Assembly (NCBI RefSeq): GCF_006861665.1
Contig: NZ_RKLU01000006.1
Coordinates: 1 to 64,000, forward strand
Source of the DNA: Halonotius terrestris
Lineage (GTDB): Archaea; Halobacteriota; Halobacteria; Halobacteriales; Haloferacaceae
Length of the DNA: 64,000 bases
Reading direction: 5' to 3'
Numbering within the stretch: position 1 is the stretch's first letter; every line of letters begins with the position of its first letter. The notes under the pieces were generated by a model. It saw nothing but the letters and a program-made list of their open reading frames with translations, made no database searches and had not been told where the DNA came from. The translations under genes were made by a program, and so were the position numbers. Shown in pieces: positions 1 to 64,000 of the stretch.

Positions 1-465
1 CTCGTATTGGTGGTCGTCCATCTGGTGGAACAGCAGCAGCATCCCGAAGTTGGTTACCGTGTCGTTCCAGCCGCCGTCGGTCGACCGCCGGTCAAGCAGA
101 TACGAGAGAGCGTCGTCACGTTCATCTTCGTTTCCCCAAATCTGGTCGGTCAACAGCGCGTAGGAGACGGTGGTTCTGAGATCCGTGGCCCCCTCGAACC
201 GAACCGTCGTGTCCCAATGTGTCAGATCGTCGTCTTCGTACCAAGTGTTGTCGTCCGACAACTCCCGGCGGAGATACGTCTCAGTTCCGTTTATTGCACG
301 CCAGAGGTCGTTCCAGTCAGGTCGGTCATCATCGTCGTTGAAATCGTCATCCCAGAAGTCGTCTTCATCGTCCCAGATCTCACCGCTCGCGGTCCCGACG
401 GGGAGCGTCGACATCGCCCCCACCGATCCGGCAAGGAACCTCCGCCGCGTCGGATTCTGTTTCAT
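1..465 (-). CDS. Tat-exported haloarchaeal protein, C-terminus cut by window edge
   Basis: Reading the minus strand from the ATG at 463-465 gives an open frame to base 1 with no stop, so the gene continues outside the window. The first residues, MKQNPTRRRFLAGSVGA, form a twin-arginine (Tat) signal, so the protein is probably exported folded. The mature part starts with a very acidic Asp/Trp-rich stretch (residues about 28-55). Near the edge, TDGGWND resembles the DGGW repeats of alpha-alpha toroid (prenyltransferase/squalene-cyclase-like) proteins, but one repeat is too little to assign a function. It starts 91 bases after the transporter stop on the same strand and may be co-transcribed with it. 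Confidence 0.75.
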   Translation of the reverse strand, partial: MKQNPTRRRFLAGSVGAMSTLPVGTASGEIWDDEDDFWDDDFNDDDDRPDWNDLWRAINGTETYLRRELSDDNTWYEDDDLTHWDTTVRFEGATDLRTTVSYALLTDQIWGNEDERDDALSYLLDRRSTDGGWNDTVTNFGMLLLFHQMDDHQYE

Positions 466-556
466 GCACAGACACCTCCAATACAGTCACACGACACAGG
501 GGTTGTTTTCGGCTGGCTGTCCCGGTCGACGGCGACGGATTGACGTTTCAAATAAC

Positions 557-3181
557 TCATGTGTCACCCTCCATCGGTTCGGCGAGACGAACGACGGTCT
601 CCGAACCGAGTACGTAGCGTTCCCAGACCACAAGCAGGCTCGGGTGGACGTAGACCGCCGTCACGAACGAGTAGACGACGCCCACCGCGAGGACGAACCC
701 GAAGTGCCGCAGCGAGGGCAGCAGTGCGAACGCCAGCACGCCGAAGCCGACGGCCGTCGTGACCGCACTGCTCATCAACGCGCTGCCAGTGCCTGCGATG
801 GTTCGCCGTAGTGCCTCGTCTATGCTCCGGCCGTGCTTCCGTTCGTGCCAATAGCGCTCGCTGACGTGGATGCTGTAGTCGACGCCGATCCCGACCGTAA
901 TACTGCCCACCATCGCGGTGATGATGCTGATCGGAATCTCGAGGAGCGCCATCGTTCCGAACAGCCAGATGGCACTCAGCAAGACGGGCACGAGCGTCGT
1001 CGGACCGAGCGTCGGACGGCGTTCCTTGAGCCAGAACGCGCCGGTAAGAATCACCAACACGGCGAGGATCGTCACGGCGAGGCTCTGTATCAGCGTCGCC
1101 GACAGCCGCGTGTTGAGCTGCTCCTCGACGACGAAGCTCCCGGTTCCGACCGCATCGAGTTCGCCAGCAAACACCGCGACCCCATCGTCTACGGCCGTCG
1201 TCGCCGCGCTCCGATCCGCATTGCCGTCGGTGCCGATCTGAATGCTCATCGCGGTGTAGTTGCCCTCGTCGGTCCGGTCGAGGACGCGGCTCGCACGGTC
1301 CTCGTCGGCCCGGTAGAAGGCGTTGTAAACCTCCTGGATGTTCCGGTTCGGAATCCCGTCATTGGTCGTATCTGCCCGCTCGAAGGTCTCGTTGAACGAC
1401 TGGTCCGTCTTAGCGACCGCCTGCATCTCCGACAGCGGAGTGATGATTGCTGGCTCGTCGGTCGCCGACTCGTAGACCGCATCCGAGTCATTGATCTCGT
1501 CTCTCGCGTCGTCGACGCGGTCGAGTGCCCCCGGCGTCGCAACATCGCCAGTGACCAGAATGAATCCCTGTCTGTACGGCGGCTGGAAGTCCGCGTAGAT
1601 ATCCGCGCGGTCGGATTTCAGCGAGTACTCGCCGGGTTCGATCGACGCCGGGAGGCTCTCGGTCACCTCGGGTGGGTTGTCACCCATAAACAGCTCCTGA
1701 TCGGCCGACAGCTCGACGTCGGTCGCAGCATATGCGGCCCCGCCGGTCAGCAACAGCACCGCGACCAGCAGGGCGACCGGCGTCCGCGAGGCGAGCGTCG
1801 ACCCGCCGTGGAGCAGGTGCTGGGTGGCTCCCCGCGATCCCGGCAGCGAGGGCGTGCTGTCCCAGCCGAAGCGTGTGAGTACCGATGTGAGTTCGAGCTT
1901 GAGCGCGGGAATCAGGAGTCCGAAGACGAGCAGCGTCGAGACTATCCCAATCGCGGTGACGATACCGAAATCCCGGAGATCCAACAGCGGGCTGGTGTAG
2001 TTCGACAGGAACCCGATCGCCGTCGTCATGGTAATCAGGCCGAGCGCCGGTCCGAGGTCGGTCAGCGCGGTCGACATCGCCTGCCGAACGCCAGCCTTCG
2101 AGGCCTGTCGCTCCTCGCGGTAGCGCATCGTGACGTGGAGAGCGAAGTCGACCGACAGGCCGATCAGGATGATCGGGGCGGCGATCATCACTGGGTTGAA
2201 GTTGATCCCGAGCCAGCCCATCGCGCCGAGCGTCCAGCATAACGTGGCCACGACACCGACCAACCCGAGGGCGACGTCGGCGACATCACGGTAGGCCAAC
2301 GAGAGCGCCACCACCACGAACAGCAACACCAGCGGGCCGAGAATACCGAAGCTGTCCTGAATGACGAATTTCTGCTCGTAGTTCACGAGGCCCGTGCCGT
2401 AGACGTCGTAGTGGTCGGTTTCCTGATCGTAGGCGATCGCGCGCGCATTCCCCTGCGCATTCGAGACCTCGGTCGAGATCTCGGCGGCAGCACTGATCTG
2501 TGTCTCGGTCTCCTGTGTGAGAAGCAGCATTCGGCTGTCGGTCGACAGCGAGCCGGGCGAGTAGTCCTCGGGAAGCAGCTGGTAGGCCGCCTGCGTCGCC
2601 GCCGAATCGCTGTCGGGATCGAGAACCTCTTCGAGGACGGCCTCAACTTCCCACCGATCCATCGACTCCACCTCGTCGATCTGCTCGTCGAGCGTCGGCG
2701 TCGGCCAGTTGTCGGCCGTCGCGCTCGTCTCGACGACGCCCGACTCCTCGTTCCAGCCGACGAGCGTCTGCTCGTCGACCGTTCCGCGGCGGTCGGCCGC
2801 GATCGAGGCCTGGGCGACGATGTTGGCGATCCCGAAGGTCGGCTCGTCATCGACGAGCGTCGCGTTGATGCTCTTGTTTTCATAGAGTGCCTGCTGATAC
2901 CTGAGGCTCCGCAACAGTGCCTCCCGGGACAGCAGGTTCTCCTCATCGTTTCGGATAACGATCGCGGTGGAGGTCGTGTTCACATTGTTGTCGCTGAACC
3001 GCTCTTGGATCTCCGCGTTGGCTTCAGCAGCCGCCGTATCCTCCGAGAGGCCGCTGAGAGCCCCCTGCTCCTGAATGTTCCCGAGTCCGAGAGCCAGTCC
3101 AGCCGTGAGCACCAGCATCACCACGATGAGCGCCCGGCTGTGATTGGTGATCGCCTCGCCGAGACGGTCGAACATATCCAT
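557..3181 (-). CDS. MMPL/RND-superfamily membrane transporter
   Basis: A protein of about 874 residues with the duplicated RND layout. One membrane helix (residues about 17-37) precedes a long extracytoplasmic loop and a block of about five helices; a second helix, loop and helix block follow. Segments such as GLSVDFALHVTMRYREE and GIGVDYSIHVSERYWHE are the paired helix-4-like motifs of MMPL/SSD-type exporters, where the Asp serves in proton or ion coupling. Known relatives export lipids or hydrophobic molecules; the substrate here is unknown. I place the start at the ATG at 3181 (MDMFDRLGE), or at 3175, because the nine residues upstream do not look like protein. Base composition is clearly GC-richer than most of the window, suggesting older or chromosome-like DNA. 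Confidence 0.85.
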   Translation of the reverse strand: MDMFDRLGEAITNHSRALIVVMLVLTAGLALGLGNIQEQGALSGLSEDTAAAEANAEIQERFSDNNVNTTSTAIVIRNDEENLLSREALLRSLRYQQALYENKSINATLVDDEPTFGIANIVAQASIAADRRGTVDEQTLVGWNEESGVVETSATADNWPTPTLDEQIDEVESMDRWEVEAVLEEVLDPDSDSAATQAAYQLLPEDYSPGSLSTDSRMLLLTQETETQISAAAEISTEVSNAQGNARAIAYDQETDHYDVYGTGLVNYEQKFVIQDSFGILGPLVLLFVVVALSLAYRDVADVALGLVGVVATLCWTLGAMGWLGINFNPVMIAAPIILIGLSVDFALHVTMRYREERQASKAGVRQAMSTALTDLGPALGLITMTTAIGFLSNYTSPLLDLRDFGIVTAIGIVSTLLVFGLLIPALKLELTSVLTRFGWDSTPSLPGSRGATQHLLHGGSTLASRTPVALLVAVLLLTGGAAYAATDVELSADQELFMGDNPPEVTESLPASIEPGEYSLKSDRADIYADFQPPYRQGFILVTGDVATPGALDRVDDARDEINDSDAVYESATDEPAIITPLSEMQAVAKTDQSFNETFERADTTNDGIPNRNIQEVYNAFYRADEDRASRVLDRTDEGNYTAMSIQIGTDGNADRSAATTAVDDGVAVFAGELDAVGTGSFVVEEQLNTRLSATLIQSLAVTILAVLVILTGAFWLKERRPTLGPTTLVPVLLSAIWLFGTMALLEIPISIITAMVGSITVGIGVDYSIHVSERYWHERKHGRSIDEALRRTIAGTGSALMSSAVTTAVGFGVLAFALLPSLRHFGFVLAVGVVYSFVTAVYVHPSLLVVWERYVLGSETVVRLAEPMEGDT

Positions 3182-3435
3182 CAGCGGGCCACCGCCTGTT
3201 TCCACCACCTCTTTCGACCGGCCTCCCTATGGCGGGAACTCAGTCGACGAGAAAATTGTCGTCCGAAGCCACTCACAGCACGAAGAGAGTTGTCATCGGT
3301 TATTTGTTTCCCCAACATCATTACCCGAGGTTAGCGGTATGTAGTATATGAATATGTTTAAACTCTAAACTAGTTCTAAAATGTTAGCGGATCGGCGGAT
3401 TGATCTCTGTAGATGTCGGCGCGGTGTCGACCCCA

Positions 3436-3476
3436 GTAACCAACAAACGATGGACAATCCAGCAAATGTTGGTTAA
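3436..3476. repeat. Spaced inverted repeat family, copy 1
   Basis: TAACCAACA at 3437-3445 and TGTTGGTTA at 3467-3475 form an inverted repeat with a 21-base spacer. The first arm base (3436) is G instead of T. The spacer itself has a centred TGGA-CAA-TCCA palindrome. It lies between the 3' end of the Fic gene and the start of the transporter gene. Seven similar copies occur elsewhere in the window. Confidence 0.9.
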
Positions 3477-3531
3477 TCCGCGGCGAGCAGAAATTCACAG
3501 ATATATACGACAGCTCAACTGGAAGCTGATC

Positions 3532-4677
3532 TTACTCCAAGATGTCGAACACATCGACTGCTTTGTACTCCTTCCCACGTTCTTTCCCAGTCACTTCCTC
3601 GATGAGGCCATCCGATTCGAGGTCATCAACGACTTTGTAGGCAGTCCGGCGTGAGACGTCAAGATACTCCACGAGGTCTGGGGCCGTAAAATACGGATAC
3701 TGGAGTAACTGCCGAGCAAACGTGTCCGTATTTGTGCTGCCGGGGTACTCCTTCTCATACCGGGCTTGGAGATCTCTCAGTCGGTGAGTCCGATCATACG
3801 ACGTCTCAGCTTGACTTCTGAGTCCTTCGAGGAAGAACGTGAGCCATTCATTCCAGGCCCCGTTCTCGCTCACCGCACGCATCCGCTCGACGTACTCGAC
3901 TTTGTGCCGATTGAAGTACGCACTCGGATAGATGTATGGACTTTCGAGGTACCCTTCGCTCGCTAAATACAGAATAATGAGTAATCGACCGAGGCGACCA
4001 TTTCCATCCGAGAAAGGATGGACTGTCTCAAAGAAATAATGAATGATGGCGGCATCGACGAGGGGATGATACTGTCCCCCCATCTGGATATAGGATTCAA
4101 GTGATTTCATGAGTCCAGTGAGTCCCTCCGGAGTCGGTGGGACGAACGGACGCTGTCCCGACTGTGGGCTACTGAGATGAACCATATGGTCGCGGAAGTC
4201 ACCGACGACATCACCCTCGTTTCGGACATCCGCAAGCAACATCGAATGGAGTTCAGTGAGAAGTGAGAGTGTGATCGACGCTCCGCTCTCAATGCTGTTG
4301 AGTCCGTATGTGAGTGCACTCTCGTAATTGAGAGCCTCTTTCAGGTCTTTCTTGATTGTCGAGGTATCCCCGCCATCGGGATGCTTTGTGTGGTAGGCTT
4401 CGACATCTTGATATGCGACATCTGCCCCTTCGATACGTGCTGACTCGACGGCCTCGATACGTATGAGAGAGGTATACAGAACAGTTGAGAAGTCGACCGT
4501 CGAGCTGATGCCGTCGACACGACCGATTTGATATGCTGCATCGGCCACCAGATCGTGTGTCTTCTCGGAGAGTTCAAGCTTCGGCTCTACTGGGAGCGGC
4601 TCCGGTGAATAGTATGGATTCGGATGATAGGAGACATATTCTCCCGGTGCACTATCGGGGAGCTCTTTCGTGGGCAT
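3532..4677 (-). CDS. Fic-domain protein (probable AMP-transferase) with C-terminal winged helix
   Basis: The Fic core motif HPFSDGNGRLGR is complete (residues about 220-231): His for catalysis, GNGR for phosphate and metal binding. Fic enzymes usually transfer AMP from ATP to a protein hydroxyl. An N-terminal SARIEG (about 79-84) matches the [S/T]xxxE[G/N] inhibitory helix, so this is a self-inhibited class II Fic protein. The last about 70 residues (TAPDLVEYLDVSRRTAYKVVDDL) look like a winged helix for DNA binding. I chose ATG 4677 (MPTKELPDSAPGEYV), the usual haloarchaeal Fic N-terminus; a longer frame to 4752 runs into the promoter region. No toxin or antitoxin partner is adjacent; it may act as regulator or stand-alone toxin. 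About 381 residues. Confidence 0.85.
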   Translation of the reverse strand: MPTKELPDSAPGEYVSYHPNPYYSPEPLPVEPKLELSEKTHDLVADAAYQIGRVDGISSTVDFSTVLYTSLIRIEAVESARIEGADVAYQDVEAYHTKHPDGGDTSTIKKDLKEALNYESALTYGLNSIESGASITLSLLTELHSMLLADVRNEGDVVGDFRDHMVHLSSPQSGQRPFVPPTPEGLTGLMKSLESYIQMGGQYHPLVDAAIIHYFFETVHPFSDGNGRLGRLLIILYLASEGYLESPYIYPSAYFNRHKVEYVERMRAVSENGAWNEWLTFFLEGLRSQAETSYDRTHRLRDLQARYEKEYPGSTNTDTFARQLLQYPYFTAPDLVEYLDVSRRTAYKVVDDLESDGLIEEVTGKERGKEYKAVDVFDILE

Positions 4678-4776
4678 TTCTGTGATACCACTATCTGTTT
4701 CTATTGGTATAGTTGTTTTTATAGTGGGTATACATAGAAACTGTTCAAGCACGATAGTGAAAGATCAAGGGTGAAT

Positions 4777-4836
4777 AGTATACTTGCGAACGAGAGGCCG
4801 ACCCCTATGTATAGTGTATTTATATACCAGTATACT
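4777..4836. promoter_or_regulatory. Paired AGTATACT palindromes upstream of the Fic gene
   Basis: The 8-base palindrome AGTATACT occurs twice, at 4777-4784 and 4829-4836, 52 bases apart (about five helical turns), with a related GTATAC near 4729. The region is AT-rich with several TATA-like runs. Since the Fic protein has a winged helix, autoregulation through these sites is a reasonable guess, not shown. Confidence 0.4.
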
Positions 4837-4962
4837 AAAGCTGGAGATTTCAGGGCTACTGTATCACGATCGCGCTGCTGTTGCACATCTACTGGTACTC
4901 ACAGGCAACTTACATAGAACAGTTTGCCGATAGAACATCTGAACTCAACTGGGAAGTTTGAC

Positions 4963-5481
4963 TCAAATAGAATCGTGTTTGGCAGCCAAGCCGTACTCGT
5001 TGAGTGCTGCTCGAACAATGAGAATCCGATCTTCGAGATGCTCCCACTCGTTCGCAACCTCCCGACGATCCTCGATCTCGGTTGGATCCTCACAGTCTGC
5101 GATACCTGCTCGGAGTTCGCCTGGCGTTTCAACCCCGTATGATGCTTTCCAGTCGGTGATTTTGCTACTCATCGACTCAAGAGCGGAAGTGAGTTCTGAA
5201 CGGTCGTGTTCGCGCTGGAGTGTGGCGACTTCACGATAGGTCGCCATCAGCTGGTCAACACAATACAGCGTTTGATCGCCTTGCTGGGTCTTCAATAGAA
5301 CATTGTCCTCAACGAGCTGCTCAAGATATTTTTGTGCAGTCTTCACCGAGACATCTGTCTCACCAGCTATCCAAGATGCACTACGGGGCGTCCGAATCGT
5401 TCGTGCGGCCGCACGGACCCGCTCTCCACGTGTCATCGAGTTCTGGAGATCCTCAGAATCTCGATCAGGGTTGTCGGGCAT
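4963..5481 (-). CDS. Winged-helix regulator, DUF7342-like (paralogue 1)
   Basis: A 172-residue protein. Residues about 18-70 (RGERVRAAARTIRTPRSASW, then a WIAGETDVSVKTAQKYLEQL helix-turn-helix) form a winged-helix DNA-binding domain like the haloarchaeal DUF7342 family. The C-terminal half is helical and acidic, probably for dimerisation. It is a clear paralogue of the protein encoded at 5839-6390: same order ERVR, WIA, TDVS, TAxKYL and a similar tail with DRREVANEWEH versus ERLAIIEEWEY. A palindrome lies just upstream of its start. No target is known. Confidence 0.75.
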   Translation of the reverse strand: MPDNPDRDSEDLQNSMTRGERVRAAARTIRTPRSASWIAGETDVSVKTAQKYLEQLVEDNVLLKTQQGDQTLYCVDQLMATYREVATLQREHDRSELTSALESMSSKITDWKASYGVETPGELRAGIADCEDPTEIEDRREVANEWEHLEDRILIVRAALNEYGLAAKHDSI

Positions 5482-5486
5482 ACTCG

Positions 5487-5509
5487 TATGTTCGACCCGT
5501 TAGAACATA
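5487..5509. promoter_or_regulatory. Inverted repeat TATGTTC-N9-GAACATA, likely operator of paralogue 1
   Basis: TATGTTC (5487-5493) and GAACATA (5503-5509) are perfect inverted arms with a 9-base spacer, six bases before the start codon at 5481. The position overlaps where a leaderless haloarchaeal promoter would start transcription, so binding would block transcription. Autorepression by the winged-helix protein is an inference. Confidence 0.5.
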
Positions 5510-5575
5510 TATCTACTGTACTGGAAATATAATATCCAGATAAGAGTACCTCGTCAGATATGCCATTCTAATTTC

Positions 5576-5616
5576 TTAACCAACAGCGTATTGGGACTGC
5601 GACCACTGTTGGTTAA
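5576..5616. repeat. Spaced inverted repeat family, copy 2
   Basis: TTAACCAACA (5576-5585) and TGTTGGTTAA (5607-5616), perfect arms, 21-base spacer. It lies about 95 bases upstream of the paralogue 1 regulator start, between the two DUF7342-like genes. Confidence 0.95.
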
Positions 5617-5627
5617 AGAGCGTCTGA

Positions 5628-5798
5628 CTAATCACGAAGCTCTGCGACCGATCGGCCAACTTCTCTAACGTGCTCGCTTCGCTCAAGATCGAGTTCCTCA
5701 GCGAGGTAGTCGACGGTCTCTTCAAGATCCATACCAAGTGAGAATGAACCAGGGTGTGTAAACGTGCCGGCGGTCAGCCAACCGTACAGGTTTTGCAC
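5628..5798 (-). CDS. Possible short protein or gene remnant after the second DUF7342-like gene
   Basis: An open minus-strand frame ends at TAG 5628-5630. From a GTG at 5798 it gives 56 residues; from the ATG at 5732 it gives 34 (MDLEETVDYLAEELDLER...). The acidic, helical, haloarchaeal-style composition and a sensible last helix suggest real or formerly real coding sequence, perhaps the C-terminal end of a degraded gene. It follows the 5839-6390 gene by about 40 bases on the same strand. No family recognised. Confidence 0.35.
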   Translation of the reverse strand: MQNLYGWLTAGTFTHPGSFSLGMDLEETVDYLAEELDLERSEHVREVGRSVAELRD

Positions 5799-5838
5799 GA
5801 AAGGAGCGGATGCAATTTTCCACAGGATAATCTACTGA

Positions 5839-6390
5839 CTACCCTTCTTGCGAGAGTGTTGTCGACGAGTCAGCAGACAACGAGTCAATCCCGAGTGTCG
5901 ACAGCGAGCTCTTGAGACTGATCGCGAGCTGGATCGATTCGCGTATCTCCTTGTTGTACTCCCACTCTTCGATTATTGCTAACCGCTCGCGACGATCCTC
6001 GCCGGTAAGATCCTCACTACCGATGGTTTGGCGCAGTTCGGTGAGCGAGTCAACCTCGAAGCGTTCCTTCCACCCCTCAATTTCCTCACTGATCGCGTTG
6101 AGTTCCTGGGTGAGTTCTGCTAGTGTGTTCTCTTCGGCGAGTTGACGAACTTCTTGAAGGAATTGGGTGACGGTATCTGGTTTGTAGCAGGTGCCGTCGG
6201 CTGTTTCGGTCACTTCGAGATCGCCGTGCTCCACCATCCGAGTGAGATACTTCACAGCTGTATCCCGAGAGACGTCTGCCTCGGTGGCGATCCAACCCGC
6301 ATTCTGTGGCTCAGTCTGTGTCAGCGCAACGTGGCGGACACGTTCTGCTGCATCCACTCCGGAGGGCCACTTCGGTTTGTTCTGACTCAC
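5839..6390 (-). CDS. Winged-helix regulator, DUF7342-like (paralogue 2)
   Basis: A 183-residue paralogue of the 4963-5481 product. The helix-turn-helix (AERVRHVALTQ, GWIATEADVSRDTAVKYLTRM) occupies residues about 15-60, then a wing with CYKPDTVTQF and a long helical tail. Start ATG 6390 is 27 bases from a palindrome that probably carries the promoter. Two diverged copies side by side, each with a different palindrome, suggest duplication followed by specificity change. Function: DNA-binding regulator, target unknown. Confidence 0.75.
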   Translation of the reverse strand: MSQNKPKWPSGVDAAERVRHVALTQTEPQNAGWIATEADVSRDTAVKYLTRMVEHGDLEVTETADGTCYKPDTVTQFLQEVRQLAEENTLAELTQELNAISEEIEGWKERFEVDSLTELRQTIGSEDLTGEDRRERLAIIEEWEYNKEIRESIQLAISLKSSLSTLGIDSLSADSSTTLSQEG

Positions 6391-6416
6391 TGGGAGAGTC
6401 TTCGCCAGCCATATAC

Positions 6417-6435
6417 TACTAATTTCGTATTAGTA
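6417..6435. promoter_or_regulatory. Inverted repeat TACTAAT-N5-ATTAGTA, likely operator of paralogue 2
   Basis: Perfect 7-base arms TACTAAT (6417-6423) and ATTAGTA (6429-6435) with spacer TTCGT, 27 bases upstream of the ATG at 6390, i.e. at the expected TATA position on the minus strand. Its sequence differs entirely from the palindrome before paralogue 1. Confidence 0.5.
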
Positions 6436-6439
6436 TGGA

Positions 6440-7019
6440 ATAGTTAGTATTTGATTGCAAGCGAGTTGAGGGGCTGAGTAGTAGGTGACACTATTGGTCA
6501 ACGCTATTTCGCCCTCCAAGAAGGGACACATCGCAAAACAAATTGGGCCGGTATCCGCTGAGTGTTCGTTGATATATCAACCGGATAGATTAATCTCCAG
6601 ATGGCCTTTCGGCCAGAGAGAGCCACCGGCGTTTGCACCGTTGTACCTACCCTTTCTTTGGAGTATTTTAGAGGTACAGAGGGGTTCACCACGGCTGCAG
6701 ATCAGCCGAGAGGCCCGTCGGGCACTTCTCTGTTCGTTTTGATGACCCCGACGCAATCACGAAAAAGTTGATGTGGCTAATTGTGCCCGACGAGGGGTTG
6801 AAACGCCTATAATCAGCCAAATTAAGCTAAGTGAAAGAGAATCACGAGAAAGACTGATCGACTCTCAAATCAGACTCAAACGCGATTAGAAGATCAAAAC
6901 ATCCTATTCTGCAAATACCGGCAGTTAGAGGCTCTGAGAAGTGCCCGACGGATTCTGCAATCAAGGTATTCCGGTCTCACAACGAAAACATGCAAATTCT
7001 GGTATGTGATCCAACAGGG
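6440..7019. other. Gene-free stretch
   Basis: About 580 bases between the second regulator promoter and the end of the conjugation operon. The open frames here have no protein-like composition. I see no repeat, tRNA-like fold or clear promoter; it may hold the operon terminator. Confidence 0.5.
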
Positions 7020-8531
7020 TCAGAACTCACTCCCAGTCAAATCCGACTCATCCAACTGGGCATACATCTCATCTGGGAAGGGGAGACTTCCCCAGATCGA
7101 GTGTGGACATTGGTCTTCGCCGATGCAATACCGCTGCATGTCATCGTTGCCACAGTTCATCGGAAGCGGTGTGTTTCCACCAATTGTATTCGAAAATTCA
7201 TAGCGCAGCTGATAGTCCGTAACCTGCTCGTCATACCAAGACCAGCGAGAAAAGACGTCTTTGAGATCCTCCACAATGGTATCCAAATCACTCTCTTGGT
7301 ACTGCGGGAGCCACATCACCATCCGAGCGAAATTGTAGAGGTCTTTCCGGACGGGTTTCTGTTCAGCAAGTCGCTCAGCCATGTTCGCCATGCAAGGCAG
7401 CTCGAAGAGATCCTCGATTGCATCGACAGTAATGGGCTGAACGCTACCTGTTGACTGCTGAATCCGATAGTGGTTGGTATTGCCCTCCTTTCGAATCGTG
7501 AGGCTTCGATGCTCACGATGTGAACCGAGAATATTCCCAAGGCTTCGTGGACTAGAGATCCGGCTACAGACGGTTCGCTTCCACTCTGCATCCGGTTCGT
7601 AAGCATCCATTGCATCGTAGAGAGCGTTCGCTGAATAGAACTCACCGAGTACAACGGTCTCATCTGGAGCATCTCGAATTGCGTCTCGAAGCACACGAAT
7701 TGTCCGTTCACCGGGATCCCAGTTTCGCCAAATACGCTCGTTGTGTCCGGTTTCGATAAAGCGATCAATACGCTCCGTAATCGCCGTCTCGTTGGTCGTC
7801 AGCCATGTCAGTTGATCTTCTGAGAGGTTGTTCTCGTGAACCCACAGCAGTTTCTTGAACGCACGTTTGGCGTACTCTCGATACTTGGTATCGAAATCGC
7901 TGACCGGAACGTAGAGTCGATTGTTCTTCACCTGAGTGAGTAACTCACCGGACTCGCCGCTTTCACTCTCGGCACGAACGAGACATTTTCGAGAGGCAGC
8001 AGCCATCGGAATTTCGAGATACAGCCCCTCACCAAATTCTGGCATTTCTGTTATTGCCGTACAGACACGTCCGGGATGTGGGCCGTCTTCTCCGGGATCT
8101 TTCGAATACAGTACCTCGGCAATATCCTGTTGGAGGCTTGCCTCACCGAATTCTCGAAGGAGCGACGAGAGATTGTTGACATAGAGCTCTCGAATATCGT
8201 AGAGCACCTGAATGGTACGGGGTGGTACATCCTCGAATTTCGGATGGCCCTTGACACAGATTCCGCTCAGTGTCGCAAGAACAGCCAAAATCCCCGGTTC
8301 ATCGACGAAGGGCTCCGCTGCAGCGTCAGTTCTACGCTTTTTGTTGAACGCTGCCGTGCCGAACCGTTCGAGGTCGTCCAACAGGTCTTCTGGTCGGTCG
8401 TTCCCATCGACAATATAGCGGTCATAGCCTCGCGTGAACAGTTGGTTGATGCGTGTCTTGCTGGATTCGAGCGGAAGTGCAGCAACTCGGTAGGCATCAC
8501 TCTCATCATCAGCAGGCGTCGACATACTCAT
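7020..8531 (-). CDS. Probable primase large-subunit-like protein
   Basis: A 503-residue protein whose ATG overlaps the stop of the primase small-subunit-like gene (ATGA, 8528-8531), the arrangement of an obligate pair. The N-terminal about 250 residues are mostly helical. The C-terminal end carries three cysteines (about 460, 469, 475) in PMNCGNDDMQRYC and EDQCPHSIWG, resembling the C-terminal cysteine (Fe-S) region of archaeal PriL and related primase-associated domains. By analogy it would position the catalytic subunit on template. The assignment rests on gene pairing and the cysteine pattern; overall similarity to cellular PriL is weak. Confidence 0.55.
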   Translation of the reverse strand: MSMSTPADDESDAYRVAALPLESSKTRINQLFTRGYDRYIVDGNDRPEDLLDDLERFGTAAFNKKRRTDAAAEPFVDEPGILAVLATLSGICVKGHPKFEDVPPRTIQVLYDIRELYVNNLSSLLREFGEASLQQDIAEVLYSKDPGEDGPHPGRVCTAITEMPEFGEGLYLEIPMAAASRKCLVRAESESGESGELLTQVKNNRLYVPVSDFDTKYREYAKRAFKKLLWVHENNLSEDQLTWLTTNETAITERIDRFIETGHNERIWRNWDPGERTIRVLRDAIRDAPDETVVLGEFYSANALYDAMDAYEPDAEWKRTVCSRISSPRSLGNILGSHREHRSLTIRKEGNTNHYRIQQSTGSVQPITVDAIEDLFELPCMANMAERLAEQKPVRKDLYNFARMVMWLPQYQESDLDTIVEDLKDVFSRWSWYDEQVTDYQLRYEFSNTIGGNTPLPMNCGNDDMQRYCIGEDQCPHSIWGSLPFPDEMYAQLDESDLTGSEF

Positions 8532-9409
8532 TGGAGAACCTCTGGCGTCGCAGCTCGAATATCGAAATTCGGGCTCTCGATTGGCTGAACAACACTACAC
8601 ACATCAGCGTGCAAAGAATAGGGGAGACGGGCAACACGCCGGCGGTCAGCGGTTACTACTGGATCGATTGGGATCTCATAGGTTTCCTGCAAGAGGTCAT
8701 TCAGCACCTCTCGGCTCTTCGCGTCGTATCGGTTGGCCAAATCGGTATCAAGCAGATAGATATGAACTCCTTGACCGCTGTAGACAACCATCGTCTCCTC
8801 GGCGTTGAAATCGTCCTGGAAGATATCCCGAACTGCAAACCCATACTCGATACTACGCTCAACATCCTCGAATGCATACGGATAGCCTGCTGGATCGGCC
8901 TCTAGAATCCCTGCACGGTTCAGGAGAGCCTCAGAGTCTACTTCACCAACGTCGTCTCCGACTGCTTGTGCTGCTCGTTGTCGGGCTATCTCTTTAGCAT
9001 CGATATCGACGAGCAGTACCCACGGCCGCTCCCAGTGATCGAGCGCATAATACACGGCATCAGGACTGGGTGCAGGCTTCTCAAGTAGATCGGGATCAGC
9101 GAGGGCGAACTGACTCTTTCCGAGTGGATCATTCCGAGCCGGGTGGCGAATGAATTTGACGACATCCCCGAACTCGTTGAATGCGGCTTTTGTGCGATCT
9201 CCCGAGGAATTCGTCTGCCATGTATCCCGACGAATGAAGTCCTTCGCCGGGACTCCATCTTTCCGGACTGGGTGTGGCTCCCGAAATGCAAGGGCATACT
9301 GCTTCGGCCCACGCGACGTAATGAACGATGGGAGCTGGTCAACATACGAGGGGAACGCCTCTGTGTAGTAGGTATAGATCTCCTCGCGTGTCGCCTGTCG
9401 CCACGTCAT
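8528..9409 (-). CDS. Archaeo-eukaryotic primase (PriS-like catalytic subunit)
   Basis: A 293-residue protein with the archaeo-eukaryotic primase active-site set: VDID at about 134-137 (the two metal-binding aspartates), SGQGVHIYLLD at about 211-221 (the SGxxGxH nucleotide-binding motif), and TADRRRVARLPYSLH at about 253-267 (third acidic region plus the RLPxSLH motif typical of PriS). It should make RNA or DNA primers. It sits at the end of the conjugation-like operon; its ATG overlaps the coupling-protein stop by four bases (9406-9409). That position suggests a role in complementary-strand synthesis after transfer, as with primases carried by bacterial conjugative plasmids. Confidence 0.8.
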   Translation of the reverse strand: MTWRQATREEIYTYYTEAFPSYVDQLPSFITSRGPKQYALAFREPHPVRKDGVPAKDFIRRDTWQTNSSGDRTKAAFNEFGDVVKFIRHPARNDPLGKSQFALADPDLLEKPAPSPDAVYYALDHWERPWVLLVDIDAKEIARQRAAQAVGDDVGEVDSEALLNRAGILEADPAGYPYAFEDVERSIEYGFAVRDIFQDDFNAEETMVVYSGQGVHIYLLDTDLANRYDAKSREVLNDLLQETYEIPIDPVVTADRRRVARLPYSLHADVCSVVQPIESPNFDIRAATPEVLQ

Positions 9410-12400
9410 TGGTTGAACTCCTTGTCGAGATTGTTGAAGCTGCGAATCGTCGTCAACCCCGGTGCAGCTAACTCCTCGACAGCCTCACGAATGTCGCTGA
9501 ATGAGCGCGCTGTGCGGCCACTGACGCTACTCTCGATACGGTCGGCCTCAGCTAACCAATCTAATACTTCGACGGCCGTCTCCCGCCGATTGAATGCCCA
9601 GATAGCCTTTGCATCCACCTTACTCTGCTTGTCGTAGTCCTCAACGGGCGCATGTCTGTTATTGCTCGCAAGTTCCGCTTCGCCGACCCAGATGAGTGTT
9701 CCCTCGGTATCGAAGCCAGCAATGTCGAAGACCGTCTCATCGTCATATTGGTAGTAGCGTTTGACCGTCGCAACGTCGTCTTGAGCATCTAACCATCGTT
9801 CAAGCAGCCTCACACCAACCTTGTGTGGGGTTTTCTCGCCGATATCTCCCACATCAGGACCGACTTTGAGTTTCTCGCCGAGTAGTTCTCGTCCTGCCGG
9901 CAGGACAGTGTAGTACTTCCGCCCACAAGCTCGCCCTTCATCCACCAGAGACTGCTCAACGAGCCGTTGAATGTCGAGATCTTCGAACTCGTTTTTGAAC
10001 GAACTCATTGAGTCCAATAGCGTGTACTCCGTCGATTCACCATTCATTACCGCAAGAACACGAGTCAGAAACCGCACGTCGTCGTGAGTAAGCCCACGTT
10101 GGTTGAGTTCTTCATCAGAGACAGTTCCACCACCGGCTTTGATTGGTGAGGATGACCTTTCCGCCACAGGGAATGAATCCGCCTCTGTTGGAGGCGTTGT
10201 CGGCTCTGGGTGAGCCGTGGGCGCAACCATCGACTCAGTAGGATCAGTGCTTGTCTCATGGTCGTCATTGATATCTGAACGTGTGGTCGCCTGCCCAATG
10301 AACGAGGATTCCTTCGGCTCAGCAGCGACGGTCGAATTCGGGGGGCTGGCAGTTCTATTAGCGGATGTGCTTCCCCATCCTTCATCTTCGGACGAAGCTG
10401 ACGTATCGGGATTCTTTGTAAGGCCATAGCGAGCCTCAGTGAGCCGCCGTAATCGCGGTAGTGCAACGGTCTCAAAGTGATCTGCTTGTTCGTCAGTAAG
10501 CGGCTCGTCGCTCTCTGGGTGGCCAGCGGCTATTGGCAATGGCTTCACTGAGAATGGCGATGGCCCTGTCTCGCCAAACGACGGACTCGGTAACTGGGCG
10601 ATCCACTCACCACTGGGGAGCGTATTGATCCGGTTTCGCAGATCCGTCGGGCTCAAATCCTCATGGGCAAGCGACCTGGCGAGATCGGCTTCTATCGAGA
10701 TGTTCCCGATAAGCTTCGTCTTGATATTGTTGAGTACCTCGTCGTAGGCCCGCTGACTCCGATTTCGAACCTGCCCCGGAAACTGCATGACGAGGCCCAT
10801 GCTGAGACCGAATGACCGACCTTGTGGTAGCAACTGTTCGGAAACGAGTTTTGTTGACGCAACAGGAGCAGCTTCTTCGATGATGAGGTTGGTGAGTTTC
10901 TCGTAGCTCTTCTTCCCATCACGCCGGCGTAGCTGAACTGCATCCCAGAGGTTGCTCAACAGCAACAGCGTAATCACCCGCTGTGCTTCTGGACGAATAT
11001 CCCCCAAGTCAAACAGAATCGTAACGTCCTCCTCAAGGATGTCACGGAAGTCGAAATGAGTATCGACGTACTCGCCGCTGTCATCTCGGTGGGGTGCATG
11101 ACTGAAGATGCGCCGAAGGTGGGTATCCTCTCGGAGCTTATCGAGGCGATTCCCCACGGCGTCCATCGACAGTTGGAACTGGCGGTCGTCTTTCGCAAAA
11201 TGCCGCGTCAGCGATTCCTCGACATTCTGATTAGCCCCACTGACTGGTGGCACAATACGCTCTCGTTGCATATCGAGAACCGCCTCGAAGAGGTCGTCAA
11301 GCCCAAAGACGTCAGTACCGTACTCGCTATCGAAGAGGGCCTTGATCAGGTAGCTTTGAATCTCGTTGGCGACAAACGCTTGGCCGTACTGCTCACGACC
11401 CATGATCATCCGCATGATATCGTGAAAGTGGTCAACTTTGTCCTGGACTGCATCCTCGCGATTGCGTCCTGCTTCGAGAGCTGGCCGGATATCGAAAAAC
11501 GAGAACGCTGGCAGCGTCTCGGGGACACGGAACTGGTAGACATCATCCAAGCCATCGAACCGCTCGTAGTGACATCGGAGGTAATTCAGGCACATACCGT
11601 CGCCCTTCGGATCGACGATCACGACAGGCCCGCCAGTTGTTTCTCGCAGCGAGAGGGCGTCGTTGATGATCGCCTTTGATTTGCCACCACCAGTTGACGC
11701 AAATCGACCGAAATGTGTCGTCAAGAGCTCTGGTGGGACACGAATCGGATCGGAGATAGAAGCACCATTCTGATCGAGAGCATAGCCAATAGCCATGCCC
11801 TCTTGGAACTGCTGAATTAAATCCGGATTGGGCCACGGGAGCGGATTTCGACTTTGCTGTTCGGCACGAGTTCCTCGTGTCCCCTCGACTGTGAGCTGCT
11901 CTGAGGAAGGAATGACGACAAAGTTGGCGAGTTCCGTACTACCCAATACGAAGTCGGGACGGGCCTTACCACGACCAGTGACGAGCTCGCGGTCAAGGAT
12001 TCGGCTGAGCGTAGCCCGTGCGTTCTTCTCTTTTGTCTTCGTACGAAGCCCACGAGAGCGGATTCGTTGCCCTTCGACTTCGTAAAACGGGCCGTCCACG
12101 GGATCGAATACCGAACAGAGTGAATCCATCTTATTTGAGAGGTCAGCAGCCGTCACGTCGCTAGGAGGAATGCCGATTGCCCGGATATTGGCTGTAAACG
12201 AACGCTTCGAATTTTTCGCATCAAGATACTCGATCCGCTTTGCAACAGACTCGGTAAGCTGTTTTTCATCCCGCCGCTGATCGTTGATCTCAAAAATCGA
12301 GCCGAAGATCTCTTGGGAGAACGTGTCTCGCCCATCAATCAAATCCTCTCTTCGAATTCCAGCATCCGCCTGCCAGCCGTTTCGACGTTGGAAGACAACT

Positions 12401-13203
12401 TGAAACGCCACGGGAGCGGCGGCCTCGATCATGTGGTCGATGAGTGACGCCAGCGGACTGCCCGCGTGATCGACAGCCGGCAGTGCTTCCGTTGCGTCTC
12501 CAGAGGGAAACGGTGTTAACGAGGTCATCCAGTCTTTCTTCCGGGTAGCAGATCCACACCATCGCACCCCCATTGGTGAGACATCCTCTATGGCAGGACG
12601 GGCGAGAATAGTTCCATCCGATGTTACTGTTGGCTTTTCGAGTGAAAAGAGCGAACCCTCAGTAGGGATTCCACTTGGCGGTGCAAGCTTGAGTTCGATA
12701 TCATCGATCTCGATTGAATGATCGAAACGTGAACTGGCTGCCGTTCCACCATCTACAATTGGAAATTCTTCAGTTGCTTCACGCTGATCTTGTTCGTCAA
12801 TTTCCAACAGTTCATCGTCAGCGAATTCGTACAGCAATCGGCCCCGCTTATAATGGTCTCTGAATTCAGCTCTGGAGAATTCGACCGGCTGAATGAGTCG
12901 TGATTCCACATCCAGTTCAACTCGTTCAATGTCGAAGGTCTGGGGATAGATCGAATGAAGACGCTTTTCCAACGTATCAAGATGATCCTCAACCCCATAA
13001 TAGAACTCGACTGGTTCATCTTGTCCATCACTGAGTGCGAGAAACTCGAATCGAAGGGGTATCTCTGCATGCAGTGGGTTCAACTTCTGAGTGAGACCTG
13101 TTGAACCAGCTGTCGTCAGTTTGTGCAGGCTCTCGAAAACTCGTGGAATGCCTTCGGGACTGAGATCTTCAGATGTGGGCGTCACACGGAGGTACTCACG
13201 CAT
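9406..13203 (-). CDS. VirD4/TraD-type coupling ATPase
   Basis: About 1265 residues. Walker A is FASTGGGKSKA (about 501-511) and the Walker B-like strand is LTNLIIEEAAPVAS. Between them lie a VIVDPKGDG strand and VTILFDLGD, typical of HerA/FtsK/VirD4 ATPases. The N-terminal about 480 residues are divergent and a Ser/Thr/Pro-rich low-complexity linker (about 925-1045) joins a C-terminal winged-helix plus nuclease-like domain (LERWLDAQDDVATVKRYYQY, FDIAGFDTEGTLIWVGEAEL). It would bring DNA to the VirB4-energised channel. ATG 13203 overlaps the VirB4 stop by eight bases (ATGCGTGA), favouring this start over the frame extending to 13272. Confidence 0.8.
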   Translation of the reverse strand: MREYLRVTPTSEDLSPEGIPRVFESLHKLTTAGSTGLTQKLNPLHAEIPLRFEFLALSDGQDEPVEFYYGVEDHLDTLEKRLHSIYPQTFDIERVELDVESRLIQPVEFSRAEFRDHYKRGRLLYEFADDELLEIDEQDQREATEEFPIVDGGTAASSRFDHSIEIDDIELKLAPPSGIPTEGSLFSLEKPTVTSDGTILARPAIEDVSPMGVRWCGSATRKKDWMTSLTPFPSGDATEALPAVDHAGSPLASLIDHMIEAAAPVAFQVVFQRRNGWQADAGIRREDLIDGRDTFSQEIFGSIFEINDQRRDEKQLTESVAKRIEYLDAKNSKRSFTANIRAIGIPPSDVTAADLSNKMDSLCSVFDPVDGPFYEVEGQRIRSRGLRTKTKEKNARATLSRILDRELVTGRGKARPDFVLGSTELANFVVIPSSEQLTVEGTRGTRAEQQSRNPLPWPNPDLIQQFQEGMAIGYALDQNGASISDPIRVPPELLTTHFGRFASTGGGKSKAIINDALSLRETTGGPVVIVDPKGDGMCLNYLRCHYERFDGLDDVYQFRVPETLPAFSFFDIRPALEAGRNREDAVQDKVDHFHDIMRMIMGREQYGQAFVANEIQSYLIKALFDSEYGTDVFGLDDLFEAVLDMQRERIVPPVSGANQNVEESLTRHFAKDDRQFQLSMDAVGNRLDKLREDTHLRRIFSHAPHRDDSGEYVDTHFDFRDILEEDVTILFDLGDIRPEAQRVITLLLLSNLWDAVQLRRRDGKKSYEKLTNLIIEEAAPVASTKLVSEQLLPQGRSFGLSMGLVMQFPGQVRNRSQRAYDEVLNNIKTKLIGNISIEADLARSLAHEDLSPTDLRNRINTLPSGEWIAQLPSPSFGETGPSPFSVKPLPIAAGHPESDEPLTDEQADHFETVALPRLRRLTEARYGLTKNPDTSASSEDEGWGSTSANRTASPPNSTVAAEPKESSFIGQATTRSDINDDHETSTDPTESMVAPTAHPEPTTPPTEADSFPVAERSSSPIKAGGGTVSDEELNQRGLTHDDVRFLTRVLAVMNGESTEYTLLDSMSSFKNEFEDLDIQRLVEQSLVDEGRACGRKYYTVLPAGRELLGEKLKVGPDVGDIGEKTPHKVGVRLLERWLDAQDDVATVKRYYQYDDETVFDIAGFDTEGTLIWVGEAELASNNRHAPVEDYDKQSKVDAKAIWAFNRRETAVEVLDWLAEADRIESSVSGRTARSFSDIREAVEELAAPGLTTIRSFNNLDKEFNQ

Positions 13204-15397
13204 CGTCCTCACCCTCCAGTGTCCCTCCATCTGGCTTCGGAGGTGCGACATCTGCTTTTTGACTATCCCCATTGGTTGATTGCGTGTCTAACTGCTCTCC
13301 GAATCGCTCAGTATCCGCCTCGATAGAACCCTCACCAGCACCGGGGAGCGTTGACCAGCCGTTGCTCGGATCGAAGTCGATGACTTGCTTTTCGTTCGCC
13401 ATTGCTTCGACCCGAATGCCACGCCATTCACCATCGACGCCGACGAGGGCTTCCGAAAAGCCAGCCTCCTCGTTCCCGGGAACGGCATCCTGTACGTAGC
13501 GCATCTGGGCGTAATTCAGCCCGAATTCAGCAGCCCACTCATCGTCCATCCCATCGAGGCGATGGAACTGCTTGACCGCACACTGATCCAATATTGCCTC
13601 CGATTCCGCATGCTCGAAGAACTCATCGACAGTCTGCGTAACAAGTCGAATCGAGAGGTCATGGTGCCGGTGATGCCGGAAGACGGTCTCCAAGAATGAG
13701 AGACTCGCAGCGTCCTGCATGATGTAGCGAGCCTCGTCGATAACGAAGACCACCTCTTTGTCCGTCTCCTTAGCCCGCTCGTAGACAAGCGAGATGAGCA
13801 ACTGCATCGTGAGTGCGGTGCTGCTGTCGACGCTGCCTTCCTGTTGGGCAAGATCGAGGTAGATTACCTTCTCGTCGCGGATGTCGAACTCGGAGGCTTT
13901 GCCGAGATTCGCATGTCGACCATCTTCTTCGAAGGGGCGAAGCTGATCGAGGAGCCATGTTGCGTCGTCGCGGATCTTCCCGGCCTCTTCATCCGAACGA
14001 ACGACAAACTCCTCAGGGTTGTCGATCATCTCTTCGAAGAGATCCATCATCGTTCGGATCGTCGGACTCGGATTCCCGTGTGTCGAGATGTCGTCGGTGA
14101 TCTCGTTGCGTCTGTAGGCGCGCTTGAGGCCCAACTCTAGCGTTGTTCGGCGATCACCAAGTGAGATGCCACGGAGGGCAAAGAAGTTCGTCAGGAAGCT
14201 CATGGCGTCGTCGAGCTTCTCGTTGAACGGACTCGCATCCTCGCCCATCGCCCGTTGGACGTGATCGGGCGTCTGGCGGATTTCCAAGGGATTCAATCCA
14301 AGCGTCCCCCCAACCGTGATTCGTTTTGCATCAAGAGCCTCGGAGACGCCAGCCCAGTTATTCAGCGGTTCAAGGATGATGCCGATCCGGTCTTTGCTCT
14401 GTTCGATAGAGCGAATGAAATTCTGCTTCGAGCCAAATGACTTCCCTGAACCGGTATCGCCCACCGTGAACATCGCATACCCGTTATCGCGAGCAAACGG
14501 GTCGATGACGACCGGACTCTGGTTGTCCTTGTGAATGCCGAACTCTACTCCGCCCTCTTCGAGGATCGTCGCATTGTGTGGTGAAGCCAGCAAGGCACCG
14601 ACAGCTCCACCGAGAGCGATTGAATCACGACCGAAGCGATTGGCTCCGATCGGTGCGGCTGATTGCAAGGCGAGATCCTGCCGACAGATGGCTGTCTTTG
14701 GCGTGAGATTCGCCGGCTCATCTCGGAGCGCGCTTTTGACTTTCCGGACAGCATCCTCCAGATCTTCTTTATTCGATCCTCGAACCGTCACGAAGAGTGC
14801 TTGACCAAAGACGCTCGCACCATTCTCGACGGCTTTGTAGGTCTGTGCGGCCTCGTTGGCTCGCTCTTGAAGATATGATCCTCGAATACTCTGTTCGAGA
14901 TCTGCGTCTACTTGCAGGTCATCCGCGATATCTTGGAGCTCATTCCGGGCGCGCTGTTGGTTCTTTGGCGTTACATGCGTCGTCAGATCGAATTCGACAT
15001 CAGTCAACTCGAACAGATCGCTCAGATACCCATCACTTGGATAATCAGCATAATCAGCAATATACAGCGTTGATGTCCACTGCTCGCCGACATGGGCCGC
15101 TCGGGTATTCCATTCGATGGCCGCCGGCGCGGTCACCGTTTTGTGTGATTCCGAGATGTCATCCAATAGTTGGCCCTCGACTGCACCAGCTTCAAGCGTC
15201 TCTTCATCCAGGAGATCGCTGAACTCGACTTCGGGCTCGTCCTCACTGGTATATTTCTTCCAGATGAGTACCCCAGCACCAACACCGACGAGGATCACGA
15301 GATATACTAGTGCGCCCTCTGTTGTCGTAGGATTCTGAAGATACTCAGTAAGTTGAGCCAGTAGCACCAGAGAGGACTGCAAAACCACGCTATTCAT
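13196..15397 (-). CDS. VirB4-type conjugation ATPase
   Basis: About 733 residues. An N-terminal membrane helix (about 29-48) precedes the VirB4 N-terminal region. Walker A is VGDTGSGKSFGSK (about 312-324) and Walker B is VVFVIDEARYIM, followed by HHRHHDLSIRLVTQ, the arginine-rich and sensor region of VirB4/TrbE proteins. It powers substrate transfer or pilus assembly at the membrane. I chose ATG 15397: it has GGGAGG nine bases upstream and an eight-base overlap (ATGAATAG) with the preceding gene, the same style as the next junction. ATG 15406 is the alternative. A disordered acidic/Gly tail ends the protein. Confidence 0.85.
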   Translation of the reverse strand: MNSVVLQSSLVLLAQLTEYLQNPTTTEGALVYLVILVGVGAGVLIWKKYTSEDEPEVEFSDLLDEETLEAGAVEGQLLDDISESHKTVTAPAAIEWNTRAAHVGEQWTSTLYIADYADYPSDGYLSDLFELTDVEFDLTTHVTPKNQQRARNELQDIADDLQVDADLEQSIRGSYLQERANEAAQTYKAVENGASVFGQALFVTVRGSNKEDLEDAVRKVKSALRDEPANLTPKTAICRQDLALQSAAPIGANRFGRDSIALGGAVGALLASPHNATILEEGGVEFGIHKDNQSPVVIDPFARDNGYAMFTVGDTGSGKSFGSKQNFIRSIEQSKDRIGIILEPLNNWAGVSEALDAKRITVGGTLGLNPLEIRQTPDHVQRAMGEDASPFNEKLDDAMSFLTNFFALRGISLGDRRTTLELGLKRAYRRNEITDDISTHGNPSPTIRTMMDLFEEMIDNPEEFVVRSDEEAGKIRDDATWLLDQLRPFEEDGRHANLGKASEFDIRDEKVIYLDLAQQEGSVDSSTALTMQLLISLVYERAKETDKEVVFVIDEARYIMQDAASLSFLETVFRHHRHHDLSIRLVTQTVDEFFEHAESEAILDQCAVKQFHRLDGMDDEWAAEFGLNYAQMRYVQDAVPGNEEAGFSEALVGVDGEWRGIRVEAMANEKQVIDFDPSNGWSTLPGAGEGSIEADTERFGEQLDTQSTNGDSQKADVAPPKPDGGTLEGEDDA

Positions 15398-16505
15398 CGG
15401 CTGCATCCTCCCGGCGTGCGTGGTTGATAATCGGCTGTTGTCGAATCACATCGGCGGCATCGCCGTGATCGTGCCCGCGGCCGTTCCAGAAGTCCATATT
15501 CAACACGAACAACTCAACAGTGCTGAGCCGGCGAGCAGACCACCCAGAGGCCTGTTGGATGAATCCCGTCTGGAGGTCATTTACCCGACTATCAAGCTTC
15601 TCGAACATCTTCACGCGGCGTTCGACATCGGTGAAGTCCTCTCGGCGCGTCACAAACGGGTTGAACAGAAATCCAATGACTGGAATCCCAGTCAGTTTCT
15701 CGGCTGGGGTCCCCTCATCGCGGAATCGATCATAGATCTCCAACGGCGTCACCTCGACACCGAGGTAATATCGCATCTGTTGGGTTCCCCGATCGCGCAT
15801 TTCGCGGGGCCGTGTCTCTTGGTATTCTTCAAGCAGTTCGCGAAAAACCGTATTCTCCGTTACATCGTCATCACTGAGCCGCGCTTCGATGGTCTCAGTG
15901 ATTTGTTCCACTGGAAACGCACGGGTTGTCGCATGTAGCTTAAGTTTGGAGTCGAGTTCTTTATTGGCAAATCCCTCGCCCGCTTCTTGCAGCTGTGCCC
16001 AATCATCCGACATGGCGAAATCCATATTCCCAGGATCGATCTCGATGAACGCTTCCATCGTCCCGTCGGCACGTTGGATCGCACCAGCTCCCGGCCATGC
16101 CCGTTCGATATTAGTCAAATCCTGCGTTCGTTCGTCGGGCTTGAACGGTGAGTAGTTGGCGAGCCCACCCTCATTACGGACTGTCTCATTCGTGTCAGCG
16201 TCTGCTTCGAGTGGAGCATTGAACGTCACTCGGGGGCGTTTGACGTATCGATAGACGTCTTTTGTCCACGTCCATGCATTCACGTGATCGGGTGTCACGT
16301 AGATCACTGCAAATCCCAAGCCGAGTCCGCCAACCACGAAGGGGAGAGCAAGTGAGTCAACCCCGATGAGGCCGGCGATGAGAAGGCCGATAATCGGAAA
16401 GGCGATCAGTACGCCAACGTCGCCTTCCTCGATGTTGAGATAGGGAATACGGCTTTCGTCGCCGAACTGGTCCATGATCCGCCGTGCTGCTGCGTCTTGA
16501 TCCAT
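15390..16505 (-). CDS. VirB3/PrgI-like inner-membrane component of the transfer apparatus
   Basis: 371 residues. Two adjacent membrane helices (about 30-70: GVLIAFPIIGLLIAGLIGV, then ALPFVVGGLGLGFAVIYV) near the N-terminus followed by a large cytoplasmic domain (FNAPLEADADTNETVRNEGG onwards). This is the arrangement of VirB3/PrgI proteins that sit just before VirB4; the soluble part resembles VirB4 N-terminal sequences (AWPGAGAIQRADGTMEAFIEIDPGNM). The gene overlaps VirB4 by eight bases. Probably anchors VirB4 to the membrane complex. Family-level homology is too weak to prove by eye; synteny carries the call. Confidence 0.65.
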   Translation of the reverse strand: MDQDAAARRIMDQFGDESRIPYLNIEEGDVGVLIAFPIIGLLIAGLIGVDSLALPFVVGGLGLGFAVIYVTPDHVNAWTWTKDVYRYVKRPRVTFNAPLEADADTNETVRNEGGLANYSPFKPDERTQDLTNIERAWPGAGAIQRADGTMEAFIEIDPGNMDFAMSDDWAQLQEAGEGFANKELDSKLKLHATTRAFPVEQITETIEARLSDDDVTENTVFRELLEEYQETRPREMRDRGTQQMRYYLGVEVTPLEIYDRFRDEGTPAEKLTGIPVIGFLFNPFVTRREDFTDVERRVKMFEKLDSRVNDLQTGFIQQASGWSARRLSTVELFVLNMDFWNGRGHDHGDAADVIRQQPIINHARREDAADE

Positions 16506-16517
16506 TAGTGTGAGTCC

Positions 16518-17606
16518 TCAGTAGATACCGCGGTCGTGTTCCGTGCGCCGGTAGGAGGGCGCAGGGTTCGGTTCAGCAGTCGCTTCGCTGGACGATTCAG
16601 TCGCTGTGTCAGTGTTCCGGGTTTCAAATTGCTGGGCGACGGCCTGCCCCGCGGCGGCTTTCGGCCCCCATCGGGCAGCAGTCGTCGCAACGCCAGCCCC
16701 ACCGACATATGCGCCGGCGGCGACCCCACCGACGAGAGCCGCAGTCTTCGTCGTCCCGCCAATAACTTTGGCAGTCAGTGGTGTCGCATATTTGAACGTC
16801 TTCCACGTGACGTACAGCGCAATTACTGGGAGGGAAACCGCTACAAGATGCCTCAGGAACGGTGTACTTGGTTGAAGTGTTCCTTGCGAATATAGCAAAT
16901 CATATCCTTTGAATACAACCGCTGCAGGAAGAGGGAGGACGGCAAGGGGAACAAACCTCTTGGAGAACCCCATCGCAATGTCAGAAAGAACGGGTATATT
17001 ACCATATCCGATTGCCAGTGCAATTGGCATCCCAAATACATAGACGTAGAGAAGAATCTCACGGATGTAATATAGTGCCTGAAGAGCCCACATAGAAACT
17101 CCTCCAATAAATGCAAATACGAATGATAATCCGGGATTGGTCAAAGTGGCTCTGAGGAAATCAAGCATCATACTGCCTAACGAAGTGAGACTAGGCATCA
17201 GGGCGATTGTGAATCCATCTACAATATAGAGACCTAGAACACTCAACCAATACCAAGTGATAATTAGGAACGCACCAACCCAAGCAGTCTTTTTTGCTTT
17301 TCTAGCTTCGTAAGCACTTCCAATATTGAATATTTGAATAGTATGTCGCCCTTGGACACTCATTACCAGCAGGAGTAACGAAATGAGCATTATTTCGCCA
17401 CCGACCAGACTGTCTCGTATAGCCAGCCAAGGGCTATTTGTAGGGGTGCCAAAGACGAATGCGCCATTTGTTTCCGGGATTGGAGTTCCAAACGCAGCTT
17501 GTGTGAGAGTATCGTAACCGGTCTCCAATCCATCTACAAAGAGGCCAATGACCCAGTCGACAGCCTCTTTGAACCCCTCTAGAATTACATCGATGAGGTC
17601 GACCAT
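16518..17606 (-). CDS. VirB6/TrbL-like polytopic membrane protein
   Basis: 362 residues with about six to seven hydrophobic helices (for example EIMLISLLLLVMSV, VGAFLIITWYWLSVLGLYIV, LSFVFAFIGGVSMWALQALY, LLYVYVFGMPIALAIGYG) and a soluble Ala/Gly/Thr-rich C-terminus. Polytopic proteins of this size directly before VirB3/VirB4 genes are usually the VirB6/TrbL channel component. Bases about 16,900-17,600 are AT-richer than the flanking genes. Spacing is 12 bases to the next gene and two to the previous one. Confidence 0.65.
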   Translation of the reverse strand: MVDLIDVILEGFKEAVDWVIGLFVDGLETGYDTLTQAAFGTPIPETNGAFVFGTPTNSPWLAIRDSLVGGEIMLISLLLLVMSVQGRHTIQIFNIGSAYEARKAKKTAWVGAFLIITWYWLSVLGLYIVDGFTIALMPSLTSLGSMMLDFLRATLTNPGLSFVFAFIGGVSMWALQALYYIREILLYVYVFGMPIALAIGYGNIPVLSDIAMGFSKRFVPLAVLPLPAAVVFKGYDLLYSQGTLQPSTPFLRHLVAVSLPVIALYVTWKTFKYATPLTAKVIGGTTKTAALVGGVAAGAYVGGAGVATTAARWGPKAAAGQAVAQQFETRNTDTATESSSEATAEPNPAPSYRRTEHDRGIY

Positions 17607-17608
17607 CG

Positions 17609-18466
17609 CTATACCTCACCAATGTCGATATCACAGGAATCAAACTCGCTAGACGCGGAATATTCGATATCATACGTTCTCGAAATTTTGGTTTCTTGAA
17701 CCTGATTTTCGAGTATGAGTTCAAACTGGCCGCTCTGGGGTTGCGCCAGACAAGATACTCCTGCACCCGGAACGAATGCAAATGGTGACCGAGAACTGTA
17801 GAGGGTAACTTGGTCTCCAGCAGCGATAACAACCTCAGCTTGCTCTGAGTCAGAACTGGGATCGTATATTCCACTCACTCTGTCGTTATTTTCATAGTTC
17901 GTTCCATCCTCGTCAGAGGGATACGGAACATCCCCAATGAAGAGTAGTTTTGAGATTATATCGGGCCCAGTACCTCGATTCTTTACAGCTACAAACGCCT
18001 CATCATCGGTATCTCTGCTAGACCCATTCCACATTCGATCAGGATGATATTTCCCGATCCCAACATCCACTATTCGGAGATCGGGCTGGATACCGTACGA
18101 AACATCTGCCACCTCCTCCTCATTTTTCAATCCGACTAAGCGATATTTTCCGGGGGTATAGGCTGGTCTAAGTTCGAACGAAACACGCTGGGTACCACCA
18201 GCAACCTGACGTTGACCAACGAACTCACCGTTTGGTTCAATCAGATTGATTCGGTCGATATCGGCACCGGCAGCGAGTTCGGCAACTAGCGTCATTCCTT
18301 GGATGCCGACGTGTTTGATCAGGTCGTGACTCGCCAGCGGGTTAGTATTCCTATCGGAATTACTAGATCCACCCGCACCGAGACAGCCAGCAAGGCCTGC
18401 TAGTGCCGCACCTGCAATTGTTCGTGAGACGGTTCGTCTGCTAAGGTCTGAATATGAGTGTTTCAT
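17609..18466 (-). CDS. Tat-exported lipoprotein of the conjugation operon
   Basis: About 285 residues. The N-terminus has a twin-arginine motif (SRRTVSRT) and then LAGLAGC, a lipobox, so the mature protein is probably lipid-anchored outside the membrane. The mature part is beta-rich and contains an Ig-like or CARDB-like middle (VDVGIGKYHPDRM, EAFVAVKNRGTGPD). I chose ATG 18466 (MKHSYSDLSRRT), five bases after the previous stop; the longer frame adds 19 residues that spoil the signal. Role unknown; likely part of the cell-surface transfer structure. AT-richer than neighbours. Confidence 0.75.
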   Translation of the reverse strand: MKHSYSDLSRRTVSRTIAGAALAGLAGCLGAGGSSNSDRNTNPLASHDLIKHVGIQGMTLVAELAAGADIDRINLIEPNGEFVGQRQVAGGTQRVSFELRPAYTPGKYRLVGLKNEEEVADVSYGIQPDLRIVDVGIGKYHPDRMWNGSSRDTDDEAFVAVKNRGTGPDIISKLLFIGDVPYPSDEDGTNYENNDRVSGIYDPSSDSEQAEVVIAAGDQVTLYSSRSPFAFVPGAGVSCLAQPQSGQFELILENQVQETKISRTYDIEYSASSEFDSCDIDIGEV

Positions 18467-18470
18467 AGGT

Positions 18471-20249
18471 CTAATTGAAGAACTCCGAAGGCCAGAACAT
18501 CCGAAGTAATCGATGGCCGGCATAGAACATCACAGCGAAGGGAATGAGTTGCCAGCCTGCGTTGAGCACAATTCCAACCCAGCTATCAAACGTACTGAGT
18601 GGGTGCCATCGAGTCGTTGCAGTGGTTCCCACGTACGCTGGATTGTGCGTAAGCCACGAGCCGGGCTGATATGTCGCAGTATAGAATCCCGGCGAGTCCA
18701 CAGTGAGCAACGCCACTCCAGATTCGTTGGTTACCAGCTGCTGATCGTCAACGGTGATATAGCCGCGACCGAGATCCCCACCGAACGGGCTCAACCGGTC
18801 GTCAGTGTTGAGCGCAATCGCCTCGCTAGTCTTGTTATCCCGGAGTGAAACCTGGAGTGTTGCGTGTGTATCGTTCTGTGTGAGTACGCCAATCGAGAGG
18901 TTACTCTCTCGAAGATCACGCTCATAGCCAGCCGGAGGCTCAATGAGCGATGCCTGAACACCGCGGACAATACCACCAACACGCAGTGCCTCCCGATCAA
19001 GTGTGTTCGCCCGTACAGCGACACCATCAGTCGGCGTGTAGGACTCAGTAACCACCTCGACGTTGATGTCCTCGTCCATCGAATCAGCAGGAGAGTTTCG
19101 CTCATCACCCCACGTACCAGTGAGAATCGGCCCATCGCGTTCAGGCTCGGCGCGTGGACCAATGTCGGAAGGATAGGCGTGAACATATACTGGGAGTGCC
19201 GGTGACTCGGATTCGGTACGTCCAGACCGATCTGCGGTTACTATGTGGTCCCAGCGAGCATCCCGTGCCGTATAGAATCGCCAGACACCTCTGACCGTTG
19301 CCTCTCCATTTTCAGTGAGCGTATAGCCCTGCCATGGACGGGAGTGAAAAATCGCAACTCCACGATCGCCGTTGGGGTACTCAGCATAGGAGACCGTCGC
19401 CGATGGATCGTAGATCTCTACGTCAATTGAGTCAGAAACCGTCCGCGTCTCGGTTGGAAAATCGACGTAGACGTCAGTGTAGTTGCCCCGGTCAACTCGT
19501 GTTGTTTTCCTCAGTCGGGTGGTAATGTCTGCTTCAAGCGTGAGCCGTTCACTTCGGGCACCACCGAACTGATACGGAAGCACCGGCGAATGTGAGCCAC
19601 TTGTTTTGGACATTGTATCGCCGTCGACGATGAGACGAGTCTCTTGGATCGAGTGACCGATGAGTGCCCAATTGACGGTTCGACTCCCCGAGGAATCACC
19701 ATCGGGAACGCGAATGCGATAATCGATGAACCCCCGCATCTCCCCTTTCGGAGCGATATACAGTGGCGTGGTATCCAAGTCGAGGTGACCACGGGTCGAT
19801 GGCTGCACTGCGAACACTGTCGCATGGGCATCCTTGATGTACGTCCCACTTTCGAGATCAGCGTGAGCGGGATACACAGACGTCTGAGTGCCGCCGGCGT
19901 TGAGGTCTGTGAAATCATTCCGCGTCCACGTTTCGGCAGTGGCAGGCGGTCGCTTGAACGTGATATCAGTTCCGTTGGCGACCTGGGCTGGTGTCGAGCG
20001 TTCAGTCCCGTATTGCTGGAAGTACTCCTCTTGAGTAATGTAGCGATCAGCGTCGCCAGACCACAGTGTCGCCGTTTCATTCGCGCTAAGCCCATTTGCA
20101 GCTGTTCCTGACTGTGGCGGACTTGCCGTGACGGTGCCTGTGGCTATACACCCTACGAGGAGAAGACCGAGTATCACGCTGCGAGGCCCCTCCAATAGGT
20201 TTCTACCCGGGAGCGATCCCGTGTTCACCACGGGACGAGATTCACGCAC
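18471..20249 (-). CDS. Large secreted/surface protein with C-terminal membrane anchor
   Basis: 592 residues. A hydrophobic signal (about 22-43, SVILGLLLVGCIATGTVTA) is followed by a long beta-rich Thr/Asp-rich ectodomain with several NxS/T sites and a C-terminal helix (about 555-585, GIVLNAGWQLIPFAVMFYAGH) ending in a short charged tail. Topology: outside domain, single anchor. Its place between the pilin candidate and the lipoprotein suggests a surface scaffold or mating-contact protein. No family recognised. Its start overlaps the upstream gene by 25 bases. Confidence 0.7.
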   Translation of the reverse strand: MRESRPVVNTGSLPGRNLLEGPRSVILGLLLVGCIATGTVTASPPQSGTAANGLSANETATLWSGDADRYITQEEYFQQYGTERSTPAQVANGTDITFKRPPATAETWTRNDFTDLNAGGTQTSVYPAHADLESGTYIKDAHATVFAVQPSTRGHLDLDTTPLYIAPKGEMRGFIDYRIRVPDGDSSGSRTVNWALIGHSIQETRLIVDGDTMSKTSGSHSPVLPYQFGGARSERLTLEADITTRLRKTTRVDRGNYTDVYVDFPTETRTVSDSIDVEIYDPSATVSYAEYPNGDRGVAIFHSRPWQGYTLTENGEATVRGVWRFYTARDARWDHIVTADRSGRTESESPALPVYVHAYPSDIGPRAEPERDGPILTGTWGDERNSPADSMDEDINVEVVTESYTPTDGVAVRANTLDREALRVGGIVRGVQASLIEPPAGYERDLRESNLSIGVLTQNDTHATLQVSLRDNKTSEAIALNTDDRLSPFGGDLGRGYITVDDQQLVTNESGVALLTVDSPGFYTATYQPGSWLTHNPAYVGTTATTRWHPLSTFDSWVGIVLNAGWQLIPFAVMFYAGHRLLRMFWPSEFFN

Positions 20250-20653
20250 TCAGCCAATGGCAGTCCCATGATCGGCCCAGCGACCGTATACAACGGCCCT
20301 AAGACTACCAGAATGACCGCCGACTTCATCGCCGACCGCTTGTGACGTTTGAGTCCCCGTTTCTGCTCGGGATCAAGGGTAAACATATCGACGAGTGAAT
20401 CAGCTTGCCAGATCACGACCAGCCCCATGATGCCGAGGGAAGTCGTAATCTGGAAGAACCCCTCGATAATGCCAGGAAGGTTCTGCGCATCGCACACAGA
20501 ACTCTGTAAGGGGACTTGTGCTGCAACGGGCCCAACAGCGACACTCGACACCAGGAGGGTTGTCAGTGCTGCGAAGGCTAGTTTTCTGTGTGGTTGTCGA
20601 TAAGGACGAACAGGCCAGTATTCTTGTAAGGATAATTCGTCAATCTTTGACAT
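20225..20653 (-). CDS. Small membrane protein, VirB2-pilin-like candidate
   Basis: 142 residues from ATG 20653. A signal-like helix with AxA-type end (FAALTTLLVSSVAVGPVAAQ, about 32-51) is followed by two hydrophobic segments (ITTSLGIMGLVVIW and AVILVVLGPLYTVAGPIMG) separated by a basic loop (EQKRGLKRHKR). A cleaved leader plus two helices and a short polar loop is the plan of VirB2/TrbC pilins; this one is somewhat longer. First gene of the operon. Function inferred from topology and position only. Confidence 0.55.
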   Translation of the reverse strand: MSKIDELSLQEYWPVRPYRQPHRKLAFAALTTLLVSSVAVGPVAAQVPLQSSVCDAQNLPGIIEGFFQITTSLGIMGLVVIWQADSLVDMFTLDPEQKRGLKRHKRSAMKSAVILVVLGPLYTVAGPIMGLPLAECVNLVPW

Positions 20654-20746
20654 GTATGGGTAGTGGTGGCCATTCCGCTGCCACCAATACTCTTCGAGCA
20701 AAGTGGAAGCACGGAATCGGCTCTAAGAGCTACTACTGAGCAACCG

Positions 20747-20758
20747 CTATATAAATTT
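20747..20758 (-). promoter_or_regulatory. TATA-like promoter of the conjugation operon
   Basis: On the minus strand AAATTTATATAG reads as an archaeal TATA box. A start about 25 bases downstream would leave a leader of about 70 bases before the ATG at 20653. No other promoter-like gap occurs in the operon down to 7 kb. Confidence 0.5.
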
Positions 20759-20834
20759 GAACATACGAACGTAAACTATAGCTTTCGATGACACTAGTAA
20801 GCATCTTAATATACTGTCTAGAATATTATCGAAT

Positions 20835-20844
20835 GATATATATC
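20835..20844 (+). promoter_or_regulatory. TATA-like promoter of the PhiH1-repressor-like gene
   Basis: GATATATATC lies about 34 bases before the ATG at 20874. It is divergent from the conjugation-operon promoter about 85 bases away, so one bound regulator could control both. Confidence 0.45.
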
Positions 20845-20873
20845 TCACACCCGACAATCAATATCTAATTGGT

Positions 20874-21134
20874 ATGTATCCGGTTATTGAATGGGCTGTA
20901 CCGGCTGATCCGTATATTCTCGAAGAGTTGGCCAAATACGAGGGCTGGCACACAGCGAAAAATCTGGAGATAAACACTGAATTCAGCCGTCAGTGGATCT
21001 CACAACGCGGTCCAGTCTATGTCGAACACGAATTGGCTGAGAGACATCCCGAGGAACCAGCCTTCCGGATCACAGAGCTAGGGCGGAAAGCGGTTGCTGA
21101 CGACGCTGACTACGAAACCCTCGATCTCGATTGA
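20874..21134 (+). CDS. PhiH1-repressor-like winged-helix regulator
   Basis: 86 residues: ILEELAKYEGWHTAKNLEI and TEFSRQWISQRG form the helix-turn-helix, then VEHELAER and FRITELGRKAV the wing, the layout of small haloarchaeal proteins related to the repressor of halophage PhiH. It is divergent from the conjugation operon, and its promoter faces the operon promoter. It is the natural candidate for the operon's transcriptional switch. The Cys common in some relatives before the wing is absent here. Confidence 0.75.
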   Translation: MYPVIEWAVPADPYILEELAKYEGWHTAKNLEINTEFSRQWISQRGPVYVEHELAERHPEEPAFRITELGRKAVADDADYETLDLD

Positions 21135-21229
21135 AGTGCTAATTCTCAATCTCGAATTATGTGGAATCTCTTCTCTGGAAATTGCTCGGAGTGACACAAA
21201 CTTAATTCAGCGGCACCCCAGCTACTAGT

Positions 21230-22666
21230 ATGCTTGAAGCAGGTGGTCGAACGCAGATTCTGCTGGTGGTTGGGCTGATATTCCTCGCTGGCTGTGGAGG
21301 TGCTCTCCCGGGAGACGCTCCAGCCGTTGATGGTGAGCCCACTGATGAGCCGACCGTTGAAACGACGACGGCAAACGGAACGGTTGAAGTTCACTACATC
21401 AATGTCGGCCAGTCAGTCAGTACGCTCATCATCGGCCCTGATGGCAACACGATGCTCGTCGATACCGGCCACTACAACGATGACGGTGAGTACGTTCTGC
21501 AGTATCTCCAAGCACAGGATATCAATCGCATCGATCACCTCGTCACCTCGCATAATGATGCCGATCACATCGGCGGGAACGCAGCCGTAATCGAGTATTT
21601 CGAAACGGAAGCCAACGGTATCGGCGCGATCTATGATCCCGGAATCGCCGCCAGCACCCAAACCTATGAGGAATACCTTGATGCAGTCGAGGCCTACGAC
21701 GTGACGCTCTATGAGACGCGGGAAGGGGATACAATCGACTTTGGGACAACCGATGTTGCAGTCCTCGGGCCACCCGATCCGTATCTCGAAAATCGCGCTC
21801 GGAATGAAAATAGCATCGTGCTCAAAATAACCCACGGTGAGACGAGTTTTCTGCTCTCAGGTGATGCTGAAGATGATCAAGAGTCCTACCTCGTCGATAC
21901 CTATGGCAGCCAACTAGAATCAACCGTGCTGAAGGCCGGCCACCACGGCTCGTCCAGTTCATCGAGTGAACCGTTCCTTGATACGGTTACCCCACAGACA
22001 GTCGTTATCTCCAGTGCCTACGACTCACAATACGGCCATCCAACCGAGACGGTCCTCCAGCGGCTTGCTGATCGATTAATACCCACGTTCTGGACGGCCA
22101 CGCATGGAAACACCGTCTTCGTCAGCAATGGAACGACCGTGTCGGTGCAGACACAACAACCCGCGCCGGCTGCACCATCTGCACTCCGAGACGGCACAGC
22201 CATCTCTCCGGGGACGACCGGCGCGGTTGCCGAGCGACTGGTGCTCACTGGCGATGGCACACCGCCAGTTGATGTAGATGACTCAGAGAGGACTGACAGC
22301 AGCGATGAGGAAACGATCTCCACTGGCGGGTCAGAGACAAACTTCGAGATTGCGGACATCAACGCAGACGCCCAGGGCGACGATAGAGAGAACCTCAATG
22401 ACGAGTATATTACCTTCGAGAACACCGGTGAGCAACCACTCGACATCAGCGGGTGGACACTCGAAGATGCAGCTGGACGGAGCTACACTATCCCCGATGG
22501 GGTCACTGTCGATCCCCAAGCAACAATTACCGTCCGAACTGGGAGTGGCACCAACAGCGACACAGATCTCTACTGGGGGTCGGGCTCTCCGATCTGGAAC
22601 AACGGGGGCGATACTATCATCGTCCAGAACGCAGATGGTAACACTATACTGGAGGAAACGTACTGA
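21230..22666 (+). CDS. Secreted lipoprotein: metallo-beta-lactamase-fold hydrolase plus lamin-tail domain
   Basis: 478 residues. The signal ends in LAGCGG (lipobox), so it is exported and lipid-anchored. The ComEC/Rec2-type metallo-beta-lactamase domain follows: TSHNDADHIGG (about 105-115) gives the HxxxDH metal site, LSGDAEDD the next ligand Asp, and KAGHHGSSSSSS the histidine pair. After a Thr/Asp/Ser linker, the last about 115 residues (FEIADINADAQGDDRENLND, GWTLEDAAGRSYTIPDG, IWNNGGDTIIV) are a lamin-tail domain. The pair is common in secreted archaeal and bacterial proteins thought to act on extracellular nucleic acid or phosphodiesters; the substrate is not established. The DUF3006 gene is coupled (TGATG). 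Confidence 0.85.
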   Translation: MLEAGGRTQILLVVGLIFLAGCGGALPGDAPAVDGEPTDEPTVETTTANGTVEVHYINVGQSVSTLIIGPDGNTMLVDTGHYNDDGEYVLQYLQAQDINRIDHLVTSHNDADHIGGNAAVIEYFETEANGIGAIYDPGIAASTQTYEEYLDAVEAYDVTLYETREGDTIDFGTTDVAVLGPPDPYLENRARNENSIVLKITHGETSFLLSGDAEDDQESYLVDTYGSQLESTVLKAGHHGSSSSSSEPFLDTVTPQTVVISSAYDSQYGHPTETVLQRLADRLIPTFWTATHGNTVFVSNGTTVSVQTQQPAPAAPSALRDGTAISPGTTGAVAERLVLTGDGTPPVDVDDSERTDSSDEETISTGGSETNFEIADINADAQGDDRENLNDEYITFENTGEQPLDISGWTLEDAAGRSYTIPDGVTVDPQATITVRTGSGTNSDTDLYWGSGSPIWNNGGDTIIVQNADGNTILEETY

Positions 22667-22962
22667 TGCCAGATATTGAACTCCCAGATGGCACCTATAC
22701 AGCCGTCGTAGATGCTATCGAAGATGGCCTCGCAACAGTGTTTTTCGAACAAGACGGAGTAGAGAAAGGTAATGCAGTGCTCGACGCAGAGACCCTCCCT
22801 GACTCGGGACATCATGCCGATGCCATCCTCTCGGTTACTATTGAGGACGGAACAATACAGACGGCGTCGTATCAACCAGAGCAGACATCTGACCGAAAAG
22901 CCACAGCGCAAGATCGATTCGATTCATTGTCTGAACGGCCGCCATCGAAGGATGATAAGTAG
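22666..22962 (+). CDS. DUF3006-like small protein
   Basis: 98 residues. The N-terminal part (GTYTAVVDAIEDGLATVFFE) followed by a second strand pair (ADAILSVTIEDGTI) matches the small beta-barrel DUF3006, which frequently follows secreted metallo-beta-lactamase genes. Its ATG overlaps the previous stop by one base, so the two are translated together. The C-terminal about 25 residues are polar and likely disordered. Role unknown. Confidence 0.7.
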   Translation: MPDIELPDGTYTAVVDAIEDGLATVFFEQDGVEKGNAVLDAETLPDSGHHADAILSVTIEDGTIQTASYQPEQTSDRKATAQDRFDSLSERPPSKDDK

Positions 22963-22989
22963 CGGTAGGACAATTCAATATCAAATCCC

Positions 22990-23262
22990 ATGACAGAGAA
23001 GCCTACTGACGCTCTCAGTGATTTAGCTGACCAAATTGACGACGAGTTCGAAGTATATCGACAGCCGAATGAGTTCAAAGACATCTCGCTTGTGATCGAC
23101 AACGACGAAAGGATACATCCGACACTGATCGTTCATATCGATGGAGATGATGCGTCTTCTCTTGCGGATCGTCTCGATAAATTCCTTCAGGAATGTGGTG
23201 CCCAAACTCAACGAGAACAATACTCTGAGAGCGATATACGTGTCCTAGCGACACTCGATTAG
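22990..23262 (+). CDS. Hypothetical small acidic protein
   Basis: 90 residues, acidic, with an alpha-beta pattern (LADQIDDEFEVYRQ, ISLVIDNDERIHPTLIVHI, LADRLDKFLQECGA). It starts 27 bases after the DUF3006 gene on the same strand and may be co-transcribed. Good haloarchaeal codon and amino-acid style; no family recognised. Confidence 0.6.
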   Translation: MTEKPTDALSDLADQIDDEFEVYRQPNEFKDISLVIDNDERIHPTLIVHIDGDDASSLADRLDKFLQECGAQTQREQYSESDIRVLATLD

Positions 23263-23350
23263 CTCCGTCATCCTATTTTCATACATCGATATTTTCTGCT
23301 AGGAGTTCACTGACGAAGGTTTTAATACGAAAATGGGGCCACACCGGCCC

Positions 23351-23527
23351 ATGACCGATGCTCAAGATGACTTGATACGGACCGTCGCCCTGGCTTGCTA
23401 CAGCTACGAAGCCGAAGCCATTGACTCTCAGATCGCAGACAGAGCGTGGGAGTTGGCTATCGAACACGCAGAAAGACAGGAGTTGACTCCGACAGAAGCC
23501 CAAAGACAACTGTGGCCCCCTGAGTGA
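23351..23527 (+). CDS. Hypothetical small protein
   Basis: 58 residues from ATG 23351 (MTDAQDDLIRTVALACY), helical. A TTTTAATAC TATA-like run lies about 30 bases upstream, so the ATG at 23351 is preferred over 23333. Ends 63 bases before the Cdc6-like gene. No family recognised. Confidence 0.5.
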   Translation: MTDAQDDLIRTVALACYSYEAEAIDSQIADRAWELAIEHAERQELTPTEAQRQLWPPE

Positions 23528-23536
23528 TTCACGAAG

Positions 23537-23567
23537 TTTCCGGAAATCACCCGGTTACGCTTTTATT
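23537..23567 (+). promoter_or_regulatory. Promoter with TTTCCGGAAA palindrome before the Cdc6-like gene
   Basis: A perfect 10-base palindrome TTTCCGGAAA (23537-23546) stands next to a TATA-like CTTTTATT (about 23560-23567), which is about 27 bases from the ATG at 23591, fitting a leaderless transcript. The palindrome lies at the activator or repressor position. Confidence 0.4.
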
Positions 23568-23590
23568 GTCCCCGAGCAGTGACATAGGAT

Positions 23591-24619
23591 ATGATCCGCG
23601 ATGCTCGCGTGCTCCGTGCTGGCTTCGTCCCACAGGAGGTCGAGCATCGAGACGCGGAGGTCAACCACCTTTCGAGTGTCCTTCGTCCCCTCACCGACGG
23701 TGATCCCGCTGAAACGGCTATCGTGACTGGTCCAAGTGGGGCTGGAAAAACCTGTATCTCGCAATTCGTCACCGAACGACTCCGTGAGGAAGCCCTCGAT
23801 ATCGAGGCGACCTACATCAATTGCTGGCGCAACTACACACGGTTCCGAACGCTCTATCAAATCCTCGATGACATCGGCCGGACTATCGATATTCACCGCC
23901 AATCAACACCGCATGATGAACTGATCGACCGCCTCCAACAGTACGATGGTAATCGGACAGTCGTGATTCTCGATGAAGCCGACCAACTCGAAGATACGAG
24001 CGTCATCTACGACCTCCACAGCCTCCCACAGTTCGCTGTGATCTGCATCACTAACAACGAGGAGGATCTCTTCGGGCGAGTTGACGACCGGCTTGTGAGC
24101 CGACTGCGAGCCAGCGAGCACGTCCGGATGGACAAATACGCCGACGAGCAGCTATTCGATATTCTCTCTGCTCGTGTTCGCTGCGGGCTCGAAGAAGATG
24201 TGATCACCGACGAGCAGTTGTACTCGATTGCTGACGCAGCGGCCGGAGACGCTCGACTAGCGATTGGGATTCTTCGGACGGCAGCAAGCACGGCTGATCG
24301 GGAAGCCCACGGCCGGATTACCGACGAGATGCTGAGTGATGCAGCGACGGCTGCACGAACCCAGATTCGACAAAAGAGTCTGGATTCACTGACACCGCAT
24401 CAACGGATCGTCTACGATATTATCAAAGACGACGGCCCAGTGAGTCCGACTGGAATCTACGAGGAGTATGTCGAGGAAGTCGAGGATCCACGGACAAAGC
24501 GGACTGTCCGAACGTATCTCTCAAAGATGAGCCAATACAACTTGCTGGTAGCCGAAGGAACGAGTCGGGATCGTCAGTACACACTCGTGACGGAGGCGAC
24601 GCCGTCACCGACGACGTAA
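23591..24619 (+). CDS. Orc1/Cdc6-family AAA+ ATPase
   Basis: 342 residues. Walker A VTGPSGAGKTC (about 45-55), Walker B VVILDEADQL (about 123-132), sensor-1-like VICITNNEED, then the AAA+ lid (GDARLAIGILRTAA) and a C-terminal winged helix (LTPHQRIVYDIIKDDGPVSPTGIYEEY). This is the full Orc1/Cdc6 plan, slightly shorter than usual cellular Orc1. It differs strongly from the orc gene at 28.8 kb and I see no TTGCAAGTGAA-type repeats next to it, so it may be a regulator or an initiator using other sites. Confidence 0.8.
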   Translation: MIRDARVLRAGFVPQEVEHRDAEVNHLSSVLRPLTDGDPAETAIVTGPSGAGKTCISQFVTERLREEALDIEATYINCWRNYTRFRTLYQILDDIGRTIDIHRQSTPHDELIDRLQQYDGNRTVVILDEADQLEDTSVIYDLHSLPQFAVICITNNEEDLFGRVDDRLVSRLRASEHVRMDKYADEQLFDILSARVRCGLEEDVITDEQLYSIADAAAGDARLAIGILRTAASTADREAHGRITDEMLSDAATAARTQIRQKSLDSLTPHQRIVYDIIKDDGPVSPTGIYEEYVEEVEDPRTKRTVRTYLSKMSQYNLLVAEGTSRDRQYTLVTEATPSPTT

Positions 24620-24653
24620 GTGCCACCGGCTCATCGCGTATTCACGTCTGGCT

Positions 24654-24833
24654 TCATTGCTCAATGATGTCTCCCTCACCAACGTCGAGCGTCTCCTCAA
24701 GCTCAGCAAGGATTTCTTGACCCTCTTCGCGGAGCTCTTGTGCTTCTTCGAGGGAAACCTCGCCGTCTTCGAGCTGCTCGATGATTGTTTCGACTCGGTC
24801 CACCTTGTCGCTGACTGGGGTATTCTCGCTCAT
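24654..24833 (-). CDS. xseB: Exodeoxyribonuclease VII small subunit
   Basis: 59 residues on the minus strand, from ATG 24833 to TGA 24654: MSENTPVSDKVDRVETIIEQ, then LEDGEVSLEEAQELREEGQE and a short acidic tail. The helix-turn-helix hairpin with LEDGEVSLEEA is the XseB signature. Its ATG overlaps the xseA stop region (24830-24833). XseB binds XseA in many copies to form the single-strand exonuclease VII. Confidence 0.85.
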   Translation of the reverse strand: MSENTPVSDKVDRVETIIEQLEDGEVSLEEAQELREEGQEILAELEETLDVGEGDIIEQ

Positions 24834-26068
24834 GTGATCACGTAGAGAGCGGCTAGGCCAAGAACGACCAGTACCAGCACGGCGATTGCAATCTTGTATC
24901 GTCGCTGTTGTCTGGCCACCCTCGCCTCCGCTTCGGTCATAGCTTCATCGCGAACTTCTTCGACTGTTTCTTCGAGTTGTTCTTCGTGCTCTTTCTCCTG
25001 TTCAAGTGTCTGGTAGGCAGTCTCCAGCTGATTCCGTAGCTCCAGAATCTCTGCCTCAACATGGCGGTCAGCAGCATGCGCAAGTGAGGCCTCCAACTGC
25101 TGTAGGCGACTGCCAACCACGCTCTCGTAGGCGTTATCGAGCGCGGTTTCCGAAGCCGTGAGTTTGGCTTCGATAGCACTCTGGTAGGCCGTATCGAGTC
25201 GCTCCGAAAGCTGGGTGCGTTCTCGGTCAAGATCTGATCGCTTCGGGACGACTTCGCCAGCATGTGTCGGCGTCATAAACCGGAAATCGGCCACCTCATC
25301 GGCCAACGTCTGATCGTCTTCGTGGCCGATGCCTACCGCGGTCGGTGTCTCGGTGTTAGCAAGCACTCGACAGAGTGGTGTCTCGTTGAACGTCCGGAGT
25401 GTTTTGTCTGCGCCACCACCACGGGTGACGATGATCACATCGATAGTGGTGTCTTCATCGAAGGCTGCAACGCCGCTGATCAGCTCTTGGAGGGCGGTTG
25501 GCCCCTGCACGTTGGCATCATGGATCTTGATATCTACCTCGGGATAGCGGTCATGAATTGCGGTGACCGCGTCGATCCGCGCATCACTATCGGCTGAAGT
25601 AACGATACCAACCGTGGCAGGCAATTCCGGAAGCGACTGTTTTTGATCATCGTCAAGCAAGCCATCGGCTGCGAGTTTCTCTTTATTTTCTTTATAGATC
25701 TGGCTGTACTCGCTTTCGCCCATGTTGACAACATCCTCAATGATGAGCGAGCACGATCCCTGTGGCTCATAGTAAGAGAGTTCACCCCGAACGGCGACAT
25801 GCATATCTTCGTCAGGTATTGCATTCAACGACTTGTGGCGAACTCCGAAGACGACACAGTGGATGGATCTACTATCGAAAACCAAATCGAAATGCAGGTG
25901 GCCGTTGGACTCACGGCAGTCAGAGGCATCACCGACGACGTAGTCGTGATTGAGTTCACGACGATCATCGATGACCGCGGCGATCTCCTCATTGAGTGTC
26001 GCCACAGTGACGACATCGTCACTATCGAGTTCGGCGACAGCATCGGTTGTCACATCTGCGTTCGCCAT
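24830..26068 (-). CDS. xseA: Exodeoxyribonuclease VII large subunit with C-terminal membrane helix
   Basis: 412 residues. An N-terminal OB-fold (VATLNEEIAAVIDDR, HLHFDLVFDSRSIHCVVF), then the catalytic region (ATVGIVTSADSDARIDAVTAI, VIIVTRGGGADKTLRTFNE, AVGIGHEDDQTLADEVADFR) contains the GRGGG-like and GHExD motifs of XseA. A long coiled coil (about 275-385) follows. The last about 25 residues (KIAIAVLVLVVLGLAALYVI) are a membrane helix, so the nuclease may be tethered to the membrane. Acts on single-stranded DNA. Forms an operon with xseB by four-base overlap. Confidence 0.85.
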   Translation of the reverse strand: MANADVTTDAVAELDSDDVVTVATLNEEIAAVIDDRRELNHDYVVGDASDCRESNGHLHFDLVFDSRSIHCVVFGVRHKSLNAIPDEDMHVAVRGELSYYEPQGSCSLIIEDVVNMGESEYSQIYKENKEKLAADGLLDDDQKQSLPELPATVGIVTSADSDARIDAVTAIHDRYPEVDIKIHDANVQGPTALQELISGVAAFDEDTTIDVIIVTRGGGADKTLRTFNETPLCRVLANTETPTAVGIGHEDDQTLADEVADFRFMTPTHAGEVVPKRSDLDRERTQLSERLDTAYQSAIEAKLTASETALDNAYESVVGSRLQQLEASLAHAADRHVEAEILELRNQLETAYQTLEQEKEHEEQLEETVEEVRDEAMTEAEARVARQQRRYKIAIAVLVLVVLGLAALYVIT

Positions 26069-26181
26069 CCGATTACTGGCACAGACTAGAATGGCAAAAA
26101 GCTATCCGGGTCGTTTCATGGAAATAAGCTGGTGCGATCAACTGATTCAGCGGTAACCAGACAGATATTGTCCCATCGCCG

Positions 26182-26730
26182 TCACGGGAGGTCTTCTGTC
26201 ACGTCGACGAGTTCCTCCTCGGTCTGCCATCGATACAATCGATCCTCTTGATCAAACAGCTCGAAGACACCGTCTTGCATCCAGCCGAAGGGGTGCTCTT
26301 CGTCCTCGTACTCCCGCTTGAGAACATGACTCTTCGAGAAGAACTCCGTTGTACCGACGAGTAGGCCCTGCTCAACGAGGAAGTCACTCGGCTCTTTTTC
26401 TGCGACCCCGATGAGGTAGGTCACGATATCGGCGATCAGACAGAATTTCTGGATACTGTTGTCCCACTCACCACGGATATCGACCATCCGGAAGGCGTAG
26501 GCGTCTTTCCGGCAATTGAGTCTATCAGCTACGAGGTTCAGCCGATGGATCGGCTCTCGGTCATAGTTTCCGAGAATAAAGTACGATCTGTCGTTCTCAT
26601 AGACGGGTGTCAACTCGCTGAGGGCGTGAAGAATCTCTTCGTTGTCCGACAGCGAGATTGCTTCGTCGTCGAGTTGGTCTTTCGCACTCGTGAGCACCTC
26701 TTCAGGGACGGGTGACTCCTCGTCGGACAT
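26182..26730 (-). CDS. Hypothetical protein, haloarchaeal
   Basis: 182 residues, acidic, alpha-beta. Segments include SYFILGNYDREPIHRLNLVA, KFCLIADIVTYLIGVAEKEP and SDFLVEQGLLVGTTEFFSKS, which give a Rossmann-like impression of alternating strands and helices. I do not recognise a catalytic motif. It is divergent from the winged-helix gene at 26858 and shares its promoter region, which holds an inverted repeat, so the two may form a regulator-target pair. Confidence 0.6.
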   Translation of the reverse strand: MSDEESPVPEEVLTSAKDQLDDEAISLSDNEEILHALSELTPVYENDRSYFILGNYDREPIHRLNLVADRLNCRKDAYAFRMVDIRGEWDNSIQKFCLIADIVTYLIGVAEKEPSDFLVEQGLLVGTTEFFSKSHVLKREYEDEEHPFGWMQDGVFELFDQEDRLYRWQTEEELVDVTEDLP

Positions 26731-26793
26731 ACACGAACCTCTCAGTGGCGTGTGATATGGTTTATGAAGTAAATTACTAGTTTAATCAGGTTT

Positions 26794-26828
26794 AGTTTAC
26801 TCCATAGTGATTTACTCAAGGGTAAACT
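26794..26828. promoter_or_regulatory. Inverted repeat AGTTTAC-N21-GTAAACT in the divergent promoter region
   Basis: Perfect 7-base arms AGTTTAC (26794-26800) and GTAAACT (26822-26828) separated by 21 bases; a direct variant, ATTTACTC, lies between them. It is 30 bases before the ATG at 26858. The arm spacing equals that of the TTAACCAACA family, although the arm sequence differs. Likely binding site of the 26858 winged-helix protein. Confidence 0.45.
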
Positions 26829-26857
26829 ACTTGCCGACAGGACGTGTATTGTGTTGT

Positions 26858-27271
26858 ATGAGCACCGACCTGAGGACTGCTGAGGGGATGGAATCACGGG
26901 AACTCGTCCACTTCGTCACCCAGCAGACGCGGTTCGCGCTGATCAATAATATCCTTCAGCATCCTGAGCAACTCCCCTCGATGTATGAACTCGAGGAACT
27001 CAACCCCAGCGTGAGCGACGCCACGGTCTACAAGCATATCCAGAAGCTCATCGACGCAGGCATCGTCAAGGAGGTCGCACTCAATGATGACCAACGCCGA
27101 CAGGGCTACCCCTGGAAATTCTATGGCCTCAGCGAAGATGGCCGAGAGTTCCTCAAAGAACACAATCTGCTCGCTGCAGAAGAGACCCTCCAGCAGATCT
27201 ACGACACAATCTCGGATAAGCCAGAGAAGATGGTCAAATACGAAAACGCCCCACGTCCCGGAGATAGCTAA
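26858..27271 (+). CDS. Winged-helix transcription regulator
   Basis: 137 residues from ATG 26858 (MSTDLRTAEGMESRELVHFV). TRFALINNILQHPEQLPSMY, ELNPSVSDATVYKHIQKLID and the wing KEVALNDDQRRQGYPWKFYG form an ArsR/MarR-like winged helix; a dimerising helix follows. The frame extends to 26807 but that region carries the palindrome, so the later ATG is preferred. Divergent from the 26182-26730 gene. Confidence 0.75.
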   Translation: MSTDLRTAEGMESRELVHFVTQQTRFALINNILQHPEQLPSMYELEELNPSVSDATVYKHIQKLIDAGIVKEVALNDDQRRQGYPWKFYGLSEDGREFLKEHNLLAAEETLQQIYDTISDKPEKMVKYENAPRPGDS

Positions 27272-27337
27272 CGGGACGTTCTATTCGGGAATAGTTTGGT
27301 ATTCTGACTCTTCAACCCGCGAGGGAGTTAAATCTAA

Positions 27338-27378
27338 TTAACCAACAAATCTGAGAGTATAGACATTTTGTTGGTTAA
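27338..27378. repeat. Spaced inverted repeat family, copy 3
   Basis: TTAACCAACA (27338-27347) and TGTTGGTTAA (27369-27378), perfect arms, 21-base spacer. Located in the 308-base gap between the winged-helix gene and the PadR-like gene, about 200 bases before the latter's start. Confidence 0.95.
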
Positions 27379-27544
27379 CGCAAGGCGACCCTCGATATCC
27401 TATGAGCCACCGACGCTGTCAACGGTAGTGGGATATGGGAAAGACGACTATTTACAGTATTGAACGGGTCGTCAGGCCAGCAGATAGCAACTGACCGACT
27501 TGGTTTGGTCCTTAACATACGCCGCTTCTGACAGAATCGCTACC

Positions 27545-27552
27545 CCTATAAG
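27545..27552 (+). promoter_or_regulatory. TATA-like promoter of the PadR-like gene
   Basis: CCTATAAG sits about 31 bases upstream of the ATG at 27580, consistent with a leaderless or very short-leader transcript. Confidence 0.45.
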
Positions 27553-27579
27553 TCGTCTTCTCGACACTACGAGCGGACA

Positions 27580-27867
27580 ATGTTCGAGTTGACTGGGTTT
27601 CAGCGCGATCTGTTGTACTGTATCGCCGGGGCGGAGGAACCCTACGGACTGGGTATCAAGACCGACCTAGAAGCCTACAGCGATACCGAAATCAATCATG
27701 GTCGACTGTACCCAAATCTGGACACGCTTATCGATGAAGGCTATTTGGCCAAGAGCCAGATCGACGACCGAACGAATCAGTATGAATTGACTGACGCAGG
27801 TCGAGAATTGCTTGCTGAGCGGCGAGAGTGGGAAGCTAACCAACTCGGTAGGGTACTGGATAATTGA
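27580..27867 (+). CDS. PadR-family regulator
   Basis: 95 residues, the winged-helix-only form of PadR: LTGFQRDLLYCIAGAEEPYG, LEAYSDTEINHGRLYPNLD, LIDEGYLAKSQIDDRTNQY, ELTDAGRELLAERREWEAN. The HGRLYPNLDTLIDEG recognition helix region is typical. It stands alone between two copies of the spaced repeat (27338 and 28133). Targets unknown. Confidence 0.85.
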   Translation: MFELTGFQRDLLYCIAGAEEPYGLGIKTDLEAYSDTEINHGRLYPNLDTLIDEGYLAKSQIDDRTNQYELTDAGRELLAERREWEANQLGRVLDN

Positions 27868-27993
27868 AGTTAGAATCGAAATATCATTTCATACAGTAGA
27901 TTTTTATTGCCACCATTCACAAGATCGATTGGCTGCTTTTAGACCCGAGTGGCCAACCCGTCTACAGGACATCGCGAGCCATAATCCACCCCT

Positions 27994-28026
27994 GATCCAC
28001 GGTTTCTGTCCATTACGCCGTGGATC
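27994..28026. repeat. Hairpin-forming inverted repeat GATCCACGG-N15-CCGTGGATC
   Basis: Perfect 9-base arms (27994-28002 and 28018-28026) with a 15-base loop, in the 320-base gap after the PadR-like gene. Could be a transcript hairpin or a protein site. No T-run follows on either strand, so a classical terminator is not supported. Confidence 0.4.
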
Positions 28027-28132
28027 TTCTCCCCAGATTCAATTGATTCGTGATATGGTACTACGGCGAATTTGCTTACAGACTAAATAGCCGCAATGTC
28101 ACGGTCTTCAGGGCATTGGGAGACAAATTCGC

Positions 28133-28173
28133 TTAACCAACAAACCTATGTTGACACGGTTTTTGTTGGTTAA
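28133..28173. repeat. Spaced inverted repeat family, copy 4
   Basis: TTAACCAACA (28133-28142) and TGTTGGTTAA (28164-28173), perfect arms, 21-base spacer. The right arm ends 17 bases before the ATG at 28191, so a bound protein would cover that gene's promoter. Confidence 0.95.
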
Positions 28174-28190
28174 CACGAGATTATCGTCCC

Positions 28191-28514
28191 ATGTCCTACG
28201 AGCCACCGACGCCGCCTACAGAACTCCCGACTGATATTGTCAACACTCTCAACGGGTACTCCCCAGAACAGCTACAATATGTCGCAAGTTACGCTGAGAA
28301 GCTGGCAGAGCACAAAGATCGGGAGGCCCGTCTCGAAGAGAAGTCGGGTGATGACGAGATCGACAACCGACCCGATGACCTTCCAGACGATGTACCCTCG
28401 AAGGCTACAATCACGATCAAGGAAATCAACGACAACCGCTACTACTACTGGCAATGGAGAGAGGGAGACAAAATCACGTCCAAATATAAAGGGCCAGTCA
28501 GTTCTGACGAGTAA
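28191..28514 (+). CDS. Small hypothetical protein beside the origin
   Basis: 107 residues: a helical N-terminal half (ELPTDIVNTLNGYSPEQLQY, YAEKLAEHKDREARL), an acidic linker and a short aromatic strand pair (ATITIKEINDNRYYYWQWRE, DKITSKYKGPV) that resembles the small haloarchaeal DUF6788 proteins. It lies between repeat copy 4 and the iteron array at the orc gene. The aromatic/basic C-terminus could bind nucleic acid; unproven. Confidence 0.65.
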   Translation: MSYEPPTPPTELPTDIVNTLNGYSPEQLQYVASYAEKLAEHKDREARLEEKSGDDEIDNRPDDLPDDVPSKATITIKEINDNRYYYWQWREGDKITSKYKGPVSSDE

Positions 28515-28614
28515 GCCATCAACGATACGGATTCAGTGGGACCACATACTCCGTATGCAAAGTGAATTCAAAATATCTAGGTCGAAAGGATCTCAGAATT
28601 AAATCGGTCTACCA

Positions 28615-28784
28615 CACACCACTCTTGCAAGTGAAATCACACCCCATCTTTGCAAGTGAAGACCCACTCCACCCTTGCAAGCGAAATCCAACACACCACT
28701 CTTGCAAGTGAAGCGTAACACACCACTATTACAAGTGAAGGCCACACCGTCTATGGGTTCATAGTTTCACTTGCAAAGGTGGAG
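28615..28784. repeat. Iteron-like array downstream of orc (putative Orc-binding repeats)
   Basis: Five direct copies of a unit close to CACACCACTCTTGCAAGTGAA end at 28635, 28660, 28685, 28712 and 28739. The TTGCAAGTGAA cores start at 28625, 28650, 28675, 28702 and 28729 (spacing 25, 25, 27, 27). One inverted copy (TTCACTTGCAAAGGTGGAG) lies at 28766-28784, next to the orc stop codon. Copies 3 and 5 carry single changes. Further copies lie on the other side of orc. Arrays of this kind next to an orc1/cdc6 gene are haloarchaeal origin-recognition repeats. Confidence 0.8.
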
Positions 28785-28787
28785 GGT

Positions 28788-30014
28788 CTAAGAGCGATTG
28801 TTCATTGTCGCAATATCACGTATCGTTTCAATTTCCTCGTCTAGACGGAGTACATCATCCATTGCTTCGACAGCACTGCTAAACGGAACGTCGAGTTCAT
28901 AACTATAGTAATTCCCCCGAGATCCGCTGCGGTTCTCATTTGCCGAAAGGATACCGAGCATCCGAAGGTCAGAAAGATGGTTATGCACGGACCGTTGAGC
29001 TAATGAGTCGGTGTCAGAGGACTCGCACAGAGTGAGATACTCTTCGTAAATATCCCGAGTTCGACACGGCGTCTCAGCCTTTGCTGCTTTCGAGACAACA
29101 GCCAGTAACGCTAGCCGGCCGTGCGTTGTGAGTTCTCTCATCCCTTCTTCCACTCGTTCCTGTTCAAGTCGAGATCGAGCAGCCTCAACGTGATCTTCCG
29201 TAATCGCATCGCGGTCGTTGTTCTCAGCAATCTCGCCGGCCAGCCGTAGGAGATCGAGAGCTTGCCGCGCACTCCCACTGTCACGGGCGGCAAGAGCTGC
29301 GCAGAATTTTAACACCCCATCCTTGATAGCGTCATCGACGATTGCGATAGATGCACGAGATTGAAGAATATTCTCTAGCTCAGGAGCGTCGTAGGGGGGA
29401 AATTGGAGTTCACGTTCACAAAGTGTATCTTGAACACGTGGATCCAACTGGTCACGAAATTTGAAGTCGTTGCTGATCCCGATTAACCCAACCTTCGCGT
29501 CATCAAGATTGTCGTTTGCCCGAGCTCGCGGAAGTTCATACAGTAATTCATCACGATCACCAATGGCATCGATTTCGTCGAGGACAAGCAGAATCGTCCC
29601 GCCGATATCTTCGAGTTCAGCGTATAGTTTTTTGAAAACAGCTTGTTGTGGATAGCCGGTTGAACTAATTTCCCCACCACTGGGCCGAAGTTTGTTCACC
29701 AATTCAACCGCGACCTGGTATGAAGAGTTGAGCGTCTTGCAGTTCAGAGAAATAACGGAGAGGTTGACGTCCTCGTAATCAGAGACATCTTCACGAAGTT
29801 GGTCAAGAAGATAGTCGGTTACAGCTGTTTTTCCGACGCCGGTATTCCCATAGAGGAAGATGTTATTCGGTTCCCAACCATCGACGACTGGTTGGAGTGC
29901 GTCCATGTATTGGTCGATCTCCTCCTCTCGTTCCTCGATAGTTTCTGGTTGGTAAGACTCGCCGAGGGCGTCCTTGTTGCGGAAGATGTTTTGTTTCCGC
30001 TCGAACCGCGGCAT
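28788..30014 (-). CDS. orc1/cdc6: Orc1/Cdc6 replication initiator
   Basis: 408 residues. Walker A GNTGVGKTA (about 56-64), Walker B ILLVLDEIDAIGD (about 141-153), sensor-1 GISND, AAA+ lid with GSARQALDLLRLAGEIAE, and a C-terminal winged helix (LTTHGRLALLAVVSKAAKAE, AQRSVHNHLSDLRMLGILSA). Full-length archaeal initiator: binds origin repeats as an ATP switch and recruits the replicative helicase. TTGCAAGTGAA-type repeats on both sides are its likely sites, making this the probable initiator of the replicon. Confidence 0.9.
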   Translation of the reverse strand: MPRFERKQNIFRNKDALGESYQPETIEEREEEIDQYMDALQPVVDGWEPNNIFLYGNTGVGKTAVTDYLLDQLREDVSDYEDVNLSVISLNCKTLNSSYQVAVELVNKLRPSGGEISSTGYPQQAVFKKLYAELEDIGGTILLVLDEIDAIGDRDELLYELPRARANDNLDDAKVGLIGISNDFKFRDQLDPRVQDTLCERELQFPPYDAPELENILQSRASIAIVDDAIKDGVLKFCAALAARDSGSARQALDLLRLAGEIAENNDRDAITEDHVEAARSRLEQERVEEGMRELTTHGRLALLAVVSKAAKAETPCRTRDIYEEYLTLCESSDTDSLAQRSVHNHLSDLRMLGILSANENRSGSRGNYYSYELDVPFSSAVEAMDDVLRLDEEIETIRDIATMNNRS

Positions 30015-30082
30015 ATCAACGGTATCACATCAGCGGCATATAAAACCACTCCTTCATCTGTTTCAAGTGAACTAGACAGACA

Positions 30083-30278
30083 CACACCACTATTACAAGT
30101 GAAAAGCTAGTTAGTAGTACTCTAGAAGAACAACAGTCCGACGTTTCAACTAAAGCGTTGACACTTACCGTTTGAAATCCCGATCCTGAGTTGATTAGAG
30201 TAGTTGTTTCCGATTGAATGCTATCTTAGCTTTGGCCAGGCCGTCCTCTTTCCCGGCTTCACTTGCAAGAGTGGTGTG
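30083..30278. other. Putative replication origin upstream of orc
   Basis: Two complete TTGCAAGTGAA-type units face each other: CACACCACTATTACAAGTGAA at 30083-30103 and its reverse TTCACTTGCAAGAGTGGTGTG at 30258-30278. A weaker half (TTTCAAGTGAA) lies at about 30061. The 150 bases between are AT-richer than the flanks and could be the unwinding element. Opposed repeats around an AT-rich stretch, upstream of the initiator gene, is the usual plan of haloarchaeal origins. Confidence 0.7.
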
Positions 30279-30451
30279 TGTCTGGGGTAGATCAATCAAG
30301 GAATCCGACATATCTTTTGATCCCTCCTTGATTTTCCGTCTACTCCCATCTAAGCGGTGACAGCACGGGCTAATTCACTGGTTTTCACTCTTGACGAGGG
30401 TGTGTGTCCATCTTATTCACTACAGCCTCCAGTCCGTGCCCCCGTTCACTG

Positions 30452-30492
30452 TTAACCAACATAATCGAGGATTACCGTGCTGTGTTGGTTAA
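30452..30492. repeat. Spaced inverted repeat family, copy 5
   Basis: TTAACCAACA (30452-30461) and TGTTGGTTAA (30483-30492), perfect arms, 21-base spacer. The right arm contains the polB stop codon (minus-strand TAA, 30489-30491). It separates the origin from polB. Confidence 0.95.
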
Positions 30493-32654
30493 CTTTTCTC
30501 ACTCTCAGCGTAGGCAGCCAAGTTGGTTTCTCGTGTTTCACCGATTTCTCGTTGAATCTCCGTCCGATCCCACCCGAGCGGTGACAACAAACTCTCGACC
30601 GCTCTGACCAGTTGTGTCTCGTAGTACGACGGATCGTACGACTCGAACTCTTCGTGAGCCAACGCGACCCGCTCTCGGGAGGTCTTCTCGTCGTCGACGA
30701 CCACGTACTCGATGTCTTGTCCTGGATGGACAGCGAGATCCTGTTCCCGAGCTCGCTTCAACGCCGCAACGTTTTGGGTATTCTGTGAGTAGCCTTCCAG
30801 CGGCTTGGAGATACGATTTCGTTCGACGAGCTGCTCCACTGGAACGTTGCCCGCCTGCAGTTCGTCGATTGCTCGTTCGAGCAGTCCGAGCACCGCGTCC
30901 GCCGACCGGGTCGCATCGAGTCGTTTGAGGCAATCACGCTGGATGTCCTCGATGAACGCCGGCGTTGAGCGTTGCCGAGCTTCAATGCCTCTGATCTTGA
31001 AGTCGTCTTCGCCGGCGACCTTCCCGAAGTACTTCGTCAGCGCGCCGGCATCGCTCTCACGTTGGGGGACAAACGCCACCCAGTCGTAGTGAGCTTCGTG
31101 TTCGAGTCGAATCTCAACACGTTCCGTGATTTCCGTTGCGAGCGCGCTGAGGTCCTCGCGGTCTTCATCGTCGACGGCAGGATCGGGCGTCACCCAGATC
31201 GAATCAACGATGCCATGGATCACACGCCACCCGCCGGCTTCTAAGCGTTGTTTTGCACACAACAGAATCTCGCGAGCGAACGCGTTGATTGCTTCGTGGC
31301 ACTCGATGCGACCGAACTTCGCGTTGCTGAATCCCTGGTACCCAAAACAAGCGACGAGAATCCATTTGAGCGCCCCCGACCGTCCTTCGAGTTCAGCTAG
31401 TCGTTCCTCATCGGGATAGTCCCGCTGTTTCTCTCGACGGATGGCCGCCTTAATCTCGTCGCGAGCGTCGATGATCGGCTGCAATACGTCAACGAGGTAG
31501 CCGCGGTCGTCACAAATTGAGTATCCGAGTCCGGGGACGTCCTCACGGTCGCTATGGCAATCACACCGGATGACCTCCGGCGAGACGTTCCGAGTACAGA
31601 TGATGTTCGGATAGAGACTCGAAAAGTCGAGTTCGTGAACATCCTCATGCAAGCCGACCTCAGGCGCGAAGATGAAGCCGCCGCGGTCGGCGTCGTGGAG
31701 TGTTCCCATCGGTTTGTAAAACTCATGTCGCCAGGAGTTCCACGGGACGAGAACGTCGCGGTCATGGGCCTCACAGATTTGAATCGCCGTAAGCACGTTT
31801 CCGATCGATACCCATGCAAGCTCCTGAATCGGTTTTTTCGAGCGCGAGACGAGATCGAGGACGCCGTCGAGGTTCGTCTCCCCGTAAAAGAACGTATTCG
31901 ACTCGTCGATGATCGCCCGGCCGGGTACGTTGTACCGCGCCGGAGAGTGACCTACACGACCGTAGCTTGCATAGGTTGATCGACTGGCGAGTTGCTGGTA
32001 GTCGATCTCAGGATGGCGGCTCAGTGTGAATTCATCGACGCCGGCGTCTGTCGCCATTTCATAGAGTGTTGGAATGATTTCACTTGTCGAGCAAACCAGA
32101 ACGTCCGGGTCGTGTGTTTCGAATGCTGCCTGCACCGTCGAGAGGATATCTTGGGGTGATCCAGCAACAGTATCGCCGGCGACCGAGAGTTCTCCATAGA
32201 CATCGTTGCTCGTCTCGGTCACTGGCACGCTGAGCCGGAGCGTCGACAGCTCCTTCGTCGGTGTCGGATCGATCCCGGTCTCCAGACAGTACCGGAACTC
32301 ACGTGAGAGATCGACATTGAAGCAGGCCAGATCGCCGATTGGATACTCCGACAGCTGGCGTGTTTGCCGAGCCAGTGTGGTGACGCGGTTGATGTGAGCG
32401 ACGTCGACGGCAAGAACTGTCTCCTCATCTCGTCGAAAGCCGGGTCGCCGCCCAACCATCTCAGTTCCGACGACCTCAGGGTGCTGATTGTACACTGATC
32501 GGAGGGTCGTGAGGTCGAGGTCGGACGCTGGATCGCGAGGGGCCACGTAGAACCGTGGTGTGTAGTCGTCCCGTTCGGTTGCGACGGCACCATCGGCGGT
32601 TGTTTCCCACTCTAAGATGCGACCGTCGTCCAGAAAGTCAATGGTGAACGGCAT
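30489..32654 (-). CDS. polB: Family B DNA polymerase, plasmid-type PolB
   Basis: About 721 residues from ATG 32654 (MPFTIDFLDDGR), the usual haloarchaeal PolB start; the frame runs 42 residues further but that part is not protein-like. Motif A ELDFSSLYPNII (about 341-352) and motif B KWILVACFGYQG (about 430-441) are intact. Motif C reads HGIVDSIWV (about 480-488) instead of the usual YGDTDS, so one of the two aspartates is missing. The canonical DxE, NxxxFD and YxxxD exonuclease motifs are not visible, suggesting no proofreading. Such variants occur in archaeal PolB side branches; activity is uncertain. Placed next to the origin. Confidence 0.85.
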   Translation of the reverse strand: MPFTIDFLDDGRILEWETTADGAVATERDDYTPRFYVAPRDPASDLDLTTLRSVYNQHPEVVGTEMVGRRPGFRRDEETVLAVDVAHINRVTTLARQTRQLSEYPIGDLACFNVDLSREFRYCLETGIDPTPTKELSTLRLSVPVTETSNDVYGELSVAGDTVAGSPQDILSTVQAAFETHDPDVLVCSTSEIIPTLYEMATDAGVDEFTLSRHPEIDYQQLASRSTYASYGRVGHSPARYNVPGRAIIDESNTFFYGETNLDGVLDLVSRSKKPIQELAWVSIGNVLTAIQICEAHDRDVLVPWNSWRHEFYKPMGTLHDADRGGFIFAPEVGLHEDVHELDFSSLYPNIICTRNVSPEVIRCDCHSDREDVPGLGYSICDDRGYLVDVLQPIIDARDEIKAAIRREKQRDYPDEERLAELEGRSGALKWILVACFGYQGFSNAKFGRIECHEAINAFAREILLCAKQRLEAGGWRVIHGIVDSIWVTPDPAVDDEDREDLSALATEITERVEIRLEHEAHYDWVAFVPQRESDAGALTKYFGKVAGEDDFKIRGIEARQRSTPAFIEDIQRDCLKRLDATRSADAVLGLLERAIDELQAGNVPVEQLVERNRISKPLEGYSQNTQNVAALKRAREQDLAVHPGQDIEYVVVDDEKTSRERVALAHEEFESYDPSYYETQLVRAVESLLSPLGWDRTEIQREIGETRETNLAAYAESEKS

Positions 32655-32759
32655 CTGTGAGTTGTCGAGCCTCCTTCGGAGTGAACGAGGCAGTGGAGGA
32701 TAGGTGCCTGCGTGTCGTCTCCGGATTTCAGAGAATAGGTTTGGTGGCCCGCTATCGAG

Positions 32760-32767
32760 ATATATTC
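32760..32767 (-). promoter_or_regulatory. TATA-like element upstream of polB
   Basis: On the minus strand GGAATATATCTC reads as a TATA box. It would start transcription near 32,735 and leave a leader of about 80 bases before ATG 32654, where GGAGG occurs about 19 bases before the start. Repeat copy 6 lies about 50 bases further upstream. Confidence 0.35.
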
Positions 32768-32817
32768 CACTATACGTCATTCTCAGCCGTTTCCGGGACG
32801 GCTTCCGGAATCGTTAT

Positions 32818-32859
32818 TTAACCAACGAACGCGCTGGTACCAGCGGATTTGTTGGTTAA
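32818..32859. repeat. Spaced inverted repeat family, copy 6
   Basis: TTAACCAACG (32818-32827) and TGTTGGTTAA (32850-32859) with a 22-base spacer; the tenth left-arm base is G instead of A. The spacer contains a perfect, exactly centred 14-base palindrome CGCTGGTACCAGCG (32832-32845). Located upstream of the polB promoter. Confidence 0.9.
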
Positions 32860-33231
32860 TTTTGTGTTCTGGAATGATTGGAACCTGTACTGCTCTCATT
32901 ATTACCAATGGTCGTGTGAAGGTACAAAACGCGAGTCGGTCACGCCGTTCGGTTGCTATCCGGAGGCACCACTGCAACCTCTGTATGTTCACAACCTACG
33001 TTACCAATATGAACGAACGACTCACAAGAGTCTCGCTCGGGTTCCTCGGAGAAGGTACTATTATATGGACAGCGCGGTTGTCGTATTCTCTTGGGTTCTT
33101 TTGCTCTCGGGACTTCAGGGTCAAGTGGTTCAGCAAGATTGTGACGACGTATCCTCAACGCGGTCTTATCCATCTTCCGTCGGGGTCGCGGCCTAATACC
33201 AGCGGTCGGATGGCGGAGAGCACGACCCAAA
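32860..33231. other. Intergenic stretch before the phosphoribosyltransferase module
   Basis: About 370 bases without a credible gene on either strand; the open frames have shadow-like composition. I see no clear TATA box. It is the junction between the polB side of the replication core and the inserted two-gene module. Confidence 0.45.
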
Positions 33232-36200
33232 ATGACATCTCGCAATTCTTTTACCGCGGAGGGCAGTGCTCCACAAACAACATCGAATCTTATGTCCAGC
33301 CGTGCTATTCCTGAGCCGCCCTCTCTGGCTCCTCTCAACAACGAGAACGAGGATCTGATCGAGCAGTTTCGCCGCCAAATCGAGAAACTCAACGAATATG
33401 TGGTCGCGAAGGACCCCAAATATGTCGTCGCTCTCTCTCGATCAGGCCCCCGGTTGTTGGAACGGGCCGAGGAGGAAGAGCTGATCGACTTCGGGGACAA
33501 GATCGTTACGGAAAAAGCACTTCCGTATATCGATGACGAAGAGATCGAAACCGCCGATGTCGTCGTAATGGACGACATCTTAATTGCGGGCACCACGGTT
33601 TGGAATTTCGTCTCCGAACTCGCGTTGAAGTACGATCTCGACGCTAGCCAACTCACGGTCGTAACCCTAGCCATCGACAGCGACTGTCAGGGCCTCTTTT
33701 CCGAAGAGGAGTGCGACCGCATTCCTGCGAACGAAGTCGATCTGGTGTTGAACGAAGAGACCGACCACATGGCGGTTCCGTTCAAGACGTTCCTTTCTAC
33801 GAGCGTTCGCAAGCGATTCAAATTTTCGAAAGACCTGATCCATACGATTGCTACGCTCAACAAACCCTACGACATCGACTACGCGCTCATCAACGCCGTT
33901 TTCTCTACAGCCGACTTCGAACGGCTCAAAGATAAGTATCAGAGCAAAGAGTTGACCACGACCCAGCAGTCGCGACGGGGCCTGCGCCGAATGAGCGTCT
34001 TGGTTCCGCCGAAAGACGGGCTTCAATTCCACGATGTCGTATTCGATGGCGTCGAACCCGAGAACAAAATCAACAAACTTAGGGTGTATTTCGACCGAGA
34101 GGCTGGCTCCGTAACCATCGCGCCAATGTACATGTTCTCTGTCGCGAGTTCAATTTTGGAAACCGACGCGGCGTTCGATTCAGAGGAGTTCGGCTACCTC
34201 AACGAGTTCGTCGACGAATGGACCGGCCACATTGAGGACGAGGACGAACGACAAAAGTGTAAATTCCGGCTGATCTGGTTTTTCGTCAGCTACTTGTTCG
34301 GCGTGTTCGTCGAAGAGACCATTTTCGATGACGAGGTCGACATCGCGCAGTCGACGGGACCGAGGCAACATCTGAATTACAGCGACCTCAAAATGGTATT
34401 CGGAGAGAAGGTCAGTAGCGAAATCCTCAAATTCATCGACCTTCATCGAGGCGACTTCGTCAGTTCCTTGTCGGAGAGTCCAGCCGAAGATCAAAACGAC
34501 GAGACAGTGGAGTTCGATGTCGAATTGTCTGCGGACTTCGCTGACGACCCGGCCGAGATCTACTCCAAAATCGACGACAAGGACTACGTAGACGAAGAGG
34601 ACCCCTTGAAGGGTATTTCCACCGTTGAAGACGGAGAATACGAAGAAATCACCAGCAACGACGACAAGTACATTGACCGGATCTCCGACGCCAACAATTT
34701 GCATTCGAATCTAGCTATTATTTTCGAATCGATGTATTCGAACATTGAATGCTTGGCTCAAGCTGCGTCCTCTAGGTTCAACGGCCATCAAGACTATATC
34801 GATTGCTGGTTCCCGAGGATGATAGAGCGGTTGGACAGCGGCTTCACGGCCTCTGAACTCGCGGGCATTTTGAGCGAACGCACGGAGTACGACTTCAGTT
34901 CCCCGAAAGAGCTACGTCACTTTTCTCTTGCATTCGATGTACTCGTAGACAAGGGAGAGCAAATCCCAATTTTCACCAAGCGCGAATCTGACGAAGGGAC
35001 CGAGTGGACGCGGGCCTACAGGCACGGTGAGAGTGCCTTCATCTTGTACGACGAGTTCCACGACATGATGTTCTATGCGTTCCGCGAGATACTGGTCACC
35101 AAACAAAAACGCAGAGCACTTCCGAGCCTCGTCCTCGAAAAAATAGGCGTGCTACTGTGGCAGACGTTGAACGATCAGAAACATATCGACGATTTGGACA
35201 ACCCTGGGCATCCAGAGTCGATCCACATCAAGAATACCTTCTTGCCATACGGAAATACCTTAGACGTCGTCGAAGACACGTCGGACTTCCAAGAGGGGTA
35301 CGAATACGATGAGATAGCTATGAATTCGTCCGGGGACAATCTCGTCAAATGGGCCAAACGAGTTGATATGTTGGAGAAATCTGAGGATGACGACGGGATG
35401 TATAAGATCGCCAAAGGGGCAAGTGCCAACTTATCTGATTCTATGATTCATTTGAAGTCGAGCGAAGATAATTACGGCTTCAGGTCCAATTCTGCTCAAA
35501 TCGTTCAAGAAGCAGAGTCCTTGGCCAGAGCTCTCTATTGGGTACACGATAAATTTGATAAGGACAGCGCAGACGCGAAATACCTAATCGGGTTAACAAG
35601 TTGCTCGGACGCTAAATCCTTCTTACACGCGATTCAAGAGGAACTGCGTTTGCTCCTTGACTACAGATGGAGCAATCGGTACCATTACACCGACGACGAG
35701 ACCCGGCAGTCCAATGTGGAGTTGTTCCTAGATAAGTTGGAGGACATGATATCAGAGCGGACGTTGGACGATTACATGAAGGGCGATTTGGAATCACGAG
35801 ACCTCTTGACGGACAAAGCGGACTTGAAACGGCCGACCACTCAACTCGATTTGAAGTTGGAAGCGTGGGACGAAATGGACGATATTGCGACAGATATCGA
35901 GAACAATTTCAACGAACGTCATGAACTTCGCGTCCAAACCGTGGAAGGGGCTGAAACGGTCTGGGACCTCTACAACGCGACGGGTTTGCCGGACTTCCTA
36001 GATAAAGTAAAAGATCGCCACGAGTCGCATTTGGTACCGACGAAGACCGAACACTTCTTAGAATTTACGAAAGACTTTGGCGAAATTTGCGGCGAGTATT
36101 ATTCTCTTTTGAGAGAATTTTACGACTTGAGTTATCAAATTAAAAACTTCGACGACGTAAATTGGCAAGCCACGCTTGAAGATTACCACGAGCAAGTGGC

Positions 36201-37044
36201 GAGTTTCAACGAGCATCTTTCTACCCTCGGGGGAGAAGCGGATCCAAATAGGTTCGAAGAGTATTACCGACAGCTCGCAGATCTCTCGGTGTCCGAACTT
36301 TCGGAGCTGCACCCGGACAAGCTCTCTGAGGCGGAAACGAAATCCTGTCTGCTCCAACGCCTGGAAGACTACGACGAAATCTATCAGACGTTGAAATACA
36401 TATACGAGGCTGAGTACAGCAAAGAAGAATTTAGAGACCGATTGAAAGAAGCCCCCTCGAGCGTCTGGAAACGAGAGCACAAATTCGGTCTTCACGCGTC
36501 CGTTTCGAACGCCGACGACGACCCAGAGATCACCCACGAGTTGGTGAAATTGGGCAAGACGAACGACCTCGAATGGTTCGTAGCTGACGATGCACTCGAA
36601 ATGAAGAAGTTGGTGACGGACTTGTTGACGCTGGTCGACGGACACGACACAGCTGAACTAACACTGGGCATAGTGACCAAGTCGGACGTCAATCATAAAA
36701 TCAACACGTCGGAAAAATTCGACAAAGTAGATAACGGCGACCACATGCATGTCTCGATGGGCTTGGCGGAATTCGAGCCGGACGGCGGCGACGGTGTCGA
36801 GACACCCGACGGATCCCACAAGATCTGCGTGGCTCCAGGGGTACGAAACGAGTGGGGTGGAGTGCTTCCAGACGAGCTTGAGTCGCTCGTTTCGTTCGCG
36901 AATTCCGGTGGGGAAGCTCGGTGGGAGCTGGACGTAATCCGATTCTCGAATGGATCCAAAGAACTCAAAGTTGGATGGGGGCATATCGAGCCGAGCCCCA
37001 ATTTCTCGACAGAGGTCAGAGAACTGGACTATTACGAGGAATGA
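33232..37044 (+). CDS. Giant phosphoribosyltransferase-domain protein, candidate conflict/defence effector
   Basis: 1270 residues. The N-terminal about 200 residues are a type I phosphoribosyltransferase fold: YVVALSRSGPRLLERA (about 64-79) as the first loop and VVVMDDILIAGTTVWNF (about 110-126) as the PRPP-binding DD...GTT motif. The remaining about 1000 residues are acidic, mostly helical, without recognised catalytic motifs. Phosphoribosyltransferases fused to large helical regions are known in prokaryotic conflict systems (PRTase-CE type); this is a class-level comparison. A membrane/coiled-coil gene follows at 41 bases. The module sits between polB and its replication neighbours. ATG 33232 is used; ATG 33292 (MSSRAIPEPP) is an equally plausible start. 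Confidence 0.7.
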   Translation: MTSRNSFTAEGSAPQTTSNLMSSRAIPEPPSLAPLNNENEDLIEQFRRQIEKLNEYVVAKDPKYVVALSRSGPRLLERAEEEELIDFGDKIVTEKALPYIDDEEIETADVVVMDDILIAGTTVWNFVSELALKYDLDASQLTVVTLAIDSDCQGLFSEEECDRIPANEVDLVLNEETDHMAVPFKTFLSTSVRKRFKFSKDLIHTIATLNKPYDIDYALINAVFSTADFERLKDKYQSKELTTTQQSRRGLRRMSVLVPPKDGLQFHDVVFDGVEPENKINKLRVYFDREAGSVTIAPMYMFSVASSILETDAAFDSEEFGYLNEFVDEWTGHIEDEDERQKCKFRLIWFFVSYLFGVFVEETIFDDEVDIAQSTGPRQHLNYSDLKMVFGEKVSSEILKFIDLHRGDFVSSLSESPAEDQNDETVEFDVELSADFADDPAEIYSKIDDKDYVDEEDPLKGISTVEDGEYEEITSNDDKYIDRISDANNLHSNLAIIFESMYSNIECLAQAASSRFNGHQDYIDCWFPRMIERLDSGFTASELAGILSERTEYDFSSPKELRHFSLAFDVLVDKGEQIPIFTKRESDEGTEWTRAYRHGESAFILYDEFHDMMFYAFREILVTKQKRRALPSLVLEKIGVLLWQTLNDQKHIDDLDNPGHPESIHIKNTFLPYGNTLDVVEDTSDFQEGYEYDEIAMNSSGDNLVKWAKRVDMLEKSEDDDGMYKIAKGASANLSDSMIHLKSSEDNYGFRSNSAQIVQEAESLARALYWVHDKFDKDSADAKYLIGLTSCSDAKSFLHAIQEELRLLLDYRWSNRYHYTDDETRQSNVELFLDKLEDMISERTLDDYMKGDLESRDLLTDKADLKRPTTQLDLKLEAWDEMDDIATDIENNFNERHELRVQTVEGAETVWDLYNATGLPDFLDKVKDRHESHLVPTKTEHFLEFTKDFGEICGEYYSLLREFYDLSYQIKNFDDVNWQATLEDYHEQVASFNEHLSTLGGEADPNRFEEYYRQLADLSVSELSELHPDKLSEAETKSCLLQRLEDYDEIYQTLKYIYEAEYSKEEFRDRLKEAPSSVWKREHKFGLHASVSNADDDPEITHELVKLGKTNDLEWFVADDALEMKKLVTDLLTLVDGHDTAELTLGIVTKSDVNHKINTSEKFDKVDNGDHMHVSMGLAEFEPDGGDGVETPDGSHKICVAPGVRNEWGGVLPDELESLVSFANSGGEARWELDVIRFSNGSKELKVGWGHIEPSPNFSTEVRELDYYEE

Positions 37045-37084
37045 CGGTTTCTAACGCGTCGATGACTCCGAGAGGTGGTTCGAA

Positions 37085-37801
37085 TTGAGTTCGTCTCAGA
37101 ATTTAAAAGACGACGGCGAGGATGGTGACCAATCGGACGTGTTTGTTGCCACTGCGGGCCGGTTTGAAGGGTTTCAGAACGTTTTCAATATTTTTCTCGG
37201 GGCTATCGTACTTTGCTTTACAGCGTACTTGATCTATTTGATTCTCATGGGGCAAACGAGTTCGTTTACTCTGCCTGCAGCCGTTACTGGCTTGGCTACC
37301 GTGTTGTTAGTGTCAATCACATATAGTTATTCGAACGAAACCAAGCGGCTAGTCAACCTCAATCAGAAACGGAACGAAAGAGAAGAAAAACGCAAGCAAG
37401 AACAGATCGAGAATACAAAACGTGCTTTGGCAGAAGAAATTAGTCACGTCGAAGATTGGGACGAAACGCGTCAATACATAATCGAGGAAGGTTATCACGG
37501 TTCGTTGGCACCAACTCAAATCTACGAGAGCGATCCGTGGCGAGCGGGGCAGTTTGACGAAGTTCCCCGAGAAGCCGTCTACAGCTATTACAATTCGCTC
37601 ATCGGCTTGCAGAACGAACTAGAGGGAGTCAGCGACGAGGAATTACTAACCAACGATGTGTTGCAACGCAATCTGAAACAACAACTTGATGAAATATCGC
37701 TGCGGCAACGCGATGCCCTCGACGCTCTAGGTTACGACGATCATGACGACGTCGAAACCGATGAGGAAGTGGAAAAAGCAACAGAAACGGCGACTAATTG
37801 A
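37085..37801 (+). CDS. Membrane protein with coiled coil, partner of the phosphoribosyltransferase protein
   Basis: 238 residues starting with TTG at 37085, supported by GAGGTG seven bases upstream. Two membrane helices (about 33-55, VFNIFLGAIVLCFTAYLIYL; about 63-83, LPAAVTGLATVLLVSITYSY) are followed by a charged coiled coil (about 90-125, LNQKRNEREEKRKQEQIENT) and an acidic helical tail. No family recognised. Close spacing and shared orientation make it the obvious partner; membrane proteins with this plan often serve as anchors or pore-forming effectors. Confidence 0.7.
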   Translation: MSSSQNLKDDGEDGDQSDVFVATAGRFEGFQNVFNIFLGAIVLCFTAYLIYLILMGQTSSFTLPAAVTGLATVLLVSITYSYSNETKRLVNLNQKRNEREEKRKQEQIENTKRALAEEISHVEDWDETRQYIIEEGYHGSLAPTQIYESDPWRAGQFDEVPREAVYSYYNSLIGLQNELEGVSDEELLTNDVLQRNLKQQLDEISLRQRDALDALGYDDHDDVETDEEVEKATETATN

Positions 37802-37921
37802 GGAGCAACTGATTTCGACGAGTACCATTCCGAGCCTCGAATATCGGCCACATTGTACCGTACGAGCAATTCAATACTCCTCTTTTCCGCACATCGATGA
37901 CGACCGTATCTAATTGTGTGA

Positions 37922-38233
37922 TTAAGTCTCACACTCCTTCGTTTCAGCTCCAGATTCTAGCACGTCATCGTGGTCTAACGCCTGTTCTATGTCTTCCAGT
38001 CGTTGTTCGTGCTCATCGAGTCGGCTCTCCTGTTCGAGGTCAATGCTGAGCAGTGCCGACAGAAGGGGATTCTGGTGGTTCAAGAATCCGCTTGCATCAG
38101 CGTGTTCACGGGCGTACTCGAAGAGCCGATCAAATCGTGGTTGATCGCGCCGGCGGAGTGCCCGGCGGAACTCACCCCACCGCTCTTCGATGGCTCGGAG
38201 TGCATCTCGGTATGTCGGATTCGTTCGTCCCAT
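37922..38233 (-). CDS. DUF8156-like small haloarchaeal protein
   Basis: 103 residues from ATG 38233 (MGRTNPTYRDALRAIEERWG). The basic-aromatic helix pair EERWGEFRRALRRRDQPRFD and the HADASGFLNHQNPLLSALLS segment match a conserved small protein found beside polB and RecA-like genes in haloarchaea (DUF8156 by my recognition). It starts two bases after the stop of the upstream gene, so both are one transcript. Function unknown; probably replication or repair related. Confidence 0.75.
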   Translation of the reverse strand: MGRTNPTYRDALRAIEERWGEFRRALRRRDQPRFDRLFEYAREHADASGFLNHQNPLLSALLSIDLEQESRLDEHEQRLEDIEQALDHDDVLESGAETKECET

Positions 38234-38235
38234 CG

Positions 38236-39171
38236 CTATCGCCCTCCCGTTGTCGTCCACGCATCGAGCAGCGGGTCTGCGGTGGCTGCGACCGTCTCAC
38301 CGTCGGCTGTGAGGCCCGTCCCGACGCCCTCTAGAGTCGGCGTCGACGCCGGCGTCGTCGGTTCAACACCAACTTGTGTGGCACGCGCCGCAAGCAGCTG
38401 TCGCCAGTAGGCGAACGTCGTCTGGTAATATGAGCCGTCACCAACGGGATAGACGAGCGTCTCGAAGTCCTCGCCGACGATCCGTGGCCCCATCCGGGTC
38501 TGTGAACACTCCAGGTGGTGATCGGCAGCCGTCCCAACCGGCTCGGTGAATTCGCTTCGTTCGCTTCGCGTAATGAGCACCGGGATGTCGTACCCCTCGG
38601 CGTAGGTCGATAGCCGGGTGAGCGTTCGTGCCTGCAAGGTTTCTGCGTCGGCCTCGCCGAGCGTATCGTCGGCACGGTACTGCGCGTCGACGGCCGGTGC
38701 GACGATGAGGGCGGGTGTGTGTGGTGATGAGTCCTCGCCATGACTCGCTGGGTGTTGACTCCCTGCTCTGGGATCGCTGGTGGACGCTTGAATAGACTGG
38801 TTCACCGCCGTTGGGAGATCACAGACGGTACTGTAGTGCTGGTAGGCAGTGAACCCACGAGCGACATGGATTCTGTTGAGCAATCGTTGACTGGGTGCGA
38901 TCTGGGCAAGTGTCGTCGTGGTCGCATGTCCGTTTGCGTCGACCCAGAAGGCAGGCCCGTCGTGTAGGAGGAGATGATCGAGGACGAGCGACTGTAGAAT
39001 CGGAACGCCGCGGCTCTCCTCGACGTCAAGTAGCGTGATGCCTTCGTTGAGGGATGGCAACAGCATTTCGTCGGTGTTCGGATCGGCCTGATCAGCGAGG
39101 GCCTGATTCCGATCGGCGTCGCGGGTCGGCTGGTCGACCCCCAATCGATTCGAATTTGCGTGGATTGGCAT
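38236..39171 (-). CDS. RecA/RadA-superfamily-like protein, Walker A absent
   Basis: 311 residues. Segments GITLLDVEESRGVPILQSLV, PAFWVDANGHATTTTLAQIA, RIHVARGFTAYQHYSTVCDL, ALIVAPAVDAQYRADDTLGE and IPVLITRSERSEF follow the strand order of RadA/KaiC-like proteins, but no GxxxxGKT is present, so it is probably not an ATPase. In haloarchaea this protein accompanies polB and the DUF8156-like protein, as here, although here the phosphoribosyltransferase module separates it from polB. A role in polymerase-linked repair is inferred from context. Confidence 0.65.
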   Translation of the reverse strand: MPIHANSNRLGVDQPTRDADRNQALADQADPNTDEMLLPSLNEGITLLDVEESRGVPILQSLVLDHLLLHDGPAFWVDANGHATTTTLAQIAPSQRLLNRIHVARGFTAYQHYSTVCDLPTAVNQSIQASTSDPRAGSQHPASHGEDSSPHTPALIVAPAVDAQYRADDTLGEADAETLQARTLTRLSTYAEGYDIPVLITRSERSEFTEPVGTAADHHLECSQTRMGPRIVGEDFETLVYPVGDGSYYQTTFAYWRQLLAARATQVGVEPTTPASTPTLEGVGTGLTADGETVAATADPLLDAWTTTGGR

Positions 39172-39336
39172 ATTCGACTAGTTTTCATTGTCCCCGATAA
39201 GCCGCTGCGTGATACTTCCGCGCTTCAGGGAATGGGACGAGATGGCTGGTGATCCGCCTTCTGTGGCAGAGATTCTGTAGATAATCGACTGTTTCCGAGA
39301 ACGTTTCCAGAAGCGGCCGGAACCTACGCTGATGTC

Positions 39337-39377
39337 TTAACCAACAATATGGGATTTGCGAGCAGTCTGTTGGTTAA
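39337..39377. repeat. Spaced inverted repeat family, copy 7
   Basis: TTAACCAACA (39337-39346) and TGTTGGTTAA (39368-39377), perfect arms, 21-base spacer. It lies 166 bases upstream of the RecA-like gene start, between that gene and the histone-fold gene. Confidence 0.95.
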
Positions 39378-39467
39378 TACACTACAGTCAGTTACGCTGC
39401 TCGAAATTAGTATCCAACCGATCACTGCTATCGGTTTGAGAAATGAATACGAATACGCCGTCCCGGC

Positions 39468-39635
39468 CTACAGGTCTCGTGGCTCGACAGTTTTCCGGTC
39501 GTTTGCCTCGGCTCGTTCGGCAGCCTCGGTGAGCAGTTCAGCGACCTCGTCGTTGACAGCTTCGTAGAAATCCGCTGAAACCGGGTGATCTGCCAGTGCT
39601 TCCTTCACGCCTGATTTGACAATGAGGTCAGTCAT
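39468..39635 (-). CDS. Histone-fold DNA-binding protein (DUF1931/NFYB-like)
   Basis: 55 residues on the minus strand from ATG 39635 to TAG 39468: MTDLIVKSGVKEALADHPVS, then ADFYEAVNDEVAELLTEAAE and RAEANDRKTVEPRDL. The helix-loop-helix spacing and the ending RAEANDRKTVxPRDL are the histone-fold signature of small haloarchaeal proteins. Probably binds DNA as a dimer. A TATA box lies about 29 bases upstream. Relatives are mostly chromosomal; this copy belongs to the replication part of the element. Confidence 0.85.
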   Translation of the reverse strand: MTDLIVKSGVKEALADHPVSADFYEAVNDEVAELLTEAAERAEANDRKTVEPRDL

Positions 39636-39660
39636 TCCAACGTAGAGTTCTCCCCAGCCT

Positions 39661-39668
39661 TATATAAA
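39661..39668 (-). promoter_or_regulatory. TATA box of the histone-fold gene
   Basis: On the minus strand CGTTTATATAAGG, centred about 29 bases before the ATG at 39635, fits a leaderless haloarchaeal promoter. Confidence 0.6.
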
Positions 39669-39669
39669 C

Positions 39670-40065
39670 GTTTGAGGTTCTGAGCTCGTAGATTTGTTAC
39701 CCCAGCAAATGAAAATCGTCCTGTCGAATACTATGGGACTACTTATCCGTCCTATATTTTGATATGAACGCCGTGCAAGATATAGAGGTTGTAGTCAGCA
39801 CGGGAACTACGTTATTTTGGCTCTGTTGAAATCCTATTCTTCAGATATATTCTGGCCTGAAACAGCCGGTCGATGAAAACTGCGAGTTGAGGACTTAGGA
39901 CAGTTGCCTTGCCAGTTCGATACTTGGGATCTCTGGTGTTTTGGGATCACTTAGATCAATTTCACGCTGCGTTTCGAATCTGAGTGTTTAGTAGAAGCCA
40001 ACAATACTGAGTGAACCGTTGAGAAGTGGCGGATATGTCCCTATTTTTCTGTTGGGTCAGGATTC
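39670..40065. other. Gene-free stretch
   Basis: About 395 bases without a convincing gene. GGCTCTGTTGAAATCCT at 39819-39835 has the feel of an insertion-sequence end, but no partner end, target duplication or transposase is visible. Confidence 0.4.
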
Positions 40066-40710
40066 TTAGTCGGTGTAAATACCCAGTTTACGGAGATTGT
40101 GATATAATTTTTTCGTGGCTTCAGGACTGTTGTAGAATAGTCGTCCTAGGATTGACGCGATAACTCCGCCATCGCTGGTCGACTTGATCGCTTCGTATCC
40201 GCGAATAAATCGGTCTTCACCCACTGCGTGGATAGCATCTAGATCAGCAACAGTTTCTTCAGCCCGGTTTAATCCCCACGCGACGAAGGTCAACGTGGCT
40301 CCAAAATAAGCAGCCTCGGTCACAGCCGAGGTTTGAGCACCGAGGGCGGCTCCGAGTCCTGCGTAGAACAACGACACGAGCCCAACTGAGAACCCTGAAA
40401 GGACAAGACCCAACCAAGCACCACGGATGAGCGAGTCCCGCTGTTGGTGGCTCCGTTCATGTTGAATAATTGTTTCTGTAGCCTCACTCGGTAGTCTATC
40501 GAACTGCTCTCGATTCAGAATAATAGTGTCGGCAAACGGGATGTTCTGACCTAACTTCGCCGAATCGTCCGAGAACCAGCATACCTCTATCTCCTCGCCA
40601 TTGCTAAGCTCGACTAATCCCCGTTCTTCGATAGGGGTCCCAGTAAGCCGGGTGAACAGCCTCGTATACCCGTCTTCCAAGCGTTCTGCTAAGTCTTCTA
40701 ATGAAAACAT
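40066..40710 (-). CDS. M48-like membrane metalloprotease
   Basis: About 214 residues from ATG 40710 (MFSLEDLAERLEDGY); a frame to 40791 exists but looks untranslated. IIQHERSHQQRD (about 81-92) contains the zinc-binding HExxH, and EETVADLDAI (about 151-160) supplies the third ligand Glu, as in M48 (HtpX/Ste24) peptidases. Two membrane helices lie between (GAWLGLVLSGFSVGLVSLFY; AAYFGATLTFVAWGL). Probably cleaves membrane proteins. Stand-alone gene. Confidence 0.75.
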   Translation of the reverse strand: MFSLEDLAERLEDGYTRLFTRLTGTPIEERGLVELSNGEEIEVCWFSDDSAKLGQNIPFADTIILNREQFDRLPSEATETIIQHERSHQQRDSLIRGAWLGLVLSGFSVGLVSLFYAGLGAALGAQTSAVTEAAYFGATLTFVAWGLNRAEETVADLDAIHAVGEDRFIRGYEAIKSTSDGGVIASILGRLFYNSPEATKKLYHNLRKLGIYTD

Positions 40711-40998
40711 ACCGCAATCACGACGTGACAAGAAATAAACCTTTCGCTGAAACATATGTACATAGTCTATGACTGGTCTTTTTAGACACACTTTCGGACA
40801 ATCGCCTGTGAACTACCTTTTGACGGAAAGTTCTCTACCCAACGTTTGTTCTCCTACTCAGAGCGATCTACTCTACTCAAATTGGGAGATGATTCTGTGC
40901 GAGATTCGCGCCGTCCATCTTGCACGTCAATCAGTACCAATTCGATGCTCTGACAGTTGATTTACTCAGCTGGGAGAGTCAGAACCATTTGTAGCGGG

Positions 40999-41008
40999 CT
41001 AACCAACA
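40999..41008. repeat. Half site of the spaced inverted repeat family
   Basis: CTAACCAACA (40999-41008) matches the left arm with one change at the first base, but no right arm follows at the expected distance. It may be a decayed copy, since the neighbouring gene is also broken. Confidence 0.5.
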
Positions 41009-41056
41009 AAACTCCCGCCGAGTAGGCCGATACAGCCGGTGATATCTTAGATGAGA

Positions 41057-41460
41057 TGGCTTCCTCGATCGATGAATTACGCAGATTACTGGTTGAATAC
41101 GAAGGTGATATCCACTACGCCGGCGATTGTGAGTTCATTTCTGACTCACAATTTTGAGTTGAGTCGATCTTCAGAACTGACCACTCAACAGTGCTGGAAC
41201 ATGTTTATGTCCCACCCGAAACAGCGCACACTATGCCCACCTCAACGGTATTTGGCCACGCAGAACTGGCCACCGCAGATCTCGTCGTCGACGCCGTCTA
41301 TGAAGGCGGGTCGGCAAACTACCTCTCGGCTGCACCGCTGCCAGATCTGATGGACGTGGGTACCAACGGTGGCTTTCGGCCGAAGCGATCGCCGACACCT
41401 TCGATGACCCACATTGGCCAGATCACCTCGAACCACAAACGTGGATCAAAAGTGTTATAA
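41057..41460 (+). pseudogene. Degraded gene with frameshift
   Basis: The first part reads MASSIDELRRLLVEYEGDIH and ends at a stop after about 33 codons. Protein-like sequence then resumes in another frame (VLEHVYVPPETAHTMPTST, FGHAELATADLVVDAVYEGG, then APLPDLMDVGTNGGFRPK) and fades after about 41,400. Together they look like the N-terminal half of one haloarchaeal protein of unknown function, interrupted by frameshift and truncated. The 3' side runs straight into the AT-rich gene, so acquisition of that gene may have cut it. Confidence 0.55.
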
Positions 41461-41482
41461 ATATATATCAACCTCACAAATA

Positions 41483-42622
41483 CTATATATTTATGAACAA
41501 ATAAAGAAAAATAAACAACTCAAATGTGAATAAAGAGAATATAATCCCTGATTTCGTGAGTTCATAGAACAACTTTTGCACGCGCGAATTCTCATCATAT
41601 TCTAAATAATATAATGATGAAATTCTAATCATATGATATATATCTATAAATTTTTCTTTCCATGTGAATTCTGGGCCATCAGACCATTCCAGAGACGATT
41701 TTGAAGCATCATGTTGTATAGATTTAAAATAACGGAATGAAGAGAATAAAAATATGATTGATAATATGTAAGATAATATAGAAATATTTTGAACAGTCAA
41801 TAGACTTGTTAGGTCTATTGGAGTTATAAAATCAATAGCACGTAGGAAGTCAACAGATAAGTTTGTGAATCCAGATAATTCATTTGGAATGTTATTTATT
41901 GCTAATATATTATATCCAGCCATAACGATATCAGGAGTTAGTCTCCCCACGACGCCGAATATGAACGCAAATATACCATATATAGTTATGTAGTAGAGAT
42001 AATGTGCATTTTTTTCAGAAACAGTAATTCTCTTCGAGTTATATCCTATTGGATATCTTGGAAACTTCACAATATATTTATTTTGTACTCCTTCATCTCG
42101 CAAACTAAACGAGTTCTTTATACTCTGAAGACTTATCCATATTAAGACTCCAAAATTAAATATTATATAAAAATAAGCAACGAGAAAAGATAATAGACTC
42201 AATGATAATAAAGCAGATATGAGGAATGCAAGCAGGCCAACAGGTATTGATATTACTGAAATAGGTTGTCCTATTTGCCTAATAAAATCGAAGGCCAACG
42301 CCCCTACAATAACAAGGAGAAAGTAAACAAAACCTTTTATTAAATATTTGTCTACTGTATTATTAAAACTTCGAAATTTCACCAAGAGATCATCAATACC
42401 ATTGTTAATATTATTTTTAATCCGCTCATTTAGTTCAATATTTTCAGCATTGATCGGTGGGCCAAATATATTAAATACAGATGGTGCCACACTGCAAATC
42501 CATTTGCTGAACCTTTCTGATACACTAGATAATTCTATCAAAAAACTATTTATTAGATTCTTTCGGAAGTGTTTAAGATTCATAATCAGCTTTTCGACTC
42601 TTTTTTCAATCATATGAAACAC
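41483..42622 (-). CDS. AT-rich polytopic membrane protein of foreign composition
   Basis: 379 residues with about six hydrophobic helices (for example GFVYFLLVIVGALAF, VGLLAFLISALLSLSLLSFL, YITIYGIFAFIFGVVGRL, and a C-terminal FSLFTFELFIFLYLFI). It is rich in Ile, Asn, Ser and Phe, unlike typical acidic haloarchaeal proteins. Bases 41,701-41,760 contain only 15 G or C in 60. No family recognised. The gene and its flanks (about 41,450-42,920) form a sharply AT-rich island, pointing to recent transfer from a low-GC source, possibly virus-related. Confidence 0.6.
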   Translation of the reverse strand: MFHMIEKRVEKLIMNLKHFRKNLINSFLIELSSVSERFSKWICSVAPSVFNIFGPPINAENIELNERIKNNINNGIDDLLVKFRSFNNTVDKYLIKGFVYFLLVIVGALAFDFIRQIGQPISVISIPVGLLAFLISALLSLSLLSFLVAYFYIIFNFGVLIWISLQSIKNSFSLRDEGVQNKYIVKFPRYPIGYNSKRITVSEKNAHYLYYITIYGIFAFIFGVVGRLTPDIVMAGYNILAINNIPNELSGFTNLSVDFLRAIDFITPIDLTSLLTVQNISILSYILSIIFLFSSFRYFKSIQHDASKSSLEWSDGPEFTWKEKFIDIYHMIRISSLYYLEYDENSRVQKLFYELTKSGIIFSLFTFELFIFLYLFINI

Positions 42623-42926
42623 AAATCTGAAGGTTAATCTAGTTGCTTCCCACCATTCGCTTTCTATAGCTGATATTCTTATGTTACTTCTTATGCTATT
42701 TCAAGTTCTCGAATAATTAGACCAATTTTATATTGAAATTTTGATAAAACTCCAGAATAACCAATGTGATTGAATCGTTATTCTATTAATCAATATAACT
42801 AAAATAATCAGATTTAAATACAATTTTTATAATTTATTTTATTAGTAAGGCTGTTATTTGAAAATCTAGCAATCTAATATGAAATCTCGATAGCATAGTT
42901 GATTGCTACACGTTTCTGCCCTATAA
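42623..42926. other. AT-rich gap
   Basis: About 300 very AT-rich bases between the membrane-protein gene and the rhomboid gene. No repeat or small gene identified. Confidence 0.4.
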
Positions 42927-43574
42927 TTAATGCAACAGCCCTACGATCAAACCGGTCACTAACCCACCTGTATGACCACCATTGATCCAATCAGGGTGGA
43001 AGAATGGGCCAGTGAACGGATCTAAAACAACCGTAACAGCCGCACTTATCGCCAGTAACAATGCGATCCATTCGAATCCCCTTGGAGGATTTCTGGAGCT
43101 ACAGAACTGCACAATCGCAACACCCGCCATCGCATACACTGTCCCACTGATCCCATACATGGCCACCTGATCAGCTGTAAACGCTGCTATGAAGACTCCA
43201 CCAATCGCGGTCGATAGATAGGCAGTGACAATGACGAAGATTCCAAATTGACGCTTTGAGAAGTGCTGTTCTAGTGGGATTCCCAAGATGGCTAGTCCCC
43301 CGATATTCGTCAGGACATGCCCGAAGCCAGCATGGAGGACGGGCGCAGCGAGCCACGCAATCTCGGGATGGAGCTTGAATGACCCAACTGCCAAAACACG
43401 GATGCTCTGAGTGCCCAAGAGTACAGAGAGAGCAACTTCACCAGCAAAGACGGCGGCCACAATCCAGATCAACGTTAGTGTGACCGGTGCATCAGCTGCC
43501 AGATATTGCTCCTTTGCCTCGCGTGCGGTTTCGCCCAATGGCTCTTGTCGAATGATGTGTGAATGCCAGCTCAT
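42927..43574 (-). CDS. Rhomboid-family intramembrane serine protease
   Basis: 215 residues with about six membrane helices. HVLTNIGGLAILG (about 87-99) carries the oxyanion Asn, YGISGTVYAMAG (about 139-150) the catalytic GxSG Ser, and NGGHTGGLVTGLIVG (about 199-213) the catalytic His. All rhomboid active-site residues are therefore present. It cleaves within membrane segments; the substrate is unknown. Its ATG overlaps the stop of a short upstream frame. Confidence 0.85.
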   Translation of the reverse strand: MSWHSHIIRQEPLGETAREAKEQYLAADAPVTLTLIWIVAAVFAGEVALSVLLGTQSIRVLAVGSFKLHPEIAWLAAPVLHAGFGHVLTNIGGLAILGIPLEQHFSKRQFGIFVIVTAYLSTAIGGVFIAAFTADQVAMYGISGTVYAMAGVAIVQFCSSRNPPRGFEWIALLLAISAAVTVVLDPFTGPFFHPDWINGGHTGGLVTGLIVGLLH

Positions 43575-43813
43575 AGCAACCGATACCCTCCCATGGAGGT
43601 TGGCACAGTGACATCGGCAAACCAGAACCGCTCTAGAGAGACGATGTGGCGGAGTTTTTCAGTGCAGTGTCGTTGGTTACGCTCCTGAACAGCCATGATC
43701 GAGTTGCACCGACTTCGGGCCACCCGCATCCGGCGAGATTTTTTAGATATGGGAAACGCGGTTGGTGATCCGAGACACCTGTATCGAACTGGTCTGTCGG
43801 TTGCACGCATCAT
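43571..43813 (-). CDS. Uncertain short protein overlapping the rhomboid gene
   Basis: An 80-codon frame whose TGA overlaps the rhomboid ATG (ATGA), as in co-translated genes. Its composition is basic and Cys/Arg-rich, atypical for haloarchaea, and may instead reflect an antisense or non-coding frame; a shorter version starts at 43696 (MAVQERNQRHC). No family recognised. Confidence 0.3.
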   Translation of the reverse strand: MMRATDRPVRYRCLGSPTAFPISKKSRRMRVARSRCNSIMAVQERNQRHCTEKLRHIVSLERFWFADVTVPTSMGGYRLL

Positions 43814-43911
43814 ACCCTAAGTCATGACTGGTAGAATCATATAGCCACCAGACCTTTCACGCAAATTATAACTTGCAAGCGGCTTTGCAACCCTGTAGGA
43901 ACCCGTGCAGG

Positions 43912-43927
43912 GGGGTTTGCAAACCCC
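43912..43927. promoter_or_regulatory. 16-base perfect palindrome GGGGTTTGCAAACCCC
   Basis: A perfect palindrome 20 bases before the ATG at 43947, with further TTTGCAA elements just upstream (near 43,884). Located over the probable promoter of the winged-helix membrane protein, it is a likely autoregulatory operator. Confidence 0.55.
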
Positions 43928-43946
43928 TACAATCGGGCGACAGCAT

Positions 43947-44558
43947 ATGGGTGGAAGCTTAGCTGCACTCAAGTCGGAATACGATGGAGATAATCAATCC
44001 AGCAAGCGGGTTTTGGGTGAGTATCTGTACGATCGCCCGGCCCAGTGGGTTGCCCAACAGGAGTTGGCCTCAGAGGTCGATCTCCACAGCAGTGTGGTCT
44101 CAAAGCATCTTGATGACTTCCACGAGGATGGCTATATCCTCTCGAAGAAGGTTGAAGGCGAACGACATGTTCAATGGGATGGCCGTGGCGCAGGCGGGCT
44201 TGGATACTGGGCCCGGGAACTGATTCCACAGCAGCTGTGGCAGGCTGGAAGTGAACTCCGGCCGTTCCTTACACTGGATCGATTGGGTGGAGCGTATTTG
44301 CCGACTTTACTGTTTGGCCTGTTGATGGGGGTTGGGCTGGTGATGGGTGTCACAACATATCTGATCGCAGAGTTTGAGTTGGGGTCGGTATTTGGGTATA
44401 CAGCACTGGACATTCTCGTGATAACTGGAATACTCACTATGACGGCCTCGGTATTGTTGCTCGCTGCTATTTTATGGCGACTATTTGTTTTAGCTGTTTC
44501 AGCGGCCGGGTTGTTACCTTCATGGAGTGGTTCTGAATTGGGCGATGAATCAAGCTGA
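43947..44558 (+). CDS. Membrane-anchored winged-helix regulator
   Basis: 203 residues from ATG 43947 (MGGSLAALKSEYDGDN). RVLGEYLYDRPAQWVAQQEL and VDLHSSVVSKHLDDFHEDGY form a MarR/ArsR-like helix-turn-helix (about 20-75). Two membrane helices follow (LPTLLFGLLMGVGLVMGVTT, LDILVITGILTMTASVLLL) plus a third hydrophobic stretch. One-component regulators tied to the membrane can sense envelope signals. The 16-base palindrome in front is its likely site. Confidence 0.7.
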   Translation: MGGSLAALKSEYDGDNQSSKRVLGEYLYDRPAQWVAQQELASEVDLHSSVVSKHLDDFHEDGYILSKKVEGERHVQWDGRGAGGLGYWARELIPQQLWQAGSELRPFLTLDRLGGAYLPTLLFGLLMGVGLVMGVTTYLIAEFELGSVFGYTALDILVITGILTMTASVLLLAAILWRLFVLAVSAAGLLPSWSGSELGDESS

Positions 44559-44674
44559 TTAAGAAAAGATCCTCTGTACGTATTCGCCTTCTTGGGTTCC
44601 CAGATTACTCCACTTAAAAAACATTCCTAACACATACAAAACCTATTTGACACTTCAAACCAAATGAAAAACAA

Positions 44675-45412
44675 ATGGTTGTAGCGAGTACATTCCGTTC
44701 TTTGAAGATCTATGATATCCTTGCGAATCTTCTCCCCGGGCTAATGCTTTTGATAATTATTGCGGCCACGATAAGTGTAGAAGAGTATTTTAGTGGGATC
44801 TCGACGAGTCTACTTGTTGCCGGGTTTTTTGTTGTTGGTTTTATTATTGGTCATGTCATTCAAGGAGTAGCCAGTAAACTGAATGGAACACCAAGGCTGT
44901 TCGGTTTGGTACTCTCAGAGATGAGGAATGTTGAACCGTATGATCCCGATGGGACGTTTCAGGCATTGAACCCACAAATTCGAGACTGGTTTGGGTTTAA
45001 ACGAGCCACGACTTCCGATTTGAATCTTACTGAAGTAGAGGAAAAATTTTGGTCGTTGGCCAGGGATGAATTTGAACTATCAGATGACTTCAAAAACCAT
45101 GGCCGGCTCATGCAATTAGTACTTAGCTATCTGGAGACTGTTTCAGCCGCGCGAGCACTACGGTTTCAATCTATCCACACGTTTCATAGAAGCATGTGGG
45201 GCATGTGGATCTTGTCGATTCCATTGATAATAGCAATCCAAATAGGGGGTCATTATAATATCTTAGCTACTCGTTCACTAAGTGTCTTCATATTGGTTGG
45301 TTCAGTCTCTCTCCTTGGGATCCGAGTTTTCGGAGAGCGTAAGGAGAAATTCAATAAAAAGGTCGTAGAGTACGCCATTGTCGATTTTTATGTTCAACAA
45401 AAGAGTCAGTAG
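44675..45412 (+). CDS. Membrane protein facing two metallo-beta-lactamase genes
   Basis: 245 residues: two helices at the N-terminus (ILANLLPGLMLLIIIAATI; SLLVAGFFVVGFIIGHVIQG), a soluble middle of about 100 residues (EPYDPDGTFQALNPQIRDWF), and two helices near the C-terminus (MWGMWILSIPLIIAIQIGG; LSVFILVGSVSLLGIRVFG). No family recognised. Its last seven bases overlap the convergent hydrolase gene. AT-richer than the average of the window. It may belong functionally with the two hydrolases. Confidence 0.6.
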   Translation: MVVASTFRSLKIYDILANLLPGLMLLIIIAATISVEEYFSGISTSLLVAGFFVVGFIIGHVIQGVASKLNGTPRLFGLVLSEMRNVEPYDPDGTFQALNPQIRDWFGFKRATTSDLNLTEVEEKFWSLARDEFELSDDFKNHGRLMQLVLSYLETVSAARALRFQSIHTFHRSMWGMWILSIPLIIAIQIGGHYNILATRSLSVFILVGSVSLLGIRVFGERKEKFNKKVVEYAIVDFYVQQKSQ

Positions 45413-46377
45413 GAATGGTTTCGTTTATATTTACGACTCTCTGCTAATTCCTCAGTATGGCTTGGTGAATGAGATACTTTCCAATCATTATTTGAATTCG
45501 CTTGAATGCGAATCCGGCCATCTGATCGAGTCGTCAGAACCTTTCGTTCGTTAGTTTCACCGGTAGATTCGTTTTTCACGGTGGCACCATTAGCAATGTT
45601 TCCGTATTTTGTAGGTACCGTATTTTGATCATCACCTTCCGATTTCTCTGAAAAGATGACGATATCCGGGTCTACATGAGTGACAAACTCATGAACGTAG
45701 CTGCTATCGCGTCCATGATGCGGTGCAATTAGTATATCTGCGTCTTCGCAGGCTTCCATTGCAGTATCCTTTTGAATCAATCCCTCAATACCCTCTTCGA
45801 GCATATCACCAGCTGTAACCAGCTTGAATCCTCGACAATTAACGACGGTCATTCTGCTCATATTATTCAAGCGTTCGTAATTTCCCTCTCCCCAGCCCGA
45901 TTCTGGAGCTGAAAAATTGTGAAATGTTACTCCGGATCTATGACCCCCATCAGATCGGAATCTTCTCTCCGATTTTTCGACACCTGCCCACTCTGGATCA
46001 CTCGGTGTAGGATCTGGGTCACCGCTATAATCATCAAGCTCAAAATACACCTCCACATCTTCGATGTACTCCTCGTCATCTTCCTCCTCAATTTTTTCTT
46101 CGAGGATATCTCGTGCTTGTTTTGGACGCTGGATGATTTCGGGGAGAAGATCCTCTTCTTTGAATGCATCTAAATCTTCAATGTGATCATGATGTGGGTG
46201 GCTGATAATCATATAATCAATTTTGTTCCGTCGAAATCTATTGCTTATCCACCATGCTGGCGAAAAATCACTGTTAGCTCCGGCGTCAATCACGATATCA
46301 CGTCTTCCAACATGAAGGAACATCGCACTCCCGTGATTAACGTCCCACACACGAATATCGAGAACGTGATTACTCAT
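45406..46377 (-). CDS. ComEC-type metallo-beta-lactamase-fold hydrolase 1
   Basis: About 323 residues from ATG 46377 (MSNHVLDIRVWDVNHGSAMF). DVNHGSAMFLHVGRRDIVIDAG, then MIISHPHHDHIEDL (the HxHxDH metal site, about 57-70), LVTAGDML (metal Asp) and LIAPHHGRDSSY (histidine pair) follow the ComEC/Rec2 C-terminal domain. No membrane region or signal: cytoplasmic. An acidic insert (EEKIEEEDDEEYIEDVEVYF) lies after the first motif. Likely a phosphodiesterase or nuclease-like hydrolase; the substrate is not known. Same strand as the next hydrolase, 80 bases downstream. Confidence 0.8.
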   Translation of the reverse strand: MSNHVLDIRVWDVNHGSAMFLHVGRRDIVIDAGANSDFSPAWWISNRFRRNKIDYMIISHPHHDHIEDLDAFKEEDLLPEIIQRPKQARDILEEKIEEEDDEEYIEDVEVYFELDDYSGDPDPTPSDPEWAGVEKSERRFRSDGGHRSGVTFHNFSAPESGWGEGNYERLNNMSRMTVVNCRGFKLVTAGDMLEEGIEGLIQKDTAMEACEDADILIAPHHGRDSSYVHEFVTHVDPDIVIFSEKSEGDDQNTVPTKYGNIANGATVKNESTGETNERKVLTTRSDGRIRIQANSNNDWKVSHSPSHTEELAESRKYKRNHSY

Positions 46378-46456
46378 CCAACCCATGTGTCTATGCAGAG
46401 TAAAGTTGGATTATTGGCATAAAGCTACTCAGAGTACAGTGAAAGTGGAATGGCTA

Positions 46457-47461
46457 TCAGGGGAGATCAAATATTCCGTCTGGATGTTCGAGATCAATAT
46501 CTAACTCACCCTCTTCAACGGTAATCTTAATGCGACCATGTTGTCGGGTTGAATAGATTTCTGTCTGATTATCACATACACGATTATAATCCGCTTGTGC
46601 ATCATGCTCAGTTTTCTTACCGACGCTAAGAATTACAAAATCTGGATCAATTTTTTTGACTGCTTCCTCGTTGAAACCGTTTTGACGCCCATGATGAGCT
46701 GCCTTCAGCACTCGAATATCTTCAAGATCGTCCTCAGCGTATTCTAACACTCTTCTCCAAGCGTCTTCTCCCTCTATATCTCCAGGGAGAAGGATTCCTC
46801 CAGCAGGTGTATTTATTTTTAAGACGTAGCTCAACCTATTATAATTCTCATCCGCACGGTCAGCATACTTTTTGTTTAGTTGTTGTATGTATGGAGACGA
46901 GGGATGCAGAATGTCTATGTCGTCTTCTTTCCAAGTTGACGTTTTGGTTCCCTTTGTTGGTTGGATGTAGTGATGGTTGGTTTTACCGTGACGGATTTCC
47001 TCATAACGCCTCCAATCATTTGGATCAAATCGTTCTGGCCAGTTATCTTGTTCCGCACTCAACGTTTTCTTATGAAACGTATCCCAGAACTCTGTAATCT
47101 CAATTTTGTTATCGAGGTGCTCTAGTCCCGACAGATGATCCATATCCGGATGTGTTGCAATGAATCTCCAGACCCCTTTGCCACCATCATCTATGTTATT
47201 TTGGAAGTAATCAACAGGGGAATTAAGATACTCATATGCGTATTCTTCTTCTGACTCAGGCCCTTTGGAGCTCAGCAAATTTTTGAGAAAGTAACCAAGC
47301 CCGGCTACGTCAGCGTCTTGTTTGTGTTTCCAATCGTTGATATCAACGAATGTTACACGCCCTTCTGGATCCTTTTCATCACCAGGGTGGTGAATGATAG
47401 TGCAGTCACCGTGATCAACGTTCAGAAAGTGAGCTTCAAACTTTGATCTCTCACCCAACAT
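46457..47461 (-). CDS. ComEC-type metallo-beta-lactamase-fold hydrolase 2
   Basis: About 334 residues from ATG 47461 (MLGERSKFEAHFLNVDHGDC). FLNVDHGDCTIIHH, FIATHPDMDHLSGLEHL (the HxDxDH site), GILLPGDIEGEDAW and VLKAAHHGRQNGFN are the same motif series as hydrolase 1, but the sequence is only distantly similar and has a longer insert between motifs. Two diverged hydrolases in tandem suggest a heteromeric or two-step enzyme. Cytoplasmic; no signal. Confidence 0.8.
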   Translation of the reverse strand: MLGERSKFEAHFLNVDHGDCTIIHHPGDEKDPEGRVTFVDINDWKHKQDADVAGLGYFLKNLLSSKGPESEEEYAYEYLNSPVDYFQNNIDDGGKGVWRFIATHPDMDHLSGLEHLDNKIEITEFWDTFHKKTLSAEQDNWPERFDPNDWRRYEEIRHGKTNHHYIQPTKGTKTSTWKEDDIDILHPSSPYIQQLNKKYADRADENYNRLSYVLKINTPAGGILLPGDIEGEDAWRRVLEYAEDDLEDIRVLKAAHHGRQNGFNEEAVKKIDPDFVILSVGKKTEHDAQADYNRVCDNQTEIYSTRQHGRIKITVEEGELDIDLEHPDGIFDLP

Positions 47462-47598
47462 ATGAAATTCAATTATAGTCAACTATACAAGAGCTTTGGT
47501 TGTATCTGTACTACATATATGGATCCTACATGGTGTTTTTAGTTGGCAATCATTGCTTTTCTCTTCGCCGGAGTAGAGGGGTGAGAAGAAATCGCGGT

Positions 47599-47847
47599 TT
47601 AGACAACAGCCGTACAGTGCCACCAGCTTTGCCGCGGCCCGACATCCCAGATCGTCATCTCCGCTTCTCCTAAGATCATCACAACGGCCGCAGGCAAGCC
47701 ATCGGTATCCAATGCGATTTCAATCGTCCACCGACCGGATGGATCTCTCGCCGGCGCAATGAGATCCGTTCCAATCACGTCTGATCGCTTCCCCAATTCA
47801 TGAATCACTCCGCGGGCTCGATTCCGTTCTTCGACCGTACAGCTCAT
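47599..47847 (-). CDS. Small hypothetical haloarchaeal protein
   Basis: 82 residues: EERNRARGVIHELGKRSDVI, RWTIEIALDTDGLPAAVVMI, EMTIWDVGPRQSWWHCTAVV. Beta-rich second half. Its ATG overlaps the stop of the 47844-48197 gene (ATGA), so the two are expressed together. The pairing looks like a conserved plasmid couplet, but I know no function. Confidence 0.6.
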   Translation of the reverse strand: MSCTVEERNRARGVIHELGKRSDVIGTDLIAPARDPSGRWTIEIALDTDGLPAAVVMILGEAEMTIWDVGPRQSWWHCTAVV

Positions 47848-48197
47848 TGGGAGCCCTCAAAGACTCGCGTTGGGCGACCATGCTCATCGACAAGTTCGAT
47901 AACCTCGCCATCGGCGACGTTGATGTGCTCATACAGCTCGTGGGTGACTGCATTGTCGCGGTCATGTGTGGCTTCGAGGGCGTATTGGGTCCTGAGACCT
48001 ACACATGTTGAGCGTTCTCGAACGCCAACGAATTGGACGGTGAGGGGGCTCGAATGGCCTTCGAGAATGATCTGATCGTCGGGGCGATACGTTGAGAGGT
48101 CGGTTACGCCTGGGACTGCGTAGTCGGGAGTGGGTAGTGGTGCGTCGGTACGCTTTTGCTCGGTGCCACTTGTAGTGGCTGTTGGGCTTTGGCTCAT
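47844..48197 (-). CDS. Small hypothetical haloarchaeal protein, beta-barrel-like
   Basis: 117 residues: a disordered Ser/Thr/Pro N-terminus, then short strands (DQIILEGHSSPLTVQFVGV, LRTQYALEATHDRDNAVTHE, NVADGEVIELVDEHGRPTRV), suggesting a small barrel. First gene of a two-gene unit with 47599-47847. Function unknown. Confidence 0.6.
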   Translation of the reverse strand: MSQSPTATTSGTEQKRTDAPLPTPDYAVPGVTDLSTYRPDDQIILEGHSSPLTVQFVGVRERSTCVGLRTQYALEATHDRDNAVTHELYEHINVADGEVIELVDEHGRPTRVFEGSQ

Positions 48198-48337
48198 CTG
48201 TAGTAGACACAGCCCAGCTCGCCTGTGACACCAGGCGGGATTTTGGCCTTATCGACTTTGCTGAGCTTTCTGTGTCTGTTTTAGTGTCCTGTTCCCACCA
48301 CCATAATACTTTTTGTTATAGCCAGAGGTATGTATGT

Positions 48338-48577
48338 ATGGTTCAAGGAAAACGAACAATCACTGATGATGAGATCGTCAATGAAATGAGAACCGCATCT
48401 GATCCAGCTTTTACCACGAGTGAGTTAGCCGAGAAATTCGAAATGACAACTGAGGGAATCCGGGGTCGCCTCAAGCAACTCGAAAATCAAAGCCGAATTC
48501 GATGCAAGAAGCCAAGCTCAAGATCAGTAATTTGGTGGGTGGATACCAGTCAGTCGTCGGTTGTTTGTTCGAAGTAG
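48338..48577 (+). CDS. Small winged-helix protein, member A of a convergent pair
   Basis: 79 residues from ATG 48338 (MVQGKRTITDDEIVNEMRTA). DPAFTTSELAEKFEMTTEGI, RGRLKQLENQSRIRCKKPSS and the wing RSVIWWVD give a winged helix. It is a paralogue of the product read from 48804 on the other strand. Its 3' end overlaps that gene's 3' end by 28 bases. Confidence 0.6.
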   Translation: MVQGKRTITDDEIVNEMRTASDPAFTTSELAEKFEMTTEGIRGRLKQLENQSRIRCKKPSSRSVIWWVDTSQSSVVCSK

Positions 48578-48804
48578 TGACGGCTCCCTCCTTCGGTAAT
48601 CCAATATATGACTGTCCGCTGTCCGGGTTTCTTCTTTGCTAAATACCCCTCGTCGACGAGTCTGTTCATCTGGTGTCGAGCACCTTCTGTAGTACAATCA
48701 AGCTCCTCAGCAATTTCAGAGGGGACGAAGGCTGGATCAGTAGATCTCAAGAAAACCCGGAGGATGCTTATCGGGTCGATTTCTGGATCTGGGCCACGAG
48801 TCAC
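48550..48804 (-). CDS. Small winged-helix protein, member B of a convergent pair
   Basis: 84 residues with a GTG start at 48804. DPAFVPSEIAEELDCTTEGA, RHQMNRLVDEGYLAKKKPGQ and RTVIYWITEG parallel the sequence of the convergent neighbour (DPAFTTSELAE, TTEGI, RSVIWW). An ATAGATATG TATA-like run precedes the start. DNA-binding by fold; target unknown. Confidence 0.65.
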   Translation of the reverse strand: MTRGPDPEIDPISILRVFLRSTDPAFVPSEIAEELDCTTEGARHQMNRLVDEGYLAKKKPGQRTVIYWITEGGSRHYFEQTTDD

Positions 48805-49100
48805 TACATATCTATAGTACAGAATTTGATAAAATTCCAGCTATCTTTTTCCTCTTGCATGTACTAAAGGTTAAGTAGCTCTGTTTTGAACCAGAAGTTA
48901 CAGACGTCACTAACGCATTATCGGGTTGGTAAAACACCGACCGGAGTGGAGTCCGGCCGACGTTCGTGGCGTCAAAGAACCTCAATGAAAGCAAGCATCC
49001 GGGCCGTCTTAACAACGACGGTCACATCCAGAGTGGCAACGCTACGGTACCCGACTGAACCGACCTCTGCTACATCCCACCGTCCGAGAGTGAGTGCCCA

Positions 49101-49826
49101 ATGAGTTCTCTCGACGCCCTGCAAGCCAGAATCGAAGTGCTCGAAGCCGAAACCACCCAGCTCAAAGAAGCCAATGAGGAACTCACCGAGCGCGTCGACG
49201 AACTCGAAACCGAGAACGAGCAGCTCCGAGACCGCCTCGACTCTACCGAAGCAACCCTCACCACTATCCCAGACATCTCGATCGATACCACCCAGAAAGA
49301 ACCCGTGAAGACACTCATGATTGAGGACATTCCCGTCGGTCGCAAGATCAGTGGGGCTGTCTCGGAGTGGGCATTCGAGAATGAATTGAAACCCGCGCTG
49401 AAAACAGACCTCGAAGCGTCTGATCCCAAGGTCTCCTCGAACAGTTCACCAACCCCCAGCGAACTCACGCCGATCGAACAACTCACTCGGGCCGAAGATC
49501 TCAGTGAACTCACCAACTCAGTCACGACACAACGGGCCGTCGCACTCTTCGAGCATCTCTCGAAGTGGGGCCAGAAAACGCCGAAAGGGTACTGCCTCCG
49601 AGCGAAGGACAATCCCCTCGCACTCCTTCAGGCGGATCAAAACGAGTCGCTGTGCTGGAAGCAATACTACAGAGCGTGTGAAGCCGTCGAATCGCTGTCG
49701 AATGGTGCGGTGACGTTTGTCGATTCGGATCGCCACGGGAAGATGCTCGTCTTGCACGAACACTCAGAGGTGTATGACCGACTGCAGGGGTCGCTGACAG
49801 CGTCGTCAGTACAGGCCGAAGGGTAG
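49101..49826 (+). CDS. Coiled-coil haloarchaeal protein, possible DNA-binding
   Basis: 241 residues. Residues about 5-55 form a strong heptad coiled coil (LQARIEVLEAETTQLKEANE, then LTERVDELETENEQLRDRLD). A linker with Ser/Pro follows, and then a C-terminal winged-helix-like domain (SVTTQRAVALFEHLSKWGQK, RACEAVESLSNGAVTFVDS). Proteins of this plan recur on haloarchaeal plasmids. Function not established. Confidence 0.65.
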   Translation: MSSLDALQARIEVLEAETTQLKEANEELTERVDELETENEQLRDRLDSTEATLTTIPDISIDTTQKEPVKTLMIEDIPVGRKISGAVSEWAFENELKPALKTDLEASDPKVSSNSSPTPSELTPIEQLTRAEDLSELTNSVTTQRAVALFEHLSKWGQKTPKGYCLRAKDNPLALLQADQNESLCWKQYYRACEAVESLSNGAVTFVDSDRHGKMLVLHEHSEVYDRLQGSLTASSVQAEG

Positions 49827-50043
49827 CCGTCAGTGACACACTGACTCCGACTCTACCACGAGAGGCCGCACACAACCCACGCTGTGTTTTCCCCTGTGGC
49901 TAGTGACAACCACCGCCTGGCTCTTCCCGAATAACAACACAACATCGAAATATAGAGACACTCCAAAGTAGATTAGCTCTGACAACACTGTCAGTGAGGG
50001 TGGGGCTATCAATACGCTCTATCCTCGATCTTCCATCCACTCT

Positions 50044-50904
50044 ATGAATACCGCAGATTACGAGGCCGACGACTGGTTGGATTTGGCGTGGTCACCATGG
50101 CGTTCGCTCGATCCGGCCGCCGGCGAACTCACAGCGATCACCACAGAGCCGGGATTGTATCGGGTGCGTCATCACAACCGAGAGGGGCTCACCTACATCG
50201 GTCAAACTGGTCGGGATCTTCGTGAACGACTTCGGGCACTGGCGGGCTGTTACAACGAGGAGATGCCCTACACCGATCCGCACGTCACGGCACCCTGTTT
50301 GTGGGCGATTCGTCAAGAGTCCGGCCCCGCCTTCGAGGTTTCTGTGGCGACTCCTGATGGCGTTGGGGACAACCAACGACGCAAAGGAATCGAAGAAGCA
50401 CTGATCGCGGTTTATCGCCGTGAAACAGGATCAAATACCGAGGCCAACTTCGGCCGCATGATCGAGGGCTACAAGCGATCTTCGCGGAGTAGCGATGGTG
50501 TCGTCGGTGGGCCACTGGAAGACGACCAAACAGAGCCGAATACAGCCGCTGGCATTGGGCCACTACCCTGGGAAAATCATTCGAATCCCACCGCTTCGGA
50601 GTGGATGGGCTTGGAGTGGTCTCCGCTTCAGACATTGGCGCAAGCAGATCAATCGATTCCACAAGCCGCCGGCGTCTATCGGATCTGGGATCCATCTGAG
50701 CCTCATCCCTTGGAGTATATCGGGCAGAGTACGAGACTCCGAAATCGGCTGTATCGGCATCGACGCACCCGCTCTGAGGAGCTTCACTTCAGCTATGCCA
50801 CCCACTCTGTAGCTGACGCAAAACACATACTCGAACAAATCGAGACGGATCTAATCGGAGCTCACTGGCTGGCCCTCGACATGGCGCCGCGTGACCAATT
50901 CTAA
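50044..50904 (+). CDS. Tandem GIY-YIG-domain protein
   Basis: 286 residues with two GIY-YIG units. Unit 1: GLYRVRHHNREG, TYIGQTGRDLRERLRAL and later EEALIAVYRRETGSNTEANF (catalytic Arg, Glu and the Asn-containing end). Unit 2: GVYRIWDPSEPH, EYIGQSTRLRNRLYRH and ILEQIETDLIGAHW (Glu). Each unit starts with a matching lead (DWLDLAWSPWRSL; EWMGLEWSPLQTL), so the gene arose by internal duplication. GIY-YIG domains are nucleases; unit 2 lacks the usual Asn-rich ending and may be inactive or structural. Confidence 0.75.
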   Translation: MNTADYEADDWLDLAWSPWRSLDPAAGELTAITTEPGLYRVRHHNREGLTYIGQTGRDLRERLRALAGCYNEEMPYTDPHVTAPCLWAIRQESGPAFEVSVATPDGVGDNQRRKGIEEALIAVYRRETGSNTEANFGRMIEGYKRSSRSSDGVVGGPLEDDQTEPNTAAGIGPLPWENHSNPTASEWMGLEWSPLQTLAQADQSIPQAAGVYRIWDPSEPHPLEYIGQSTRLRNRLYRHRRTRSEELHFSYATHSVADAKHILEQIETDLIGAHWLALDMAPRDQF

Positions 50905-50956
50905 GGAGGCCGTGGATACAAACGATCCTGCTGGATTATCCAATCGGTTCAGAGTC

Positions 50957-50998
50957 TTAACCAACAACCGATTCGTAATGGGATAATTTGTTGGTTAA
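50957..50998. repeat. Spaced inverted repeat family, copy 8
   Basis: TTAACCAACA (50957-50966) and TGTTGGTTAA (50989-50998), perfect arms, 22-base spacer. Situated between the GIY-YIG gene and the 51180 gene; it is the right-most copy seen. Confidence 0.95.
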
Positions 50999-51179
50999 GC
51001 ATTCCGATGAAGAGCCCCCGACCTACCTGACTGCCCGAATTCAGCGCGAACTCTGAGTCTGACAAAGTATATTGCCCCGCAGATGGCTCTTTGATTCGTT
51101 AGCGAATCCGACACTCACAATGATCCACTCGATGTGCGTAGCTACTACCAGCCCTTCTCTAACCCAGCGTCTGTAAGTG

Positions 51180-51389
51180 ATGACCGACTACCGTTCCATA
51201 CTCCACACAGTCGCTGAAAACCCCGGCTCCACAGCCGATGAAATCGAAGCCATATCTGAGGGTGAAGACGCACAAATGCTCCTCGAAGAAGCTACCTCCA
51301 ACGACGACGTAGTCTGTGTGAACGACAGATATTGGATTGTCCGAAAAGGCGAATTCGGTTATCATGAATACGATCATCCAGAGTCGTGA
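51180..51389 (+). CDS. Small winged-helix-like protein
   Basis: 69 residues from ATG 51180 (MTDYRSILHTVAENPGSTAD). A first helix and a turn (STADEIEAISEGEDAQMLLE), then a strand pair (DVVCVNDRYWIVRKGEFGY) resemble a minimal winged helix. A GTG three bases earlier is possible. No family recognised. Confidence 0.55.
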   Translation: MTDYRSILHTVAENPGSTADEIEAISEGEDAQMLLEEATSNDDVVCVNDRYWIVRKGEFGYHEYDHPES

Positions 51390-51492
51390 GTGGGCTTTCT
51401 CATCGGAGTATTCAAAGTTCTGTGCTGACAATTCAAGATACATTGTCACACACAAGCAGAGCAATCAAATACAAGTCTGGTAACTAGCGAGT

Positions 51493-51912
51493 ATGGTCGA
51501 AATATCCGGCGATTTGTTGTGTTTGTATACGGCCGAAATCGATAGCAGTGGCGATACCTTCACACTTGAGGTACCCAAACGGGAGGTCGAAGCCGGCGAG
51601 CTCACTCCAGATGAGACGACGAAAGTAGCGGTGTTTTCGACAGCCCCCTCTGCTTCTGATTCTCCCTCGAATTCACAATCAGCAACCCAGCGTACTCACT
51701 CTGAGTCACCACCAGTCGATGATGGCGATATCGTAGATGTTGAAATCGACAGCCTCGGTGATCAGGGTGACGGTATTGGACGTGTTGGCCCGGGATACGT
51801 CGTCATTGTTCCTGAGACCGACGTTGGCGAACGGGTCAGTGTCCGCATCAGCGAGGCCAAAGAAAACGTCGCCTTTGCGGAGGTTGTCAAACGATACGAT
51901 CCCGGATACTAG
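51493..51912 (+). CDS. TRAM-domain protein
   Basis: 139 residues. The C-terminal about 65 residues (VDDGDIVDVEIDSLGDQGDG, IGRVGPGYVVIVPETDVGER, VSVRISEAKENVAFAEVVKR) are a TRAM domain, a small RNA-binding barrel abundant in haloarchaea. The N-terminal about 45 residues are beta-rich and followed by a Ser/Pro/Thr linker. Single-TRAM proteins are proposed RNA chaperones. Confidence 0.85.
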   Translation: MVEISGDLLCLYTAEIDSSGDTFTLEVPKREVEAGELTPDETTKVAVFSTAPSASDSPSNSQSATQRTHSESPPVDDGDIVDVEIDSLGDQGDGIGRVGPGYVVIVPETDVGERVSVRISEAKENVAFAEVVKRYDPGY

Positions 51913-52142
51913 TGTTCTTCAGGGGCTGGTTGGAGTTATCAGGGATCTGGATATCGGCGAACCAGCCTTTGTATTGACGAGTGAATAGATTTGATCTTGA
52001 TTCGACCCCGCGACTTTCAATAGATTGTACTGCTCCGTTTTCGGGAGGTCGGTTCGGATCTTCGTCTATAACCAATTAACTTCCTCCGTGTAGTGCTCAT
52101 CAATGGTAGTCGGCCCCAGGAGTCCGTGCTTCCAAATGATTT

Positions 52143-52188
52143 CATAGTAAACCTATGCAAATTGGTTTTGAACGGGCTTTTATATACT
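52143..52188 (+). promoter_or_regulatory. McrB promoter with CATAG-TAAAC-CTATG inverted repeat
   Basis: CTTTTATATACT (52177-52188) is a good TATA box about 27 bases before ATG 52210, implying a leaderless message. Upstream at 52143-52157 lies CATAG-TAAAC-CTATG, a short inverted repeat at a regulator-binding position. Confidence 0.5.
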
Positions 52189-52209
52189 GTGGGCGACATG
52201 TATCCGATA

Positions 52210-53439
52210 ATGAGTGATTCGTCGGACGACTATACGCTTGAAGATGCGAAAGACGAAGTCGGAATACTCCGCCGTGTAACTGATGACGTTGTCGATGCAA
52301 TTCAGAATGCAGAGAGCGAAGACGTACTGGAGTTCCTAATCGAGACCGAGGAACTTGACGTGATCCACGACGGAAAGCGTGGATTAGGCCGGGTGCGACG
52401 TGCCGTGCTTGAGTCACCGCTGGCCTCAGACCGTCTCAAGCGCGTCGTGAGCCTCCGTGGTGACGAAACACCAGAAGATATACTCGTCCCAAAAGACGTG
52501 GAGCGCAACACCAAAGTCGCACTCGAAGCCGGGAAGCCGGTTGTCCTGTACGGGCCGACCGGAACGGGGAAGACAACTTTCGCCAAGCAGCTCGCCCGTG
52601 AGACCGGCATCGGGTACGCTCTCAACACTGCGACACCCTCATGGACGCCGTCGGACATTATTGGTGGAATTAGCCCGGATTACACTGGTGACTCGCTAAG
52701 CTATCGGACGAAACTCGGCTGCGTGTCCGAAGCCGTACAGCGTGCTCGCCGGTTCGATGTAGAGTACGGCGTGATCCTTGATGAGATCACGCGGGCCGAC
52801 ATCTCGAAAATCTTCGGCCCGCTGTACACAGCCATCGAAAACCCCCATCAGACCATCTTCGAGACCGATGAAGGGGAGACTATTGAACTGGATGAACGGG
52901 TGAACATCATCTGTACGATGAATATGTCGGATCGGACGGTAAACGAACTCGACAACGCGATCACACGGCGGTTCGCTATGATTGAGTTGGACGAGTATGA
53001 GGAGGACAAGCGGCGGAAGCTGTTCAAAGACTGGATAACCACGCACGTTACTGACCACACTGATCTCGGAGAAAGCGAGATCCTCAACCTGTTTGAGCGG
53101 GACTACCAAGGGATCAACCACGGTCATGAATCGACATCACAAGGGTCCATTATGCGGTTCGGCCCGATGCATTACCGCGATGTTGCCGTCTTCCTTGGCG
53201 TCGGCTGTCGAGAAGGCGGAGAGTACGAATATGACCAGACAGACGCAGTCGGGCAGGCGTTCCGGACATACATCGTTCCTAGACTCCTGAACGCCGCCGC
53301 ATTCCCCCAGATCGAGCGGATCGCGGAACACTATCGCGCGATGAACGGAGAGTTCGAGGAGTTTGATCTCGCCCCTGCTGCTGAGCTAGCCGAACGGGAA
53401 CTCGAACAGGAACGCCACCAGATGGGCTCCTACGAGTAA
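52210..53439 (+). CDS. mcrB: McrB-like AAA+ NTPase
   Basis: 409 residues from ATG 52210 (MSDSSDDYTLEDAKDEVGIL). Walker A GPTGTGKTT (about 115-123), Walker B YGVILDEITRADISKIFGPL (LDE then the McrB-type ISKIFG), sensor-1 IICTMNMSDRTVNELDNA and the arginine finger TRRFAMIEL. These are the motifs of McrB-type motors, normally GTP-driven, which power the McrC nuclease against modified DNA. The N-terminal part is short and helical with no recognised DNA-reading domain. Translation is coupled to McrC (TAATG). Confidence 0.8.
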   Translation: MSDSSDDYTLEDAKDEVGILRRVTDDVVDAIQNAESEDVLEFLIETEELDVIHDGKRGLGRVRRAVLESPLASDRLKRVVSLRGDETPEDILVPKDVERNTKVALEAGKPVVLYGPTGTGKTTFAKQLARETGIGYALNTATPSWTPSDIIGGISPDYTGDSLSYRTKLGCVSEAVQRARRFDVEYGVILDEITRADISKIFGPLYTAIENPHQTIFETDEGETIELDERVNIICTMNMSDRTVNELDNAITRRFAMIELDEYEEDKRRKLFKDWITTHVTDHTDLGESEILNLFERDYQGINHGHESTSQGSIMRFGPMHYRDVAVFLGVGCREGGEYEYDQTDAVGQAFRTYIVPRLLNAAAFPQIERIAEHYRAMNGEFEEFDLAPAAELAERELEQERHQMGSYE

Positions 53440-55199
53440 TGAGCACCGTTGACGAAGTCTACGAGTATGGGCAGGATACCTTCAATATCCCCGAACGTGG
53501 GGAGATTCGAATAGAGGGCTGTCCGTCGTCCATTGGAGATCAGCTTCGTCGCGCGTCCTTTACACAGCAGAGTCCCGGTGTCTTCACGAAGAGTCAAGCG
53601 GCACTCAACGGCGAGCAAGAGTACGAAGTCATTACAGTCACTGTTGACGGCGACGAGAACGAGGTACTCCATGTCGAAGCGACGGACATTATCGGCGTCG
53701 TGAGCCTGACACCATCGTCAAAGGTTCAGGTCGATCCGAAGATCGATTGGGAGCACATATTCGATATGCTGCTGGCGGTCTACGACCAGAACCGTTCCAT
53801 CGAGTATCATGGGATTCCACTGCAGGACTTCCTCTCTGATGATATCCATCTCGATGATGTCTTCGTCGTGCTGGCAATCAACTACCTCGATGGGTTAGAG
53901 ACGATCCACCGGCAGGGGTACATTCGAGACTTAGTTATCCGACGGCTCGACAGTCTAGACGGACGAGGGGAGATCGACGTCGAGCAAACGCTTTTGAACC
54001 ACGCGCGGGGGACACTGGAGCCACACTGGATACGCAACGAGACCGAGTACGACAACGCCGCGAACTCGTTGCTCCACTTCGCGGGGAAGACGTTGCTTCG
54101 GCTCTTTCGGCAGAACTCCCACGAGAATGAGCACCCTGCATATGACCGTATCTTCTCAGAGGTTCACCGAGAGGTCGAACGCTTAGAGAGTATGGGTGTT
54201 AGTAGTGGATTAGATCGGATGGATGCGTATCGACGCCTCTCGCTCAGCGACCTTCCGAAGCAGCGTCGATACTACCAGAAGGCGTTCGATGTCGCCAAGG
54301 CGGTGATGTCCTCGTCACTCGGACAACAACTTCGGGACGGTCCGCGAGAACTCGTTGTGGACTACGTTCTGAATATGGAGTCGCTGTTTGAGCAGTACTC
54401 ACAGGTCGTCATCGAGCGAGAGCTCTCGTATATCAAGTCCTACGACCACCTCGGAGCCCTCGACGACGTGACGCCAGTCCGGTCACCGTCAGTGAATCCG
54501 TTCGAGGGTGAGGGCCAGATCTACCACGAACCGGATCACGCGCTACAGGAGGGCGAGAAGACACTCGCTGTATTGGACTCGAAGTACTACGCGGAAGGCC
54601 ACGATCCAGTGAAAGAATCGCCGTCGAGATCTCGATTATTCAGCTATGCCTACCTTCTCCACGCCGACCGGTTGGCGTTTCTGTGTCCGCTACTCGAATC
54701 GAAGCGTCGTCGAGTCTCCCAGACCGGAGCAGAACTCCAGATTGTCTCACCCGAGCAGTCATTTTCACTGGATGGATTCGGCGACATCGTCCACAACTAC
54801 CTACACGATGTCCTCGTCGAGAAATCTGCCGAACTTGAAGCCTTCCGCGCAGTCGCAGAGAATCGCTTGTGTCTCGATGGTGTCGAAGAGACTGACCTGA
54901 GCGAGGCGACATCGATGAGCGGTCCGTTCACGTTCAAAGATACTCGGGACTTCTCACTTCGCGTCCTCAAGGCTGCCGCCGACGAACACTCATGGGAAGT
55001 TCGCAATCGATACGATCTAGAGCAAGACGGCGACTGGACGCGAGAACAAATAGAGACACGTTGTGAACAACGCTATGAGCATGCGACGACGTGCGTACCG
55101 GTATTTTCGCGCGAGCACGGGAAGGAGTGGATCGACCTCTACTTCCTCCAGGGCGGATCCGATAAAGTGGAGAAAGAAGGGCCGCTGAAACTGCTCTGA
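53439..55199 (+). CDS. mcrC: McrC-like nuclease subunit
   Basis: 586 residues. A beta-rich N-terminal region (VTLTPSSKVQVDPKIDWEH-like: SLTPSSKVQVDPKIDWEHIF) and a helical middle lead to a PD-(D/E)xK region: VVIERELSYIK, GQIYHEPDHAL and LAVLDSKYYAEGHDP, the D...DxK core of McrC. A C-terminal extension of about 130 residues is longer than in E. coli McrC. Together with McrB it forms a type IV-like restriction system that cuts modified DNA. The ATG overlaps the mcrB stop by one base. Confidence 0.8.
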   Translation: MSTVDEVYEYGQDTFNIPERGEIRIEGCPSSIGDQLRRASFTQQSPGVFTKSQAALNGEQEYEVITVTVDGDENEVLHVEATDIIGVVSLTPSSKVQVDPKIDWEHIFDMLLAVYDQNRSIEYHGIPLQDFLSDDIHLDDVFVVLAINYLDGLETIHRQGYIRDLVIRRLDSLDGRGEIDVEQTLLNHARGTLEPHWIRNETEYDNAANSLLHFAGKTLLRLFRQNSHENEHPAYDRIFSEVHREVERLESMGVSSGLDRMDAYRRLSLSDLPKQRRYYQKAFDVAKAVMSSSLGQQLRDGPRELVVDYVLNMESLFEQYSQVVIERELSYIKSYDHLGALDDVTPVRSPSVNPFEGEGQIYHEPDHALQEGEKTLAVLDSKYYAEGHDPVKESPSRSRLFSYAYLLHADRLAFLCPLLESKRRRVSQTGAELQIVSPEQSFSLDGFGDIVHNYLHDVLVEKSAELEAFRAVAENRLCLDGVEETDLSEATSMSGPFTFKDTRDFSLRVLKAAADEHSWEVRNRYDLEQDGDWTREQIETRCEQRYEHATTCVPVFSREHGKEWIDLYFLQGGSDKVEKEGPLKLL

Positions 55200-55216
55200 A
55201 TAGTATTATCGTGAGA

Positions 55217-55600
55217 TTAAAACGGCGCGACGAGCCACTCTCCACTCTCTTTCCGGTCGAGCTGTGGCCCAAAGACCCGCTGAAGCGAGTGGAGTTCGTC
55301 ATCGTACCGAAGGTCGTAGGTCTTACCACTTCGATGAAACGACCCTTCGACGACGAACTGTATCGTGGGACTTTGATACTCCAGATCGTTCGCACGTTGA
55401 TCCATCTCACGGGCGAGTTCGGTCGCTATATCCTCATCACTCAGGGCATCCGCGAGTCCGACGACACTCACTTTCTCGGGAACATTATTCTCCTTGAGCC
55501 GCTGGAGGAACTCCTTTACGGGAATCTGGTGTTCGAAGGTATCGCAGGCACCTTCGATGATGAGATTGTACTGTCCAGGTATCTGTCCGGGGCCTGTCAT
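55217..55600 (-). CDS. Hypothetical protein in the defence island
   Basis: 127 residues on the minus strand: YNLIIEGACDTFEHQIPVKE, FLQRLKENNVPEKVSVVGLA, ANDLEYQSPTIQFVVEGSFH, KTYDLRYDDELHSLQRVFGP. Mixed alpha-beta, no recognised motif. It is convergent with mcrC (17-base gap) and shares the strand of the methyltransferase/DUF499 genes, from which it is now separated by the SMC-like pair, so it may originally belong to either unit. Confidence 0.55.
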   Translation of the reverse strand: MTGPGQIPGQYNLIIEGACDTFEHQIPVKEFLQRLKENNVPEKVSVVGLADALSDEDIATELAREMDQRANDLEYQSPTIQFVVEGSFHRSGKTYDLRYDDELHSLQRVFGPQLDRKESGEWLVAPF

Positions 55601-55711
55601 TCTTACTGGAGATTATCTTCGCCGAGTCAAGTAATTGTGTTGCTTGCCAACTCTATATCTGATAGCTCGTTTTGATGTGGTTTTATTCACTGACAATTCA
55701 TTTAGGCCAGT

Positions 55712-55906
55712 ATGGTTGACGGTGGCCGAAATCTGGAGAAAGAAATCATAGATTCATTTTTTGAAGAAGTACGCCGAGACGACTCAATACCGGATGATGT
55801 GGCAGCCGAACTGGAACGGCTTGAGAACCAAGACGATTTGACTGATTCTTCCAAAGTGATTAGAGTTGCAGAGGAGGTGCTCTCTGATGTACATTCAGAA
55901 GATTGA
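55712..55906 (+). CDS. Small acidic protein translated with the SMC-like ATPase
   Basis: 64 residues, all helical and acidic (LEKEIIDSFFEEVRRDDSIP, DDVAAELERLENQDDLTDSS, VIRVAEEVLSDVHSED). Its 3' end overlaps the ATPase start by 20 bases and encloses that gene's ribosome binding site, so translation is coupled. Small partners of this type accompany several SMC/ABC-type defence ATPases; no family recognised. Confidence 0.65.
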   Translation: MVDGGRNLEKEIIDSFFEEVRRDDSIPDDVAAELERLENQDDLTDSSKVIRVAEEVLSDVHSED

Positions 55907-58325
55907 GGTTCAGAACATAAGGGGAATAACTTCTTGGGGAGAGAAGTTCGGTGAACAAAATGTGCGGATTCTTGGCCCAAATGGGTCAGGAAAGAGCTCT
56001 GTGATTCAGTCTGTAGAATTCGCACTTACAGGTGACATCTCCCGTCTGCGTGGTTCTGGGACACAAGACATTCCATTTTCTCAATATGCATCTCACGTGG
56101 AAGCGGAGCCAGAAGAAGCGTGGGTAGCTGCTACGTTTGCGACCAATGGTAGTAGAGATATCGAAATCAAGCGGTGGGTTTCTGATCCAGATAATCCCAC
56201 GATTGTCTCACCCGAGGATATCGATACAATTCCAGATTGGCTTCAGAAACAAATGGATGCCGCTAAACTCGGTCATTCAATCTTAGATCGAGACCGCTTG
56301 CTTCGGTTTGTCACCGCGCCCGAAGGTGAACGTGGTGATCGGATAGACGAACTCTTTGGAATAGAACATATCGACAAGAAGCGTAAGTCTCTGAAGCACG
56401 CAGCCAGGTCATATGAAAAAGAGAGTATAAAATCAAAATCAAAAGAAAAAGAGCAAGCAGATAAACGGTTCTTTGAGTTGTTCCCCGCTGGAATTTCAAC
56501 TCGTTCGAAGGCCGTTGAGTACATCAATGACAGGCGGGAGGAACAAGGTGTACACCCCATCGAATCACTTGACGATGAGATTACCGGAAAAATTGAAATC
56601 AGCGACAAAATTTCAATTGACGCACTCCAGAGTGAAGGCACTGTCAAGCTTCTCAATAGAATCACAGATGGGTTCAGAGACACACGGCAACAAGGTATAA
56701 ATAAGTACAATGAAATTGATGATCTCGTTTCAAGCTTGGATGATGCAGAAACCCCCGAGAAGACGCTCAATACGCTAGATCTCATAGAGAAGGGGATCCC
56801 TCTTCTTGATGAGTACGATGGAGAGTGTCCACTTTGTTTGGCGGATTGGGACAACAATGAGATTCGCGAGCACCTTCAGGAACGTAGGGCCCATGCCTCT
56901 CGCGTTCAATCTCTCAAGGACGACATAGATTCGGCCTATGAAGAACTCAATGGCATTCTGGTAGAGTATACTGATGATCTTGCACAGTTACAATCTGAGA
57001 TAGACGATGATTATCCAGCGGCTTCGCGCGAACTCGAAACTACGATTGAATCAGCTAATTCGTGGAAAGATGAGCTGAATGATGGGACCATGACGAACCT
57101 CCCATCGGTGAGTGAATTGGAAAGGGTAGTGTTCCCGGATTCACTATTAGAAGAGATTCAACAGCTAGTACAGATAGCTGATGAAAAGCCGGAGGTGAGG
57201 TCCTCGGTAAGGAACATCGAATTACTGGCCAAAGCTGATGATCGATACGAGGAGCTCAGAAAACGAGAGGCAGATTTAGAGGAGGCTAAAGCTGTCTATG
57301 ACGCATTAGATGGTGTTAAACAACACTTCATGAATGCTCGTAGTCGGGTTCTGAATGAGGCGTTCAATGAAATATGTGAAAAATTTGAAACATATTATCA
57401 GGAGATACACAGAGATGAAGAAGCTGCTGATTTCTCAGCAATGCTCGAACCAACTGACACCGGTGTCAAGTTTGAACTGAAGTTCTACGACCAAGGGCAC
57501 CACCATCCTGGTGCAGTCCACAGCGAAGGGCACCGGGATAGTATGGGGTTGGCACTATTCCTCGCTATGTCTGATGTTGGTGGTGATGATATTGACATCC
57601 TGTTATTGGACGACGTGATGATGTCTATTGATTCCGGACATCGTTCGAATATAGCTAACCTTTTAGCTGAAAAAGTCTCTGATGATTATCAAATTCTTCT
57701 CACAACTCACGACAAAACCTGGAATCGTCATCTCCATCTTACTCAGGAGTTCAACAAACAAGTTCGATTTTCAAAATGTTCTCTCGAAGGAGGTCCTCTT
57801 CCAGTCGCTAGCTTATCGGATCCTTGGACTCGAATCGATCACCACATCGAACATGACGATGTCACAGCGGCGGCTGCATGGATTCGTAAGACTGTAGAAT
57901 GGTATTCCCGGCGAGCCTGCGCAAATCTTAAAGCCAGCGTACCATACCACGAACTGGAAGACGAGACCTTGAGCCTTGGCCGGCTTTATCAATCTGCTCT
58001 CAAACAGTACGAATCGCTGATTGAAAACGGCTCTATCGTCGATGAAACGGAGTATGGTCAGGGTCTGTATAGTACCGAGGATGTGCAGGATGAGTTAGAT
58101 GCTATTCAAGAAGTCAAAGAGCAAAAAGATCGCCACCTGAAGCTGCTACACAAGAATGTTCATTATAACGATGCTGAGGCGGCGTTCTACACTGGGGAGG
58201 AGCTAAAAAACGAGCGTGACGTATTTAAAAAGGCGTACAACTTGTTACACTGCTCAGACTGTAATTCCTGGGTAAAGAAAGGGGATTACGTCTACTGTGA
58301 CTGTACGATTCGGGTCAAGCCATAG
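55887..58325 (+). CDS. SMC/RecF-like ABC ATPase of a defence module
   Basis: About 812 residues from ATG 55887 (MYIQKIEVQNIRGIT), which has GGAGGTG about eight bases upstream. Walker A GPNGSGKSS (about 32-40); long coiled coils with a CPLC motif in the middle (a half zinc-hook); signature-like AVHSEGHRDSMG; Walker B DIDILLLDDVMMSIDSGHRS; then ILLTTHDKTWNRHL (switch His). The C-terminal about 200 residues are helical and end in a cysteine cluster (LLHCSDCNSWVKKGDYVYCD), a probable zinc ribbon. Shape is Rad50/RecF-like. Between McrBC and the methyltransferase. AT-richer than mcrBC. Confidence 0.75.
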   Translation: MYIQKIEVQNIRGITSWGEKFGEQNVRILGPNGSGKSSVIQSVEFALTGDISRLRGSGTQDIPFSQYASHVEAEPEEAWVAATFATNGSRDIEIKRWVSDPDNPTIVSPEDIDTIPDWLQKQMDAAKLGHSILDRDRLLRFVTAPEGERGDRIDELFGIEHIDKKRKSLKHAARSYEKESIKSKSKEKEQADKRFFELFPAGISTRSKAVEYINDRREEQGVHPIESLDDEITGKIEISDKISIDALQSEGTVKLLNRITDGFRDTRQQGINKYNEIDDLVSSLDDAETPEKTLNTLDLIEKGIPLLDEYDGECPLCLADWDNNEIREHLQERRAHASRVQSLKDDIDSAYEELNGILVEYTDDLAQLQSEIDDDYPAASRELETTIESANSWKDELNDGTMTNLPSVSELERVVFPDSLLEEIQQLVQIADEKPEVRSSVRNIELLAKADDRYEELRKREADLEEAKAVYDALDGVKQHFMNARSRVLNEAFNEICEKFETYYQEIHRDEEAADFSAMLEPTDTGVKFELKFYDQGHHHPGAVHSEGHRDSMGLALFLAMSDVGGDDIDILLLDDVMMSIDSGHRSNIANLLAEKVSDDYQILLTTHDKTWNRHLHLTQEFNKQVRFSKCSLEGGPLPVASLSDPWTRIDHHIEHDDVTAAAAWIRKTVEWYSRRACANLKASVPYHELEDETLSLGRLYQSALKQYESLIENGSIVDETEYGQGLYSTEDVQDELDAIQEVKEQKDRHLKLLHKNVHYNDAEAAFYTGEELKNERDVFKKAYNLLHCSDCNSWVKKGDYVYCDCTIRVKP

Positions 58326-58327
58326 AT

Positions 58328-61036
58328 TCAGTAGCTCGTGATATCCCGATCTCCAAGAACCCGCGTGTACGTGTCGTCGCCGGTCACGTCGGCGAGACGA
58401 CCGGCGAGTTCGCGCAGGTCGTCATCGACGTCCCACTTCTCGACGTAGTTCTGGACCGCCTGACCCTTCTCGTAGCGGTACCGGAGGAACTGGAGTTTGT
58501 CAAGGTTCGAGAGGTGGTCACCGCTCTCGCCGTTTACGCGTTCCTGGATGTACGCTTGACGCTTCTCGTTGTCCCACGTGCCGAGTTCGAAGCCGCCGTC
58601 CTGATTGTATAGATGCGTCTCCTTGAGGTCTTCCGGAGCGGCGTTCGTCCCCCGACAGAGCTTATTGACATCGTCGTAGGAGACGTTCGACGTATCGAGC
58701 AGGTCGATGAACACGTCCTCGACGCCGATGTCACTAGCCTCCTGAATAATGCCGTAGATCTCCTGGACGACCTCCTTGGCGGACATAATGTTGTCGCCGC
58801 GTCGGACCTTCCCGTGGTGCTTCGAGTACTCGTGGAAACACGCGCCCATCTCCATTACGCCGATGTCGCCGCGGGAGAGGTCGCGGTTCTCTTCGAGTTG
58901 CTTGCGGGTGCGTCGGGCCGTACGGTAGATGTCTCGTCGGAGTGATTTCCACGACGCTACTTCTGTCTCCCTAACAGGACGAGCCACGACTAAGATATCG
59001 AAGGAAACTGCCTCACCCTCGATGAATTTGCTTATGTCGGCAGTCAGTGGGTAGGTGGCTGTAACTTCAAATCCGCTATCACATAAGGATTCAAGCAGCT
59101 CTCCCCAGGACTCGGAGTCACTATGGTGATAAGTGAATGCTAATACTCCATCTGTTTTCAAAGCGTTCTGTATAGTTGTGAATGACTCATGGAGTTCCGA
59201 TTCAAATTCTTCAGCTCCCTTGTTTTCAGCAGGATTTGCAACTATACTCTCTTTTCGTGGCGTGGCATTTTGGTTGAATCCCTCATATCTCTCTGAAAGG
59301 ATTATCTTCAACCATACGTAAAAGAAGTCAGAGACTTCCGAGTAGATAATGTTGTCATAGTAAGGTGGGTCGGTTATCACCGCATCGTACTCGTCCTCAG
59401 ACTCAATGTTACGAACGTCCCCTATCTCCACACTTGCGTTCTCCCCTACAGGTTTCGCAAAGGGCTCTGTTTCGACAGTTTCTGGATCATCAAGAGACGA
59501 ATTACGCGGAATTCTTGGATAGCCGTCTTTATTCGGATATTCCACATATCGATCAGTTGGAGCACCACCCCACTCAATTCCTCTAAGAACTTGATCCCAA
59601 GATGACGAAAATGTTCGAGTTCCGTATTTTGCACCCCACAGATTACTTTCACAAGGACGCTGTGGCGGTGAGAATGAGTTCGTTTTGAAAAGATCGTCAG
59701 ACTGGTTGTAGGCTTGACTATATCCGATCATCATAGTATTCCCACGCAGACAGTCAGAAAATGCAAGAAGAAGATACTCTTGTGCATTTTCATTCTCTAC
59801 GCTATCAATTGCTTTCATCAGAAGACTGTGTGTGAGTTTCTGACGCTCGTTGAACATATCCTCCCAACTATTTATACTATGTTGGAAAACGTCATTTCCA
59901 GACACAGAGGAAGCCGTTGTGATTGCACCTTTGGGTATTTCCTCTTTGGGGATGTAATCATGTAGATCATTTCGACTTTCCCACTCTTCTTTTGCCTCTT
60001 GAGCCAGTTCCAAATCAATTTGTTGAACTTCCCGGTAACCTTTGACTTTTGCCCGGCCATAGTCATGCTCCTCATCACAGATTGAACAGTAGTATTCTAG
60101 TCCATACAGTTTCAGGTCATAGCCATCCTGTTCCTGAATAGCATCAGTAATACTGTACTTTTGTCCACAGGAACGACAAGTGTAATTACCCCTATGAGCG
60201 GTTCCTTGCTTAGGAACAAATTCATGTCTACACTCACTACAGATGCACTCATTTTGCCAATCACCAACAAGAACGATATTCTCACATTCGGGGCAGAAGA
60301 CATGATACTTATCATCGTTCTCATATCTTCCTTTAGCTACTCTGTAATCATCAAAGAGGGAAACCACATCACCACAGGATGTACAATCTAATTGCTTCAC
60401 CCAGAAATAATTCATCACCTCTGCATCATGTTCTTCTGGGTGATGTGGACAAGGTGTTTTATAATAGCTCTGAATTTCACTTTTGACCTGACGCTTTACT
60501 TCTTCAAAACTCTCAACTACTTCATCGGTCTTTGTCTGACCTGTTTCGAGCTCCTTTTTAGTTGCAAACCAAGCAACTGGGTTTAGATCACGCCCATGAC
60601 ATTCTGCACCAAATCTGGATGCTTCGACAATACTGGTTCCCCCACCCATGAACGGATCAAGGACTTTTTTATTATTGATGCGAATGTCTTTCGGATAGAG
60701 CTCCCAGAGTGAGTCCGGATTTTTTACAGATACTCCGTTCACTAACTCCTCAACATCTATGGAATCCGAATTGAAGTCTGATAACTCTGTATTACTACCT
60801 GGTTCAAAAACATCAATATCGTCTGGATTATCGGCTAGTGTGTAGAGACTAATCGCTCTAAAGACACTACCCAGACGTCGAGCCCACCATTTATGCATAG
60901 TATAGATCGGACGGTACCATTGACGAGCACCCCCATAACCCTCTTTTTCTGAAATATCATTCAATTGTTCTATAGGGAACCCTCTTTCAATGGGTAATTC
61001 TTTTCGCTTACTCGTCTGCTGTGTGTCTTGACTCAT
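58328..61036 (-). CDS. DUF1156-type DNA methyltransferase with zinc-ribbon insert
   Basis: 902 residues. The N-terminal DUF1156 region (IERGFPIEQLNDISEKEGYG, YTMHKWWARRLGSVFR) leads to the cofactor motif LDPFMGGGTSIVEA (about 126-139) and, far downstream, the catalytic motif DAVITDPPYYDN (about 551-562), a DPPY amino-methyltransferase. Between them four CxxC pairs (about 218-320: CTSC, CPEC, CICSEC, CRSC, CSIC) make a zinc-ribbon block that may read DNA. It should methylate adenine or cytosine N4. Overlaps the DUF499 gene by four bases (ATGA). Its last about 215 codons are much GC-richer than the rest. Confidence 0.85.
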   Translation of the reverse strand: MSQDTQQTSKRKELPIERGFPIEQLNDISEKEGYGGARQWYRPIYTMHKWWARRLGSVFRAISLYTLADNPDDIDVFEPGSNTELSDFNSDSIDVEELVNGVSVKNPDSLWELYPKDIRINNKKVLDPFMGGGTSIVEASRFGAECHGRDLNPVAWFATKKELETGQTKTDEVVESFEEVKRQVKSEIQSYYKTPCPHHPEEHDAEVMNYFWVKQLDCTSCGDVVSLFDDYRVAKGRYENDDKYHVFCPECENIVLVGDWQNECICSECRHEFVPKQGTAHRGNYTCRSCGQKYSITDAIQEQDGYDLKLYGLEYYCSICDEEHDYGRAKVKGYREVQQIDLELAQEAKEEWESRNDLHDYIPKEEIPKGAITTASSVSGNDVFQHSINSWEDMFNERQKLTHSLLMKAIDSVENENAQEYLLLAFSDCLRGNTMMIGYSQAYNQSDDLFKTNSFSPPQRPCESNLWGAKYGTRTFSSSWDQVLRGIEWGGAPTDRYVEYPNKDGYPRIPRNSSLDDPETVETEPFAKPVGENASVEIGDVRNIESEDEYDAVITDPPYYDNIIYSEVSDFFYVWLKIILSERYEGFNQNATPRKESIVANPAENKGAEEFESELHESFTTIQNALKTDGVLAFTYHHSDSESWGELLESLCDSGFEVTATYPLTADISKFIEGEAVSFDILVVARPVRETEVASWKSLRRDIYRTARRTRKQLEENRDLSRGDIGVMEMGACFHEYSKHHGKVRRGDNIMSAKEVVQEIYGIIQEASDIGVEDVFIDLLDTSNVSYDDVNKLCRGTNAAPEDLKETHLYNQDGGFELGTWDNEKRQAYIQERVNGESGDHLSNLDKLQFLRYRYEKGQAVQNYVEKWDVDDDLRELAGRLADVTGDDTYTRVLGDRDITSY

Positions 61037-64000
61037 ATCTGAAAGCTGATTTCAATTTTCAGGCTTGATGCCTCATCTGGAATGTGCTCGAACAGGTCCT
61101 GCACGTTCGTGTAATCCTGTTCAGACTGCAATGTCAAACTTACCTGAGTTCGTTCGACATCAGCCGTCCCCTGTAATGCACTGGGAACGCCTTCTCTGTC
61201 AGGTAATATGAAAGTGACGTCGCCGTACTCGACGCTCCCCGTCTGGTGGTTGTTCCGCCACTTGCTCCGCATCGCGGCGACGTCGTCGCCATTATACTCG
61301 AACCGCCAAGTGTCAGCATCTATGTCGGCCTTCCGGAACGGATAGCCAGGTACCCAGTCGGTGGCCTTGTCCGACCCGGTCGTGTTAACCACGTACTCCG
61401 GTTCCTCGTCCTTCCCGATGTTCTCCAGCAGGAACGTCCGCACCATGTACTCGGTAACGCTGTCGTCGAAGCGGTCGGTGACCTTGTTGACCGTGAACTG
61501 GTCATCCGGTTCTAGTTCCTCAATGTATGCCAGAATCTGGTCACCGATTCGGTCGGATACCGTCGGGACGATCTTGACTGTCGTCGGCTCCCGGTCCCCG
61601 AGCGATCCGAGATACCGACCGCCGGCCTCCAGCACGTAGTCGTCGACGAGGAACTCGTTGACCGCCTCACGAGCAACCGATTCGGTCTCGTCCGGCGGCA
61701 GGAACACCGCTTCGTCCGACCGAACCTCTCCGATGATCGTGTCGAGATTCGCGTACCCGTCGTCGTTGATATGCTCCTCGATACGGTCCACGAGGGACGA
61801 TGAACCGACGACCTCCGCACCGCCGACATCGCGGAGTGTCGCGTCGGATTGCGGCTTTTCCAGGATCTCGTTGCCTTTCACGATGACGTACTGATCCTCA
61901 CGGGCGAGCCTGCCGATAGCCCGCATCACAACGTCGTGGCTATCGCCTTCGATCCAGATCTCGCCGTCTTCAACGAGCTCCAGTTCGAAGTCACCAATGT
62001 CGAGTGCAGTCGTCCCGCTCCCGAACCGCTGGCGGAGCTCCTGCTCGGCGTCATCGACGCCCCATACATCTACTTCGTCCTGCTGAACGAGCACAGTGTC
62101 CAGTGAGCTTCCGGATAGGTCGTCACGGAACCCACCAGTATCACGGGCGAGTACCGGCTTGCCGTCGAGTGCTTCGACGGTTGCGTTCAACACATCGTTG
62201 GCACTGCCGGGAATCGGGAGTTGTGGATCACGGAGGAACTGTTCATAGATATCCTCGACTGATATTTCTCCACGTCGCTCCAGAAGGTCCTCGGCGATGT
62301 CCCAGACATGCGACTGGAGGTCGAATGGGTCAGCTGCCGCAGAGTCCGCAATGTTCGAGGCGTCGAGTTCCGCCTCGTCGAGGACGAAGACATCGAGATC
62401 CATCGGCTCCACTTTCGCCCACTCCTCATCGTCCATCAGATTGTCGCCGTCGATCACATCGCCGTAAAGGAGTTGAATCTCTTCACGGAGCTCGTTCTCC
62501 TCCTGCTCCATCATACTGCGAATCGAGGTGCGGATATCGTCGTCGAGAGACTCGTCGGCGAGTACCTGTCGTGCGCCCTCAATGTACCGCGCCTTGTCGA
62601 TGTACCGTGTGCCGGACTCGATAGCCTTGTCCCCTGAGGGCTGGACGAACACGAGTGTGTTGCGCCACTCGCGTCCGCGACCGTCGTTCGTGATGACCTT
62701 CTTCACCTCGTCCTGGGTCCACTGGCCGTCCTTCACGACGACCTTCACCTCACGGTCGTCCGGAATGTCCCGCATATCGTTCGTCCGGAACCCGACTGGG
62801 TGCGCGGTCGAGCCGAAGATATCCGAGATGAAGTCCGCGATCTCGGCCTTCGCCGACGTCTCCGACACATCCACAGCTGCGTTCCGGATGAGTGCGTTCG
62901 GGTTCTGCCGGTCACGGATGGCGTACTTCCCGTTCAGCTTGTGGAGGTGCCATGCAACGCCGTGTAATCGTTCGAGATTAAGAACGACATCGGAGACGAG
63001 GTCACCTGTCTGGTAGGCACCCATCACAATCTCCGACACTTCCGCACCCTCGCCCTCGCTCGGCTTCAGTGAGTAGAGGAGGATCGTGTTCAGGATGCGA
63101 CGACCGTGAGGTACTTCCTCCGTGTCAACACGGCTTTTGATGTCACCGGTAGCGGCGTTCAGGCGTTCGTAGTTGATTTTCGCCAGTTCGTCCTCGAACT
63201 CGATGGCGTCAATGTCGCCGTGTGTGATCAGATCGGTCTGATCTTGCATCTGCAAGAGGACTTTCGAGAAGAGGTAGATCATCCCGCGTGTGTTCTGGTT
63301 ACCCTCATCGGCGTAGTAGCGTGTCTCAAGGGCATCCAGAAGCACAGGGTGGAACGGATAGAGATCGTGCATCTCGGACAGCAAGTCGTCGGGGAGGTCG
63401 ACGTGTCCATCGGCCTGGTCGTACGCATCGAAGTACCCATTTACAATCTCTCGGGCCGCACTCTCGTTCACGGAATCTATCAGGCGATGGCGCAAGACCT
63501 CGCGCTTGTCCACCTGATTGTTCATATTGACTTCAACTGCTTGTTCACGGTTCAGGATATCATGGACCTCGGAGCCTTCCCGGAGTACCGATACAATCGT
63601 GTAGAGTTCGAGATCAGAGAGTGCGGTCGATTCGAGTAGCGACTGGAGAAACGCTTTATTTGCGCTCTTTCGGTCTCCTTGAAGCGTATCGAACCAGTCC
63701 TCCAATTCGTCCACGAAGAATGCGACTGTGGTGTCGCCGACAGCCTCCTGAATCGTCTGCATATCGGGATAGCCACCCGACTCGAACGTTCCGGGATCGT
63801 AATCGAGTGCCTCGAAGAAAGGTTCCCACAGGTATTCGTACTGTTCGTTCTGCATCGCAACCGTGATTGGCGTCGCCGATTCCGGAAGGGCAGCGTTGAA
63901 TTCCTCAATTGAATCACTTGCCCAAGTGCCTGCGGCGGCGGGATCATCGAAACAGTGGTACAGAGCCACCATCTGGTGGGACTTCCCACTGCCGTACGGA
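61033..64000 (-). CDS. DUF499-type ATPase, N-terminus beyond the window edge
   Basis: At least 989 residues; the frame is open through base 64000, and just before the first internal ATG (63972) it reads PYGSGKSHQM, a Walker A loop, so the true start is outside. FFVDELEDWFDTL (about 100 residues further) is the Walker B (DE). The rest is the long DUF499 helical body with winged-helix repeats and ends in a small beta domain (LQSEQDYTNVQDLFEHIPDE). DUF499 ATPases regularly pair with DUF1156 methyltransferases in defence islands of archaea and bacteria; here the genes overlap by four bases. Confidence 0.8.
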   Translation of the reverse strand, partial: PYGSGKSHQMVALYHCFDDPAAAGTWASDSIEEFNAALPESATPITVAMQNEQYEYLWEPFFEALDYDPGTFESGGYPDMQTIQEAVGDTTVAFFVDELEDWFDTLQGDRKSANKAFLQSLLESTALSDLELYTIVSVLREGSEVHDILNREQAVEVNMNNQVDKREVLRHRLIDSVNESAAREIVNGYFDAYDQADGHVDLPDDLLSEMHDLYPFHPVLLDALETRYYADEGNQNTRGMIYLFSKVLLQMQDQTDLITHGDIDAIEFEDELAKINYERLNAATGDIKSRVDTEEVPHGRRILNTILLYSLKPSEGEGAEVSEIVMGAYQTGDLVSDVVLNLERLHGVAWHLHKLNGKYAIRDRQNPNALIRNAAVDVSETSAKAEIADFISDIFGSTAHPVGFRTNDMRDIPDDREVKVVVKDGQWTQDEVKKVITNDGRGREWRNTLVFVQPSGDKAIESGTRYIDKARYIEGARQVLADESLDDDIRTSIRSMMEQEENELREEIQLLYGDVIDGDNLMDDEEWAKVEPMDLDVFVLDEAELDASNIADSAAADPFDLQSHVWDIAEDLLERRGEISVEDIYEQFLRDPQLPIPGSANDVLNATVEALDGKPVLARDTGGFRDDLSGSSLDTVLVQQDEVDVWGVDDAEQELRQRFGSGTTALDIGDFELELVEDGEIWIEGDSHDVVMRAIGRLAREDQYVIVKGNEILEKPQSDATLRDVGGAEVVGSSSLVDRIEEHINDDGYANLDTIIGEVRSDEAVFLPPDETESVAREAVNEFLVDDYVLEAGGRYLGSLGDREPTTVKIVPTVSDRIGDQILAYIEELEPDDQFTVNKVTDRFDDSVTEYMVRTFLLENIGKDEEPEYVVNTTGSDKATDWVPGYPFRKADIDADTWRFEYNGDDVAAMRSKWRNNHQTGSVEYGDVTFILPDREGVPSALQGTADVERTQVSLTLQSEQDYTNVQDLFEHIPDEASSLKIEISFQI

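Follow-up and report, generated by a model that had tools for sequence, protein, structure and literature searches.

Organisation of the operon

The window analysed here (64,000 nucleotides of the Halonotius terrestris contig NZ_RKLU01000006.1) is part of a 113 kb haloarchaeal contig (G000:C23) and harbours a single minus-strand operon that runs from position 20701 to 7020, with two primase genes at its 3' end. Both primase reading frames lie on the minus strand exactly where the initial annotation had placed them. The operon comprises the following features:

20225..20701, minus strand: operon gene 1, small membrane protein (158 aa) with hydrophobic segments, conserved position
18471..20249, minus strand: surface or membrane-anchored protein (592 aa), conserved position, 47-63% identity
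17609..18523, minus strand: probable secreted protein or lipoprotein (304 aa), conserved position, 33-55% identity
16518..17606, minus strand: TrbL/VirB6 channel protein (PF19590, E 1.6e-135)
15390..16505, minus strand: membrane protein (371 aa) in the VirB3/TcpE position (synteny; weak TcpE match, E 0.13)
13196..15406, minus strand: VirB4-type T4SS ATPase (736 aa; NF045975, E 8e-35; TIGR00929, E 2.5e-12)
9406..13272, minus strand: VirD4/HerA-like coupling ATPase (1288 aa; PF01935 DUF87, E 1.5e-6; CedD, E 3e-4; Walker A at 526)
9406..9409, minus strand: ATGA stop/start overlap VirD4-PriS (...ccaATGAcg)
8528..9409, minus strand: PriS-like catalytic subunit (293 aa; TIGR00335, E 6e-9; PDB PriS 1g71, E 1.5e-8)
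8528..8531, minus strand: ATGA stop/start overlap PriS-PriL (...ccaATGAgt)
7020..8531, minus strand: PriL-like large subunit (503 aa; NF038197, E 7e-253; PriL CTD profile; AF2 model)

Based on the profile matches to VirB4, VirD4/T4CP and VirB6/TrbL, the core of a conjugative T4SS is present, and the 371-aa membrane protein invariably adjoins VirB4 and is syntenic across haloarchaeal operons. The ATGA overlaps that had been proposed to couple the coupling-protein gene, the PriS-like gene and its partner are found in the DNA, and the same -4 nt overlap recurs in 31 of 38 fetched homologous loci at the VirD4-PriS and at the PriS-PriL junction alike; the three genes are thus translationally coupled. 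Compared with close relatives, both primase genes show dN/dS values of about 0.05-0.07, a sign of strong purifying selection, which indicates that they are maintained.

Besides the operon, the window of this plasmid contig encodes a protein with a Fic domain and a C-terminal HTH, whose gene (3532-4752) lies shortly downstream of the operon, the large subunit of Exonuclease VII (XseA, 24830-26068) and a probable defence island (52093-63972) with an McrB-like AAA ATPase and its partner, an SMC/LmuB-like ATPase, a DUF1156/HmaB-like methylase and an HmaC-like ATPase.

A plasmid-borne PriS and its PriL-like partner

The catalytic subunit carries the complete set of motifs ascribed to it in the initial annotation, namely DID (residues 135-137) as motif I, SGQGVH (211-216) as motif II and D249...RLPYSLH (RLPYSLH at 261-267) as motif III. 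Its profile finds archaeal PriS structures with colinear blocks that comprise the N-terminus and motifs I, II and III, and the motifs align with the active-site blocks of the P. furiosus and P. horikoshii PriS proteins (1g71/1v33). Among the 15 members compared, D135, D137, D249, G212, G214, H216, R261, P263 and H267 are invariant. The scores against the curated families stay below their cut-offs (35.7 bits versus 143.5 for the equivalog TIGR00335, 24.1 bits versus 26.8 for PF01896), because the zinc-binding stem between motifs I and II, whose ligands (CxHH...CxxC) the methanogen-side relatives retain, is absent from the window protein and the haloarchaeal members, and because the motif II-III region of the window protein is about 100 residues shorter. 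Judged by its sequence, the 293-aa product is a PriS-type AEP primase with a full catalytic triad and predicted priming activity.

Since the ordinary PriS and PriL of the host sit on other contigs of the same genome, the window pair represents a second primase. In a quick tree with long branches, the haloarchaeal and methanogen-side plasmid PriS proteins form one clade apart from chromosomal PriS (SH-aLRT 99), which argues for an old mobile-element lineage and not for a recent derivative of the host's gene. Solo PriS-like paralogues of about 280 aa, which have no PriL-like neighbour, occur beside the normal PriS in genomes of two other families (L136, L137, L139-L144, L147, L148); they were rejected as members of the plasmid lineage, as they fall into a different clade in the tree.

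The partner belongs to NF038197 (839.7 bits versus a cut-off of 100), an NCBIfam family that is named “primase-associated protein” and has no function assigned. The C-terminal cysteines noted at the outset proved to be C380, C460, C469 and C475, which are invariant in the haloarchaeal members and show PriL-like spacing. In hhalign comparisons with 21 chromosomal PriL proteins, residues 365-503 align to the PriL Fe-S domain with an E-value of 2.5e-9, and the match to the PriL CTD was also obtained from a haloarchaeal-only (E 2.2e-7) and a methanogen-side-only alignment (E 2.4e-7); the controls (60 with shuffled columns, one reversed, five unrelated) gave E-values of 0.036 or worse, and those with shuffled columns did not fall below 0.05.

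For the whole partner, AF2 reached a pLDDT of only 58.6 with a shallow alignment, which rose to 84 (pTM 0.65) when methanogen-side relatives were added to give a 39-member alignment. The domain order consists of a PriL-NTD-like helical part, a winged helix (~273-357) and a PriL-type Fe-S domain (~370-490), with the winged helix inserted between the two PriL parts as an extra element relative to PriL. In a Foldseek search against the PDB, primase large-subunit chains lead (5exr_B, 8v6g_C, 2dla_C, 9f26_B, 1zt2_B), followed by winged-helix proteins; the match to 2dla_C has a probability of 0.97 and a TM-score of 0.51 by target and that to 1zt2_B a TM-score of 0.49, with E-values of only 8e-3 or weaker. 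The N-terminal 365 aa gave no PriL match in sequence-profile comparisons and resemble PriL by fold only. A PF04104 search had no match in the window partner and a best E-value of 3e-4 in 2 of 17 relatives, no primase was returned when the partner was compared with PDB sequences by HMM, and profile searches for a PriCT domain had no match in either primase gene product. Given the weak fold E-values and the N-terminal half without a profile match, the C-terminal part can firmly be assigned as a PriL-type Fe-S domain with a predicted cluster, and the modelled N-terminal half is probably a PriL-NTD. The 503-aa partner is a diverged PriL, in agreement with the structural relationship that had been anticipated for it.

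The pair thus shares with chromosomal PriS-PriL an AEP subunit with DxD, SGxGxH and D...RLPxSLH motifs and a partner with a four-cysteine C-terminal domain and a probably PriL-like N-terminal fold, but it is plasmid-borne, resides within a T4SS operon and belongs to a separate clade, the haloarchaeal plasmid PriS has no zinc stem and the plasmid PriL adds a winged helix. PolpTN2 of the Thermococcus plasmid pTN2 and PrimPol-PV1 are likewise mobile-element AEPs with PriL/PriCT-like and winged-helix parts (PMC5862659). In contrast to the two genes described here, which are locked to VirD4, these enzymes are single polypeptides with PriCT. Divergent PriL-like copies also occur without an adjacent PriS gene or T4SS (L061, L067, L260), and many genomes contain numerous PriL-like gene fragments, often the C-terminal domain alone, which suggests frequent decay of these operons.

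Linkage to the coupling protein and the primase slot

A scan of 84,980 prokaryote genomes yielded 65 named loci, and the PriL-like partner is present in all of them, as four loci initially flagged as lacking it were explained by ORF starts or an insertion. VirD4 precedes PriS in each of the 60 loci with at least 3 kb of upstream sequence and VirB4 is found near PriS in 52 of 54, so that the proposed association of the pair with VirD4/VirB4 genes extends well beyond the window. Divergent copies, with PriS only 40-60% identical, keep the order VirD4-PriS-PriL even where VirB4 is only ~25% identical. Within the class, 67 of 242 genomes have NF038197 matches, and since dozens of species share the arrangement, it is not due to chance. 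In PLSDB, 78 plasmids from many genera carry the operon, including Halobacterium pNRC200 and pHS3, and all 78 are typed as “non-mobilizable” by MOB-suite. Complete operons are also located in chromosomal contigs (L034, 3.5 Mb; L059, 2.7 Mb), and therefore the pair tracks the T4SS and not one replicon.

Outside the haloarchaea, adjacent PriS and PriL genes were found at five loci (L256, L257, L258, L134, L135). A HerA-type ATPase and a topoisomerase are encoded close to the pair in L258 and L135, and no VirB4 was detected near the pair in the methanogen-side loci L256, L257 and L134. For the HerA-like ATPases adjacent to the pair in methanogens, orthology with VirD4 was not supported (E 0.03). 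On one further non-haloarchaeal contig (L145), a VirB4-like gene is accompanied by a short gene of the PriS-like kind and by a Prim-Pol gene separate from it, a set that resembles the primase and HerA clusters of Methanoperedens plasmids (PMC9674854). Phage records contained no PriS of this kind, a scan of viral contigs no relatives and the BFVD folds no primase signal; a viral origin is therefore without support here.

VirB4 of the operon type is more widespread than the pair (156 of 242 genomes of the class). We sampled 40 VirB4 loci without regard to primase, of which 35 had enough downstream sequence and 21 of these encode VirD4. Where VirB4 is 80% identical and PriS/PriL are missing, the slot behind VirD4 is occupied by a protein of about 420 aa with Prim/Pol motifs, which contains the HBD domain of the NrS-1 polymerase (PF22763, E about 1e-31) and matches the NrS-1 primase structures 6k9a/6a9w over residues 11-320 (E 2e-38). 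The enzyme of phage NrS-1 makes primers de novo (PMC7102993, PMC8718748). Such loci are L307-L319, L321-L324 and L339 (e.g. L309:12323-13594), and an ORF of 90-150 aa often precedes the primase gene. This single-chain protein of another AEP family is absent from the window's operon.

In the 21 operons with VirD4, the slot holds an NrS-1-like PrimPol in 18 cases and a candidate primase of about 670 aa in three (L320:6336-8357, L335:3171-5186, L336:3395-5407). The latter has no Pfam family; by eye, it shows the AEP-like motifs GDIDLAD, GGAYVFG and NRQYKPPLSIH and a zinc-like CWRH...C stretch. A profile match to PrimPol was discarded, as it runs through a coiled coil only. Operons without VirD4 have a primase, of the NrS-1-like type, in only 2 of 14 cases, as opposed to 21 of 21 with VirD4; for the NrS-1-like protein alone (18/21 versus 2/14) the p value is 5e-5, which serves as a guide only, since the sampled loci are phylogenetically non-independent. 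The window's own genome has four VirB4 loci: C23 with the PriS/PriL pair, C1 with the 670-aa type (L335), and C26 and C9, whose VirB4 proteins are 80% identical and whose contigs stop inside VirD4.

The initial annotation had spoken of an evolutionary replacement. A PriS/PriL pair indeed fills the slot here, but sister operons use a different primase, so it is the slot that is conserved and not the pair. Of the arguments for priming as a part of transfer, the strongest is that one slot has three AEP solutions, all tracking the coupling protein.

These data also bear on the alternative that the plasmid uses the pair as its ordinary replication primase, whose place at the end of the transfer operon would then be historical. 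One PolB and two Orc1/Cdc6 genes reside in the same window, so that ordinary replication could be the task of the primase, which counts against a role in transfer, and the methanogen-side loci keep the pair without a detectable VirB4 nearby. However, the distance from the pair is at least ~14 kb to the closest Orc1/Cdc6 gene and 21 kb to PolB, the haloarchaeal linkage to VirD4 is strict, chromosomally integrated operons included, and another primase family fills the identical slot. We therefore consider a mere replication primase unlikely.

A probable role in DNA transfer

During bacterial conjugation, a relaxase cuts, one strand moves and the complement is synthesised later. Archaeal systems possess VirB4 and VirD4 but no known relaxase (PMC3158045, PMC12857230). 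Double-strand transfer has been proposed for Sulfolobus plasmids (PMC6563490), and single-strand transfer has also been proposed for archaea (PMC9905601). In our data, no conserved relaxase-like neighbour was noticed in the surroundings of the operon. The hidden relaxase could be Rep-Arvir (DUF7845) or a different rolling-circle nickase of a known type, with a mechanism exactly as in bacterial conjugation, and some integrative and conjugative elements of archaea do carry DUF7845 proteins (PMC13107129), but no such protein is encoded on the operon's contig in 45 operon-bearing genomes, nor anywhere in the window's genome, which renders this explanation highly improbable.

In the VirD4-like ATPase, the last ~190 aa (window 9409-9975) contain an invariant E, D, ExE and K, and this pattern could represent a PD-(D/E)xK-like nuclease fused to the motor; searches of the tail against Pfam and PDB gave no match confirming such a nuclease. 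In sister operons, the tail instead shows a weak match to a D5-type winged helix (PF03288, E 0.0055).

The missing relaxase would also suit a VirB4/HerA-based export, DNA-uptake or defence device in which the primase acts in repair or defence, as HerA-type ATPases and primases are known from defence and repair too and the ATPase has weak PADLOC mad8/HerA matches. Yet PADLOC finds neither primase gene, the TrbL/VirB6, VirB4 and coupling-protein genes occur together and plasmids from many genera carry the operon; we thus assign only a small likelihood to such a device.

A primase serving conjugation is in itself known. AEP primases tied to bacterial mobilisation proteins, such as RSF1010 RepB' and R1162 MobA, are described in PMC5862659 and PMC12857230, the latter citing that the R1162 primase is required for mobilisation (Henderson and Meyer 1999). 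These enzymes and the primases of bacterial conjugative plasmids resemble the haloarchaeal pair in being tied to DNA-transfer genes, but they are single chains that are relaxase-fused or -linked, whereas the pair has its fixed place after a coupling protein and no relaxase was detected. Among archaeal systems, pT33-3, the Sulfolobus plasmids and Ced/Ted likewise combine VirB4 with VirD4/HerA-type ATPases and have no known relaxase, but the searched sections of PMC12857230 and PMC9905601 describe no primase slot behind the coupling ATPase. NCBI already lists the two genes as “DNA primase” and “primase-associated protein”, and within the open-access literature we found no paper that names the partner PriL, links the pair to a T4SS or describes the slot. 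New, therefore, is the two-subunit PriS/PriL enzyme fixed behind the coupling protein.

Taken as a whole, we favour as the probable explanation that the pair is a mobile-element-specific primase serving single-strand transfer by a haloarchaeal conjugation system. The PriS-like protein and the Fe-S and winged-helix PriL-like protein would form an archaeal-type primase heterodimer, co-produced with the VirD4/HerA coupling ATPase of the VirB4/VirB6 system. This motor would load plasmid DNA as a single strand into the channel. The co-expressed primase may then prime the transferred strand in the recipient, the strand that remains in the donor, or both, so that the double strand could be restored without waiting for the host primase. 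Coupled production of the primase and the coupling ATPase is consistent with single-strand transfer, and the slot behind the coupling protein together with the lack of a detectable relaxase argues for it. If double-stranded DNA moves, as proposed for Sulfolobus (PMC6563490), there would be less need for a transfer primase, which counts against our explanation, as do the MOB-suite typing of the 78 plasmids and the negative outcome of the relaxase searches. A broader and more tentative possibility is that haloarchaeal conjugation is a relaxase-free single-strand machine, in which a VirD4/HerA motor with a nuclease-like or winged-helix tail makes and drives the strand and each operon brings its own AEP primase (PriS/PriL, NrS-1-like PrimPol or the 670-aa type).

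In this context, the plasmid PriL is a clear exception to the description of PriL as almost exclusively chromosomal (PMC5862659), and the widespread “primase-associated protein” family gains a function as plasmid PriL. At least 78 public plasmids, including pNRC200, seem to bear transfer genes despite their non-mobilizable typing, and the slot points to genes that are open to knock-out. The finding also bears on relaxase-less archaeal conjugation and on the question of single- versus double-stranded transfer (PMC3158045, PMC6563490, PMC9905601), as a slot behind the coupling ATPase that is filled by different primases in sister operons provides indirect evidence for a single-stranded intermediate. 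A haloarchaeal plasmid transfer cluster that ends in a primase thus suggests that the DNA is passed on as a single strand that needs re-priming.
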